Below, one piece after another: positions 1 through 41,310 of a stretch of DNA of 41,310 bases. Numbering within the stretch: the stretch's first letter is position 1; each line of letters begins with the position of its first letter. The stretch comes from an uncultured Draconibacterium sp. (GTDB taxonomy: Bacteria > Bacteroidota > Bacteroidia > Bacteroidales > Prolixibacteraceae). Location of the stretch: NCBI RefSeq assembly GCF_913060805.1, contig NZ_CAJXTC010000044.1, forward strand, positions 1 through 41,310. The letters run 5' to 3'. The position numbers and the translations under genes were made by a program. Under the pieces are notes generated by a model. It saw nothing but the letters and a program-made list of their open reading frames with translations. It did no database searches and had not been told where the DNA came from.

Positions 1-1025
1 TTTCCGTTAGAGATTGTGAGGTTGTACGATTGAATGAGTGAAGTTTGAGAAATCTCGTCGTACCAACGTGTATCTGCAGGACGCATGGTTTGTGCCGGAT
101 CGATATATTCAGGCAATAAAATCCTGTCGAGGACTGCATTGTCGCCATCCAAATGCCAGTCATATTTATAAATACTTGAAGTTGGTGTCAATCCGTCGTT
201 GATTGCAGCCTGCCAGTTTACATATCCCCGGTCATAGGTATTCAGCACATCGAGTTTTGAAGTATATTGCTGAATAGTGGCATAAGAACTGAACTCAACC
301 TTGGAAACTCCTTCTTTTCCTTTTTTAGTTGTAATAAGAATTACACCGTTGTTTGCCCGCGAACCATAGATACTGGCAGCAGAAGCATCTTTTAATACCT
401 GCATCGATTCGATGTCGTTCGGGTTTAGTTGTTCAATACCTCCGGTTGTCGGCACACCATCAATAATATAGAGCGGATCGTTGCTTCCTCCACCCATGGT
501 ACTACCACCCCTGATTCGAACAGTAGCGAATGACCCCGGATTTCCGTCAGTAGTTACATAAAGCCCGGCAACACGGCCCTGCAATGCTTTAATAGCATTT
601 CCTGTTGGTGTTTCCTTTACTTCATCCATTTCAACTACGCTGATAGCACCTGTTAAATCAGTTTTTTTCTGTGTTTGATAACCCGTTACAACAATCTGGT
701 CTAAGCCAATAGCTTCTTCATTCAACTGTACATTAATTGTTGTTTGGTTGCCTACAGCAATTTCCTGTTTAAGCATACCCACAAAACTGAATACGAGTGT
801 TGCATCTGTTGAAACAGAGATGGTATAATCTCCGTCAATACCAGTAATTGTTCCATTCGTTGTTCCTTTTTCAATAATAGTTACGCCGGGCAAACTTTCC
901 CCGTTGGAGTCTGTAACATTACCAGAAACAGTGGCTTGCTGTGCAAACGACACTGTTGAAAGCAAACTCAACAGGACAATAAATATCCCTTTGCCTGCTT
1001 TTTTCAATTTGATTAGTTTCATCAT
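1..1025 (-). CDS. SusC-like TonB-dependent receptor, N-terminal part (cut by window edge)
   Basis: Outer-membrane receptor for uptake of an oligosaccharide, probably fructan-derived given its operon. I translated it directly from the minus strand: the frame opens with two consecutive ATG codons at 1025-1020 and stays open to base 1, about 341 residues. A signal peptide ending SFAQQ is followed by a carboxypeptidase-D-like regulatory domain (VSGNVTDSNGESLPGVTI), a TonB-box-like stretch (IVVTGYQTQKK) and the plug domain (RIRGG, DPLYIIDGVPT, NDIESMQVLKDASAASIYG). The C-terminal barrel lies outside the window. It follows the fructokinase gene by 43 bases on the same strand, so it is probably the third gene of the porter-fructokinase operon. 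By eye it is not a close copy of either of the other two SusC proteins here. Confidence 0.9.
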   Translation of the reverse strand, partial: MMKLIKLKKAGKGIFIVLLSLLSTVSFAQQATVSGNVTDSNGESLPGVTIIEKGTTNGTITGIDGDYTISVSTDATLVFSFVGMLKQEIAVGNQTTINVQLNEEAIGLDQIVVTGYQTQKKTDLTGAISVVEMDEVKETPTGNAIKALQGRVAGLYVTTDGNPGSFATVRIRGGSTMGGGSNDPLYIIDGVPTTGGIEQLNPNDIESMQVLKDASAASIYGSRANNGVILITTKKGKEGVSKVEFSSYATIQQYTSKLDVLNTYDRGYVNWQAAINDGLTPTSSIYKYDWHLDGDNAVLDRILLPEYIDPAQTMRPADTRWYDEISQTSLIQSYNLTISNG

Positions 1026-1068
1026 AATTAGATAAGATTACTTAGTTTTAGTATTATTTATTTCTCAC

Positions 1069-1971
1069 TTACACTTTAATTTCAGATAGTATCGAATTGA
1101 TTTCTTTCATGTCGTAATTTGGGGTCGCTCCCGTTTTTGTTGCCACAAAGGCACCGGTTGCGCATGCAAATGCCAAGGCTTCATCAGGGGATTTACCATT
1201 TATGAGCGAAGAAATTAATCCAGCCAGAAATGCATCGCCCGCCCCAACTGTATCAACTGCATTTACCTTGAAGCCCGGATGCTCATAAAATTCACCTTCG
1301 CAGTACAAAATGGCTCCGTCTTCACCTTTTGTAATACAAACCATTTTTATGTTGTATTGTGAAGCAAACCATTTAATCAGGCTTTTCTCGTCATATTTAT
1401 GTTTATTGTACCAGTTTGCAAAAACGACTAATTCATCTTCATTCATCTTCACAATATCAGCTTTCATCAAAAGCTCTTCGACTACCTTTTGCGAGTCGTA
1501 AGGTTTTCGAAAATTGATGTCAACGAGCTTTACTCCACTATAGTCTAATAAAAACATGATAGATTCCCGTGAGATGGGATTTCGAGAAGCAAGCGTACCA
1601 TAAATCAGCAGACCGGACTTTTTTGCTTTATCCATTAATTCTTTTGTCAAACGAATGTTATCCCAAGCTACCGGCTCACATATTTCATAGGTTGCATTAT
1701 TGTTTTCATCCAGTTGAACAATAACTTCACTTGTTGGCAAAAAATCTTCCGTTTGGATATAACTGGTATCGAGCCCCGACCTATTCAAAAAGGCTTTTAG
1801 ATTATTGCCTTCATCGTCATTCCCTATGCTACTTGCAATGGTAGCATCCATGCCGATAGCATTTAGGTGAAGCGCCACGTTCATTGGCGCTCCTCCCGGT
1901 TTTGCTCCCGAAGGCAACCTGTCCCAAAGCACTTCCCCAATGCACAATATTTCCTTGTTTTTAATTTCCAT
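1069..1971 (-). CDS. PfkB-family fructokinase, copy 1
   Basis: Cytoplasmic sugar kinase, most likely ATP:D-fructose 6-phosphotransferase, feeding fructose into glycolysis. The 300-residue length is typical of the family. The N-terminal GE(V)LWD and PGGAPMNVALHL motifs fit bacterial fructokinases, and the C-terminal PfkB signature DTVGAGDAFLAG (residues 240-251) holds the expected catalytic base, Asp246. The start ATG lies 32 bases after the stop of the MFS porter gene, so the two are probably co-transcribed. A second copy at 33834-34730 is roughly three-quarters identical by eye and also follows a porter gene. Specificity for fructose rather than another hexose is inferred from the GH32 enzymes and the sensor nearby. 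Confidence 0.93.
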   Translation of the reverse strand: MEIKNKEILCIGEVLWDRLPSGAKPGGAPMNVALHLNAIGMDATIASSIGNDDEGNNLKAFLNRSGLDTSYIQTEDFLPTSEVIVQLDENNNATYEICEPVAWDNIRLTKELMDKAKKSGLLIYGTLASRNPISRESIMFLLDYSGVKLVDINFRKPYDSQKVVEELLMKADIVKMNEDELVVFANWYNKHKYDEKSLIKWFASQYNIKMVCITKGEDGAILYCEGEFYEHPGFKVNAVDTVGAGDAFLAGLISSLINGKSPDEALAFACATGAFVATKTGATPNYDMKEINSILSEIKV

Positions 1972-2003
1972 GATTAGTTTCTTTTGATGTTATATGATGG
2001 GTG

Positions 2004-3341
2004 TTATTTTCTTTTCATCTCAAGCTGAATTTCCTCCAGCGATTTCCCCTTGGTTTCAGGAAGAACTTTCCATGCAAAAAAGAAATGGAATACCATCATG
2101 ATCGCGAAAAAACCAAAGGAGACTCCGCCGCCAACTGCATTGTTTAAAACCGGAAATCCCCATATAAGTGCAGCAGCAAAAATCCAATGTGTAAAACTTC
2201 CGAGTGCCTGTCCCTGCGAACGAACTTTGTTAGGAAAAATTTCAGAAATAACAACCCAGAGAACAGCTCCCTGGGAAAATGCAAAAAACGCGATAAACCC
2301 CATCAGGTAAATCATCACCCCGTAACCTCCCAGGTCGGAGTAATCGCCCGTGAAGAACGACTTTGAAAGCATCCCAAGAAAAAATACCATACCAACTGAA
2401 CCAACCATTAACAATGTGCGCCGTCCATATTTGTCGATAAGAAAAAGAGCTACAAAGGTGAAAAGCAGATTTGTTGCACCTACCGAGATGGATTGGAGTA
2501 AAGAGATATCGGTTTCGAACCCTGCCATTTCGAAAACACGCGGAGCATAAATCATTATGGCATTAATACCGGCTAATTGGTTGAAAGCTGCAATCATTAT
2601 TGCAATCATCACCGGTAAACGGTTTTCTTTTACAAACAGTTTACCGTAACCGATAGCTTCTTCCTGCTCAACTGATTCTTTGACAATCCTGACTTCCTCT
2701 TCCGGATCCTCAGCTTTGATACGTTCAAAAGTGGACAAAGCCTCTTCATATCGTCCATGGTTAATTAACCATCTCGGACTTTCAGGAACCAGATTCAACA
2801 ATAAAAAGAATGAAAGGGCAGGAATTGCCTCAATTCCAATCATCCAACGCCAGGAATCGAGATCAATGGTGCTGACCAAAAAATAATTAACTGCAAATGC
2901 CAGGAAAATAGCGAATACAACAAAAAACTGATTGAGTAACACTAATTGCCCACGTTTTTTTGCCGGTGATATTTCGGCAATGAACATGGGTGTAACCACT
3001 GAAATACAACCTAGCATTATGCCTGTTACCAATCTAAAAAACAGTAACATACCCCAGCCTATTGAAAAAGCACTTCCTAAAGCTGAAATAAAAAAGATAC
3101 CTGATAAAATGATTAAAGATTTGCGTCGGCCAAACTTTTCAGCTGGTTTCCCTATTATTATAGTACCAATTATAGTACCTACAATAGCTATTGCTATGGT
3201 AAAACCTAACCAAAAACTATTTAAATTATATAGCTCTTCAAGTTGTGTTGTCGTCCCCGACATCATGGCAATATCGTAGCCAAAGAGAAATCCGCCTAAA
3301 GCAATGATCAAGGCGACGGTTAAAACGTTCTGTTGTTTCAT
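2004..3341 (-). CDS. MFS sugar porter (fructose/H+ symporter-like), copy 1
   Basis: Inner-membrane transporter of the sugar porter family, expected to import monosaccharide released in the periplasm. It has 445 residues and about 12 hydrophobic segments. Family marks are the GRRKS loop after the second helix pair, PESPRWL in the central region, QLAGINAIMIYAPRVF in helix 7, DKYGRRTLL, and the C-terminal PETKGKSLEEIQ. It is the first gene of the minus-strand operon and is followed by fructokinase, matching the transporter-fructokinase pair of the B. thetaiotaomicron levan locus. Its paralogue at 34744-36078 is very similar in protein but has many silent changes. Fructose as substrate is inferred from context. 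Confidence 0.92.
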   Translation of the reverse strand: MKQQNVLTVALIIALGGFLFGYDIAMMSGTTTQLEELYNLNSFWLGFTIAIAIVGTIIGTIIIGKPAEKFGRRKSLIILSGIFFISALGSAFSIGWGMLLFFRLVTGIMLGCISVVTPMFIAEISPAKKRGQLVLLNQFFVVFAIFLAFAVNYFLVSTIDLDSWRWMIGIEAIPALSFFLLLNLVPESPRWLINHGRYEEALSTFERIKAEDPEEEVRIVKESVEQEEAIGYGKLFVKENRLPVMIAIMIAAFNQLAGINAIMIYAPRVFEMAGFETDISLLQSISVGATNLLFTFVALFLIDKYGRRTLLMVGSVGMVFFLGMLSKSFFTGDYSDLGGYGVMIYLMGFIAFFAFSQGAVLWVVISEIFPNKVRSQGQALGSFTHWIFAAALIWGFPVLNNAVGGGVSFGFFAIMMVFHFFFAWKVLPETKGKSLEEIQLEMKRK

Positions 3342-3342
3342 T

Positions 3343-3363
3343 TCGATTCAGAATTATTGGTTT
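3343..3363 (-). promoter_or_regulatory. conserved leader upstream of MFS copy 1
   Basis: The 21 bases starting one base before the porter start codon are identical to 36080-36100 in front of the second porter gene. The neighbouring coding sequences differ at many third positions, so this untranslated stretch appears constrained. It would lie in the mRNA leader, downstream of the TAnnTTTG box at 3376-3383. Its role (ribosome loading, RNA binding or protein operator) is unknown. Confidence 0.6.
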
Positions 3364-3375
3364 AAAACTTTGAAC

Positions 3376-3383
3376 CAAAAGTA
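3376..3383 (-). promoter_or_regulatory. Bacteroidota -7 promoter box for the porter-fructokinase operon 1
   Basis: On the minus strand this reads TACTTTTG, matching the TAnnTTTG -7 consensus of the Bacteroidota primary sigma factor. It lies 35 bases before the start codon, and a matching box lies at nearly the same place before the second operon (36110-36117). No good -33 TTG element is seen at the usual spacing, which would fit an activator-dependent promoter. Confidence 0.5.
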
Positions 3384-3593
3384 GCGGGACGCCAATTTGA
3401 AGGCATTAATGAATGTTACAAATACAAGCAATGATGTTTCAACTCTTTAGCAACTAAGACTCGAAGCAACAACCCTGAAACATTTTTACAAGTAAATGTA
3501 ACAATTGTGTAAGAGGCATCTTATTCCATTGTTCCAATTATAAAGAGCCAACAATTATTATCCTCTAATTTTGAAATAAGCTCTATATTTATG

Positions 3594-3616
3594 CAAAATG
3601 AACGAAATTCATTTTG
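3594..3616. promoter_or_regulatory. perfect 9-bp inverted repeat, candidate operator
   Basis: CAAAATGAA at 3594-3602 and its exact complement TTCATTTTG at 3608-3616 are separated by five bases. The repeat ends 12 bases before a TAnnTTTG box (3629-3636) and about 50 bases before the DUF6377 regulator start, a fitting place for an autoregulatory operator. Confidence 0.45.
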
Positions 3617-3628
3617 AAATTTTAAACG

Positions 3629-3636
3629 TATTTTTG
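3629..3636 (+). promoter_or_regulatory. -7 promoter box for the DUF6377 regulator
   Basis: TATTTTTG fits TAnnTTTG and lies 28 bases before the ATG at 3665, giving a short leader. A second fit, TAATTTTG at 3566-3573, lies further upstream. Neither has a clear -33 element. Confidence 0.4.
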
Positions 3637-3664
3637 AAGTAGTATTTTTTTACATCCAAATTAT

Positions 3665-5314
3665 ATGGGAGTTTTCATACTTAAATTTATTTTTCTTTTC
3701 ACTTCAATCATATACGTTTGTAATGGATATAGCCAGGAGACTTCGAAAGATATATTGACAACCCTGGATGAAGTTATCGCTCAAAGAGAATACTTTGTAA
3801 CAAAAAAGCTCGACCGTCTTATCGAGTTAAAAGAATCTACACCAAGTCCGGAAAATGAGCATTATTTGACCAACTATTATGCCTATTGCTTAAGGCTTTA
3901 TAATGAGTATCAAACGTTTAAATTTGATTCAGCATACTATTATGCAAAAGAGCTAAATGAAACTGCTCAACAAATTAATAACTCTGAATTGATTGCAAGT
4001 GCAAAGATTGAATTTGCCAATATTCTTATCTCTGCCGGAATTTTCAATGAATCGTTAAAGACATTGAATTCTATTAACTTATTCCCCCTTTCGGATAAAG
4101 TAAAAGCAAATTATTATCAGGTACTGAGCCGGGGATATTTTGATATGGAAAGCTTTTCGCAAAGCCCCGAATTTGCACAGGATTACCGGGAAAAAGGGAT
4201 GGCCGGTTATGATTCGGCTTTAGTGTATTTGCCGCAATCTTCGTGGCAATACCATTCATTAATAGCTCAGAAAAATCTAAAACTGGGAAATAACGATACA
4301 GCCATTGTTGAGCTCGAAAATATAATAAGTACTTATAGTCTTACAAATGACGAATTAGCATTACCGTTAATATCTCTTGCTTTTACCTATGGAATTGTTG
4401 GAGACAAAGAAAAGGAGCTTATATATATGGCAAAAGCAGCAATGGCTGATCTAAGGGGAGCCAAAAAGGAAGCTGTTGCATTGCTTTTTCTTGCCAATAA
4501 TCTCTATGAACAGGGAGATATAATCCGTGCCAGCAAATATGTAAATATAGCCTTAGAAGATAGTCGCTTTTACGGAAGTAATTTCAGGCTTTGGCAGGTT
4601 TCCAATTTTCTGCCTTTTATTAAAGCAGAGCATATTGGAACCATTGAAAAACAAAAGAAACAACTATGGAATTACGCCTTGGTTGTAACTTTACTGATTA
4701 TCGTTGTGGGAATTTCTTTTGTTGTTATTGCAAGACAGACTGTAAAACTTAGAAAATCGAAAATAATCGTAGAAAAAACCAATAAAAAGCTGGCAGTAAG
4801 TAACGAGGAGTTACTGCTTGCCAACAGGATAAAAGAGGAATACATTGGTTATTATTTCGAAATTAGTTCTCAGATTATTGATAAGCTTGAAAAGTTAAAA
4901 TTATTGGTTGGCAGACGGTTGAAGAAAAGACAGTTTGATGAACTTTCACTTGAAGTTGACAACCTAAATATACATAAAGAAAAAGCAAAATTGTACCACA
5001 ACTTTGATAAAGCATTTCTCGAAATTTTTCCAGAGTTTCCGAATAAAATAAATGCCTTATTAAAACCTGAAGAGCAAATTCGCATGAAAGAAGGACAACT
5101 TTTAAATACCGAGTTGCGCATTATTGCTTTATTCAGGTTGGGCATTCAAGATGCTGAAAAGCTTTCCCGAATTCTCGACTGCTCGGTAAATACCATTTAT
5201 GCTTACAAATCGAAAATGAAAAACAAGTCTCAAAATCCTACCCAGTTTGAGCAGGATATCATGTTGGTTACTCGTGGGGCGAATATCGAAAATACGAGTT
5301 TATTACCTAAATAG
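3665..5314 (+). CDS. membrane-bound TPR/HTH transcriptional regulator (DUF6377 / SusR-like type)
   Basis: Probable sensor-regulator of the downstream alpha-glucan genes. The 549-residue protein starts with a signal peptide or anchor (residues 1-24, ending YSQ). A helical region of TPR character (about 30-320) would lie in the periplasm. One strong membrane helix (about 335-358, ALVVTLLIIVVGISFVVIA) is followed by a charged, coiled-coil-like cytoplasmic stretch and a C-terminal helix-turn-helix (about 480-525, with RIIALFRLGIQDAEKLSRIL then CSVNTIYAYKSKMKNK). Proteins of this architecture sit next to SusC genes in many Bacteroidota glucan loci, including, as I recall, the dextran locus of B. 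thetaiotaomicron. It lies 279 bases upstream of and co-directional with SusC. The ligand is not visible from the sequence. Confidence 0.8.
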   Translation: MGVFILKFIFLFTSIIYVCNGYSQETSKDILTTLDEVIAQREYFVTKKLDRLIELKESTPSPENEHYLTNYYAYCLRLYNEYQTFKFDSAYYYAKELNETAQQINNSELIASAKIEFANILISAGIFNESLKTLNSINLFPLSDKVKANYYQVLSRGYFDMESFSQSPEFAQDYREKGMAGYDSALVYLPQSSWQYHSLIAQKNLKLGNNDTAIVELENIISTYSLTNDELALPLISLAFTYGIVGDKEKELIYMAKAAMADLRGAKKEAVALLFLANNLYEQGDIIRASKYVNIALEDSRFYGSNFRLWQVSNFLPFIKAEHIGTIEKQKKQLWNYALVVTLLIIVVGISFVVIARQTVKLRKSKIIVEKTNKKLAVSNEELLLANRIKEEYIGYYFEISSQIIDKLEKLKLLVGRRLKKRQFDELSLEVDNLNIHKEKAKLYHNFDKAFLEIFPEFPNKINALLKPEEQIRMKEGQLLNTELRIIALFRLGIQDAEKLSRILDCSVNTIYAYKSKMKNKSQNPTQFEQDIMLVTRGANIENTSLLPK

Positions 5315-5490
5315 AAAGTTCTGAAGAGGATGTTTTCGGGGCTGATTTCCTTTTTTTTGAATCATATTTCATCTATATTTTTTCAGGATCAATGCATTGT
5401 AACTAATTGACAAATAGACATGTATGAGAAGGACCCTCAAAATAAATCTATATAAACCTTTTACTTTTTCCTTTTAGCACTGCCTTAAAA

Positions 5491-5498
5491 TACTTTTG
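5491..5498 (+). promoter_or_regulatory. -7 promoter box for the alpha-glucan SusC operon
   Basis: TACTTTTG matches TAnnTTTG and lies 95 bases before the SusC start, leaving a leader of roughly 90 bases. The intergenic region 5315-5593 holds no gene; a TGTAAC lies upstream at about 5395-5400. Confidence 0.45.
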
Positions 5499-5522
5499 AA
5501 TTAGAAATCAAAAATTTTCAGA

Positions 5523-5555
5523 TTCCCAGTTAAGCTTAATTATCAAAACCGGGAA
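5523..5555 (+). promoter_or_regulatory. leader stem-loop upstream of SusC
   Basis: TTCCCAGTT (5523-5531) and AACCGGGAA (5547-5555) can pair over nine positions with one mismatch, giving a hairpin in the predicted 5' leader of the SusC mRNA about 38 bases before the start codon. It lacks a U-run, so it is not a terminator. A role in translation control is conjecture. Confidence 0.3.
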
Positions 5556-5593
5556 ATGAAAATTAACACTGTAAAACTAATTCAAAGTAAACT

Positions 5594-8500
5594 ATGACGA
5601 AATTTGTAAACAGCGTACTGGCTATTGGTATTATTCTAATTACGGTACATTCCAGTTCTGAAGTTTATGCAAACGGGAACTTACAATCCGGTTCAACAAA
5701 AACTTCAGTACAGCAAAACGAAAAAACAGTAAAAGGTACGGTTACTGATTCCAGGGGAGAGCCTTTACCAGGCGTAACAGTTGTTTTAAAAGGTACAACC
5801 AAAGGAACAACAACCGACTTCGATGGAAATTACTCCTTGTCGAATATTCCCGCAGATGGTATTCTGGTATTTTCTTTTGTTGGTATGCAGGATGTTGAAG
5901 AAAGTATACAAAACAAAAGTGAACTTAATGTAACCATGCTTGAGAAAACGATTGGCCTGGAGGAAGTGGTTGCGATAGGCTACGGTTCACAAAAGAAGAA
6001 AGATCTTACCGGTTCTGTCGTTTCAGTAAGCACCGATGATTTAAAATCGCTCCCACTGGCGAGCGTTGGTGAAGCCATGCAGGGGAAAGCTGCCGGTGTG
6101 CAGATTATCTCGAGTGGTACTCCCGGTAACGACCCAACCTTTCGTATTCGTGGTATTGGCACCATTAATAACAACGATCCTTTACTCGTAATCGACGGTG
6201 TACCAACTCAATCCGGTTTAAATCAATTAAACATGGATGATGTGGAATCGATACAGGTTTTAAAAGACGCATCGGCAACGGCAATTTATGGTTCGCGAGG
6301 TGCTAACGGTGTAGTTATTATAACCACAAAAAGCGGTAAATCAGGAAAAGGGGTTATTTCTTTCAATGCCTACTATGGTATGCAAGAGGCAACCAATATG
6401 GTTGACATGCTAAATGCTTCCGAATTTGCTTCGTTGCATAATGAAATGATGGCTAATGCCGGTCAGAATCAAAATCCGGCATATTCAAATCCGGCATCGC
6501 TGGGCGAGGGAACAGATTGGCTTGGGGCCATGTTTTCTACGGCTCCCATTCAAAATTATTCTATCTCGTATTCTGGCGGTAACGAAAAATCAAATTATTA
6601 CGTTTCCGGCAACTATTTCGACCAGGAAGGAATTGTAAACAATACAGGATTTGAACGTTACACTTTAAAATTCAATTCAGACAATCAGATTCTTGATAAA
6701 GTGAAATTTGGTAATAACATTACTCTAAATCACGACAAAAAATACAGCGGCGACTATAGCATAATAGATGCTATGAGAGCACTTCCAACTCAGGAAATTT
6801 ATAACCAGGATGGTACGTATGCCGGACCGGTTGGAATCCCAATGTGGTATGGCGATGTTGTAAATCCGATTGGACGTTCAGAAATAATTGAGAATACAAC
6901 CCTGGGATACAACCTTATGGGATCAGTTTATGGCGAAGTAGAAATATTGAAAGGGCTTGTTTTTAAATCGCTGGCAGGTATAAAGGCTAACTTTTGGGAA
7001 TCACGTTCGTGGTCACCAAAATATGACTGGCAGCCTACTCCACAGGAACAATCTTATCTTGGCGAAGGCTGGAATCGCTCCATAACCTGGAACTGGGACA
7101 ACACGCTTACCTATAAAACAACAATAGACGAGAAGCATAAGCTAACACTGCTGGCTGGTACAAGTGCCCAGGAAAATAAGTTCAAATATATGACCGGTTC
7201 CATTCAGGAATTTGCCAGCGACTTAACCCAGCAACTTGACAATGGTTTAACTCAAAAAAATATAGGAGGAAATACAAATGAGTGGTCTTTAATGTCTTAT
7301 ATGGGGCGTGTAAATTATTCGTTTGCCGACAAATACTTGCTTACCGGAACAGTTCGTTACGATGGTTCATCAAGGTTCGGGCAAAACAACAAATGGGGAT
7401 TATTCCCATCGGGTTCTGCAGCCTGGAGGATCTCGGAGGAGGATTTCTTTGAAAACATTGAATTTGTTGACGATTTAAAACTCAGGGCAGGATATGGTGT
7501 TACCGGTAATCAGGAAATTGGAAACTACTCGTTTGCTTCGGCGCTAAATACCATTAAGTATAACCTAAACGATAATCTTGTAAATGCAGTTGTGCCTATT
7601 GTGATGCCCAATCCCAATGTTCAATGGGAATCGCAAAAGCAGGCAAACATTGGTTTCGATGCTACTATTTTAGACCAACGCCTGAATATCACATTCGATG
7701 CCTATATCAAAAATACGGAGGACATGCTTGTTCCTGCTTCAATACCCATTACTACGGGTTATTCCGATATTTATGTTCCATCGATTAATGCCGGAGAAAT
7801 TGAGAATAAAGGAATCGAGCTTAGTATTACCTCGCATAATTTAAAGGGTGATTTTACATGGGATACTGATTTTAATATTTCGGTAAACAGAAACGAGGTT
7901 AAAAGCCTGAACGACACCATTCCGATGGCACGAGGCAGCGTAGGTTTTAACCAAAGTATTGCCCGCTTGGAAGTTGGACAGCCCATGGATGTATTCTATG
8001 GTTTTGTAACTGATGGGATTTTTCAAAATCAACAGGAAGTTGACGAACATGCCTTGCAGGTACCCGGAGATGACCCGTATTCAAGAACATCGGCTGGAGA
8101 TATCCGGTATTTGGACTTAAACAGCGACGGCATAATCGATGATAACGACCGTACGTACATTGGTAACCCGAATCCTGATTTCATTTTTGCTTTAAACAAT
8201 ACTTTCACCTATAAAGGGTTCGACCTTACAGTCTTTCTTCAGGGGGTTTACGGAAATGATATTTACAACGCCAATAAAATCTGGAGTGAAGGTATGGCCG
8301 TAGCCCAGAATCAAACTATAGGAGCACTTGACCGTTGGACAGCAGAAGGTACAAGCACTACAGTACCACGAGCCGTATTTAACGACCCCAATAAAAACAT
8401 TCGCCCATCTGACCGCTTTGTAGAAGATGGTTCGTACCTGAGGGTGAAAAACATAACATTTGGTTACACCTTACCGGCCAGCATCATTCAAAAGGCAAAA

Positions 8501-8653
8501 ATGAGTTCTGCTCGCATCTATGTCTCAGGAACGAATCTTTTCACATTTACCGATTACTCGGGATTCGATCCTGAGGTTGGTGTTAACGGAATTGATTTAA
8601 ATACTTATCCGGTGACAAAAACCTACAGTCTGGGTGTAAATATTAGCTTCTAA
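5594..8653 (+). CDS. SusC-like TonB-dependent receptor of the alpha-glucan locus
   Basis: Outer-membrane importer of oligosaccharides, partner of the SusD encoded 19 bases downstream. At 1019 residues it has full family length. Domains in order: signal peptide (about 1-27, ending VYANG), carboxypeptidase-D-like regulatory domain (about 45-120, VKGTVTDSRGEPLPGVTV), a TonB-box-like region (EEVVAIGYGSQKKKDLTG), plug (about 135-250, FRIRGIGTI, DPLLVIDGVPT, VESIQVLKDASATAIYGSRG) and a 22-strand barrel ending in an aromatic-type terminus (TYSLGVNISF). There is no STN domain, so anti-sigma signalling is unlikely. The substrate is inferred to be dextran or isomalto-oligosaccharide from the GH66 gene in the same operon. 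Confidence 0.95.
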   Translation: MTKFVNSVLAIGIILITVHSSSEVYANGNLQSGSTKTSVQQNEKTVKGTVTDSRGEPLPGVTVVLKGTTKGTTTDFDGNYSLSNIPADGILVFSFVGMQDVEESIQNKSELNVTMLEKTIGLEEVVAIGYGSQKKKDLTGSVVSVSTDDLKSLPLASVGEAMQGKAAGVQIISSGTPGNDPTFRIRGIGTINNNDPLLVIDGVPTQSGLNQLNMDDVESIQVLKDASATAIYGSRGANGVVIITTKSGKSGKGVISFNAYYGMQEATNMVDMLNASEFASLHNEMMANAGQNQNPAYSNPASLGEGTDWLGAMFSTAPIQNYSISYSGGNEKSNYYVSGNYFDQEGIVNNTGFERYTLKFNSDNQILDKVKFGNNITLNHDKKYSGDYSIIDAMRALPTQEIYNQDGTYAGPVGIPMWYGDVVNPIGRSEIIENTTLGYNLMGSVYGEVEILKGLVFKSLAGIKANFWESRSWSPKYDWQPTPQEQSYLGEGWNRSITWNWDNTLTYKTTIDEKHKLTLLAGTSAQENKFKYMTGSIQEFASDLTQQLDNGLTQKNIGGNTNEWSLMSYMGRVNYSFADKYLLTGTVRYDGSSRFGQNNKWGLFPSGSAAWRISEEDFFENIEFVDDLKLRAGYGVTGNQEIGNYSFASALNTIKYNLNDNLVNAVVPIVMPNPNVQWESQKQANIGFDATILDQRLNITFDAYIKNTEDMLVPASIPITTGYSDIYVPSINAGEIENKGIELSITSHNLKGDFTWDTDFNISVNRNEVKSLNDTIPMARGSVGFNQSIARLEVGQPMDVFYGFVTDGIFQNQQEVDEHALQVPGDDPYSRTSAGDIRYLDLNSDGIIDDNDRTYIGNPNPDFIFALNNTFTYKGFDLTVFLQGVYGNDIYNANKIWSEGMAVAQNQTIGALDRWTAEGTSTTVPRAVFNDPNKNIRPSDRFVEDGSYLRVKNITFGYTLPASIIQKAKMSSARIYVSGTNLFTFTDYSGFDPEVGVNGIDLNTYPVTKTYSLGVNISF

Positions 8654-8672
8654 CCAATTAAATCAGAATAAA

Positions 8673-10151
8673 ATGAATACAATAAAAAATATACTGGCAA
8701 TAGCGGTTTTGGCTGTAATTGCTATTTCGTGTAGCGATGAATTTCTTGATAAAGCGCCACTCGATTCGATAAATACTGATAATTATTATCAAACTGAAGA
8801 GGATGCCATAAATGCTGTAAACGGGGCATACCAACCATTACAATGGCCCAAACTGTATAACATGCGCATGTGGACAACGGATATTATGGCTGGAAACAGT
8901 ATTGTTGGTGCCGGAGGTGGTGATGATGGCCGCGAAACACAAGACATGGCCAACTTTGTTACAACAACCGATAACCCGGGCGTTTTAGATTTATTCCGTG
9001 GTCCGTGGCCGGGTATTTTACGCAGCAATATCGTTCTGGAGAAAATTCCGTCAATGGATATTGATGAGTCCTTAAAGAATCGAATTTTAGGTGAAGCACA
9101 TTTCCTAAGGGCACATTACTACTTTATTCTGGTGCGTTTTTTTGGCGATGTTCCGCTAATAACAGAACCACAAGTACCTGGCGATGATTTACGTCCGGCA
9201 CGAACCGACAAAAGCCTGGTTTACGATCTGATTATCGATGATTTAACCACCGCAAAAGATTTATTGCCAACAAAATCAAGTTATTCTTCCAACGATTTAG
9301 GAAGGGCAACCAAAGGTGCTGCCACAGGGCTGTTGGCTAAGGTTTACCTCACGTTAGGCGAATGGGAGAATGTGGTTTCGTTAAGCAACGAGGTTACTGC
9401 ATTAGGCTATCGTTTAAATGAAAACTATGCGGATAATTTCGATGTTTACAATAAGAATTCCATAGAATCATTATTTGAAGTGCAATATACCGGAGATGCG
9501 GGCGAAGACTTCTGGTCAAACGAAAACCAAGCATCATGGTTGAGTACTTTTCAGGGGCCACGAAACTCAGGAATGGTAGCCGGTGGTTGGGGCTGGAACC
9601 AGCCAACGCAGGAATTTATCAATGCTTACGAGGAAAACGATTTAAGAAAGGACGCAACAGTATTCTACGAAGACTGTCCAAATTTTGATGGTCAGAAATA
9701 CAATCCTACTTACTCCATAACTGGTTTTAATCTTCGGAAATTTCTGGTTACCAAGGCAATTTCAGCCACTTACGATAATAGCCCAATGAACTTTCCGGTA
9801 CTACGTTATGCTGATGTCTTGTTAATGAAATCTGAAGCACTGAACGAGTTGAACAGGACTTCTGAAGCAGAAGCTCCGTTAAATGAGGTGCGCGAGAGAG
9901 CAGGATTAGAAGCAGTAGGCGGAAAATCGCAATCAGAAATGAAAGAGATCATCCTGAATGAACGCCGTTTGGAATTGGCTTTTGAAGGTCAGCGCTGGTT
10001 CGACTTAATTAGAGTTGATAACGGGCAATGGGGACTGGATTTCCTACACTCAATTGGCAAAGTAAACGCTACCGAAAAGCATTTTCTGTTTCCAATCCCG
10101 CTAAAAGAGATTGAGTCGAATCCTAATCTTACCCAAAATCCGGGATACTAA
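8673..10151 (+). CDS. SusD-like (RagB/SusD) surface glycan-binding lipoprotein
   Basis: Surface lipoprotein that caps the SusC barrel and captures glycan. It has 492 residues, a lipobox ending AISC (Cys20) followed by acidic residues (SDEF), and the DKAPLDSINTDNYYQTEEDAINAVNGAY start typical of the family. The helical TPR-like core contains the conserved region around EAHFLRAHYYFILVRFFGDVPL. The C-terminal RRLELAFEGQRWFDLIR and FPIPLKEIESNPNLTQNPGY motifs are diagnostic. It follows SusC by 19 bases and precedes the SusE/F-like gene by 44 bases. Confidence 0.95.
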   Translation: MNTIKNILAIAVLAVIAISCSDEFLDKAPLDSINTDNYYQTEEDAINAVNGAYQPLQWPKLYNMRMWTTDIMAGNSIVGAGGGDDGRETQDMANFVTTTDNPGVLDLFRGPWPGILRSNIVLEKIPSMDIDESLKNRILGEAHFLRAHYYFILVRFFGDVPLITEPQVPGDDLRPARTDKSLVYDLIIDDLTTAKDLLPTKSSYSSNDLGRATKGAATGLLAKVYLTLGEWENVVSLSNEVTALGYRLNENYADNFDVYNKNSIESLFEVQYTGDAGEDFWSNENQASWLSTFQGPRNSGMVAGGWGWNQPTQEFINAYEENDLRKDATVFYEDCPNFDGQKYNPTYSITGFNLRKFLVTKAISATYDNSPMNFPVLRYADVLLMKSEALNELNRTSEAEAPLNEVRERAGLEAVGGKSQSEMKEIILNERRLELAFEGQRWFDLIRVDNGQWGLDFLHSIGKVNATEKHFLFPIPLKEIESNPNLTQNPGY

Positions 10152-10195
10152 GTTAACGGGCAGTTTCTTAATAAATCAAACGTAAATAGTAAACA

Positions 10196-11713
10196 ATGAA
10201 AAACTTTAGATATAAAAATAATAACTGCAGTAAGCGAAATTACATGCAAAACGGGATGTGGATTTCTGTACTCGTAGTAATAGCTATAACGCTTTTAAAT
10301 TCTTGCCAAAAAGAAGAAGATGTTGTTGTTGCATTGGGAGCCCCCATAGCAATATCAGTATCAAATTCTGAACTGACACTGTCTCAAAAACAAGCTTCTG
10401 AATCTGTTTTTTCTTTTAGCTGGACACGCGGAACAAACCACGGAACTTCCAGCTCAATTTCATATTCACTTGAAATGGATATGGAAGGAAATGAGTTTGC
10501 AACAGCACAGATTTACGACCTTGGAAAAGGTGTTTATGAAAAGAAATTTAATGCCGAAGAATTAAACGATTTACTGTTGAATTATTGGGGGGTGGAACCC
10601 GGCTCAACAGCTTCGTTCGAGGCAAAAGTTACGGCAAATGTGGTTAAAGAGGGGGTTGAAGACGGTGTGTCAGAAACATTAATTTTTTCTTTAACGCCTT
10701 ATAAACCGGTTTCCGAAGAATTGTACATGGTTGGCAGCGCCACTCCAAATGGTTGGGATATTGGCAACGCTACTCCTTTGATACCTAATTCTTCTCAGCC
10801 CTGGGTTTTCACTTATGAAGGGCAAATGAAAACCGGAACATTCAAATTTGCAGTGAATACCGATGGATGCTGGTGCCAGGATTTTTACACAAAAGATGCA
10901 AATGACGATTCAAAAATGGTGTACAACGAAGGAGGTAGTGGCGACGATCTGCAATGGGAAATCATTGAAGGAGGAAACTATAAACTCACGGTTAATTTAT
11001 TGGACCTAAGCATTGAAATGAAAAAACTTGCGGGTCCTGAATTTGGTGAACTGTATATTGTTGGTGATGCTTCTCCATCGGGATGGAACATCGGAAATCC
11101 GGAGGCTTTTACTCAAAGCGCAGCCGATCCGTTTGTATTTACTTATGAAGCGATGCTAACTCCCGGAGAATTTAAAATATCAACTTTTGCAGGCGATTGG
11201 TGTGATGGGCAATGGATTAATCCAAGTCAACCCGATCAGGATGTTACAGCTACCGATTATATTGTAACCAACAGATGCGATGGCCCGGACAACAAATGGC
11301 GTGTTACCGAAGAAACCCAGGGACGATACCTGATTACAGTTAACCTGTATAATAATTCGATAAAAATAGAACGAGTAATGCTTTACATCATTGGAGATGG
11401 TGGCCCTAACGGATGGAATATTGGAACTCCGGAACCGATGACAATAGTAAACGGCATTTATGTTTTTGAGGGTGAACTTGGTGCAGATAACCCAACCGGC
11501 GAATTTAAAATTTCAAAGTTCAAAGGAGATTGGTGCAATGGCGATTGGATTAATGCAGCCAATCCAAACCAGTCAATTTCAAATACCGATTTCATTACAA
11601 CTCACGGGTGCGATGGACCGGACAATAAATGGAAATTACAGGATGGTGACGCTGGAACTTATCGGATTTCCATCGATCTGGAAGCAGATGTTCTTACAAT
11701 TGAGAAACAATAA
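10196..11713 (+). CDS. SusE/SusF-like surface glycan-binding lipoprotein
   Basis: Probable outer-surface alpha-glucan-binding protein. A lipobox ends LLNSC (Cys37) with QKEED after it, an acidic pattern that fits surface export. An N-terminal SusE-type beta domain (about 45-170) is followed by three related beta-sandwich repeats starting at about 174, 283 and 395, each opening with (L)Y(M/I)(V/I)G and PNGW or PSGW and ending in a strand like LTIEK. Repeats 2 and 3 share GDWC(D/N)G and CDGPDNKW, so they look recently duplicated, and each holds a cysteine pair. The family resembles the starch-binding SusE/SusF. The start is uncertain: in-frame ATGs at residues 17 and 21 would leave a more usual signal peptide. 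Confidence 0.85.
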   Translation: MKNFRYKNNNCSKRNYMQNGMWISVLVVIAITLLNSCQKEEDVVVALGAPIAISVSNSELTLSQKQASESVFSFSWTRGTNHGTSSSISYSLEMDMEGNEFATAQIYDLGKGVYEKKFNAEELNDLLLNYWGVEPGSTASFEAKVTANVVKEGVEDGVSETLIFSLTPYKPVSEELYMVGSATPNGWDIGNATPLIPNSSQPWVFTYEGQMKTGTFKFAVNTDGCWCQDFYTKDANDDSKMVYNEGGSGDDLQWEIIEGGNYKLTVNLLDLSIEMKKLAGPEFGELYIVGDASPSGWNIGNPEAFTQSAADPFVFTYEAMLTPGEFKISTFAGDWCDGQWINPSQPDQDVTATDYIVTNRCDGPDNKWRVTEETQGRYLITVNLYNNSIKIERVMLYIIGDGGPNGWNIGTPEPMTIVNGIYVFEGELGADNPTGEFKISKFKGDWCNGDWINAANPNQSISNTDFITTHGCDGPDNKWKLQDGDAGTYRISIDLEADVLTIEKQ

Positions 11714-11763
11714 ATTTTAATATGCGCAGGGGGTGTATTGCTCCCTGCTGATTTTAATCAAAA

Positions 11764-13554
11764 ATGAGAGAAAACAAAGTGCAAATAGTAGTATTATTAA
11801 TGCTTCTGTTCCTACAAATGGGATGTGGCAGCAACGAAGAAATAGTTCCGCCAGTAGCGGAGCCGGAGTTTCCTACAAATCCGTCATTACCGGGTTTCAA
11901 TAATTACTTTGTTGAAACAGATAAGTCAATTTATAATCCGGGCGATGAAGTTCAATTCAATCTTGATATTACATCGGTTCCTGAAAACACAAAAGTACGA
12001 TACAAATATCTTGGGGAAGTTGTACTGGAGCATGCTTTAACAAACAGTTCATGGGTTTGGAATGTACCATCAGAGGATTTTAAGGCTTACATGGTTGAAG
12101 TTTATACAACTGCAAACAATGCCGAAAATATTCTTGCTGCAATTGCAGTTGATGTTTCTTCCAATTGGACAAAGTTCCCGAGATATGGATTTTTATCAGA
12201 CTATTCAAATATTGATGACGAGACAATAAGCTCGGTGTTGAAAAATCTGAACAGGCACCATATTAATGGTATTCAATTTTACGACTGGCACCATAAACAT
12301 CATCAACCGATGGCTGTGGATGGTGACTCTCCAAAAGCGGTGTGGAAAGATATTGCCAACCGTGATATTTACTTTTCAACAGTTGAAAAATACATTGAAA
12401 ACGCCCACAACTACAATATGAAAGCCATGTTTTACAATTTGGTGTATGGAGCATGGGATCACGCAGAGCAGGATGGTGTAAAGGCAGAATGGTATATTTT
12501 TAAAGATGCCGGTCGGATAAACAAAGAGGTAATGACACTTCCTCAGCCCCCGTTTTTAAGTAACATTTTTCTTCTCGACCCATCAAATACAGAATGGCAG
12601 GCTTACATCAATAACGAAAACAAAAAGGTATATCAATACCTCGATTTTGATGGCTTTCACATGGATCAGTTGGGTGATTGGGGACAACATTATACCTACC
12701 ACGGCAATTCGTTAAGTCTGTATAAAACATTTAAACCATTTATTGAGTCGGTTAGGACGAGCGAGCCGGATAAGTTTATCGCCATGAATGCCGTGAATCA
12801 ATACGGACAAGAGAATATTGCTTCCGCATCGACGGATTTTCTTTATACGGAGGTTTGGGGACCAAACGATACCTACAACGATTTGGCAATGATTATCCAG
12901 AATAATAATTCATACAGCGATAATACCAAGAATACAATACTAGCCGCCTACATGAATTACGATTTAGCGGAAAATCAGGGTTATTTCAATACCCCGGGAG
13001 TTTTACTAACAAACGCAGTAATTTTTGCCTTTGGAGGTGCACACCTGGAATTGGGCGAACACATGCTGGGCAAGGAGTATTTCCCAAATAACAACCTTAA
13101 AATGAAGTCGGAATTAAAAACCGCAATGGTACATTATTACGACTTTTTGGTTGCTTATCAGAATATTTTACGCGACGGAGGTGAATTTAATGCCGTAGAG
13201 ATTCAGTCGGCAGAAAACAAATATCCTATCTCCCAATGGCCTGCCCAAACCGGAAACATTGTATCTGTAGGCAAAAAAGTGGGAAACAGGCAGGTTGTTC
13301 ATCTTATAAATTTTAAGGATGCCAACACGAATGAATGGCGCGATAACAATGGAACTCAATCCAGACCTGCATTAATGGAGAATATTCCTATTTCAATAAA
13401 TATTTCAGAGAAGGTAAGCAGTATTTGGTTTGCTTCACCCGATGCAAACGGAGGAACATCGGTATCGTTGAATTTTACCCAGCAGAATGGTGAAGTATTA
13501 CTTACAGTACCTCAACTAAAATATTGGAGCACAATTGTTCTGGAGCTTGAATAG
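11764..13554 (+). CDS. GH66 dextranase-like glycoside hydrolase, lipoprotein
   Basis: Probable endo-dextranase (or cycloisomaltooligosaccharide-forming enzyme) acting on alpha-1,6-glucan. The 596-residue protein has a lipobox ending QMGC (Cys21) followed by GSNEE, suggesting surface display. A beta-sandwich (about 45-130) precedes a TIM barrel (about 135-480) and a C-terminal beta domain. The GH66 catalytic motifs are visible: FDGFHMDQLGDWG with the expected nucleophile Asp301, and YTEVWGPND with the expected acid/base Glu363. This assignment is the main reason for calling the whole operon a dextran locus. No CBM35 insertion of the kind found in cyclodextran-forming enzymes is apparent, which favours a dextranase. 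Confidence 0.88.
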   Translation: MRENKVQIVVLLMLLFLQMGCGSNEEIVPPVAEPEFPTNPSLPGFNNYFVETDKSIYNPGDEVQFNLDITSVPENTKVRYKYLGEVVLEHALTNSSWVWNVPSEDFKAYMVEVYTTANNAENILAAIAVDVSSNWTKFPRYGFLSDYSNIDDETISSVLKNLNRHHINGIQFYDWHHKHHQPMAVDGDSPKAVWKDIANRDIYFSTVEKYIENAHNYNMKAMFYNLVYGAWDHAEQDGVKAEWYIFKDAGRINKEVMTLPQPPFLSNIFLLDPSNTEWQAYINNENKKVYQYLDFDGFHMDQLGDWGQHYTYHGNSLSLYKTFKPFIESVRTSEPDKFIAMNAVNQYGQENIASASTDFLYTEVWGPNDTYNDLAMIIQNNNSYSDNTKNTILAAYMNYDLAENQGYFNTPGVLLTNAVIFAFGGAHLELGEHMLGKEYFPNNNLKMKSELKTAMVHYYDFLVAYQNILRDGGEFNAVEIQSAENKYPISQWPAQTGNIVSVGKKVGNRQVVHLINFKDANTNEWRDNNGTQSRPALMENIPISINISEKVSSIWFASPDANGGTSVSLNFTQQNGEVLLTVPQLKYWSTIVLELE

Positions 13555-13591
13555 TTTGTGACCAATAAATAGGCTTTAAAATCAGAAAAAT

Positions 13592-16255
13592 ATGACACGA
13601 CTTATTGCAATACTATTCATTCTGTTTCTTTTTGCGGGCTGCCAAAAAAAATCAGATATGCTCTATAAAGGAAATGAATTCTCGGTTTTTACGGATAAGG
13701 TTGTTCAGGGAAATTACGAATCGAAAGCGAATTCCCGGACAAACCTGGTTTCAAACTATGTAAGTACCGCATCCGACAATTATTCGCGGCTAATTACCTT
13801 CAAATTCAGTATTAATGAAAAGGATAATGAAATGATTTCCGGGGAAGACCACTGGATTATGATTGGTGACGAAAACAGTTCTCCATTAATAAAGTTTGGT
13901 GAGTCAGACGGTAAAGTCGCTGAAAATAACGGATCCAAACTTCCGGTTAATTATTTGTACACCTTCAGGCTGGATATGTCAGAAGTTTTAGACGCTTTCG
14001 ACAAACAAGGCTATTATGAAGCTTTTGACGGAAGCAGAATTGCAAAATCTGATTTTAAAGGAGTTTATATTGCTGGTGGTTCTGAGCCACTAACCTGGGA
14101 CTTTTCCAATCTGGAAGAAAACAATCTGGAACTGAAGGATGAAAACCATGATGGAATTTATGAGCTGACAGTTTTGCTAAATCCTACTAGTAGCGACGAA
14201 CATCAGGCAAAACAATGGAATTTATCTCGAAATGTTGCTGCAAAACCAGCTTATCATTCGGAGCAGATTATTGTTGATGCACTGTACAATCTGGCCCTTG
14301 AAGAAGCTTTATTGAATATCGAGCCGGATAGCACACTTCGTACAGGAGCAAAATGGGGAGGAGTTTGGACCCGCGATGTGAGTTACAGCACTTTGTTAGC
14401 TTTTGCTTATCACGAGCCAGAAGTAGCCAAAATCAGTTTAATGAAAAAAGTGAAGCGTGGACGAATAGTTCAGGATACAGGCTCCGGTGGTGCCTGGCCT
14501 GTTTCGTCTGACCGCACCACTTGGGCATTAGCTGCCTGGGAAATCTACAAAGTTACCGGAGAAGAGGAATGGCTGGAATACGCTTTCGATGTTATTAAAA
14601 ATACCCTGGATGATGATATGAAAACTTTGCGATCAGGGACCACCGGAATGTACAAGGGAGAATCGTCGTTTCTCGACTGGCGGGAGCAAACCTACCCCAA
14701 GTGGATGTCGAACATGGATATTTACGTTTCTGAGAATCTGGGAACCAACGTAGTTCATTACCAGGCTCACATTATTCTGGCTGAAATGGCCAGGCTTTTA
14801 AACAAACCTTCCGAAGAATATTTGCAGAGAGCAAACGAGATAAAAACAGGCATAAACAAATACCTTTGGATGGAAGACAAAGGTTATTATGCACAGTATC
14901 TTTATGGACGAAATTCACTGATACAATCACCACGTTTTGAGGCACTGGGAGAAGCGCTCGCGGTACTATTCGATGTTGCCGATAAAAATCAGGCTGAAAG
15001 TATCTTATCAAATTCACCGGTTACCGAATTTGGAACGACCTGTATTTATCCTCAAATCCCCGGAATTCCGCCCTATCACAATAACGGTATCTGGCCTTTT
15101 GTGCAGTCATTTTGGAATATAGCGGCAGCAAAGGTTGGTAACGAAGTGGCGCTTGAACATGGCCTGGCATCAATATATCGTGCGGCAGCCTTATTTCTGT
15201 CAAACTATGAAAATTTTGTAGCTGAAAATGGCGATTATGTTGGTACAGAAATAAACTCTCATCGTATGCTTTGGAGTATGGCTGGTAACCTTGCCATGGT
15301 ACATCGTTTATTTATCGGGATGCATTTTGATGTTGATGGTATACGTTTTAATCCCGTGATTCCTGAATCGTATAAAGGAACAAGAACCTTATCGAATTTT
15401 AAGTATAGGAAAGCAGTTCTTGATATTGAAGTCGATGGCTTTGGAAATGAAATTGAGTTTTTCATGCTTGATGGGCACGCAATTGATAACGCATTTTTCC
15501 CTTCAGAACTAGAAGGAAAACACAATGTGCATATTAAAATGAAGAATAAAAGTTTTTCTTCTTTTGGTATAAATTTGGTCGCTAACAAATTTTCCTTGCC
15601 TAATCCACAAATCAAATTTGAAAATTCAAAAATTACCTGGAATCCGGTAAAAGAGGCTAAATCTTATAAAATATATAGAGACGGAGCTTTTTTGAAATCA
15701 ACCAGTACAGAATATTTTATTCCTGAAAAAAAAGGTTTCAGCGAATACTCGGTAACTGCTGTTGACGATGAGGGAAGTGAATCGTTTGGAAGTGAACCTT
15801 CAGCAAATTGTTCTTCGGAGAATGAATTAGTATTTGAGTTAGAAAATTATATTAGTCCTTCAAGTGCCAATTACACCAACTTTTCTGGTACTGGATTTAT
15901 CGAAACCAGTTATACAACAAATACTGAAATTGAAGTTCCTGTAACTGTTGAAACTCCTGGTAGTTATCTAATCGATCTCCGTTATTCCAACGGGACGGGC
16001 CCTTGGAACACAGATAATAATTGTGCCATACGTAGTTTGTATGTAAACAATGATTATCAGGGTGTTCAGGTATTTCCACAGCGGGGACAGGATGAGTGGT
16101 CGGACTGGGGATGGTCAAACTCAACAAGAGTCAAGCTACTAAAAGGTAGTAACAATATTAAACTGATTTTTGAAGAATGGAATAACAACATGGATGGTAA
16201 AATCAACACGGCTATGCTGGATAAAATTAGGTTGATAAAACTCGATACAGAGTAA
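13592..16255 (+). CDS. uncharacterised (alpha/alpha)6-barrel glycosidase with Fn3 and CBM6/35-like domains
   Basis: Last gene of the alpha-glucan operon; I recognise the fold type but not a numbered family. Of 887 residues, 1-17 are a lipoprotein signal (FAGC, Cys17), about 25-230 a beta-rich domain, and about 235-610 a six-hairpin toroid. The toroid shows VWTRDVSYSTLLAF (Arg261-Asp262), GGAWPVSSDRTTWALAAWE, GESSFLDWREQTYP (Asp362, Glu365) and a region near residue 555 with EINSHRMLWSMAGNLA. These resemble trehalase, debranching and rhamnosidase-type toroids, and I take the conserved acids as likely catalytic. About 668-735 is Fn3-like and 745-885 a CBM6/35-like sandwich. No GH31, GH97 or GH13 accompanies the GH66, so this enzyme may release glucose from isomalto-oligosaccharides or branch points; that is inference. 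Confidence 0.7.
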   Translation: MTRLIAILFILFLFAGCQKKSDMLYKGNEFSVFTDKVVQGNYESKANSRTNLVSNYVSTASDNYSRLITFKFSINEKDNEMISGEDHWIMIGDENSSPLIKFGESDGKVAENNGSKLPVNYLYTFRLDMSEVLDAFDKQGYYEAFDGSRIAKSDFKGVYIAGGSEPLTWDFSNLEENNLELKDENHDGIYELTVLLNPTSSDEHQAKQWNLSRNVAAKPAYHSEQIIVDALYNLALEEALLNIEPDSTLRTGAKWGGVWTRDVSYSTLLAFAYHEPEVAKISLMKKVKRGRIVQDTGSGGAWPVSSDRTTWALAAWEIYKVTGEEEWLEYAFDVIKNTLDDDMKTLRSGTTGMYKGESSFLDWREQTYPKWMSNMDIYVSENLGTNVVHYQAHIILAEMARLLNKPSEEYLQRANEIKTGINKYLWMEDKGYYAQYLYGRNSLIQSPRFEALGEALAVLFDVADKNQAESILSNSPVTEFGTTCIYPQIPGIPPYHNNGIWPFVQSFWNIAAAKVGNEVALEHGLASIYRAAALFLSNYENFVAENGDYVGTEINSHRMLWSMAGNLAMVHRLFIGMHFDVDGIRFNPVIPESYKGTRTLSNFKYRKAVLDIEVDGFGNEIEFFMLDGHAIDNAFFPSELEGKHNVHIKMKNKSFSSFGINLVANKFSLPNPQIKFENSKITWNPVKEAKSYKIYRDGAFLKSTSTEYFIPEKKGFSEYSVTAVDDEGSESFGSEPSANCSSENELVFELENYISPSSANYTNFSGTGFIETSYTTNTEIEVPVTVETPGSYLIDLRYSNGTGPWNTDNNCAIRSLYVNNDYQGVQVFPQRGQDEWSDWGWSNSTRVKLLKGSNNIKLIFEEWNNNMDGKINTAMLDKIRLIKLDTE

Positions 16256-16361
16256 TACCATTTTTCTAAAGCAGATTCGTGTTTATCGTTTTGTTTAAAT
16301 TCCATATCAACTCTAAATCATGAAGAAATGGTGTGAATACAAGAATCATTAGGGATATTAC

Positions 16362-16395
16362 AAAAGCCTGATATTGGAGAATAGTATCAGGTTTT
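16362..16395 (+). terminator. intrinsic terminator after the alpha-glucan operon
   Basis: CCTGATA (16367-16373) pairs exactly with TATCAGG (16385-16391) around an 11-base loop, with AAAA before and TTTTG after the stem. It lies about 110 bases past the glycosidase stop and would end the plus-strand operon. Confidence 0.6.
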
Positions 16396-17100
16396 GTTGT
16401 ATAGTTTGCATGTATACAAACAGCCCGTCATATCCATGGTGCCATTTGTCTAACAAAACTTAAAACAATGGTTTCTAAATGGAATAGCGACAAACAATTA
16501 ATCAATATATTCTCTGTTTCGTTTTGTTGTATTTTTTTATTTCACATAAAGCAAAAGGAACAAAACAGTGTACCATTCCATACCGTTAATAGCTTCAACA
16601 ATAATCAAAAGAACTTAAATAAGGTTCCTTCGAAGGCAATGTATTGAATTAATATTCTAATATCGAAGATTATTTTGCACATTTAAAACTGCACCAAGAG
16701 AACAGGTTATACCGTCAGCATCCGAGAGGCCTCTTAGTATGTGGACAGCCGTCAAAATAAACTGTATCCATCTTTTGTGTTTTTTAGAAGTACATTGTTG
16801 TACTATAAACTTTGGATCGGTCTAGGATGCTACTTTTGGCCGGTGTTCCAAACTTATCCACAATATTTACTGAAATAATTATCTGTTTCTTAATATGCCC
16901 TCCGCCAATGATAAAATTACTCACAGCTTATCACCTTTTCTTATAAATATGAATCTAATTTTCAGACCGTTAATTTATTTATTGATAATAATGTTAATGA
17001 GTCCCCAGAATAAGAATGGGACTAGCACTCGATTTATTTAGTTTGGTAATAACGTTAAGCAAATTTATTCTATTTTAGTCAGGCTTTTCAAATATTAGGA
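16396..17100. other. intergenic region upstream of the hybrid sensor
   Basis: About 700 bases with no convincing gene on either strand and no RNA gene that I can recognise. Two 10-bp palindromes occur (for example CCTTCGAAGG at 16627-16636) but are not placed near a clear promoter. The sensor promoter should lie in the last 100 bases, but no clean TAnnTTTG match is seen; TTTAGTTTGG around 17037-17046 is only a near match. Confidence 0.5.
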
Positions 17101-19851
17101 ATGAGTTTTTTTTTAAAACAAATATCAACGATTCTACTCCTTCTTTTCATTTCAGAATATGGATTCGCCAAAGATAAATACCTAATAGGTTTTTCTCAGT
17201 GTGCCCAACATGGAGATTGGCGACTAAATATGGAAGCTGAAATGGAGCGTGAAATAATGTTTCATGATGATTTATCCTTGATCATAAAACAGTCCTATGA
17301 CGATGCCAACCTACAGGTGCAACAGATTCACGAATTGGTTGAAATGGGTATCGACTTGTTAATTGTATCTCCCTATCAAATTGATCCCGTACAACCGGTT
17401 ATCGATGCGGTATTTAAAAAAGGTATACCGGTAGTATTGGTTGATAGAAGAATCAATTCAGATAATTATACGGCATACGTAGGTGGTGATAATTACATGA
17501 TTGGGAAAGTTGCTGCAAGTTACATCGCCAATAGGCTTAACAACAAGGGTAATATTGTAGAAATTATGGGAGGTTTAACTTCTTCACCAGCTATTGAGCG
17601 AACCCGCGGTTTTAATGAAACTCTGGAGAATTTTCCTCAACTTCAAAATATTATGAGGATTAATACAACTGAGACACTTGAAGTTGTGACTGACAGTTTA
17701 TCTGAGATCATCAAAAGAGACATCGATGTTGATGCAATCTTTGCATTCAATGATGATTATGCGGTAATGGCCAGGAATGTTATTAATCAATCGATAAACG
17801 AAGATCATATTTTAATAATTGGAATCGACGGATTACCTAATGCAGGAGGAGGAATAGAAATGGTTGAAAAAGGAATTCTCTCTGCCACTCTAATATACCC
17901 AACTGGAGGAAAAGAAGCGATTGAGATTGCGTCAAAAATTCTGCACAATGAGGTGTTCGAAAAAGAAAATCTACTAAGTACGACACTTGTAGACCGCTCA
18001 AATGTTGACATAATCAGGAAACAATTTGATAAAATCAACTCACTTCAAACCGATATTTCCAAATCTAAGGATATGCTACTGAACCTGGGTGAAAAGTTTA
18101 AGTTTCAACAGTTCATGTTATATCTAGTTACAGGCACTTTCGTGCTTGTTATCCTTTTAATGTTCTTGCTCGTTCGATCATTTTATAAATTAAAGGATGC
18201 TAACATTCATCTCAAAAAGCAAAAGAAAGAATTAAAAAAGCTATCAGATAAAGTAGAAAAGATTACGCAAGAAAAACTGAAGTTTTTTACAAATATTTCT
18301 CACGAATTCAGAACACCTCTCACTCTGATTGTCGGCCCTCTTGAGGATCTTTTAAAGACATCTGATTTACCGGATAATATTTATAAACGAGTTAGCCTGA
18401 TGCATAAGAACTCATTGAGGTTACTCCAGTTGATCAACCAGCTCATGGACTTCCGAAAAATAGAAAATTCAAAAATGAAACTTCAGGCAGGTCATTATGA
18501 TGTGGTTAAATTTCTTAGCGATATTCATGAATCATTTTTGTCGCTTGCCGAGAATAGACAGATTAATTTGATTTTCGACACCAATTTATCGCAACTTAAA
18601 GCCTGGTTTGATTGGGACAAACTAGACAAAGTTGTATTTAATCTTGTTTCCAATGCATTTAAATTTACACCAACAGGTGGCACTATTATAATTAAACTTC
18701 GAAAAGAACTACTCACTGTAAAATCTTTGTGGGAAGAACAACTGATAATTGAAGTCACGGATAACGGAAAAGGAATCTCACAAAAACATATCAATCATAT
18801 TTTTGACCGTTTTTATCAGGTTGACAAAACAGACAATTTGAAAGGGACAGGACTGGGACTGGCTTTATCAAAGGAATTTGTTGAGATGCACCGCGGTAGA
18901 ATAACTGTTGAGAGCATTGAAAGTAAAAAAACAACATTTATAGTAAAACTTCCATTGGGAGATGCACATTTAACCCAGGAAGAAAAAATAAAGGATGAAT
19001 GTCAAAAACCGTTGGTGCAAGATCTGCTGGGTTATAGTAATACCAACCAGAATGTGGACAATGATAAAGGGGCAACAATCAAAACACCGGACTCCATACC
19101 AAAACCAGTTGTTCTGCTTGTTGAAGATGACAATGACGTACGGTCATATGTGAAAGAATGTCTACAGGATACATACGACGTTTTTGAAGCCCAAAATGGA
19201 AAAATTGCCTTAAAAATGATTGAAGAAGAAGAACCAGATGTAATTGTGAGCGATATAATGATGCCAGAGATGGACGGTTTGGAATTAACCCATCAACTTA
19301 AAAATGATCTGAAAACCTGCCATATTCCAATCATCCTGTTAACGGCAAAGTCTTCACTTGAACAAAGGTTGGAGGGCCTTGAAGAAGGAGCGGATTCTTA
19401 TATTCCCAAACCTTTTAGCAAAGAGCATCTACAAATCAGGATTAGAAAATTGCTTGACCTGCGTAAAAAAATTCACGAACGTTACAAAAGCCAGTATATT
19501 ATTGAAGATGAACAAAATAATATTTCAAGATTGGATAAAAACTTTCTAGATAAAATTTCCAAGATAGTGAAGGATAATATTCAAAAAGAAGAGTTTACGG
19601 TAGAAGAGCTGAGTGATTTGGCAGGTCTATCAAGAGTACAAATGTACAGAAAAGTAAAAAAACTAACCGGAATGTCGGGAAGCGAATATGTCCGATTAGT
19701 GAAGCTGAAAGAATCCCTTGAACTGATTAAGACGAGCGGAAAAAGTATGGCAGAAATTGCTCATGAAGTTGGATTTTCATCTCCTTCCTACTTCGCACAG
19801 TGTTTTAAGAAACAATTTGGGATTTCTCCATCCGACTATGCAAAAAAATAG
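17101..19851 (+). CDS. hybrid two-component system protein with periplasmic sugar-binding domain (BT1754-like)
   Basis: Single-polypeptide sensor and regulator spanning the inner membrane, expected to sense fructose and activate the fructan genes. Domains of the 916 residues: signal peptide (1-23), periplasmic type I sugar-binding fold of the LacI/RbsB kind (about 26-315, GFSQCAQHGDWR, VVLVDRRINSDNYTAYVGGDN), membrane helix (about 339-362), HisKA with FFTNISHEFRTPLTL (phospho-His401), HATPase (Asn518 in NAFKFTP, then TDNGKGI and GTGLGL), receiver with VSDIMMPEMDG (phospho-acceptor Asp718) and AraC-type HTH (about 805-916). Most such proteins have a two-bladed-propeller sensor instead; the sugar-binding version is the one shown for BT1754, which binds fructose. 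It converges with the GH32 operon, ending 47 bases from its last stop. Confidence 0.93.
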   Translation: MSFFLKQISTILLLLFISEYGFAKDKYLIGFSQCAQHGDWRLNMEAEMEREIMFHDDLSLIIKQSYDDANLQVQQIHELVEMGIDLLIVSPYQIDPVQPVIDAVFKKGIPVVLVDRRINSDNYTAYVGGDNYMIGKVAASYIANRLNNKGNIVEIMGGLTSSPAIERTRGFNETLENFPQLQNIMRINTTETLEVVTDSLSEIIKRDIDVDAIFAFNDDYAVMARNVINQSINEDHILIIGIDGLPNAGGGIEMVEKGILSATLIYPTGGKEAIEIASKILHNEVFEKENLLSTTLVDRSNVDIIRKQFDKINSLQTDISKSKDMLLNLGEKFKFQQFMLYLVTGTFVLVILLMFLLVRSFYKLKDANIHLKKQKKELKKLSDKVEKITQEKLKFFTNISHEFRTPLTLIVGPLEDLLKTSDLPDNIYKRVSLMHKNSLRLLQLINQLMDFRKIENSKMKLQAGHYDVVKFLSDIHESFLSLAENRQINLIFDTNLSQLKAWFDWDKLDKVVFNLVSNAFKFTPTGGTIIIKLRKELLTVKSLWEEQLIIEVTDNGKGISQKHINHIFDRFYQVDKTDNLKGTGLGLALSKEFVEMHRGRITVESIESKKTTFIVKLPLGDAHLTQEEKIKDECQKPLVQDLLGYSNTNQNVDNDKGATIKTPDSIPKPVVLLVEDDNDVRSYVKECLQDTYDVFEAQNGKIALKMIEEEEPDVIVSDIMMPEMDGLELTHQLKNDLKTCHIPIILLTAKSSLEQRLEGLEEGADSYIPKPFSKEHLQIRIRKLLDLRKKIHERYKSQYIIEDEQNNISRLDKNFLDKISKIVKDNIQKEEFTVEELSDLAGLSRVQMYRKVKKLTGMSGSEYVRLVKLKESLELIKTSGKSMAEIAHEVGFSSPSYFAQCFKKQFGISPSDYAKK

Positions 19852-19870
19852 CCCGATGCATGCACCGGGC
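19851..19870. terminator. terminator hairpin between the convergent sensor and GH32 genes
   Basis: An almost perfect 20-base palindrome (GCCCG...CGGGC with TGCATGCA at its centre, one mismatched pair). On the minus strand it is followed by TATTTTTTTGC, so it should terminate the fructan operon coming from the right. On the plus strand the T-run is weak. It begins at the last base of the sensor stop codon. Confidence 0.65.
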
Positions 19871-19897
19871 CTTTGCCTACCAAACTTCAAACTATAC

Positions 19898-21466
19898 TTA
19901 CCAAACAGATTTTAAACTCCAAACTTCTGCTTCATAGAGCTTAACACTTCCATTTGTTGAGAACAATTCTATCTTATCGTATGATTCTTTTGGGAAAACA
20001 ATGTCGGTAAAAACTAACTTTCCTCCATCGACAAACACCTCCACAGAGGCTTTATCAACAAATAGATGAATGTTCATGGTTTCACCGGCTTTATAATCCG
20101 CTGTATGAAGTCCTGCAAAATTATCGGAGAATGAACAAATACCTCCTTCTGAACGATCAGTGTAAAATTTATTCTCAGTGTGGTAATATCCAATTTTAAA
20201 ATACTCACCTTTGTCATTTTTTAAAACAATACCAAACTCTTCGGGCGCATTATCCCCTGAATCCGGCTTTAAGTTAAAATTCAGTTTCATTTCGGAGCAC
20301 ATGAGTTCAATTTTTGGCATTTCAAGTTCAACCGAACTGGAAACAACTTGCTCTGACAGCTCAATTTTCTCACCGCGAATTTCTTTTAACTCATCTACAG
20401 GATTTGAAGCCAAAATATATTCGTCATTGTAAATTTCCAAAACCAACTCCCGCGGTATTGTATTTGCGCTGCGCCATTTTTCTGTTGGCACAACAGTAGC
20501 GTAACTCCAGTTACTCATCCAGCCGATAAATAGTCGACGTCCATCTTCTTTTGGGATATCGCTCCAGGTAACACCAGCGTAATTGTCCCTCCCGTAATCC
20601 AGCCATTTTGTGTCAGACTGTTCTGTAGTAAATGTATTGCCATCAAAGTCGCCCACAAAATATTGTGTTGCAGAACCACCATTTGGTCCACCAGGATTAA
20701 TACTAACCAAAAGTACCCATTGTTTTTCATCGCTTCCCTCAAGTTCCATCTCAAATAAGTCAGGACACTCCCATACGCCACCATGTGCACCTAAATCTAT
20801 TCCAAAATCACCTTCCTTTTGCCAATCGATTAAGTTAGGTGACGAATAAAATTCAATATGGTCTTTTACGGCCAGTGTCATAATCCATTCTTTGGATTCT
20901 TCGTACCACATCACCTTTGGGTCACGAAAATCGCGGATGCCAGGATTTTTTAAAACAGGCTCACCGTATTTTGTCCAGGTACGGCCTTTGTCGTTACTAT
21001 ATGCAATTCCTTGTGTTTGAAAATCTATTTTTCCCTCTTTCTCTAAAACAGGGTTGTGATAAGTGAAAATTGCAATCAATGGAGGTAGTCCATCTTCTCC
21101 CAAACCTGAAGTGTTTTCCCAATCAACTACGGCACTTCCTGAAAATATGTATCCATTCTCATCAGGTGCCAATGCAACCGGTAAATGTTTCCAGTGAATA
21201 AGATCAGTACTTACTGCGTGTCCCCAATGCATCGGTCCCCAAACCGTTGAATCCGGATAATACTGATAAAACAAATGATATTCGCCCTCATAATAAAACA
21301 TCCCATTGGGATCGTTCATCCATTTTTCTTCTGGTGTGAAATGAAATTGTGGACGATAGTTTTCAGAATAATAAGTGTTAGCTTCAATGATTACTTCTGG
21401 ATTATTTGTTTTGGTAGTGCAACCAAATATTAGCACTGCTGTAAAAAGAATTAGTATTGTCTTCAT
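19898..21466 (-). CDS. GH32 fructan hydrolase (exo-levanase/inulinase-like), lipoprotein
   Basis: Glycoside hydrolase family 32 enzyme that cleaves beta-fructosides. I start it at the ATG at 21466, giving 522 residues, because this places a clean lipoprotein signal (MKTILILFTA..IFGC, Cys16) at the N-terminus; an upstream TTG at 21499 only adds a charged tail. All classical motifs are intact: WMNDPNG (49-55, nucleophile Asp52), RDP (181-183, transition-state stabiliser) and ECPDL (acid/base Glu233). A C-terminal beta-sandwich follows the five-bladed propeller. No acidic cluster follows the lipid cysteine, so it probably faces the periplasm, where it would release fructose. Last gene of the operon. 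Confidence 0.93.
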   Translation of the reverse strand: MKTILILFTAVLIFGCTTKTNNPEVIIEANTYYSENYRPQFHFTPEEKWMNDPNGMFYYEGEYHLFYQYYPDSTVWGPMHWGHAVSTDLIHWKHLPVALAPDENGYIFSGSAVVDWENTSGLGEDGLPPLIAIFTYHNPVLEKEGKIDFQTQGIAYSNDKGRTWTKYGEPVLKNPGIRDFRDPKVMWYEESKEWIMTLAVKDHIEFYSSPNLIDWQKEGDFGIDLGAHGGVWECPDLFEMELEGSDEKQWVLLVSINPGGPNGGSATQYFVGDFDGNTFTTEQSDTKWLDYGRDNYAGVTWSDIPKEDGRRLFIGWMSNWSYATVVPTEKWRSANTIPRELVLEIYNDEYILASNPVDELKEIRGEKIELSEQVVSSSVELEMPKIELMCSEMKLNFNLKPDSGDNAPEEFGIVLKNDKGEYFKIGYYHTENKFYTDRSEGGICSFSDNFAGLHTADYKAGETMNIHLFVDKASVEVFVDGGKLVFTDIVFPKESYDKIELFSTNGSVKLYEAEVWSLKSVW

Positions 21467-21537
21467 TATATATTTCTTGAAATATTTATTCTCGTTCAAT
21501 TATCTATTTAAGTGGCAATTCGGTAAAAATTATTGAA

Positions 21538-23700
21538 TTATTTCAGTAAAAAGTCTGTTTGATTATTACTGCTTCTTAGTTCCCAGACTTTTAGTTCTTC
21601 AATTAGAACAGTTCCACCCTCTGCAAAAAACTCAACTTGATTGCTATTCTCATATTTTGGAAAAATACGGGTTGTAAAACCATCTTTTCCATTAATGAAT
21701 CCTTCTACTACTGAGCCATCAATAAAAAGTTGAATCTCTATCTCTTCATCTGAGTTAATTTCATATTGCCCTTTTTCAATTTTCTTTTCAACCAACTCGT
21801 TTTGGCTTGATCTCGTTAGATCAACAACCATTTCGTCGGTTTTAAGGTCGAAGTATATTCGGGTTTCTTCCCCGTTTTCTTTGTTTTTACCAATGTTGAA
21901 TCCGAACTTTTCACAGTCTTTCGAAATCACTTTGGCCATAATTTCCAATTGCTGTTTACCGTTAGAAAGAAGCAGCTTTTCACCCGCTTTGATTTCCTTT
22001 TCAGCAATGCTTTCTTCATTAGTACGAAGAGCTTTCAGTGCCGGATGTGGCTGCTGATAGATGTACCCATCAACCAGGTCCCACGTGCGCGGCATGCTGT
22101 AAAGGTGGGTCCAGCCTTGCTGCATCTGCATTTCTGCCGGAATCAAATCAGGTATAATTGCAATAGCTGTTGTTTGTCCATTTTCGTCAAAACTTACGGA
22201 TGGAGATAACATTCGATTGATTACTTCCAGACGCTTCGGTATTTTATGGTCGGGAATAAATTTTTCATCTACAAAATCACCAGTCCAATAAACAGTAACT
22301 GCAGGTTTTCCGTCATGAGGAGTTGGATTCACCAAAAGGATGTATTTTCCATTTATTTTCCAAAACACAGGCATTTCCCAAAATATACCGGTATCATCAA
22401 CGGAGCGATTTCCTTTAAATAACGGGTGCAAATATTCCCAGGTCTTCATATCAGATGATTTGTAGAGCAACACGGTACCTTTCTCTTCCTCACCTTCAAC
22501 CAACCCAAAACCAACTATCATGTACCAGTTGCCCCCCTCTTTCCATAAATAGGGATCGCGAAAGTCGATTCGTGAAAAGTTTTCGGGAGGTCCCTGAACA
22601 AGAGGGTTATTCTTATATTTCTCCCAGACAATTAAACTTTCATCTTTAGGAGTTGCCAAGCACATTCCGAATTCTTTACCATCACCTCCGGTATACATTA
22701 TTGCTGGCTTGCCATTATCATCTATAACTACATGCCCCGACCAGATTCCGTATTGGTCATAACCTTTTTCGGGAGTTAATACCGGACGGTGTTCGGTCCA
22801 CTGAACCAAATCCGAACTACTATAATGTCCCCAGTTTATTCTTCCCAAATAGACATTCGTACCGTTCTTTTGATTGAAAATGTGATATTTTCCGTTGTAA
22901 TAAATTAACCCGTGTGTTTCGTTTGTCCAGTTCGCTGCCGGCAAAACATGGTATTTCGGACGATTAAAATCACTTTCAAAACGATTTGAGGGTATAGATA
23001 AATCTGGTTTATGTTGAGCGAATTCCTTAATTTCTTGTCTATCAAAATCGTTTTCTGTTAATGGCTTGAACCAAACTTTTACTTCATCAATTATCCCGTT
23101 AATATAGTTAATCGGGAAAATATGAATTTTGCTTTCACGTGAATCACGTCCAATAAATAAAGACGAATATACCATTTGAGAAGCGGTAACCGGGGTGCTA
23201 AGAATAGGTTCACCATTTACAAATAGAGCAGCTTTGCTTTCGGAAATACCAAGTGCCAGGTTGAACCATTCAAATTTCTGAAGTTGCACACTTGTCGGAT
23301 ACCATTCTGTTTTTCCAGCAACACAAACCGAGAGCATTAATTCTCCAAATTGATTGATATTAGCAGCTATCCAATTGTTGGCATCTTGTTGAAATGAGAA
23401 AAATCCAGCGGTATCCGTCGGGTAAGTTTCCAGCGCAAACCAGGCTTCTACTGAGATATTTGATACGTTCTCAGGAAGTTTTGTTTGTAAAAACGTGGAA
23501 TATCCATCCGTTCGCAAACCATTTCCCAAAATTCCAGGCACTAATTCAAGGTTTTCTTTCAAAGATTGAACCGCCTTTAAAGTTTCGTTCTTCGTATCCT
23601 CTTCAAATGACCAATTGACGTTGTACTTTTGCCGTTTGGTGCAAGCAATTAAAAAGGAGAAAGTAAATACAATTAATATTGGTATGTATTTCAGTTTCAT
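21538..23700 (-). CDS. LamG-like/GH32 fusion lipoprotein with altered nucleophile motif (1)
   Basis: GH32-type enzyme or binding protein. The 720 residues comprise a lipoprotein signal (IACT, Cys20), a LamG/concanavalin-like jelly roll (about 28-215) and a GH32 propeller plus sandwich (about 245-715). The WMNDPNG block is WTNETHG (258-264), with Glu261 at the place of the nucleophile Asp. The stabiliser FRDP (380-383) and an acid/base-type FWEMP (Glu442) are kept. The change is shared with the LamG-GH32 at 31620-33821, so it is not a sequencing error. Cysteine is followed by TKRQ, so periplasmic location is likelier. It lies downstream of a terminator-like hairpin and upstream of the classical GH32. 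Confidence 0.85.
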   Translation of the reverse strand: MKLKYIPILIVFTFSFLIACTKRQKYNVNWSFEEDTKNETLKAVQSLKENLELVPGILGNGLRTDGYSTFLQTKLPENVSNISVEAWFALETYPTDTAGFFSFQQDANNWIAANINQFGELMLSVCVAGKTEWYPTSVQLQKFEWFNLALGISESKAALFVNGEPILSTPVTASQMVYSSLFIGRDSRESKIHIFPINYINGIIDEVKVWFKPLTENDFDRQEIKEFAQHKPDLSIPSNRFESDFNRPKYHVLPAANWTNETHGLIYYNGKYHIFNQKNGTNVYLGRINWGHYSSSDLVQWTEHRPVLTPEKGYDQYGIWSGHVVIDDNGKPAIMYTGGDGKEFGMCLATPKDESLIVWEKYKNNPLVQGPPENFSRIDFRDPYLWKEGGNWYMIVGFGLVEGEEEKGTVLLYKSSDMKTWEYLHPLFKGNRSVDDTGIFWEMPVFWKINGKYILLVNPTPHDGKPAVTVYWTGDFVDEKFIPDHKIPKRLEVINRMLSPSVSFDENGQTTAIAIIPDLIPAEMQMQQGWTHLYSMPRTWDLVDGYIYQQPHPALKALRTNEESIAEKEIKAGEKLLLSNGKQQLEIMAKVISKDCEKFGFNIGKNKENGEETRIYFDLKTDEMVVDLTRSSQNELVEKKIEKGQYEINSDEEIEIQLFIDGSVVEGFINGKDGFTTRIFPKYENSNQVEFFAEGGTVLIEELKVWELRSSNNQTDFLLK

Positions 23701-23741
23701 TTTACCAGATTTGAGTTGGAAATGTTGTTAAAAATTGTAGG

Positions 23742-23785
23742 CATAAAAAGAGGCTGCCTAAATAAACTGCTTAAACAGCCTCTTT
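23742..23785 (-). terminator. intrinsic terminator or attenuator inside the fructan operon
   Basis: On the minus strand AAAGAGGCTG (23785-23776) pairs exactly with CAGCCTCTTT (23756-23747) across a 19-base loop and runs into a T-tract (CTTTTTATG). It sits in the 111-base gap between the second glycan-binding lipoprotein gene and the LamG-GH32. It would end or thin out transcription, so the two terminal GH32 genes may be made at a lower level or from their own promoter. Confidence 0.7.
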
Positions 23786-23811
23786 ATGTTTCAATTCAGA
23801 TAAAATGAATT

Positions 23812-24918
23812 TTATTTGTTCAATAAATAATCAATACTATTCTTATATATCTTATGCACATTGCTTAAATACGGATTGTCGCGGCCATCGTTCATATTCC
23901 ATTCCATACCACCAATTCCAATTGTAATGATATAACCTTCGAACCTATCAAATGGGTTCCAGACAATAATACCTGCAAAACCCTGTCCGCCAACAGCCCA
24001 ATCCCATGCAGCAATCGGTTCGGCGCCATAAAGCGAATTAAAGGTGGTATATGGCGCGTTGGTAATAGAGCCTAAATTCCACAAAGCATTATGGTCTTCT
24101 TTATATCCAGCGTCGATTACGTAAGCCATATTTGGCGCATAGAAGTCTAAACCAGCAGAAATAATATTAGCGACCTCAGAACCGGAAAAACCAACTCCCC
24201 AAGTATCCGGATTATTGCCTCCTTCTCCTGTTCCAATTATATTTCTTAAACCGGAATTGTCACGTCCTAACTCTTCAACAAGGCCTGTCCCCAACAATCC
24301 GGCTACAATTTTACCACCTTGTACATAAAACTTAGAAAGCACATTCAGTTTTTCTAATAAGGCTGCCGGTTGGTCTGAAGTTCCTACATTGTCGTAAACA
24401 TATACTATAACATTAACTCCATCCAGTGCTTCATCCGATAATTCATCGAAAGAAATGTAAATAAAGTCAGTTCCATAAGTTGCTTCTGTCCACTGGGCTG
24501 CAGCTTTCACATCATCATCGGCTATTTCTGCAATAGTTGTACCGTCACCCAAAAAAGCTACTTTCGAGGGCAGCAACGTTGCATGAACCATATAGGTTCT
24601 TTCTGAAAACCCGTTACTTACAACAACCTGAGTAGGACTATTTAAATCAAGACTTGAGCCGCTTGTGGGTGTTACAGTGACTCCATCGGGCACAGTTGCC
24701 TCAAATACCACAGAACTTAAATCGGTACCACCTGCCAAACTGATATTTATGGTGCCGGACAAATGGTCAATTTCAGCACTTTTACTATTGATTGTAACAT
24801 CTTCAACTATATCGAGAACCGATGGGCCATCCATATAGTTTTCCCTCTCGTTGCAGGATTGCAACCCTAGTAACAGGGTTACAATCGCTACTATATTTAT
24901 ATAGACTATTCTCTTCAT
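23812..24918 (-). CDS. surface glycan-binding lipoprotein, DUF5018/DUF4960 type (short form)
   Basis: Probable fructan-binding protein in the position of BT1761 of the levan locus. The 368 residues hold a lipobox ending QSC (Cys22), one immunoglobulin-like DUF5018-type repeat (about 35-116, ending with SERTYMVHATL) and a DUF4960-like C-terminal domain (about 117-368, KVAFLGDGTTIAEIADDDVKAA at its start). It is a tandem paralogue of the 610-residue protein encoded 11 bases upstream, which has three of the N-terminal repeats. Family assignment is from recalled sequence features, so moderate certainty. Confidence 0.75.
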   Translation of the reverse strand: MKRIVYINIVAIVTLLLGLQSCNERENYMDGPSVLDIVEDVTINSKSAEIDHLSGTINISLAGGTDLSSVVFEATVPDGVTVTPTSGSSLDLNSPTQVVVSNGFSERTYMVHATLLPSKVAFLGDGTTIAEIADDDVKAAAQWTEATYGTDFIYISFDELSDEALDGVNVIVYVYDNVGTSDQPAALLEKLNVLSKFYVQGGKIVAGLLGTGLVEELGRDNSGLRNIIGTGEGGNNPDTWGVGFSGSEVANIISAGLDFYAPNMAYVIDAGYKEDHNALWNLGSITNAPYTTFNSLYGAEPIAAWDWAVGGQGFAGIIVWNPFDRFEGYIITIGIGGMEWNMNDGRDNPYLSNVHKIYKNSIDYLLNK

Positions 24919-24929
24919 TTTATTGAACT

Positions 24930-26762
24930 TTAATTATTTAAATAATCAATAATGTTCGAAGTAAGCATCTCAATATTGCCTTGATAATCATTAGGTCTTC
25001 CGTCATTTGAGCCAAACTCGTAACCAATAATTGTATTTTCAAGTGTAATTACCTTGCCCGCGAAATCTGTTGAGATGTTCGAGTCGAAGTTTGGTTCAAC
25101 TGCTCCGTTTGTGGGTAGAAACTCTACTGCACCGTAGCCAAAACCATCTCCAATCCAACGTAGTGTTCCCAATTTAACGGCATTAACAGATTGTTCAAAC
25201 ACTAAAGCCGCATCTTGTCCACAACATCCGGGAGTTAAAATACCATCCATGTGCTGCCACCAAATTAATCTTGCTTCCCGGGTACCGGCATTGTTTAGAT
25301 AAAGTTCTCCATCCCCTTCAAATGTCAATCCATTAAATATCGGATGTCCCCTTCTATCGCCTGAATTGTTAGCATCTCTTACACCTAATCCCCAAATATC
25401 ATCTACCGGTTTGTCGTAATCTACGCAACCACCAGCATCGGCACAGCCAAACTCGGTATATCTGTAATTTCCTAAACCTCTATCGGCATTATAATCTGCC
25501 GGCATACGACCTAAAACATGAATAAATGATGTTGGGTCACCAGCAAGGAATAAGTTTCCACCACCTTTTACCCAACTTGTTAAAGCACCTGCCTGAGCCG
25601 CTCCTGGCTGCAATTCTGCTGGCAATAATGTCATCACATTATCTGAAGTAGCAAAATACTGTGTCCCATTTGTAAGCGGAGTCAGGTAATATAACATGGC
25701 AACATTCGTATTCGCCAAGGCCTCTTCTGTTATGTTGGCAATTTTAATGTATGCAAAGTCATCCGGATATTGAGCTTTCAAATATTCTGCTGCTGCTTTT
25801 GCATCGTCATCTTCAAGGGTATTTATACAATCAGCTTCTCCTAAAAAGACCACTTTGTTGGTAGATTCCTGCGATGATATTGTAACTTGGTATTCTGTGG
25901 TTAAACCTTCTAAATTTGTAACAATATAAGTTACCGGCCCCTGACTAAAATCCTGAGCCTCACCTGAAGTTGGAGATACTGTTAATTCATCGTTTAATGT
26001 AATTACAGGCGAAACAGAAGACAAATCTGATCCGGCAGGTAGAATAATGTTAATTGTCGATGCATCATTATCAATAACTCCTGTTACTGCACAAACATCT
26101 TCAGATGTAGCAAAAACATCAATTACAGGAGCTGCCAGTTGTGTTACAGTAACAATATATGATTTCCCGGTAAATCCGTCGTCAGATAAAACGGTATATT
26201 TAACAGGGGCTGTAAAATCATTTATTACTCCAGATTGTGGAGACGCAGTAGTCCCTCCAGGTATAGTATACTGAGGTGTTAATGCTTTAATATCTTCCTC
26301 ACTTCCAATCGTAACGTCAATTGTCCCATTTACCTGGTCAATTACACCTACATTTTCACCAATGGCAAAAGTCATAATCATCGGATCTCCATAGGCAGCG
26401 ATGGTAACTGTATATTCTCTGCTCACCTCGTTATTGGTAACTGTGAAAATTACCGGGCCGGAAGAAAAATCAAGTGTACTTCCTGATTCAGGTTCTATTG
26501 TTGCTCCTTCTGGAAGTGTCATATCAACGGAAACAGAACTGACATCTGCGCCAGCAGGTAAAATTAAATTTACCACACCATTAGTATGATCAATAGTTGC
26601 CTTTTGTCCATTAGCAGAGAAAGACCTCATAATCGAATGAGTATAGTCAGGCACCATATCTTCAAATTTAATGTCATCTTCACAGTTTGTGAATAAGGCT
26701 AAAGTGATTCCGAAAAAAAGAACAGGAATCCATCTGTATATATTTTTAATTGAATTTTTCAT
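24930..26762 (-). CDS. surface glycan-binding lipoprotein, triple DUF5018 plus DUF4960 type (long form)
   Basis: Probable fructan-binding protein projecting from the cell surface. Lipobox ends FTNC (Cys27) and is followed by EDDIKFED, an acidic run that fits surface export. Three immunoglobulin-like repeats follow (about 43-125, 126-210, 211-299), each with an I..(V/S)..(N)G.I.(V/I)..P.G.D...(L/V) pattern and a closing (E/S)Y.VT(I/V). The C-terminal domain (about 303-610) begins KVVFLGEADCINTLEDDDAKAAAEYL and is related to that of the next gene. The repeats probably act as a spacer arm. It follows SusD by 57 bases. Confidence 0.75.
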   Translation of the reverse strand: MKNSIKNIYRWIPVLFFGITLALFTNCEDDIKFEDMVPDYTHSIMRSFSANGQKATIDHTNGVVNLILPAGADVSSVSVDMTLPEGATIEPESGSTLDFSSGPVIFTVTNNEVSREYTVTIAAYGDPMIMTFAIGENVGVIDQVNGTIDVTIGSEEDIKALTPQYTIPGGTTASPQSGVINDFTAPVKYTVLSDDGFTGKSYIVTVTQLAAPVIDVFATSEDVCAVTGVIDNDASTINIILPAGSDLSSVSPVITLNDELTVSPTSGEAQDFSQGPVTYIVTNLEGLTTEYQVTISSQESTNKVVFLGEADCINTLEDDDAKAAAEYLKAQYPDDFAYIKIANITEEALANTNVAMLYYLTPLTNGTQYFATSDNVMTLLPAELQPGAAQAGALTSWVKGGGNLFLAGDPTSFIHVLGRMPADYNADRGLGNYRYTEFGCADAGGCVDYDKPVDDIWGLGVRDANNSGDRRGHPIFNGLTFEGDGELYLNNAGTREARLIWWQHMDGILTPGCCGQDAALVFEQSVNAVKLGTLRWIGDGFGYGAVEFLPTNGAVEPNFDSNISTDFAGKVITLENTIIGYEFGSNDGRPNDYQGNIEMLTSNIIDYLNN

Positions 26763-26819
26763 TTTATCGTTTCTTTTTAATATTCATAAATAGGTTAATT
26801 ATTTTGTCTAATTCATGGA

Positions 26820-28508
26820 TTAATATCCTGAACGTTGTTGGTAAACACCACCTGATGCATCAATTTCAATTTGTGGAATTGGAAGGTATTCATCTCTTCC
26901 CGAAGTAAATGATGCTCCTGCATAATAACTTCTTTTAGTACTCTCTTTAAACATGTAGTTATTGATCCAACTCTCGGCAATACCCCACCTAACCAAATCA
27001 TAAAAATGATGTCCTTCATTATGCAACTCTAAACGTCTTTCTAATCGTAAAGCTTTTCTTGCATAATCTTGTGTTACTTCTGTAGGATACAGTTCTATAG
27101 AATAAGTGGCTGCATCTTGCGAGGGACTGTTAAAGTCATACACACGGGGTGTATTTTTTGCCCTGGTACGAATTTGATTAATAATACTCATTCCTGTAGC
27201 CACGTCACTTAATTCTATTGCTGCTTCGGCTTTCCACAATAGTACATCGCTAAATTTAATTATTGGAAAATCCAAAGCTCCTTTTGCCCAAGGGAAACCT
27301 CCTGATGCCCTTAAATCAGAGTAAGGATCTATTTGATATTTTTTTACTACATAATAGCCGTAAGTTGGCACATCCCTGTTCCAGTTAACTCGCATGGGCA
27401 TGTTTTCCCAATGCTTCCATGTTATTCCTGGTCTACCTATTGAGTGGTCCAGTCTTGGATCTACTGGAGTTGAAGTATCGTCGTACTCCAAATCAGAGTT
27501 ATTATACGAATCTAATAACGGTAGCCCACTCGAATTTACCTTAAATGCGTTCACTATGTTTTGTGAAGGTTTATGAAAATCGTCTCCATTTAAATATGGG
27601 TGATTGGGATCATCAGCCGGAGAATCAGGAGAATTTATTAAATCTCCAAAATTTAAGTTCCCGAATTCCGATCCATCGTTTACAGAGTACTGAATAGCGA
27701 ATACATTTTCATCATTGCCATAACCAGGCGTTGAGTAAAGTTTTTCAAGGTCATCAACCAACCTGTATGGTCCGGCTATAACTTTATCCGCATAGGTTAT
27801 TACCTCACTCCATTGTCCTTGAAATAATTTAGCCTTTGCCAAATATGCATAGGCAACCAGTTTGTTTACTCTACCTAAGTCTTCTTGAGTCTCTGGTAAT
27901 ACTGAAATAGCAGTATTTAAGTCCTCTTCAATTTTACCCCATAAAAATGATGAATCAAAAGAGTTTTCAATACTGGTAACATCTTCAACTGGTGTGTTTT
28001 CATCTATGTAAGCAAAAGAGCCAAAATTTTTCATTAGTTCGAAATAGAAATGGGCTCTCAGAACTTTCAATTCCGCAATCCTTAATTCTTTTTGGGAAAA
28101 ATCAGATGTGTTATTGAGTACTACTATTGCGCTATTCACCCTGAATATTGCAAAATACAAGGCTCGCCATAAATTGTAAACATTTTCTGAAGAGGGAAAT
28201 ACTTGATGAATTTCCAGAGCATGCATTCCGCCTCCAGGATTATCACCAACACCGCCTCCTCCTTTATAAGCATCTCCGCTTCTAATATCGGAGAAACACC
28301 AATTAGATGGAGCATGGTCAAAGGGCCAATTATCTCTAAATTCACCGGTGTTAAATCTATAGTCTAATCCACTATAGGCACTAACAACAAGTTGTTCAGG
28401 ATCCAAATTTTCCTCAGAAACTACATTTTCCGGCGCAACATCCAGAAAGTCTTCCTGACATGAAACAAGCAATAATGCTGCAAATATTATTAATAGTAAT
28501 TTTTTCAT
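26820..28508 (-). CDS. SusD-like glycan-binding lipoprotein of the fructan operon
   Basis: Surface partner of the adjacent SusC. I start at the ATG at 28508, giving 562 residues that open with MKKLLLIIFAALLLVSCQED (lipid Cys17); the open frame runs 37 residues further upstream but that part overlaps the SusC 3' end and is not a signal peptide. Family marks are the FLDVAPENVVSEENL start, ELKVLRAHFYFELMKNFGSFAYI in the helical core, and the C-terminal RLERRLELHNEGHHFYDLVRWG and YLPIPQIEID. The gene begins 4 bases after the SusC stop, so translation is probably coupled. Confidence 0.93.
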   Translation of the reverse strand: MKKLLLIIFAALLLVSCQEDFLDVAPENVVSEENLDPEQLVVSAYSGLDYRFNTGEFRDNWPFDHAPSNWCFSDIRSGDAYKGGGGVGDNPGGGMHALEIHQVFPSSENVYNLWRALYFAIFRVNSAIVVLNNTSDFSQKELRIAELKVLRAHFYFELMKNFGSFAYIDENTPVEDVTSIENSFDSSFLWGKIEEDLNTAISVLPETQEDLGRVNKLVAYAYLAKAKLFQGQWSEVITYADKVIAGPYRLVDDLEKLYSTPGYGNDENVFAIQYSVNDGSEFGNLNFGDLINSPDSPADDPNHPYLNGDDFHKPSQNIVNAFKVNSSGLPLLDSYNNSDLEYDDTSTPVDPRLDHSIGRPGITWKHWENMPMRVNWNRDVPTYGYYVVKKYQIDPYSDLRASGGFPWAKGALDFPIIKFSDVLLWKAEAAIELSDVATGMSIINQIRTRAKNTPRVYDFNSPSQDAATYSIELYPTEVTQDYARKALRLERRLELHNEGHHFYDLVRWGIAESWINNYMFKESTKRSYYAGASFTSGRDEYLPIPQIEIDASGGVYQQRSGY

Positions 28509-28512
28509 CTTT

Positions 28513-31500
28513 TTAAAATTGTAGGTTAAGTCCGAAACTATACGTTTTAGTGTGTGGGTACACACCCATTCCTGCAATACCAATGCCTGTCCTGCTAAGC
28601 CCAGGCACTTCGTAGTCAAACCCTGTAAAAGAAGTTATGGTCATCAGGTTTTCTGCCTGTACATAGAATTTACCAGCATCAAGTCCCAATTTCTTAAAAA
28701 AGCTGTCTGTTTTAGTTGAAAAGTTGTACCCAATATTGACACTCTTTAGCCTAAAATAAGAACCATCTTCAACAAAATATGTAGAAGCTCTTTTTTGATC
28801 GTTTACATCTGAGGTACTTAATCCAGGAATAAGAGAATTAGCATTATCGACAGCCCAGGCATCTAAAGTGTTTCTTCCATGATTAAAACCAAAGTATGCA
28901 AAGTCAAGCATTTCGCGTTGAGCATTATACATGTCATTACCCTGTCTTCCATCAAAAAACACATTAAATTCCCAGCTCCTATAACCTGCATATAGATTTA
29001 TTCCGTAAATAAAATCGGGATGTGGATTTCCTATAATTGTTCTATCATCCTGGTTGATCACTCCATCTCCATTAAGGTCTCGGTACCTGATGTTTCCTAA
29101 AGCTTTTCCAGGTTGTACTGCATGTACAGCCACTTCTTCCGGAGTCCTGAATAAACCATCGGCGATATACCCAAAATAGGAACCAATTGGATGTCCAACT
29201 CCTGTATAAGACACCCCTTCTAAAATGAAATTATCTGAGCTGCTTAGATCTGTTACTTCATTTTCATAAGCAGAGAATGTGAGATCGGCTCCAAAAGTAA
29301 ATGCTTTTTGTGGAGAGGACCTATAGCCTAGTACCACATCGATCCCCTTATTGGTCATATCACCTGCATTAAAAAATAAAGTTTTGCCGGCCTCTCCCAA
29401 TACAGAAGGCTGAATGACCTGTAATAATAAATCAGAGGTTTTCTTTTCGTATAAATCTAATACTAAGCTTATTCTATTGTTGAATAAACTTGCATCTACT
29501 CCCACATTGGTTTGATAGGATTGTTCCCATTTTAAATCCGGGTTACCGACTTGATTGGGAGATACACCTAAATCAATTTCACCACTACCACCACCGTTTA
29601 AATCATAATTACTATTCTCTATGGCTTGCTGGTAAATAGAATATTGTGCATATTCAAGAATGTCGGCATTACCATTAGCTCCCCAAGAAGCTCTGAGTTT
29701 TAAGTTATTTACGATTTCACTGTTTAATAGAAAATTTTCGTTACTTATAGTCCATCCAATTGAAGCTGTTGGGAAAATGGCATACCTATTATTGCGCCCA
29801 AAGCGAGAAGAGCCATCTCGTCTAATACTGGCAGAAAGGTAATATTTGTCTTTAAAGTCGTATGATGCTTTTGCAAACATAGACTCTCTTCTGCTATCTG
29901 CACCTATTCCATAAGCATCAAGATTACTATTATCTGCAAGAATATCGTAGGCTTCAATATTTTCAAAATCAACCTCCGTACCATAAGGAACCTGAACACG
30001 ATAATAACTGTTATCCTGGTCTTTTCGATATACCTCGTGACCTACAAATGCGTTTAATGAATGTACACCTAACTCGCGACCATAGGTTAACAGATTCGTA
30101 AAGATATAGGTGTCCATGTTATTTCTATTTCGGGAATAACGAGCAACCTCTTCTCCACCAGACAAATACACCAAGTTTCCTAAGATACTTCCATTCTGAT
30201 TAAAAGCTTCTGTCTGCTCGTTAAACCTAAAGCGATTATTATCGAAGTTAAGTTTCGTACTGAATTTTAATCCCTCAACAATAGTTAGGTCGGCATAAAT
30301 ATTACCAAAGGTTCTCCAGGTTTTCTGTACATTATTCCTGTTAATGTATAAAATTGCCAATGGATTCCATTTGTCCTGAAGACCAGCTCCAACAGGGCCT
30401 CCCCAAGTTCCATCTTCGCCATATACTGGAATCAATGGATTTTGTAACAAGGCATCTTCCATCGAGTTGCCTTTAACTTCCTGAAAATTTGATACTGTAA
30501 GGTTTTCACCGATTGTAAGTCTATTATTGAAGAAATTAACGCTGGAATTTAACCTGAAGTTTGTACGTTCGTAGTAAGTATGCTCTATCACCCCATCGTC
30601 TTTACTATACCCCAGTCCCATAAAAACTTTATACCTCTCACTACCATTTGAATAACCAAAGTCAGTAGTGGTGGAAATGGAATTTTTCAGAATAACATTT
30701 ATCCAGTCAGTATTTGACACCCTTAGGTTATTATCTGAATCCAAAAACTCAGGTAAAGGCGTACCTGGAGTATAAGTTATATTACCTGCGGTAACAGGAA
30801 CATTTCCTTGGGCAATATATCTTACGTCTAACCATTCCTGCGAGCCTAACACACTAAAATTGTCACGGACGGTATTCAGAGTCACCCTACTGTCTAATGT
30901 TATTTTGGCTTTTCCGCTTTCGGCTTGTTTGGTTGTCACAATAATTACACCTCTAGCTGCTTCTGTACCGTAAATACCTGCTGAAGCCGCATCTTTAAGT
31001 ACCTGAATACTGCCAATATCATTAGGATTTAAACCTGCCGGAGATGTTGTTTGTACACCATCTATTACCCAAAGCGGGCCAGTTCCTCCAAATACTGAAG
31101 TTAAACCACGTATAGAAATTTGGGTGTCGTTACCTCCGGGAACTCCGGAAGAAGTGAGGGTTAAGCCCGGTACTCTACCCTGTAGTTTCGAGATCACATT
31201 AGGAGTAGAAACCATGTCCAATTCTTCGGTTTTCACGATCGAAATTGCTCCCGTTATGTCTGATTTCTTTTCAACTGCATACCCCGTAACAACCACTTCT
31301 TCCAATTGCTCGGTGTCTTCTATTAAAATAAAATCATAGATACTCTCAGAGCCTACAACGGCGGATACTTCTTTGAAACCAATAAAGGTAACTAGTAAAG
31401 TATCACCTTGACCAACCTGAATTTGATAGTTACCATCAAAATTCGAAATTGTCCCATTCGTTGTACCTTTTACGACAACAGTAGCGCCAGGCAATGGCTC

Positions 31501-31608
31501 ACCATCACCGGATTTTATTGTTCCGGAAATGGTGCGTTGTTGCGCAAAAGATAACAGCGAAGTAAAAAACATTAATGTAAAACATAAGCTTTTCATTGCA
31601 TTCTTCAT
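28513..31608 (-). CDS. SusC-like TonB-dependent receptor of the fructan operon
   Basis: Outer-membrane importer of fructo-oligosaccharide. The 1031 residues comprise a signal peptide (1-22, LSFAQQ), carboxypeptidase-D-like domain (about 26-100, ISGTIKSGDGEPLPGATVVVKG), TonB-box region (EEVVVTGYAVEKKSDITG), plug (ISIRGLTSVFGG, GPLWVIDGVQT, GSIQVLKDAASAGIYG) and barrel ending TYSFGLNLQF. No STN domain. It lies 11 bases after the LamG-GH32 stop and is followed by SusD. It matches the place of BT1763 in the levan locus. Confidence 0.95.
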   Translation of the reverse strand: MKNAMKSLCFTLMFFTSLLSFAQQRTISGTIKSGDGEPLPGATVVVKGTTNGTISNFDGNYQIQVGQGDTLLVTFIGFKEVSAVVGSESIYDFILIEDTEQLEEVVVTGYAVEKKSDITGAISIVKTEELDMVSTPNVISKLQGRVPGLTLTSSGVPGGNDTQISIRGLTSVFGGTGPLWVIDGVQTTSPAGLNPNDIGSIQVLKDAASAGIYGTEAARGVIIVTTKQAESGKAKITLDSRVTLNTVRDNFSVLGSQEWLDVRYIAQGNVPVTAGNITYTPGTPLPEFLDSDNNLRVSNTDWINVILKNSISTTTDFGYSNGSERYKVFMGLGYSKDDGVIEHTYYERTNFRLNSSVNFFNNRLTIGENLTVSNFQEVKGNSMEDALLQNPLIPVYGEDGTWGGPVGAGLQDKWNPLAILYINRNNVQKTWRTFGNIYADLTIVEGLKFSTKLNFDNNRFRFNEQTEAFNQNGSILGNLVYLSGGEEVARYSRNRNNMDTYIFTNLLTYGRELGVHSLNAFVGHEVYRKDQDNSYYRVQVPYGTEVDFENIEAYDILADNSNLDAYGIGADSRRESMFAKASYDFKDKYYLSASIRRDGSSRFGRNNRYAIFPTASIGWTISNENFLLNSEIVNNLKLRASWGANGNADILEYAQYSIYQQAIENSNYDLNGGGSGEIDLGVSPNQVGNPDLKWEQSYQTNVGVDASLFNNRISLVLDLYEKKTSDLLLQVIQPSVLGEAGKTLFFNAGDMTNKGIDVVLGYRSSPQKAFTFGADLTFSAYENEVTDLSSSDNFILEGVSYTGVGHPIGSYFGYIADGLFRTPEEVAVHAVQPGKALGNIRYRDLNGDGVINQDDRTIIGNPHPDFIYGINLYAGYRSWEFNVFFDGRQGNDMYNAQREMLDFAYFGFNHGRNTLDAWAVDNANSLIPGLSTSDVNDQKRASTYFVEDGSYFRLKSVNIGYNFSTKTDSFFKKLGLDAGKFYVQAENLMTITSFTGFDYEVPGLSRTGIGIAGMGVYPHTKTYSFGLNLQF

Positions 31609-31619
31609 TTTAATTATCT

Positions 31620-33821
31620 TTAGTTAGTAATTTTAAAAACTGTTACATCGGCCGTTGCAGTTCCTCCGTTGGCAAACATGTCGACCCCGGTTGCATTAGC
31701 AAGTGTTGGGAAAAAACGTCCTGTAAAATGTGATTGATTATCTACGAATACTTCCAAAACCGATCCATCAACAAAAACACGCACATCAACTACATCTCCC
31801 TGTTTAACAGGATAGTAACCAGTCCTAATGTCTTTTCGAACCAATGAACTAAGTGATGATTTTGAAGCGTCAACCACCCACTGTTGTGTTGTAAAATCGT
31901 AGTATACTTTATATTCTTCCTTACCATCAGGAGATTTTCCGAAAATAAATCCTACCTGATTAGCATCGCCAGTATTAATAGTTGCGTTCAGTTCAAAATG
32001 ACGTTCATTATAATTATTTAGATAGTTGCTTCCAGTGGCTTCTAATGTAAGACCAGTGAATGTTTTTTGGTCTCCCCTTAAGGTCTCCAGATTAGGGTGA
32101 GGTTTAATTACAATTGTATTCGATTCATCTAATTCCCAAACCTGTGGTACGCTGAATAAATGAGCCCATCCTTGCTCCATTTGGAATTGTGCATCCACCT
32201 CGTCTGGGATAATTCCTATGGCTGTTATTAACCCTTCTTTATCCTCTGTTACCGTCGGTGACAAAAATCCATTAACAACCTCTAATTTTTTAGCCTTTTC
32301 GAAATCAGGAGTGAATACACCGTTTTCGAATTGTCCGATCCAATATGTTGTAATGGCCGGAGTCGCATCGGGAGTTTTTTGAACTAAAAGCATTTCTTTT
32401 CCATTAGGGAATTCATAAACAACAGGCATTTCCCAAAAAGCTCCTTCTCCTTCACTCTTCCGCCCCTGAAAGGCTATTCCTTCATAATTCCAATTCTTAA
32501 AATCTTCACTTTTATAATAAACAAGATTACCACCTATTGATGATATTCCACTGCCAACTACCATGTGGTAGGTACCATCTTTTTTCCAGATATACGGATC
32601 TCTAAAATCCATATCTACCTGATATGGTGCGAAAGGAATTACGGGATTATACGAATCTTTAACAAGTGTCTGATAATTATCGGAGGATGTTGCAGTACCG
32701 ATACCTGCCTTAACCCCATCAACACCTGTATATGCAACTGCGGGAGTACCATCGTTAAGTATAATTGCACAGCCTGACCATATGCCAAAATTATCCCATC
32801 CTTCATCAGGCCATAAAACGGCATTCTGTTCATCCCAATCTACAAGGTTAGAACTTGTGAAGTGCCCCCAATTTTGTTGAGCGATTCCCAGAAAAACTTC
32901 ATTTTTCTGAAAGAACATGTGGTATTTATTCTGATGGTATATTAGTCCGTAAGATTCATTTGCCCATCCATAATCGGGAAGAGCGTGATATATCGGCCGA
33001 TAAAAGTTATCAGAATAATTAATATCCAATTGATAGGATACCGGAGGCGATGGTGGGCTATACTTACTATATTCAGAATTTACAATTTCTTGAGTTAATT
33101 GACCAGAAAATATCATTAACTCATCTATTGCTCCTGAGAAATAGTCAATATCATAAATGCCAATCTGCTCACCTTTTGTATTTTTCCCAATAATGAACGA
33201 AGTGTTGCCTGCTGGCCATGAGATGTTTCCGTTCGGGATAGTAGTATTTTTAATAATCGTTTTATCAAGAAAGATCTTCAATAAACCGTTTTTGGGACTG
33301 ATGCTTACCATCACAGAGCTCCATGCATTTTTTGGCAGACTTTCGGCAGTTACATGTTCATACGAGACTCCATTTATAAAGTAGTTCACTACTATCTGAC
33401 CAAACTTATTTATACCTACCATCACTCCAGTATTCGAGCCCTCAGAAGTCAGTGCCAACATAGCAGAAGTGCGTATAGGATACGATCTGGGTGAAACCCA
33501 TAAAGACAAACTAAACTGACTTTTAGGAAGAATACTGCTAGATAATGTCCCGGTTATCTGGCTTGACAAGCCATCGAAAAACAATCCATTACCCAATACG
33601 CCAGGCATTCGGTTAATACCGTTACCCAATATTTCGTAGTTATTGTTGGTATTCGATTCGACGGTGGTATTCCCGGAGGTTTCATTAAACTTAAACGCAA
33701 CTACTTCCTCAATCGTTTCTACAGGAGTGACTACCGGAGGAAGTGGTCCATCATCATCGCTACACGATAAAGAAAAAGCAGCAATGAATAAAGATGAAAT
33801 AATTAGAATGATTAGTTTCAT
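31620..33821 (-). CDS. LamG-like/GH32 fusion lipoprotein with altered nucleophile motif (2), surface type
   Basis: GH32-type protein of 733 residues with an N-terminal LamG/concanavalin-like domain (about 40-255) and a GH32 propeller plus sandwich (about 272-733). The lipobox LSC (Cys20) is followed by SDDDG, a strong surface-export pattern, so this is the best candidate for the outer, initial-attack fructanase. The usual WMNDPNG is WANESYG (286-292) with Glu289 in the nucleophile position; FRDP (406-409) and FWEMP (Glu464) are kept. It sits between fructokinase and SusC, 12 and 11 bases away, where operon 1 at the left edge has no equivalent gene. Whether it hydrolyses fructan or only binds it cannot be told from sequence. 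Confidence 0.85.
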   Translation of the reverse strand: MKLIILIISSLFIAAFSLSCSDDDGPLPPVVTPVETIEEVVAFKFNETSGNTTVESNTNNNYEILGNGINRMPGVLGNGLFFDGLSSQITGTLSSSILPKSQFSLSLWVSPRSYPIRTSAMLALTSEGSNTGVMVGINKFGQIVVNYFINGVSYEHVTAESLPKNAWSSVMVSISPKNGLLKIFLDKTIIKNTTIPNGNISWPAGNTSFIIGKNTKGEQIGIYDIDYFSGAIDELMIFSGQLTQEIVNSEYSKYSPPSPPVSYQLDINYSDNFYRPIYHALPDYGWANESYGLIYHQNKYHMFFQKNEVFLGIAQQNWGHFTSSNLVDWDEQNAVLWPDEGWDNFGIWSGCAIILNDGTPAVAYTGVDGVKAGIGTATSSDNYQTLVKDSYNPVIPFAPYQVDMDFRDPYIWKKDGTYHMVVGSGISSIGGNLVYYKSEDFKNWNYEGIAFQGRKSEGEGAFWEMPVVYEFPNGKEMLLVQKTPDATPAITTYWIGQFENGVFTPDFEKAKKLEVVNGFLSPTVTEDKEGLITAIGIIPDEVDAQFQMEQGWAHLFSVPQVWELDESNTIVIKPHPNLETLRGDQKTFTGLTLEATGSNYLNNYNERHFELNATINTGDANQVGFIFGKSPDGKEEYKVYYDFTTQQWVVDASKSSLSSLVRKDIRTGYYPVKQGDVVDVRVFVDGSVLEVFVDNQSHFTGRFFPTLANATGVDMFANGGTATADVTVFKITN

Positions 33822-33833
33822 TTTGTTCCCTAT

Positions 33834-34730
33834 TTAGTTTCCTGATAAAATTTCATTAATTTCAGCCATGTCGTACCTTGGAGTCGCTCCTTCTTTTGAT
33901 GCAACAAATGCTCCTGTTGCACAAGCAAATGCCAATGCATCGGCAGGTTCTTTTTTATTTAGGAGAGATGCAATTAATCCTGCAAGAAATGCGTCTCCTG
34001 CACCAACGGTATCAACCGCATTTACTTTAAAACCAGGGTGTTCATAAAATTCGCCATTGCAATACAACAAAGCACCATTTTCGCCCTTCGTTAAGCAAAC
34101 CATTTTTATATTGTAATGTGCTACAAACCACCTTATCAGACTTTTTTCATCGTCTTTATGTTTGTTGTACCACTGCGCAAAAACCACTAGTTCATCATCG
34201 TTTAATTTTACTATATCGGTTTTTTCCAGTAGCTGTTCAACGACTTCTTGCGAATCATAAGGTTCACGGAAGTTTACATCAATAAGGTTAATACCTTCAT
34301 TATCCAACATTTTCAGAATGGTCTTTCGCGTTAGTGGATTACGTGAAGCCAAGGAACCGTATATAACCAAGCCTGAACTTTTTGCTTTTTTGACTAATTC
34401 GTCAGTTAAAAGAATACTGTCCCAGGCAACCGGTTCACAAATCTCATAGGTAGCGTTATTATTATCATCCAGATGGACCAAAACCTCACTGGTTGAAAGA
34501 AATTCATCGGTTTGGATGTATTTCGTAGTAACACCAGACCTTTTTAGAAAATCTTTCAGTTTTTTACCTGACTCGTCGTTCCCAATTCTGCTCGCAATAG
34601 CAATATCTAACCCAATTGCATTTAAATGAAGTGCTACATTCATTGGCGCTCCTCCAGGCTTTGCTCCCGATGGTAAACAATCCCACAGCACCTCTCCAAT
34701 ACACAAAATTTCGTTATTCTTTATTTCCAT
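33834..34730 (-). CDS. PfkB-family fructokinase, copy 2
   Basis: Cytoplasmic fructokinase of 298 residues, paralogous to the gene at 1069-1971. The N-terminal PGGAPMNVALHLNAIG and the signature DTVGAGDAFLAG with catalytic Asp246 are the same, while the C-terminus is two residues shorter. Differences are spread evenly along the chain. It starts 13 bases after the porter stop and is followed within 12 bases by the LamG-GH32 gene, so it is the second gene of a long operon. Two kinases would allow two fructan operons to be self-sufficient. Confidence 0.93.
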   Translation of the reverse strand: MEIKNNEILCIGEVLWDCLPSGAKPGGAPMNVALHLNAIGLDIAIASRIGNDESGKKLKDFLKRSGVTTKYIQTDEFLSTSEVLVHLDDNNNATYEICEPVAWDSILLTDELVKKAKSSGLVIYGSLASRNPLTRKTILKMLDNEGINLIDVNFREPYDSQEVVEQLLEKTDIVKLNDDELVVFAQWYNKHKDDEKSLIRWFVAHYNIKMVCLTKGENGALLYCNGEFYEHPGFKVNAVDTVGAGDAFLAGLIASLLNKKEPADALAFACATGAFVASKEGATPRYDMAEINEILSGN

Positions 34731-34743
34731 TTTAAAGTGATTA

Positions 34744-36078
34744 TTATCGTATTAGCTCTTTTTGAATGTCCTCCAATGATTTTCCTTTAGTTTCAGGAAG
34801 TATTTTCCATGCAAAGACGAAATGTAAAACCATCATTATTGTGAAAAAACCGAATGAAATACCTCCACCAACAGTATTGTTCAGTACTGGAAAGCCCCAA
34901 ATTAAGGCAGCTGCAAAAATCCAATGGGTAAAGCTGCCAAGCGCTTGTCCTTGTGAGCGAACTTTGTTTGGGAAGATTTCTGAGATAACAACCCAAAGTA
35001 CAGCACCTTGTGAAAATGCGAAGAAGGCGATAAATCCCATTAGATAAATCATGACACCATAGCCACCCAGTTCCGAGTAGTTTTCGGTAAAGAATGCTTT
35101 TGATAACATTCCGAGGAAAAATACCATACCAATCGAACCCGCCATTAGCAATGTGCGGCGGCCATATTTGTCAATTAAAAATAATGCTACGAACGTGAAA
35201 AGTAAGTTGGTTGCACCAACAGAGATCGACTGTAAGAGCGATGCATTGGTCCCAAAGCCAGCCATCTCGAAAACACGCGGTGCATAAATCATTATGGCAT
35301 TGATACCTGCCAGCTGATTGAAGGCCGCAATTAGAACCGCTATTAGTATTGGGAAACGGTTTTCCTTAACGAATAATTTGCCATGTCCCATTGCCTCTTC
35401 CTGTTCTACTGATTCTTTTACATTTCGAACTTCCTCTTCAGGTCTTTCTGCTCCTATACGTAGAAAAACACCTAAAGCTTCTTTGCTTCTTCCTTTATTG
35501 ATTAGCCAACGTGGGCTTTCAGGAACTAAATTCAGTAATAAAAAGAAAAGTGTAGCAGGCAGGACTTCAATTCCAATCATCCAACGCCAAGAGTTGCTTT
35601 CAATTATATTTGCCAGAAGATAATTAATTGCAAATGCCAAGAATATGGCAGCTACAACAAAAAATTGGTTCATGAGTACCAGCTGTCCGCGTTTCTTTGC
35701 CGGTGAAATCTCTGCGATAAACATTGGAGTTACTACTGTTATACACCCCAGTAACACACCTGTTATCAAACGACACACCAGAAGCATTGTCCAGTTTATT
35801 GCAAAAGCGCTACCTAAAGTTGATAAGGCAAAAAGACCAGATAATACAATTAATGATTTGCGGCGACCATATTTTTCTGCAGGCCTACCTATTATTAATG
35901 TACCAATGATGGTCCCAATAATAGCAACAGCCACAGTAAAACCCAGCCAAAAGCTATTTAAATTGTATAAAGTTTCTAATTGAGTGGTGGTTCCTGACAT
36001 CATAGCAATATCATAACCAAATAGGAAACCACCCAAGGCGATTATAATTGCAACTGTAAAAACATTCTGTTGTTTCAT
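34744..36078 (-). CDS. MFS sugar porter (fructose/H+ symporter-like), copy 2
   Basis: Inner-membrane sugar porter of 444 residues and first gene of the complete fructan operon. It shares the GRRKS, PESPRWL, QLAGINAIMIYAPRVFEMAGF and PETKGKSLEDIQ motifs with copy 1 (2004-3341), and long blocks such as the one from the helix 7 region onward are nearly identical. Variation is concentrated in the first half and in the central loop. The corresponding gene of the levan locus is the monosaccharide importer BT1758. Substrate inferred as fructose. Confidence 0.92.
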   Translation of the reverse strand: MKQQNVFTVAIIIALGGFLFGYDIAMMSGTTTQLETLYNLNSFWLGFTVAVAIIGTIIGTLIIGRPAEKYGRRKSLIVLSGLFALSTLGSAFAINWTMLLVCRLITGVLLGCITVVTPMFIAEISPAKKRGQLVLMNQFFVVAAIFLAFAINYLLANIIESNSWRWMIGIEVLPATLFFLLLNLVPESPRWLINKGRSKEALGVFLRIGAERPEEEVRNVKESVEQEEAMGHGKLFVKENRFPILIAVLIAAFNQLAGINAIMIYAPRVFEMAGFGTNASLLQSISVGATNLLFTFVALFLIDKYGRRTLLMAGSIGMVFFLGMLSKAFFTENYSELGGYGVMIYLMGFIAFFAFSQGAVLWVVISEIFPNKVRSQGQALGSFTHWIFAAALIWGFPVLNNTVGGGISFGFFTIMMVLHFVFAWKILPETKGKSLEDIQKELIR

Positions 36079-36079
36079 C

Positions 36080-36100
36080 TCGATTCAGAATTATTGGTTT
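36080..36100 (-). promoter_or_regulatory. conserved leader upstream of MFS copy 2
   Basis: Identical over 21 bases to 3343-3363 in front of copy 1. It lies between the -7 box at 36110-36117 and the start codon. Confidence 0.6.
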
Positions 36101-36109
36101 ATCATGAAT

Positions 36110-36117
36110 CAAAGATA
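36110..36117 (-). promoter_or_regulatory. -7 promoter box for the main fructan operon
   Basis: Reads TATCTTTG on the minus strand (TAnnTTTG), 32 bases before the porter ATG, at nearly the same distance as in operon 1. No clear -33 element. Upstream lie TGTTACATTT-type and TGTAACA-type motifs (36166-36175 and 36208-36214) that also occur before operon 1. Confidence 0.5.
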
Positions 36118-36780
36118 TTTTGCGCCTATTGGTTTCGCTTCCATCAACGATACAAAAGCTCCTTTAAATGTTACATTTTAAGTCGATTTTATGGGCATTT
36201 TAGTTTATGTAACAAATTGTAAGAAATGTTTCATTGAAAAGATTGCTCCTTTTTGAGAAACCTACATTCTTCTTAATTGTTGGACGACTGAATTTAAATG
36301 CCCTTTTTTTTGCGATCTCTATAACTTTTAATCAAATTACATTTTTTCAAATTCAAAAATGTCTTCACCACAACTCCCTCCTAATACTCACTAATTAAAA
36401 CACTTGAGCCAATTATTCTTATTTTCGCCATTTTTTCATTTGTCCAAAAAAGATCCCCAGTTTCCTGAGAATCCATAAATTACACATTAACTCAATAATC
36501 AAAATTATCAGAATATATAAATACAAGTTTGCATCACTTCATTGTATTATGGCATATAATCAGGAGGTCGATGAAGAGGATTATGGCTACTTTAAAAGTT
36601 TTAGATTAATTATTTATGATTAAGGGTAGTTATAGTATTTTCAATTAATTAGCTCATAAAAATCGCCATCATTTTCTCACCACTGATTTCCACCTTACTA
36701 AACCTTTCGTTGATAAAATGGGAATCAGATAAAATAAATCTTTATTTTGAAAGGTTCCTTAAATCCCAAGACAATTAGCT
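36118..36780. other. AT-rich intergenic region between the fructan operon and the mobilisation genes
   Basis: About 660 bases. The part next to the porter gene holds the shared GTTACA and TGTAACA motifs. The remainder is AT-rich and I see no convincing gene, RNA gene or insertion-sequence end. It is where one boundary of the mobile element should lie, but no target duplication or attachment core can be recognised from one sequence. Confidence 0.5.
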
Positions 36781-37683
36781 TCAAAGACTCATTCCCCGAT
36801 CTCTATTCTTCACCTTATATTTCATATTTGGCTCCTTTTTACGTCCTTTACTTTTCTCCACCAATCGATTCAGATCTCTTGCCCATTGTGCCAACTGAAA
36901 TTGATCAATTACCTGTGTCGGAATTTGAATTTCCTGTTCAGCTTTGGCCGTTAAGTAGAACTTTGGCCGTTCCTTAAACTCAGAAAGCCTGATCGGATAA
37001 CGAACCGGATTCCCTATTTCATCCGTGACAAAAACAACATGTCCTCTTCCCGACCTCCTAACCTCCACATTAAAAAGCTCCAGCGATTTGTTGTATAACT
37101 GTTTTGTCGATATGGATTCAATTTGGTTTAGCTGATAAAATAAACTCTCCAGGTTCTGTTTCAGATTTCTACTACCTGCAGAAAATTTCAAATTGGATTG
37201 TACCTGGTTCTGCTCTTGGGACAAATCATATTTTTGTTCGAGGGATTTGATGAAACGTTGTGTTTTCTCCTTCTCATAATTGTCTTTAATTTTCTTCCCG
37301 GTTTCGCAATCAATCCGTGTGGAAACAATATGAAAGTGTGTCCGGTCCAGATCTGAATGCTTATACACAAAGTAAGGCTGATTTCCATAACCCATATGTC
37401 CCATAAAGTTTCCGATTTCTGAGCGGATTCCTTTGTCTCCCAGTTTTACCAAATCCGTTACTGTTGGATTTACAGAAATATGCAAGCCTTTCTTTTTCAC
37501 CCGTGTGTTTCTCTCCTCAATTTCTTTCAGGATATTCAGCCGATCGTGTTTTGTTCCGGCAAAAGGATTTATGGTTGGCGTATTGCCGCTTTTATAAAAG
37601 TGTGCCTTTTTCTGCTCTACTTTCTTTTCGTTGTAGAACAAAGCATTTTGGGTATTGCCCGATTGATGGATTACGATGACCAT
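36781..37683 (-). CDS. relaxase/mobilisation nuclease
   Basis: DNA-nicking enzyme that starts conjugative transfer of a mobilisable element. The 300-residue protein carries the metal-binding motif RTHFHIVSTRID (His116 and His118) of Pfam relaxase-type proteins and a candidate catalytic tyrosine near the N-terminus (Tyr17 in ALFYNEKKV, as in other Bacteroides mobilisation proteins). The C-terminal half (about 165-300) is basic and less conserved. It begins 9 bases after the MobC stop and is the last gene of the mobilisation set, running towards the fructan operon. The length is short but complete for this group. Confidence 0.88.
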   Translation of the reverse strand: MVIVIHQSGNTQNALFYNEKKVEQKKAHFYKSGNTPTINPFAGTKHDRLNILKEIEERNTRVKKKGLHISVNPTVTDLVKLGDKGIRSEIGNFMGHMGYGNQPYFVYKHSDLDRTHFHIVSTRIDCETGKKIKDNYEKEKTQRFIKSLEQKYDLSQEQNQVQSNLKFSAGSRNLKQNLESLFYQLNQIESISTKQLYNKSLELFNVEVRRSGRGHVVFVTDEIGNPVRYPIRLSEFKERPKFYLTAKAEQEIQIPTQVIDQFQLAQWARDLNRLVEKSKGRKKEPNMKYKVKNRDRGMSL

Positions 37684-37692
37684 AGTAAAAAT

Positions 37693-38061
37693 TTAGCGCA
37701 GGTGTTTTTGTAAAAAAGCCAGACATTGCATCACCATCTGAAAAGTCTGTTTTAGCAGACGCCGGTCATTATCTCCAACATTGTAAGTAGAAAATGAATT
37801 CATCTTTTTAGAGAGCTGGTTCAGGTTCACACCGATCCTATTTAATTCATAGTCCAAATTAGTCAACCGTTCTTTTGTCTCCGAATCCAAGTGAACTTCC
37901 TTCTTAACTGATCTCCGAAATATGGCAAAGCGTATATAATCACTCCGGCAGCCAAACTTCCCGGTACGCACCATACTATCCAATCGCTGCTTTTCCTCTT
38001 TAGTAAGAAGCAGCCGGATAATCTCGGTTCGTTTTTCGTTTTCCGGTAATTTTGGTCGCAT
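37693..38061 (-). CDS. mobC: MobC-like relaxosome accessory protein
   Basis: Small DNA-binding protein that assists the relaxase at oriT. I start it at the ATG at 38061, giving 122 residues beginning MRPKLPENEKRTEIIRLLLT. A ribbon-helix-helix-like region (about 10-50) is followed by the MobC signature ELNRIGVNLNQLSKKMNSF. The open frame continues 61 residues further upstream to 38244, but that part is composition-biased (CKMCFYYHK, CSPLPKKAKRK) and translates the inverted-repeat region at 38086-38189, so I take it as non-coding. It is directly followed by the relaxase. Confidence 0.85.
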   Translation of the reverse strand: MRPKLPENEKRTEIIRLLLTKEEKQRLDSMVRTGKFGCRSDYIRFAIFRRSVKKEVHLDSETKERLTNLDYELNRIGVNLNQLSKKMNSFSTYNVGDNDRRLLKQTFQMVMQCLAFLQKHLR

Positions 38062-38085
38062 AATATACTTTCGTTTTGCTTTTTT

Positions 38086-38189
38086 GGGGAGGGGACTGCA
38101 AGTTGGTTTGGTCAAAACCAGGGGCTCCTGCCAGACAAGATACCGAAGGTTTTTATGGTAATAAAAACACATCTTGCAGTCCCCTCCCC
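38086..38189. other. candidate origin of transfer (oriT)
   Basis: A perfect 17-bp inverted repeat flanks this region: arm 38086-38102 (GGGGAGGGGACTGCAAG) and its complement at 38173-38189. Within the 70-base interior are two smaller hairpins: GGTTT/AAACC at about 38105-38119, and GTTTTTAT/ATAAAAAC with a 4-base loop at 38149-38168. It lies just upstream of mobC and the relaxase, the usual oriT position. The nick site itself cannot be assigned. Confidence 0.6.
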
Positions 38190-38274
38190 CCGTAGTTGTT
38201 TCGTAGTGACTTTTCGAGGTCTTCTCTGGTCGGAGTATTCCCAAATTGTATCCCTGAAAAAGTCAATTGTTGAT

Positions 38275-39000
38275 TCATTGTCTTCTGCTTTCTCCCTTCA
38301 TAGTGAAAAAATTGAACATCATTTTTAGCCGGTCGCCAATCATTCCTCCGTAAAATTCATCGGAAGAAAGAGTCTTAAATGTAAAATTTGAAGTGGCATG
38401 AGTTATGGTTCCCACATCACTTCTGAGGCTTAATAATTCAGAAATTGGCCGACTGATATTTCCGTAATCCATGACTGTTTTTGATTCCCTTCCGAATTCA
38501 TCGATGATCAAAGGCCTTTTGACAAACATTTCCATGGACTGCTCTTTAATCTGTTCCTGGAGCTGAACGGATTTGACAAACCGAAGTACGGGATAATTCA
38601 GATTCAATTTTCTGACGATATGGTTATGAAGCATGGAATAGGTTTCGAGCAAAACTGTTTTGCCACATCCGTATTTTCCTTGCAATAACAATCCCTTTGC
38701 GAGATCTCCGGTGAAAGAAGAATTGCCAGTAACGTACAAGTAAAGTTGTTTTATCACCGGCTCGTTGAATTTATCGATCACAAAATTCCGGTCCTGATTT
38801 CGTTGAGCCAGGCACGTGTTCCCGAATGCCTTTATCAGGTTTTGAAATTCAGCATATTCAAAAGGAAAAATTAATCGGCGGCGGCGCATCTTTTCTTTTT
38901 CACCGGCAATTATCTTTTGAGCATCGTTGAGCAATACATCACAGAATTTTTGCTTAGTCGAAATCACTTCCTGTATGGACAAATCCTTTCCCTTTTCCAT
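38275..39000 (-). CDS. DnaC/IstB-like AAA+ ATPase
   Basis: ATPase of the helicase-loader type, probably for replication of the excised element. The 241 residues contain Walker A GKYGCGKT (108-115), Walker B LIIDEFG (164-170), a sensor-like ATSN (202-205) and an arginine-finger-like GDRLKMMF (Arg224). The N-terminal 40 residues are helical and basic (KEKMRRRR). The ATG at 39000 overlaps the upstream winged-helix gene by 47 bases, suggesting coupling. DnaC-like genes next to a winged-helix protein are common in Bacteroidota mobilisable elements. Confidence 0.8.
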   Translation of the reverse strand: MEKGKDLSIQEVISTKQKFCDVLLNDAQKIIAGEKEKMRRRRLIFPFEYAEFQNLIKAFGNTCLAQRNQDRNFVIDKFNEPVIKQLYLYVTGNSSFTGDLAKGLLLQGKYGCGKTVLLETYSMLHNHIVRKLNLNYPVLRFVKSVQLQEQIKEQSMEMFVKRPLIIDEFGRESKTVMDYGNISRPISELLSLRSDVGTITHATSNFTFKTLSSDEFYGGMIGDRLKMMFNFFTMKGESRRQ

Positions 39001-39358
39001 TCGTCTTTGTATTTGTACTATTGTCTTTAGTCTTTATATTATAGGGTGTAGATCTAAGGTCAGACCTAAGTGTAGACCTAGGTGTCAGAATCTGATACTT
39101 AGTTTTAACCCTAAATCCACCCCCGGGAACATAGTTTAACAATCCTGCTTCCTTCAATTGTCCCCGGGCCGATTTCAGTACCTGCAACGAAATATTGGCA
39201 TTGGCCGCCAGTCTTTTGTCGGCATATTCAATCCATTCCGGCCATCGTGATCGGTTGGCCACATGAAGCAAAAAGAAATACAATCGGGTTTCATTTCCAG
39301 TAAAATTTAGCTGTTCATCCAGTCGCCAAAAGTTATTAATCAACTCAAACAGATTCAT
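38954..39358 (-). CDS. winged-helix replication/DnaD-like protein
   Basis: Probable replication protein of the mobile element. The 134 residues show a winged-helix domain (about 1-90: NFTGNETRLYFFLLHVANRS, WIEYADKRLAANANISLQVLKSARGQLKEAGLLNYV) of the DnaD/Rep N-terminal kind and a low-complexity polar tail rich in Thr, Asn and Lys. The tail covers a tandem 12-bp repeat. The start codon shares its A with the stop codon of the upstream HTH gene (TAATG), so translation is coupled. Function assigned from fold and context only. Confidence 0.65.
   Translation of the reverse strand: MNLFELINNFWRLDEQLNFTGNETRLYFFLLHVANRSRWPEWIEYADKRLAANANISLQVLKSARGQLKEAGLLNYVPGGGFRVKTKYQILTPRSTLRSDLRSTPYNIKTKDNSTNTKTNGKGKGFVHTGSDFD
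39048..39083. repeat. three tandem 12-bp iteron-like repeats
   Basis: Units GTAGATCTAAGG, TCAGACCTAAGT and GTAGACCTAGGT follow each other without gaps at 39048-39083, with a weaker fourth unit after them. They lie inside the 3' end of the winged-helix gene and give its RSTLRSDLRSTP tail. Adjacent repeats next to a replication-type gene recall Rep-binding iterons. Confidence 0.45.
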
Positions 39359-39708
39359 TATCCTCTCACTTGCGAACGCTTTCTGAATCCGGCTTTTGCT
39401 TCGTTTTCAATCTCCTGCAGTGTTTTCTTTTTACCACTGGTGATCCATTCGAGTAATTCGTCTTCGAAAAAGTAGAGTTGCTTTCCGTTTTTGTAGCAAG
39501 GAATCATACGTTTGCGCACAAGGCTGTAAACGGTTGGTTTAGCTTTTTTGATGATCTTACAGGCTTGGTCGATTCCGATCGGAATACGTTTGTTGACTTC
39601 AACCGGTGTCTGGCCTTTTTCAACCAGAACTTTTAATTCTGCCACTTCGGTAACCAGGTGGGCTACTGCTTTGGGTAAGTTTTCGAAAGAAATTTCATTG
39701 ACATCCAT
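39358..39708 (-). CDS. excisionase-like helix-turn-helix protein
   Basis: DNA-binding protein of 116 residues in the MerR/excisionase-like HTH_17 group. An N-terminal coiled-coil-like stretch (about 10-32, LVTEVAELKVLVEKG) precedes the HTH (about 42-72: IGIDQACKIIKKAKPTVYSLVRKRMIPCYKNGKQLYF) and a basic C-terminus. Such proteins regulate excision or replication genes in Bacteroidota integrative elements. It is first in a coupled three-gene set (HTH, winged helix, ATPase). Confidence 0.8.
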   Translation of the reverse strand: MDVNEISFENLPKAVAHLVTEVAELKVLVEKGQTPVEVNKRIPIGIDQACKIIKKAKPTVYSLVRKRMIPCYKNGKQLYFFEDELLEWITSGKKKTLQEIENEAKAGFRKRSQVRG

Positions 39709-39819
39709 AACTATGTTTTTTAATCGTTATGAAGCAAATAAAGCCAGTGTTTTTTCTGTGTTGCAAAAACACAGGAGAAACACTTCAAAAACACAGGGGA
39801 TGATGATTTTTATTTGTGC

Positions 39820-40497
39820 TTATTCTTCGGAAAGGCTTTTCCGAATCTGAATAATACCTCTTTGCTCGTCATCTTTTAAATGCCGTTTGATGGTTTCGGT
39901 TTCCACATTTCCAAGAACTGAGGGAAAGACTTTTTTAAGAAAGGCTACCATTTGCAGCTGATTACCAATCCTGAAATGGTTCCAGATATTCCAGCCAAAA
40001 TGATAAACATCGATACTGCTTAATTCGGTGACTTCTACCGATTGAATTTCATCTGCCGGCTTCTTTTCTGCATAGGATATTATATTCCTGGAAAGCAGAA
40101 CCAAATCATTTTCGGAGGTATAGGCTGCAAAAACTGTTTGTGTGTATTTAACTGCAATGGCAATCTTATTATTTTCCTGATCTGTGATCAACTGTCTTTG
40201 CTCAGTCCTGATTTTATTGATCCCGGCTGAATCATTAGATTTTTCAGCGGGATCTTTTGATTGTTTCTTTTTAGGAAAAAATATTCTGGCTATTACAGTA
40301 TAAAGATCCGTTAAAAAAATAGACAGCAGTACATAAACAAGAACACCAAACAAAGTAACGGCTACAAAAACAATATTCGCCGTAAATTCATCTGCGCCAA
40401 TACCTATTACAAACATTCTTGCAACAACACCCAGAATGATACACGCCAGTAATACGGATAAATAAATTACGATATTTTCAAAATATTTGGAGTGCAT
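39820..40497 (-). CDS. membrane protein of unknown function in the mobile element
   Basis: I do not recognise this 225-residue protein. It has two or three N-terminal membrane helices (about 8-32 and 38-73), a basic stop-transfer region (FFPKKKQSKD) and a soluble, charged C-terminal part (about 85-225) with helical character. It lies 111 bases upstream of the HTH gene on the same strand, so it may be part of the mobilisation operon. No catalytic motif is visible. Confidence 0.6.
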   Translation of the reverse strand: MHSKYFENIVIYLSVLLACIILGVVARMFVIGIGADEFTANIVFVAVTLFGVLVYVLLSIFLTDLYTVIARIFFPKKKQSKDPAEKSNDSAGINKIRTEQRQLITDQENNKIAIAVKYTQTVFAAYTSENDLVLLSRNIISYAEKKPADEIQSVEVTELSSIDVYHFGWNIWNHFRIGNQLQMVAFLKKVFPSVLGNVETETIKRHLKDDEQRGIIQIRKSLSEE

Positions 40498-40929
40498 CTC
40501 TTTCTCAGCTGACTTTTAAATGCAGGACTACAAACTTCTGTAATTCCTTGGTTTTTATTGAATCTAATTATTGATATGTGTTTCTAACTATTGCAAGGTA
40601 ACAAATGAAAATTGAATCCAAAAGATGTATGTGCATTTTGAGTGTTGTTACTCCATCCAATAAATAATACCTGTGAAACAAAGAATCTGAATTGATTTTA
40701 TTTGAACAAATAAAACATTCCTCAAAAGAAACGAAAAAAGGGAAAAAAAGAAAAGAAAGCCTAGTAGTTGTCGGCCGTGGATAAAATGCAGGATTGCCAC
40801 GGAGACCTGTAAGAATATTAGAACTACCTGCAAAATTAATAATCCGGGGCATTCATCTTGATCTTGCATTTTTCCCAGGAAAGGTTCTGTGGGGAGGCCG
40901 GCGATATTGGTTTTCTTTTTTGTTTTTCC

Positions 40930-40959
40930 ACCTGTAAGGTCATTAAAACCTGTAAGGTC
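40930..40959. repeat. pair of 12-bp direct repeats
   Basis: ACCTGTAAGGTC occurs at 40930-40941 and again at 40948-40959, 18 bases apart from start to start. Purpose unknown; could be a recombinase or regulator binding site near an element end. Confidence 0.5.
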
Positions 40960-41178
40960 GTATATGTGGGCGGCTAAGGGAAAGTGCAGGACTGCAGTGA
41001 AACGAAAGGATGGCTCTTTTGCGTGCGGTGCCTGAAGGCGTTTTTCGCTGTAACGGTGGAAAAGAGACCGTTCTCCGTGAGTGAGCGAACGGGATAAGGG
41101 AGTATTGCAGCCGGTCAGGGGAAATGGCCGCGGCACGGGAATATGCTGCAAAAACAATAACATCAGAATTCTTTTTCA

Positions 41179-41192
41179 GATAATATATTATC
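41179..41192. promoter_or_regulatory. perfect 14-bp palindrome, candidate operator of the XRE gene
   Basis: GATAATATATTATC is a perfect palindrome 47 bases before the XRE start codon. HipB-type antitoxins bind such palindromes at their own promoters. A near -7 match, TATTTTCG at 41193-41200, touches it directly. Confidence 0.5.
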
Positions 41193-41239
41193 TATTTTCG
41201 TTTAATTTTTGTATTTTTAGCTAATATCTTATTCACAAT

Positions 41240-41310
41240 ATGTACTCATTAGAACAAACACCTACCGAGGTTAGTAAAAAGTTAGCACAAAGATTTCGTA
41301 CCCTGCGAAA
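41240..41310 (+). CDS. XRE-family (HipB-like) regulator, N-terminal fragment cut by window edge
   Basis: Only 23 complete codons are visible: MYSLEQTPTEVSKKLAQRF followed by RTLR. This opening is typical of short XRE helix-turn-helix proteins that precede HipA-type kinase toxin genes in Bacteroidota. The HTH itself lies outside the window, so the toxin-antitoxin idea is from recall of similar starts and the upstream palindrome. Confidence 0.55.
   Translation, partial: MYSLEQTPTEVSKKLAQRFRTLR

Follow-up and report, generated by a model that had tools for sequence, protein, structure and literature searches.

A six-hairpin lipoprotein closing a Draconibacterium dextran operon: a candidate exo-alpha-glucosidase that seems to fill the place of GH97

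The last gene of a dextran operon in an uncultured Draconibacterium encodes a six-hairpin lipoprotein, here called SHG, that is predicted to be a glucosidase and probably cuts dextran fragments to glucose; in the dextran operons of relatives it seems to fill the place of GH97. The reading we favour, at somewhat better than an even chance, is that SHG is an inverting exo-alpha-glucosidase for isomalto-oligosaccharides, distantly akin to GH63 and standing in for GH97. The window (the whole stretch of DNA analysed, 41,310 nucleotides of contig C44) holds what is, by its sequence, a canonical dextran operon of SusR, SusC, SusD, SusE/F and BT3087-type GH66, with SHG at its end:

3665..5314, forward strand: SusR-type regulator of the operon (NCBIfam NF058541, 499.4 bits against a cut-off of 480)
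5594..8653, forward strand: SusC-like TonB-dependent transporter (TIGR04056, 972 bits)
8673..10151, forward strand: SusD-like surface glycan-binding lipoprotein (PF07980, 153 bits)
10196..11713, forward strand: SusE/SusF-like surface glycan-binding protein (PF16411 and PF14292)
11764..13554, forward strand: GH66 endodextranase (PF13199, 678 bits; NF052487, the EndoDexBT3087 equivalog, 828 bits against a cut-off of 730)
13592..16255, forward strand: SHG, 887 aa (open reading frame, Pfam and structure model)

The SHG frame is open from ATG to stop, the reverse strand of the same stretch carries many stops, and the lipobox LFAGC can be read directly; an earlier sequence-only reading, which saw here a lipoprotein closing a GH66 operon, is upheld by that frame and lipobox and by the two models that identify the GH66. 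Promoter prediction gave 40 sites (41.6 in shuffled sequence) and terminator prediction 14 (11.3 in shuffled sequence). A GH66 dextran utilization locus is marked by a SusC/SusD pair and a BT3087-type GH66 in one operon, both found here, and by a GH31 or GH97 exo-alpha-glucosidase, in whose stead this operon has SHG. The order SusR, SusC, SusD, SusE/F, GH66 is that of FjDexUL in F. johnsoniae and of the B. thetaiotaomicron GH66 type, but in FjDexUL the GH66 gene is followed by GH31, GH97 and GH65, whereas here SHG comes directly after it and contig C44 has no match to GH31, GH97, GH65 or GH13. Elsewhere in the genome there are one match to GH31, seven to GH97 (five over cut-off), one to GH65 and eight to GH13 in about six frames. 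The absence of these exo-enzymes, which the earlier reading had remarked on, thus holds for the contig and fails as a general trait, since GH31 is present in 9 of 12 GH66 loci with SHG.

The structure model of SHG is confident (pLDDT 91.2, pTM 0.91) and supersedes an earlier one (9 sequences, pLDDT 74) whose list of folds gave much the same families. Its predicted layout runs from a beta-sandwich through an (alpha/alpha)6 toroid to a CBM35-like tail:

13658..14260, forward strand: N-terminal beta-sandwich, residues 23-223 (DSSP of the model; GH94 alignments begin at residues 40-50)
14267..15316, forward strand: (alpha/alpha)6 toroid, residues 226-575 (model helices; PF17389/PF22422)
15317..15556, forward strand: C-terminal beta domain after the toroid, residues 576-655 (model; weak GH65 C-terminal-like match)
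15824..16246, forward strand: CBM35-like tail, residues 745-885 (profile matches)

The toroid read from the letters alone is thus supported by the model and by partial matches over cut-off to PF17389 (37.7 bits against 24.5) and PF22422 (33.1 against 27). The tails had been called Fn3 and CBM6/35-like: residues 758-864 do match CBM35-type modules, while Fn3 found no Pfam match at E<=0.1, and the model has a small beta domain around residues 660-740. The best profile matches of the tail are to the GH31 alpha-glucosidase 5x7o (50.8 bits) and to the CITases 5x7g, 3wnl, 3wnk and 3wnp (42.2-31.9), with weaker ones to the glucosaminidase CBM 2vzp (27.1) and the isomaltodextranase 5awo (18.6). A PDB search with the single SHG sequence found matches for the CBM tail and, weakly, for stretches of GH100 and GH37. 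The model's best structural match is the GH94 enzyme 1v7v (Z 30.4, rmsd 3.3, 435 residues aligned, the N-terminal sandwich included), and the 50 PDB entries listed as fold matches are all, we take it, (alpha/alpha)6 enzymes.

As judged from sequence profiles, no Pfam or NCBIfam model names the six-hairpin family to which SHG belongs. The NCBIfam models gave nothing over cut-off, with GH37 far under it, and the Pfam matches are none of them full-length: PF17389 (GH78) covers profile positions 101-219 of 339, PF22422 positions 70-263 of 356, and PF01204 (GH37), at 21.1 bits against a cut-off of 21, only the 56 residues 390-445. The GH65 C-terminal domain stays under cut-off (E 0.0083), and PF03632 (GH65), PF00723 (GH15) and GDE_C (GH133) have no match in SHG at E<=0.1. 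Among the domains of 44 relatives, at E<=0.01, all match PF17389, 30 match the NCBIfam model PRK10137, which bears on GH63 of YgjK type, and 22 match GDE_C. The GH133 amylo-alpha-1,6-glucosidase 7vma acts in glycogen debranching. A literature search (titles and abstract openings, few subscription journals or preprints) found no description of SHG, though one may exist.

In profile alignments with hhalign the nearest of the families tried was GH63, a ranking that is uneven, since fewer sequences stood for the other families. The larger comparison sets held six GH63 and seven GH37 proteins. Against the six YgjK-type GH63 proteins the toroid profile aligned with probability 97.7 and E 1.7e-12 over 223-349 columns, whereas only 97-111 columns align with confidence to GH37 trehalase; against single sequences, or three for GH15, the probabilities were 76% for TreA, 72% for YgjK, 23% for GH65, 12% for GH94 and 4% for GH15. 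These single-sequence runs were loose at the active site, with TreA D312 opposite Arg364. SHG thus resembles YgjK-type GH63 in this alignment and in its PF22422 match, and differs from it in its CBM35-like tail, in its place in GH66 operons and probably in the position of the acid, which would be different or shifted. The kojibiose hydrolase FjGH65A (GH65) and GH15 have in common with SHG an N-terminal beta-sandwich before an (alpha/alpha)6 toroid and perhaps acid and base candidates in corresponding loops; the acid of FjGH65A is a Glu and the one proposed for SHG an Asp.

Four conserved carboxylates stand out as candidate active-site residues:

14375..14377, forward strand: codon of Asp262, in WTRD, proposed contact to the glucose at subsite -1 (D in 86/87 rows; opposite YgjK D324, confidence 8 of 9)
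14675..14677, forward strand: codon of Asp362, first general acid candidate (D in 86/87; motif by eye)
14717..14719, forward strand: codon of Asp376, second general acid candidate (D in 85/87; opposite YgjK D501, confidence 4 of 9)
15209..15211, forward strand: codon of Glu540, proposed general base (E in 87/87; motif by eye)

The sequence-only reading had picked out Asp262, Asp362 and Glu365. Both aspartates hold up, each giving way to N in a single degenerate row (for Asp362, L028 only), and Asp376 is replaced in just two rows, by A in L112 and by N in L028; Glu365, which is E in 82/87 rows and Q, K, K, I or A in the other five, was dropped as the acid, and the invariant Glu540 had been overlooked. 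Glu365 is present in all 25 dextran-context rows. Glu540 is probably the base: its motif YENF...LWS can be set by eye beside QE727NY...FSWS of YgjK, while by profile the GH63 alignment leaves E727 in a gap and the GH37 alignment sets E496 opposite Ser537, three residues away. Asp362 or Asp376 is probably the general acid. Asp362 lies in ESSFLD, set by eye beside YgjK ESGRD501 and TreA SGWD312, and had been proposed as sole acid until the alignments with the GH37 and GH63 sets, which do not place it opposite known acids, widened the choice. The GH63 alignment puts Asp262 firmly opposite D324 and Asp376 opposite D501 (Ser373 without realignment), and the stretches around acid and base are weak in it, as they are with GH37. 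Profile alignment thus prefers Asp376 for GH63 and for trehalase leaves D312 in a gap. In the model the conserved acids would fall in loops 346-382 and 536-559, provided that 260-274 and 276-284 are two helices; according to PMC8626586, the rule for GH65 and GH15 (clan GH-L) is an acid in loop a5-a6 and a base in loop a11-a12.

Relatives of SHG are many (565 matched stretches, in which one gene may count more than once), and their co-occurrence with GH66, which had been suggested as a check, is found across 395 genomes (p=1e-7). Among 26 loci chosen by GH66, 11 have SHG without GH97, 13 GH97 without SHG, one both and one neither; the short contig L182 (3.1 kb) was left out of these counts and of the comparison on the GH66 tree, and one other test of the loci excluded L122, L128 and those without SusD or with less than 6 kb downstream. 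On that tree the alternation amounts to about three switches, and the two independent pairs, with GH97 opposite in 1.3 and no difference in 0.7 on average, are too small a number to test. Both SHG and GH97 are present in L097, L105, L107, L113 and L176. GH65 is too rare for a comparable test. GH31, found in 9 of 12 GH66 loci with SHG and 9 of 14 without, comes part of the way to the constant alpha-glucosidase partner that the earlier reading had said would count against it; it occurs with and without SHG and therefore does not explain SHG away, and the same counts led us to reject SHG as compensation for a missing GH31. An alpha-glucosidase for dextran, unnamed by the curated models consulted, remains the supported direction, and the telling pattern is alternation with GH97 rather than a general want of exo-enzymes. 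GH97 (FjGH97A, SusB) is not detectably related to SHG by sequence, with no PF10566 match in SHG and SHG absent from the genome's GH97 matches, and is proposed to do the same job, exo-hydrolysis of isomalto-oligosaccharides. The GH97 fold differs from the one predicted for SHG.

The data show the sequence, a predicted fold, the order of the genes, conservation, co-occurrence with GH66 and alternation with GH97; catalysis, its inverting course, linkage and place of action are what we infer. GH66 would cleave dextran at the cell surface and SusCD bring the fragments in; SHG would then take single glucose units off the non-reducing ends of isomalto-oligosaccharides, mainly at alpha-1,6 linkages and perhaps at alpha-1,3 or alpha-1,2 stubs too, by a single displacement in which Glu540 would be the base, the acid would be Asp362 or Asp376, and the terminal glucose would be held by Asp262. 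SHG would, in these operons, occupy the slot that GH97 has in many other GH66 loci. SHG may have a debranching role at alpha-1,2 or alpha-1,3 linkages, as the sequence-only reading had suggested. It could instead serve to remove side chains, as an inverting alpha-1,2- or alpha-1,3-glucosidase that takes single glucose branches off GH66 products, a role with a parallel in the GH65 kojibiose hydrolase of F. johnsoniae; we consider this unlikely, given that SHG alternates with GH97 and that FjGH97A prefers alpha-1,6 linkages, although that enzyme also cuts nigerose and, to a lesser degree, kojibiose.

Dextran is not the sole setting of SHG, because 18 of 26 SHG genomes in a phylum survey lack GH66 and in 38 of 95 tree rows SHG lacks any neighbour resembling the reference set; a good many relatives lie in no detected glucan locus. 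This bears on whether SHG is a general alpha-glucosidase for some other glucoside (e.g. trehalose, sucrose or fragments of starch), one that many Bacteroidota would use and that dextran loci would recruit only in some cases. GH66 is also absent from 12 of 16 SHG genomes in a class survey, most loci fetched from them having no reference-like neighbour; L110, L114 and L118 have a SusG-like GH13 and an epimerase near SHG; relatives give partial Pfam matches to trehalase (26/44) and GH100 invertase (18/44); and at the 70% level no toroid position (residues 205-619) tells the 25 rows in dextran context apart from the 31 solitary ones. Yet the dextran type (GH66, GH31) is the sole neighbourhood to turn up at more than five of the 85 SHG loci, dextran context, present in 26 of 95 rows, recurs over the SHG tree with 14 changes where shuffles average 23.0 (0 of 500 shuffles), and FjGH97A, kin of SHG's alternate, does not cut trehalose, so that we regard this reading as decidedly unlikely. 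A non-alpha-glucan substrate (alpha-rhamnoside, mannosylglycerate or beta-glucoside) is suggested by the best Pfam and fold matches, GH94 being a family of beta-glucoside phosphorylases, but for the window protein these matches are partial or to folds common to the superfamily, the context that recurs is alpha-glucan, and SHG has the invariant Glu540 at the likely base position and no PF17167 match, whereas GH94 phosphorylases are not known to have a carboxylate base; we hold it very improbable.

Several loci lie apart from the dextran pattern. Four genomes carry GH66 on a contig other than that of SHG, and there SHG has repeated neighbours of its own, none like the reference set; at L026 it adjoins GH94 and at L059 a fructan locus. 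D. orientale was rejected as a carrier of the operon, its 91% identical SHG having no such neighbours, and G005 has no GH66. L089, with no open SHG frame, was left out of the neighbourhood counts and the SHG tree, L023 is not in the tree, and genome G034 has a second SHG copy, L025.

More broadly, and at somewhat under an even chance, SHG as an inverting exo-alpha-glucosidase may found a new GH family, or represent a distant offshoot of GH63, novelty being judged against Pfam and NCBIfam models: phylum-wide six-hairpin inverting exo-alpha-1,6-glucosidases that replace GH97 without common origin in many Bacteroidota dextran loci, with further roles in GH27-isomaltodextranase loci and in stand-alone settings. 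If the favoured reading is true, related bacteria would use two unrelated enzymes to release glucose in dextran breakdown, a large family would gain a testable function, the rhamnosidase or trehalase labels invited by partial Pfam matches would be corrected, and SHG would be a predictor of dextran use independent of GH97 or GH65.

The six-hairpin lipoprotein (SHG) that closes the dextran operon is encoded by an intact reading frame of 887 aa starting 37 bases past the GH66 gene, giving the gene order SusR (NF058541), SusC, SusD, SusE/F, GH66 and SHG. The GH66 matches the EndoDexBT3087 equivalog (NF052487) with 828 bits. Beyond it lie:

13592-16255, + strand: SHG, last gene of the operon
17101-19851: hybrid two-component regulator carrying a sugar-binding domain, 845 bases downstream of SHG

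A fructan locus with three GH32 genes follows the regulator on the opposite strand; two of its adjacent genes (23812-26762) share DUF4960, the longer also matching DUF5018. Both Sus loci are flanked by a PfkB-type sugar kinase and MFS sugar porter pair, present twice on the - strand (1069-3341 and 33834-36078), the copies being 76% and 84% identical in protein and 73% identical in DNA over 2.27 kb. At the right end of the window, a relaxase (PF03432) and a MobC-like protein (36781-38244) are perhaps part of a mobilizable element adjoining the sugar loci; a Pfam search of the short ORFs beyond them gave no match.

GH31, GH97, GH65 and GH13 are without a match on the window contig, and all are present elsewhere in the host genome, where three settings were inspected. 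The sole GH31 (945 aa) lies within a Sus locus in which SusC shares 38% and SusD 30% identity with the window counterparts; this GH31 is 29% identical to one from a related dextran locus. The GH97 most similar to dextran-locus GH97s (711 aa) is without a Sus-like neighbour, and the GH65 is accompanied by two GH13 genes.

Across GH66 loci, SHG and GH97 tend to alternate. GH66 occurs in 21 of 305 genomes of the order survey, and 20 of these loci, picked by GH66 alone and leaving out one on a 3.1-kb contig, comprise eight with SHG and no GH97, ten with GH97 and no SHG, one with both and one with neither (p=0.0009). Six loci from the class survey bring these counts to 11, 13, 1 and 1 (p=2.7e-5). 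GH31 shows no such alternation, being present in 9/12 loci with SHG and 9/14 without. In an overlapping set that takes in loci picked by SHG, GH97 is found in 3 of 18 loci with SHG (all with SusD and at least 6 kb downstream) and in all five without. Against this stand the few events behind the pattern, as the GH66 tree requires just three changes for SHG and three for GH97. Starred branches supply two independent pairs, a number too small to test; in these GH97 is on average opposite in 1.3 and unchanged in 0.7, and never changes the same way. Also counter to strict exchange, both genes occur together in five loci (L097, L105, L107, L113 and L176), and six non-Sus GH66 loci (L149, L150, L152, L153, L154 and L156) have neither within reach. 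The GH97 of Flavobacterium johnsoniae (PMC10316084) is exo-acting, cuts alpha-1,6 linkages best and nigerose next, prefers trisaccharides to disaccharides and leaves trehalose uncut; when branched dextran is degraded, it contributes most to the glucose set free.

Co-occurrence with GH66 extends to whole genomes, in surveys that overlap and so are not independent. The class survey (396 genomes, host counted) found SHG in 16, GH66 in 10 and both in four; minus the host, GH66 is in 3/15 genomes with SHG vs 6/380 without (p=0.003). In the phylum survey (395 genomes) the counts are GH66 14, SHG 27 and both nine, or 8/26 vs 5/368 minus the host (p=1.2e-7), both p-values coming from Fisher's test, which ignores relatedness. 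Among 41 genomes near the host, the host counted, SHG is present over at least 690 residues in eight, one with two copies, and all three with GH66 have SHG. Four genomes of family f94 (G436, G440, G444 and G448) carry the two genes on separate contigs.

No description of SHG was found in the literature searched. All 44 toroid domains compared match PF17389 and PF22422 (E<=0.01), with further matches to trehalase (26), GDE_C (22), GH100 (18), GH116 (11) and GH94 (9), a spread that would be expected of a separate branch within the six-hairpin superfamily. NCBIfam returned nothing for the whole window protein, and for its toroid (residues 226-575) matches far under cut-off. Profile alignment, in which each E-value refers to one pair and is not database-wide, placed the toroid nearest six YgjK-type GH63 proteins (probability 97.7, E 1.7e-12) and then seven trehalases (91.8, E 7e-7), an uneven ranking because other families were compared as single sequences or, for GH15, three only.

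The same alignments set Asp262 (WTRD) opposite YgjK D324 (confidence 8 of 9) and Asp376 opposite YgjK D501 (4 of 9); the positions of YgjK E727 and both trehalase catalysts fall in gaps or weak stretches. The catalysts are D501/E727 in YgjK and D312/E496 in TreA. PDB titles list YgjK E727A and D324N glycosynthase mutants. By eye, ESSFLD362 resembles YgjK ESGRD501 and TreA SGWD312, and YE540NF...LWS resembles YgjK QE727NY...FSWS. Across 87 aligned proteins, a few truncated at contig ends, conservation is complete for Glu357 and Glu540 (87 each) and nearly so for Asp262 and Asp362 (86 each), Asp376 (85) and Glu365 (82). With 260-274 and 276-284 taken as two helices, the model would place Asp262 on helix 2, Asp362 and Asp376 before helix 6, and Glu540 between helices 11 and 12; in clan GH-L a helix-2 Asp contacts glucose, while the acid follows helix 5 and precedes helix 6, and the base is found between 11 and 12 (PMC8626586). 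Glu540 is the likely base, and Asp362 and Asp376 are both candidates for the general acid: one relative (L112) that keeps 362 though 365 and 376 are lost speaks for Asp362, and the GH63 profile alignment for Asp376; the main claim for SHG is independent of which Asp serves. A further relative (L028, 10103-12793, 38% identity) has lost 262, 362, 365 and 376 together, with WTRD becoming GTRN and LDWRE becoming LNKSA, and judging by these changes is probably inactive. Next to it are genes for a sodium-solute symporter and a protein like N-acylglucosamine 2-epimerase, and it is possibly a non-catalytic offshoot.

A scan of named genomes found at least 565 stretches encoding SHG relatives, of which the best 80 (L039-L118; 48-91% identity) all come from Bacteroidota groups, going by record titles. 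Within four ORFs of SHG in 85 loci, the neighbour clusters are SusE-like (25), GH31 (24), GH66 (21), SusD-like (20), SusC (11) and GH27 (5), with no other above four. The GH27 of L106 (7401-9941) matches isomaltodextranase 5awo with 323.6 bits, the next PDB entry scoring 42.5, and a gene 57% identical to it adjoins SHG in L170. GH27-type genes accompany SHG in L106, L050, L055, L105, L109 and L170; L055, L106 and L170 have Sus genes and no GH66 within the fetched stretch, and may be dextran loci of a different type. SHG is paired with a SusG-like GH13 in three loci and with GH97- and GH31-like genes in two (L166 and L167). Four genomes of one family (L157-L160) have GH66 on another contig and recurrent SHG neighbours of ~116, 433 and 183-190 residues, with zero matches to the reference set of window and related-locus proteins. 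In D. orientale (L039 / L021, 14714-17371), whose genome yielded no GH66, a 91% identical SHG adjoins two genes resembling an IS21-type transposase pair, the rest of the operon being absent.

On a FastTree phylogeny of 95 SHG proteins with many weak branches, dextran context (GH66 or GH27 type <=5 ORFs away) marks 26 and requires 14 changes; shuffles needed 23.0 on average, and none of the 500 reached so low a count. Of the remainder, 12 lie near GH31-, GH97- or GH13-like genes, five near other Sus genes, 14 are uninformative where contigs end, and 38 are termed solitary, meaning no neighbour like the reference proteins (blastp E<=1e-8), a comparison by which alone most such neighbours were judged. 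Because so many relatives lie outside detected glucan loci, and no toroid position separates dextran-context from solitary rows, SHG is either a general alpha-glucoside hydrolase acting in trans, or an enzyme for which dextran is only one use.

The genes, the fold as predicted, the conservation and the statistics are observed, and all of the chemistry is inferred. Dextran would be cleaved by GH66 at the surface, and the pieces held by SusE/F and SusD and imported via SusC. SHG, a lipoprotein that may face outward or into the periplasm, would then free glucose from non-reducing ends through inverting hydrolysis. A crude lipobox pattern, which misses some, is present in 69 of 95 SHG rows. Modules from a GH31 alpha-glucosidase and from cycloisomaltooligosaccharide glucanotransferases most resemble the CBM35-like tail, followed by one from a glucosaminidase. 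This tail may hold SHG on its substrate.
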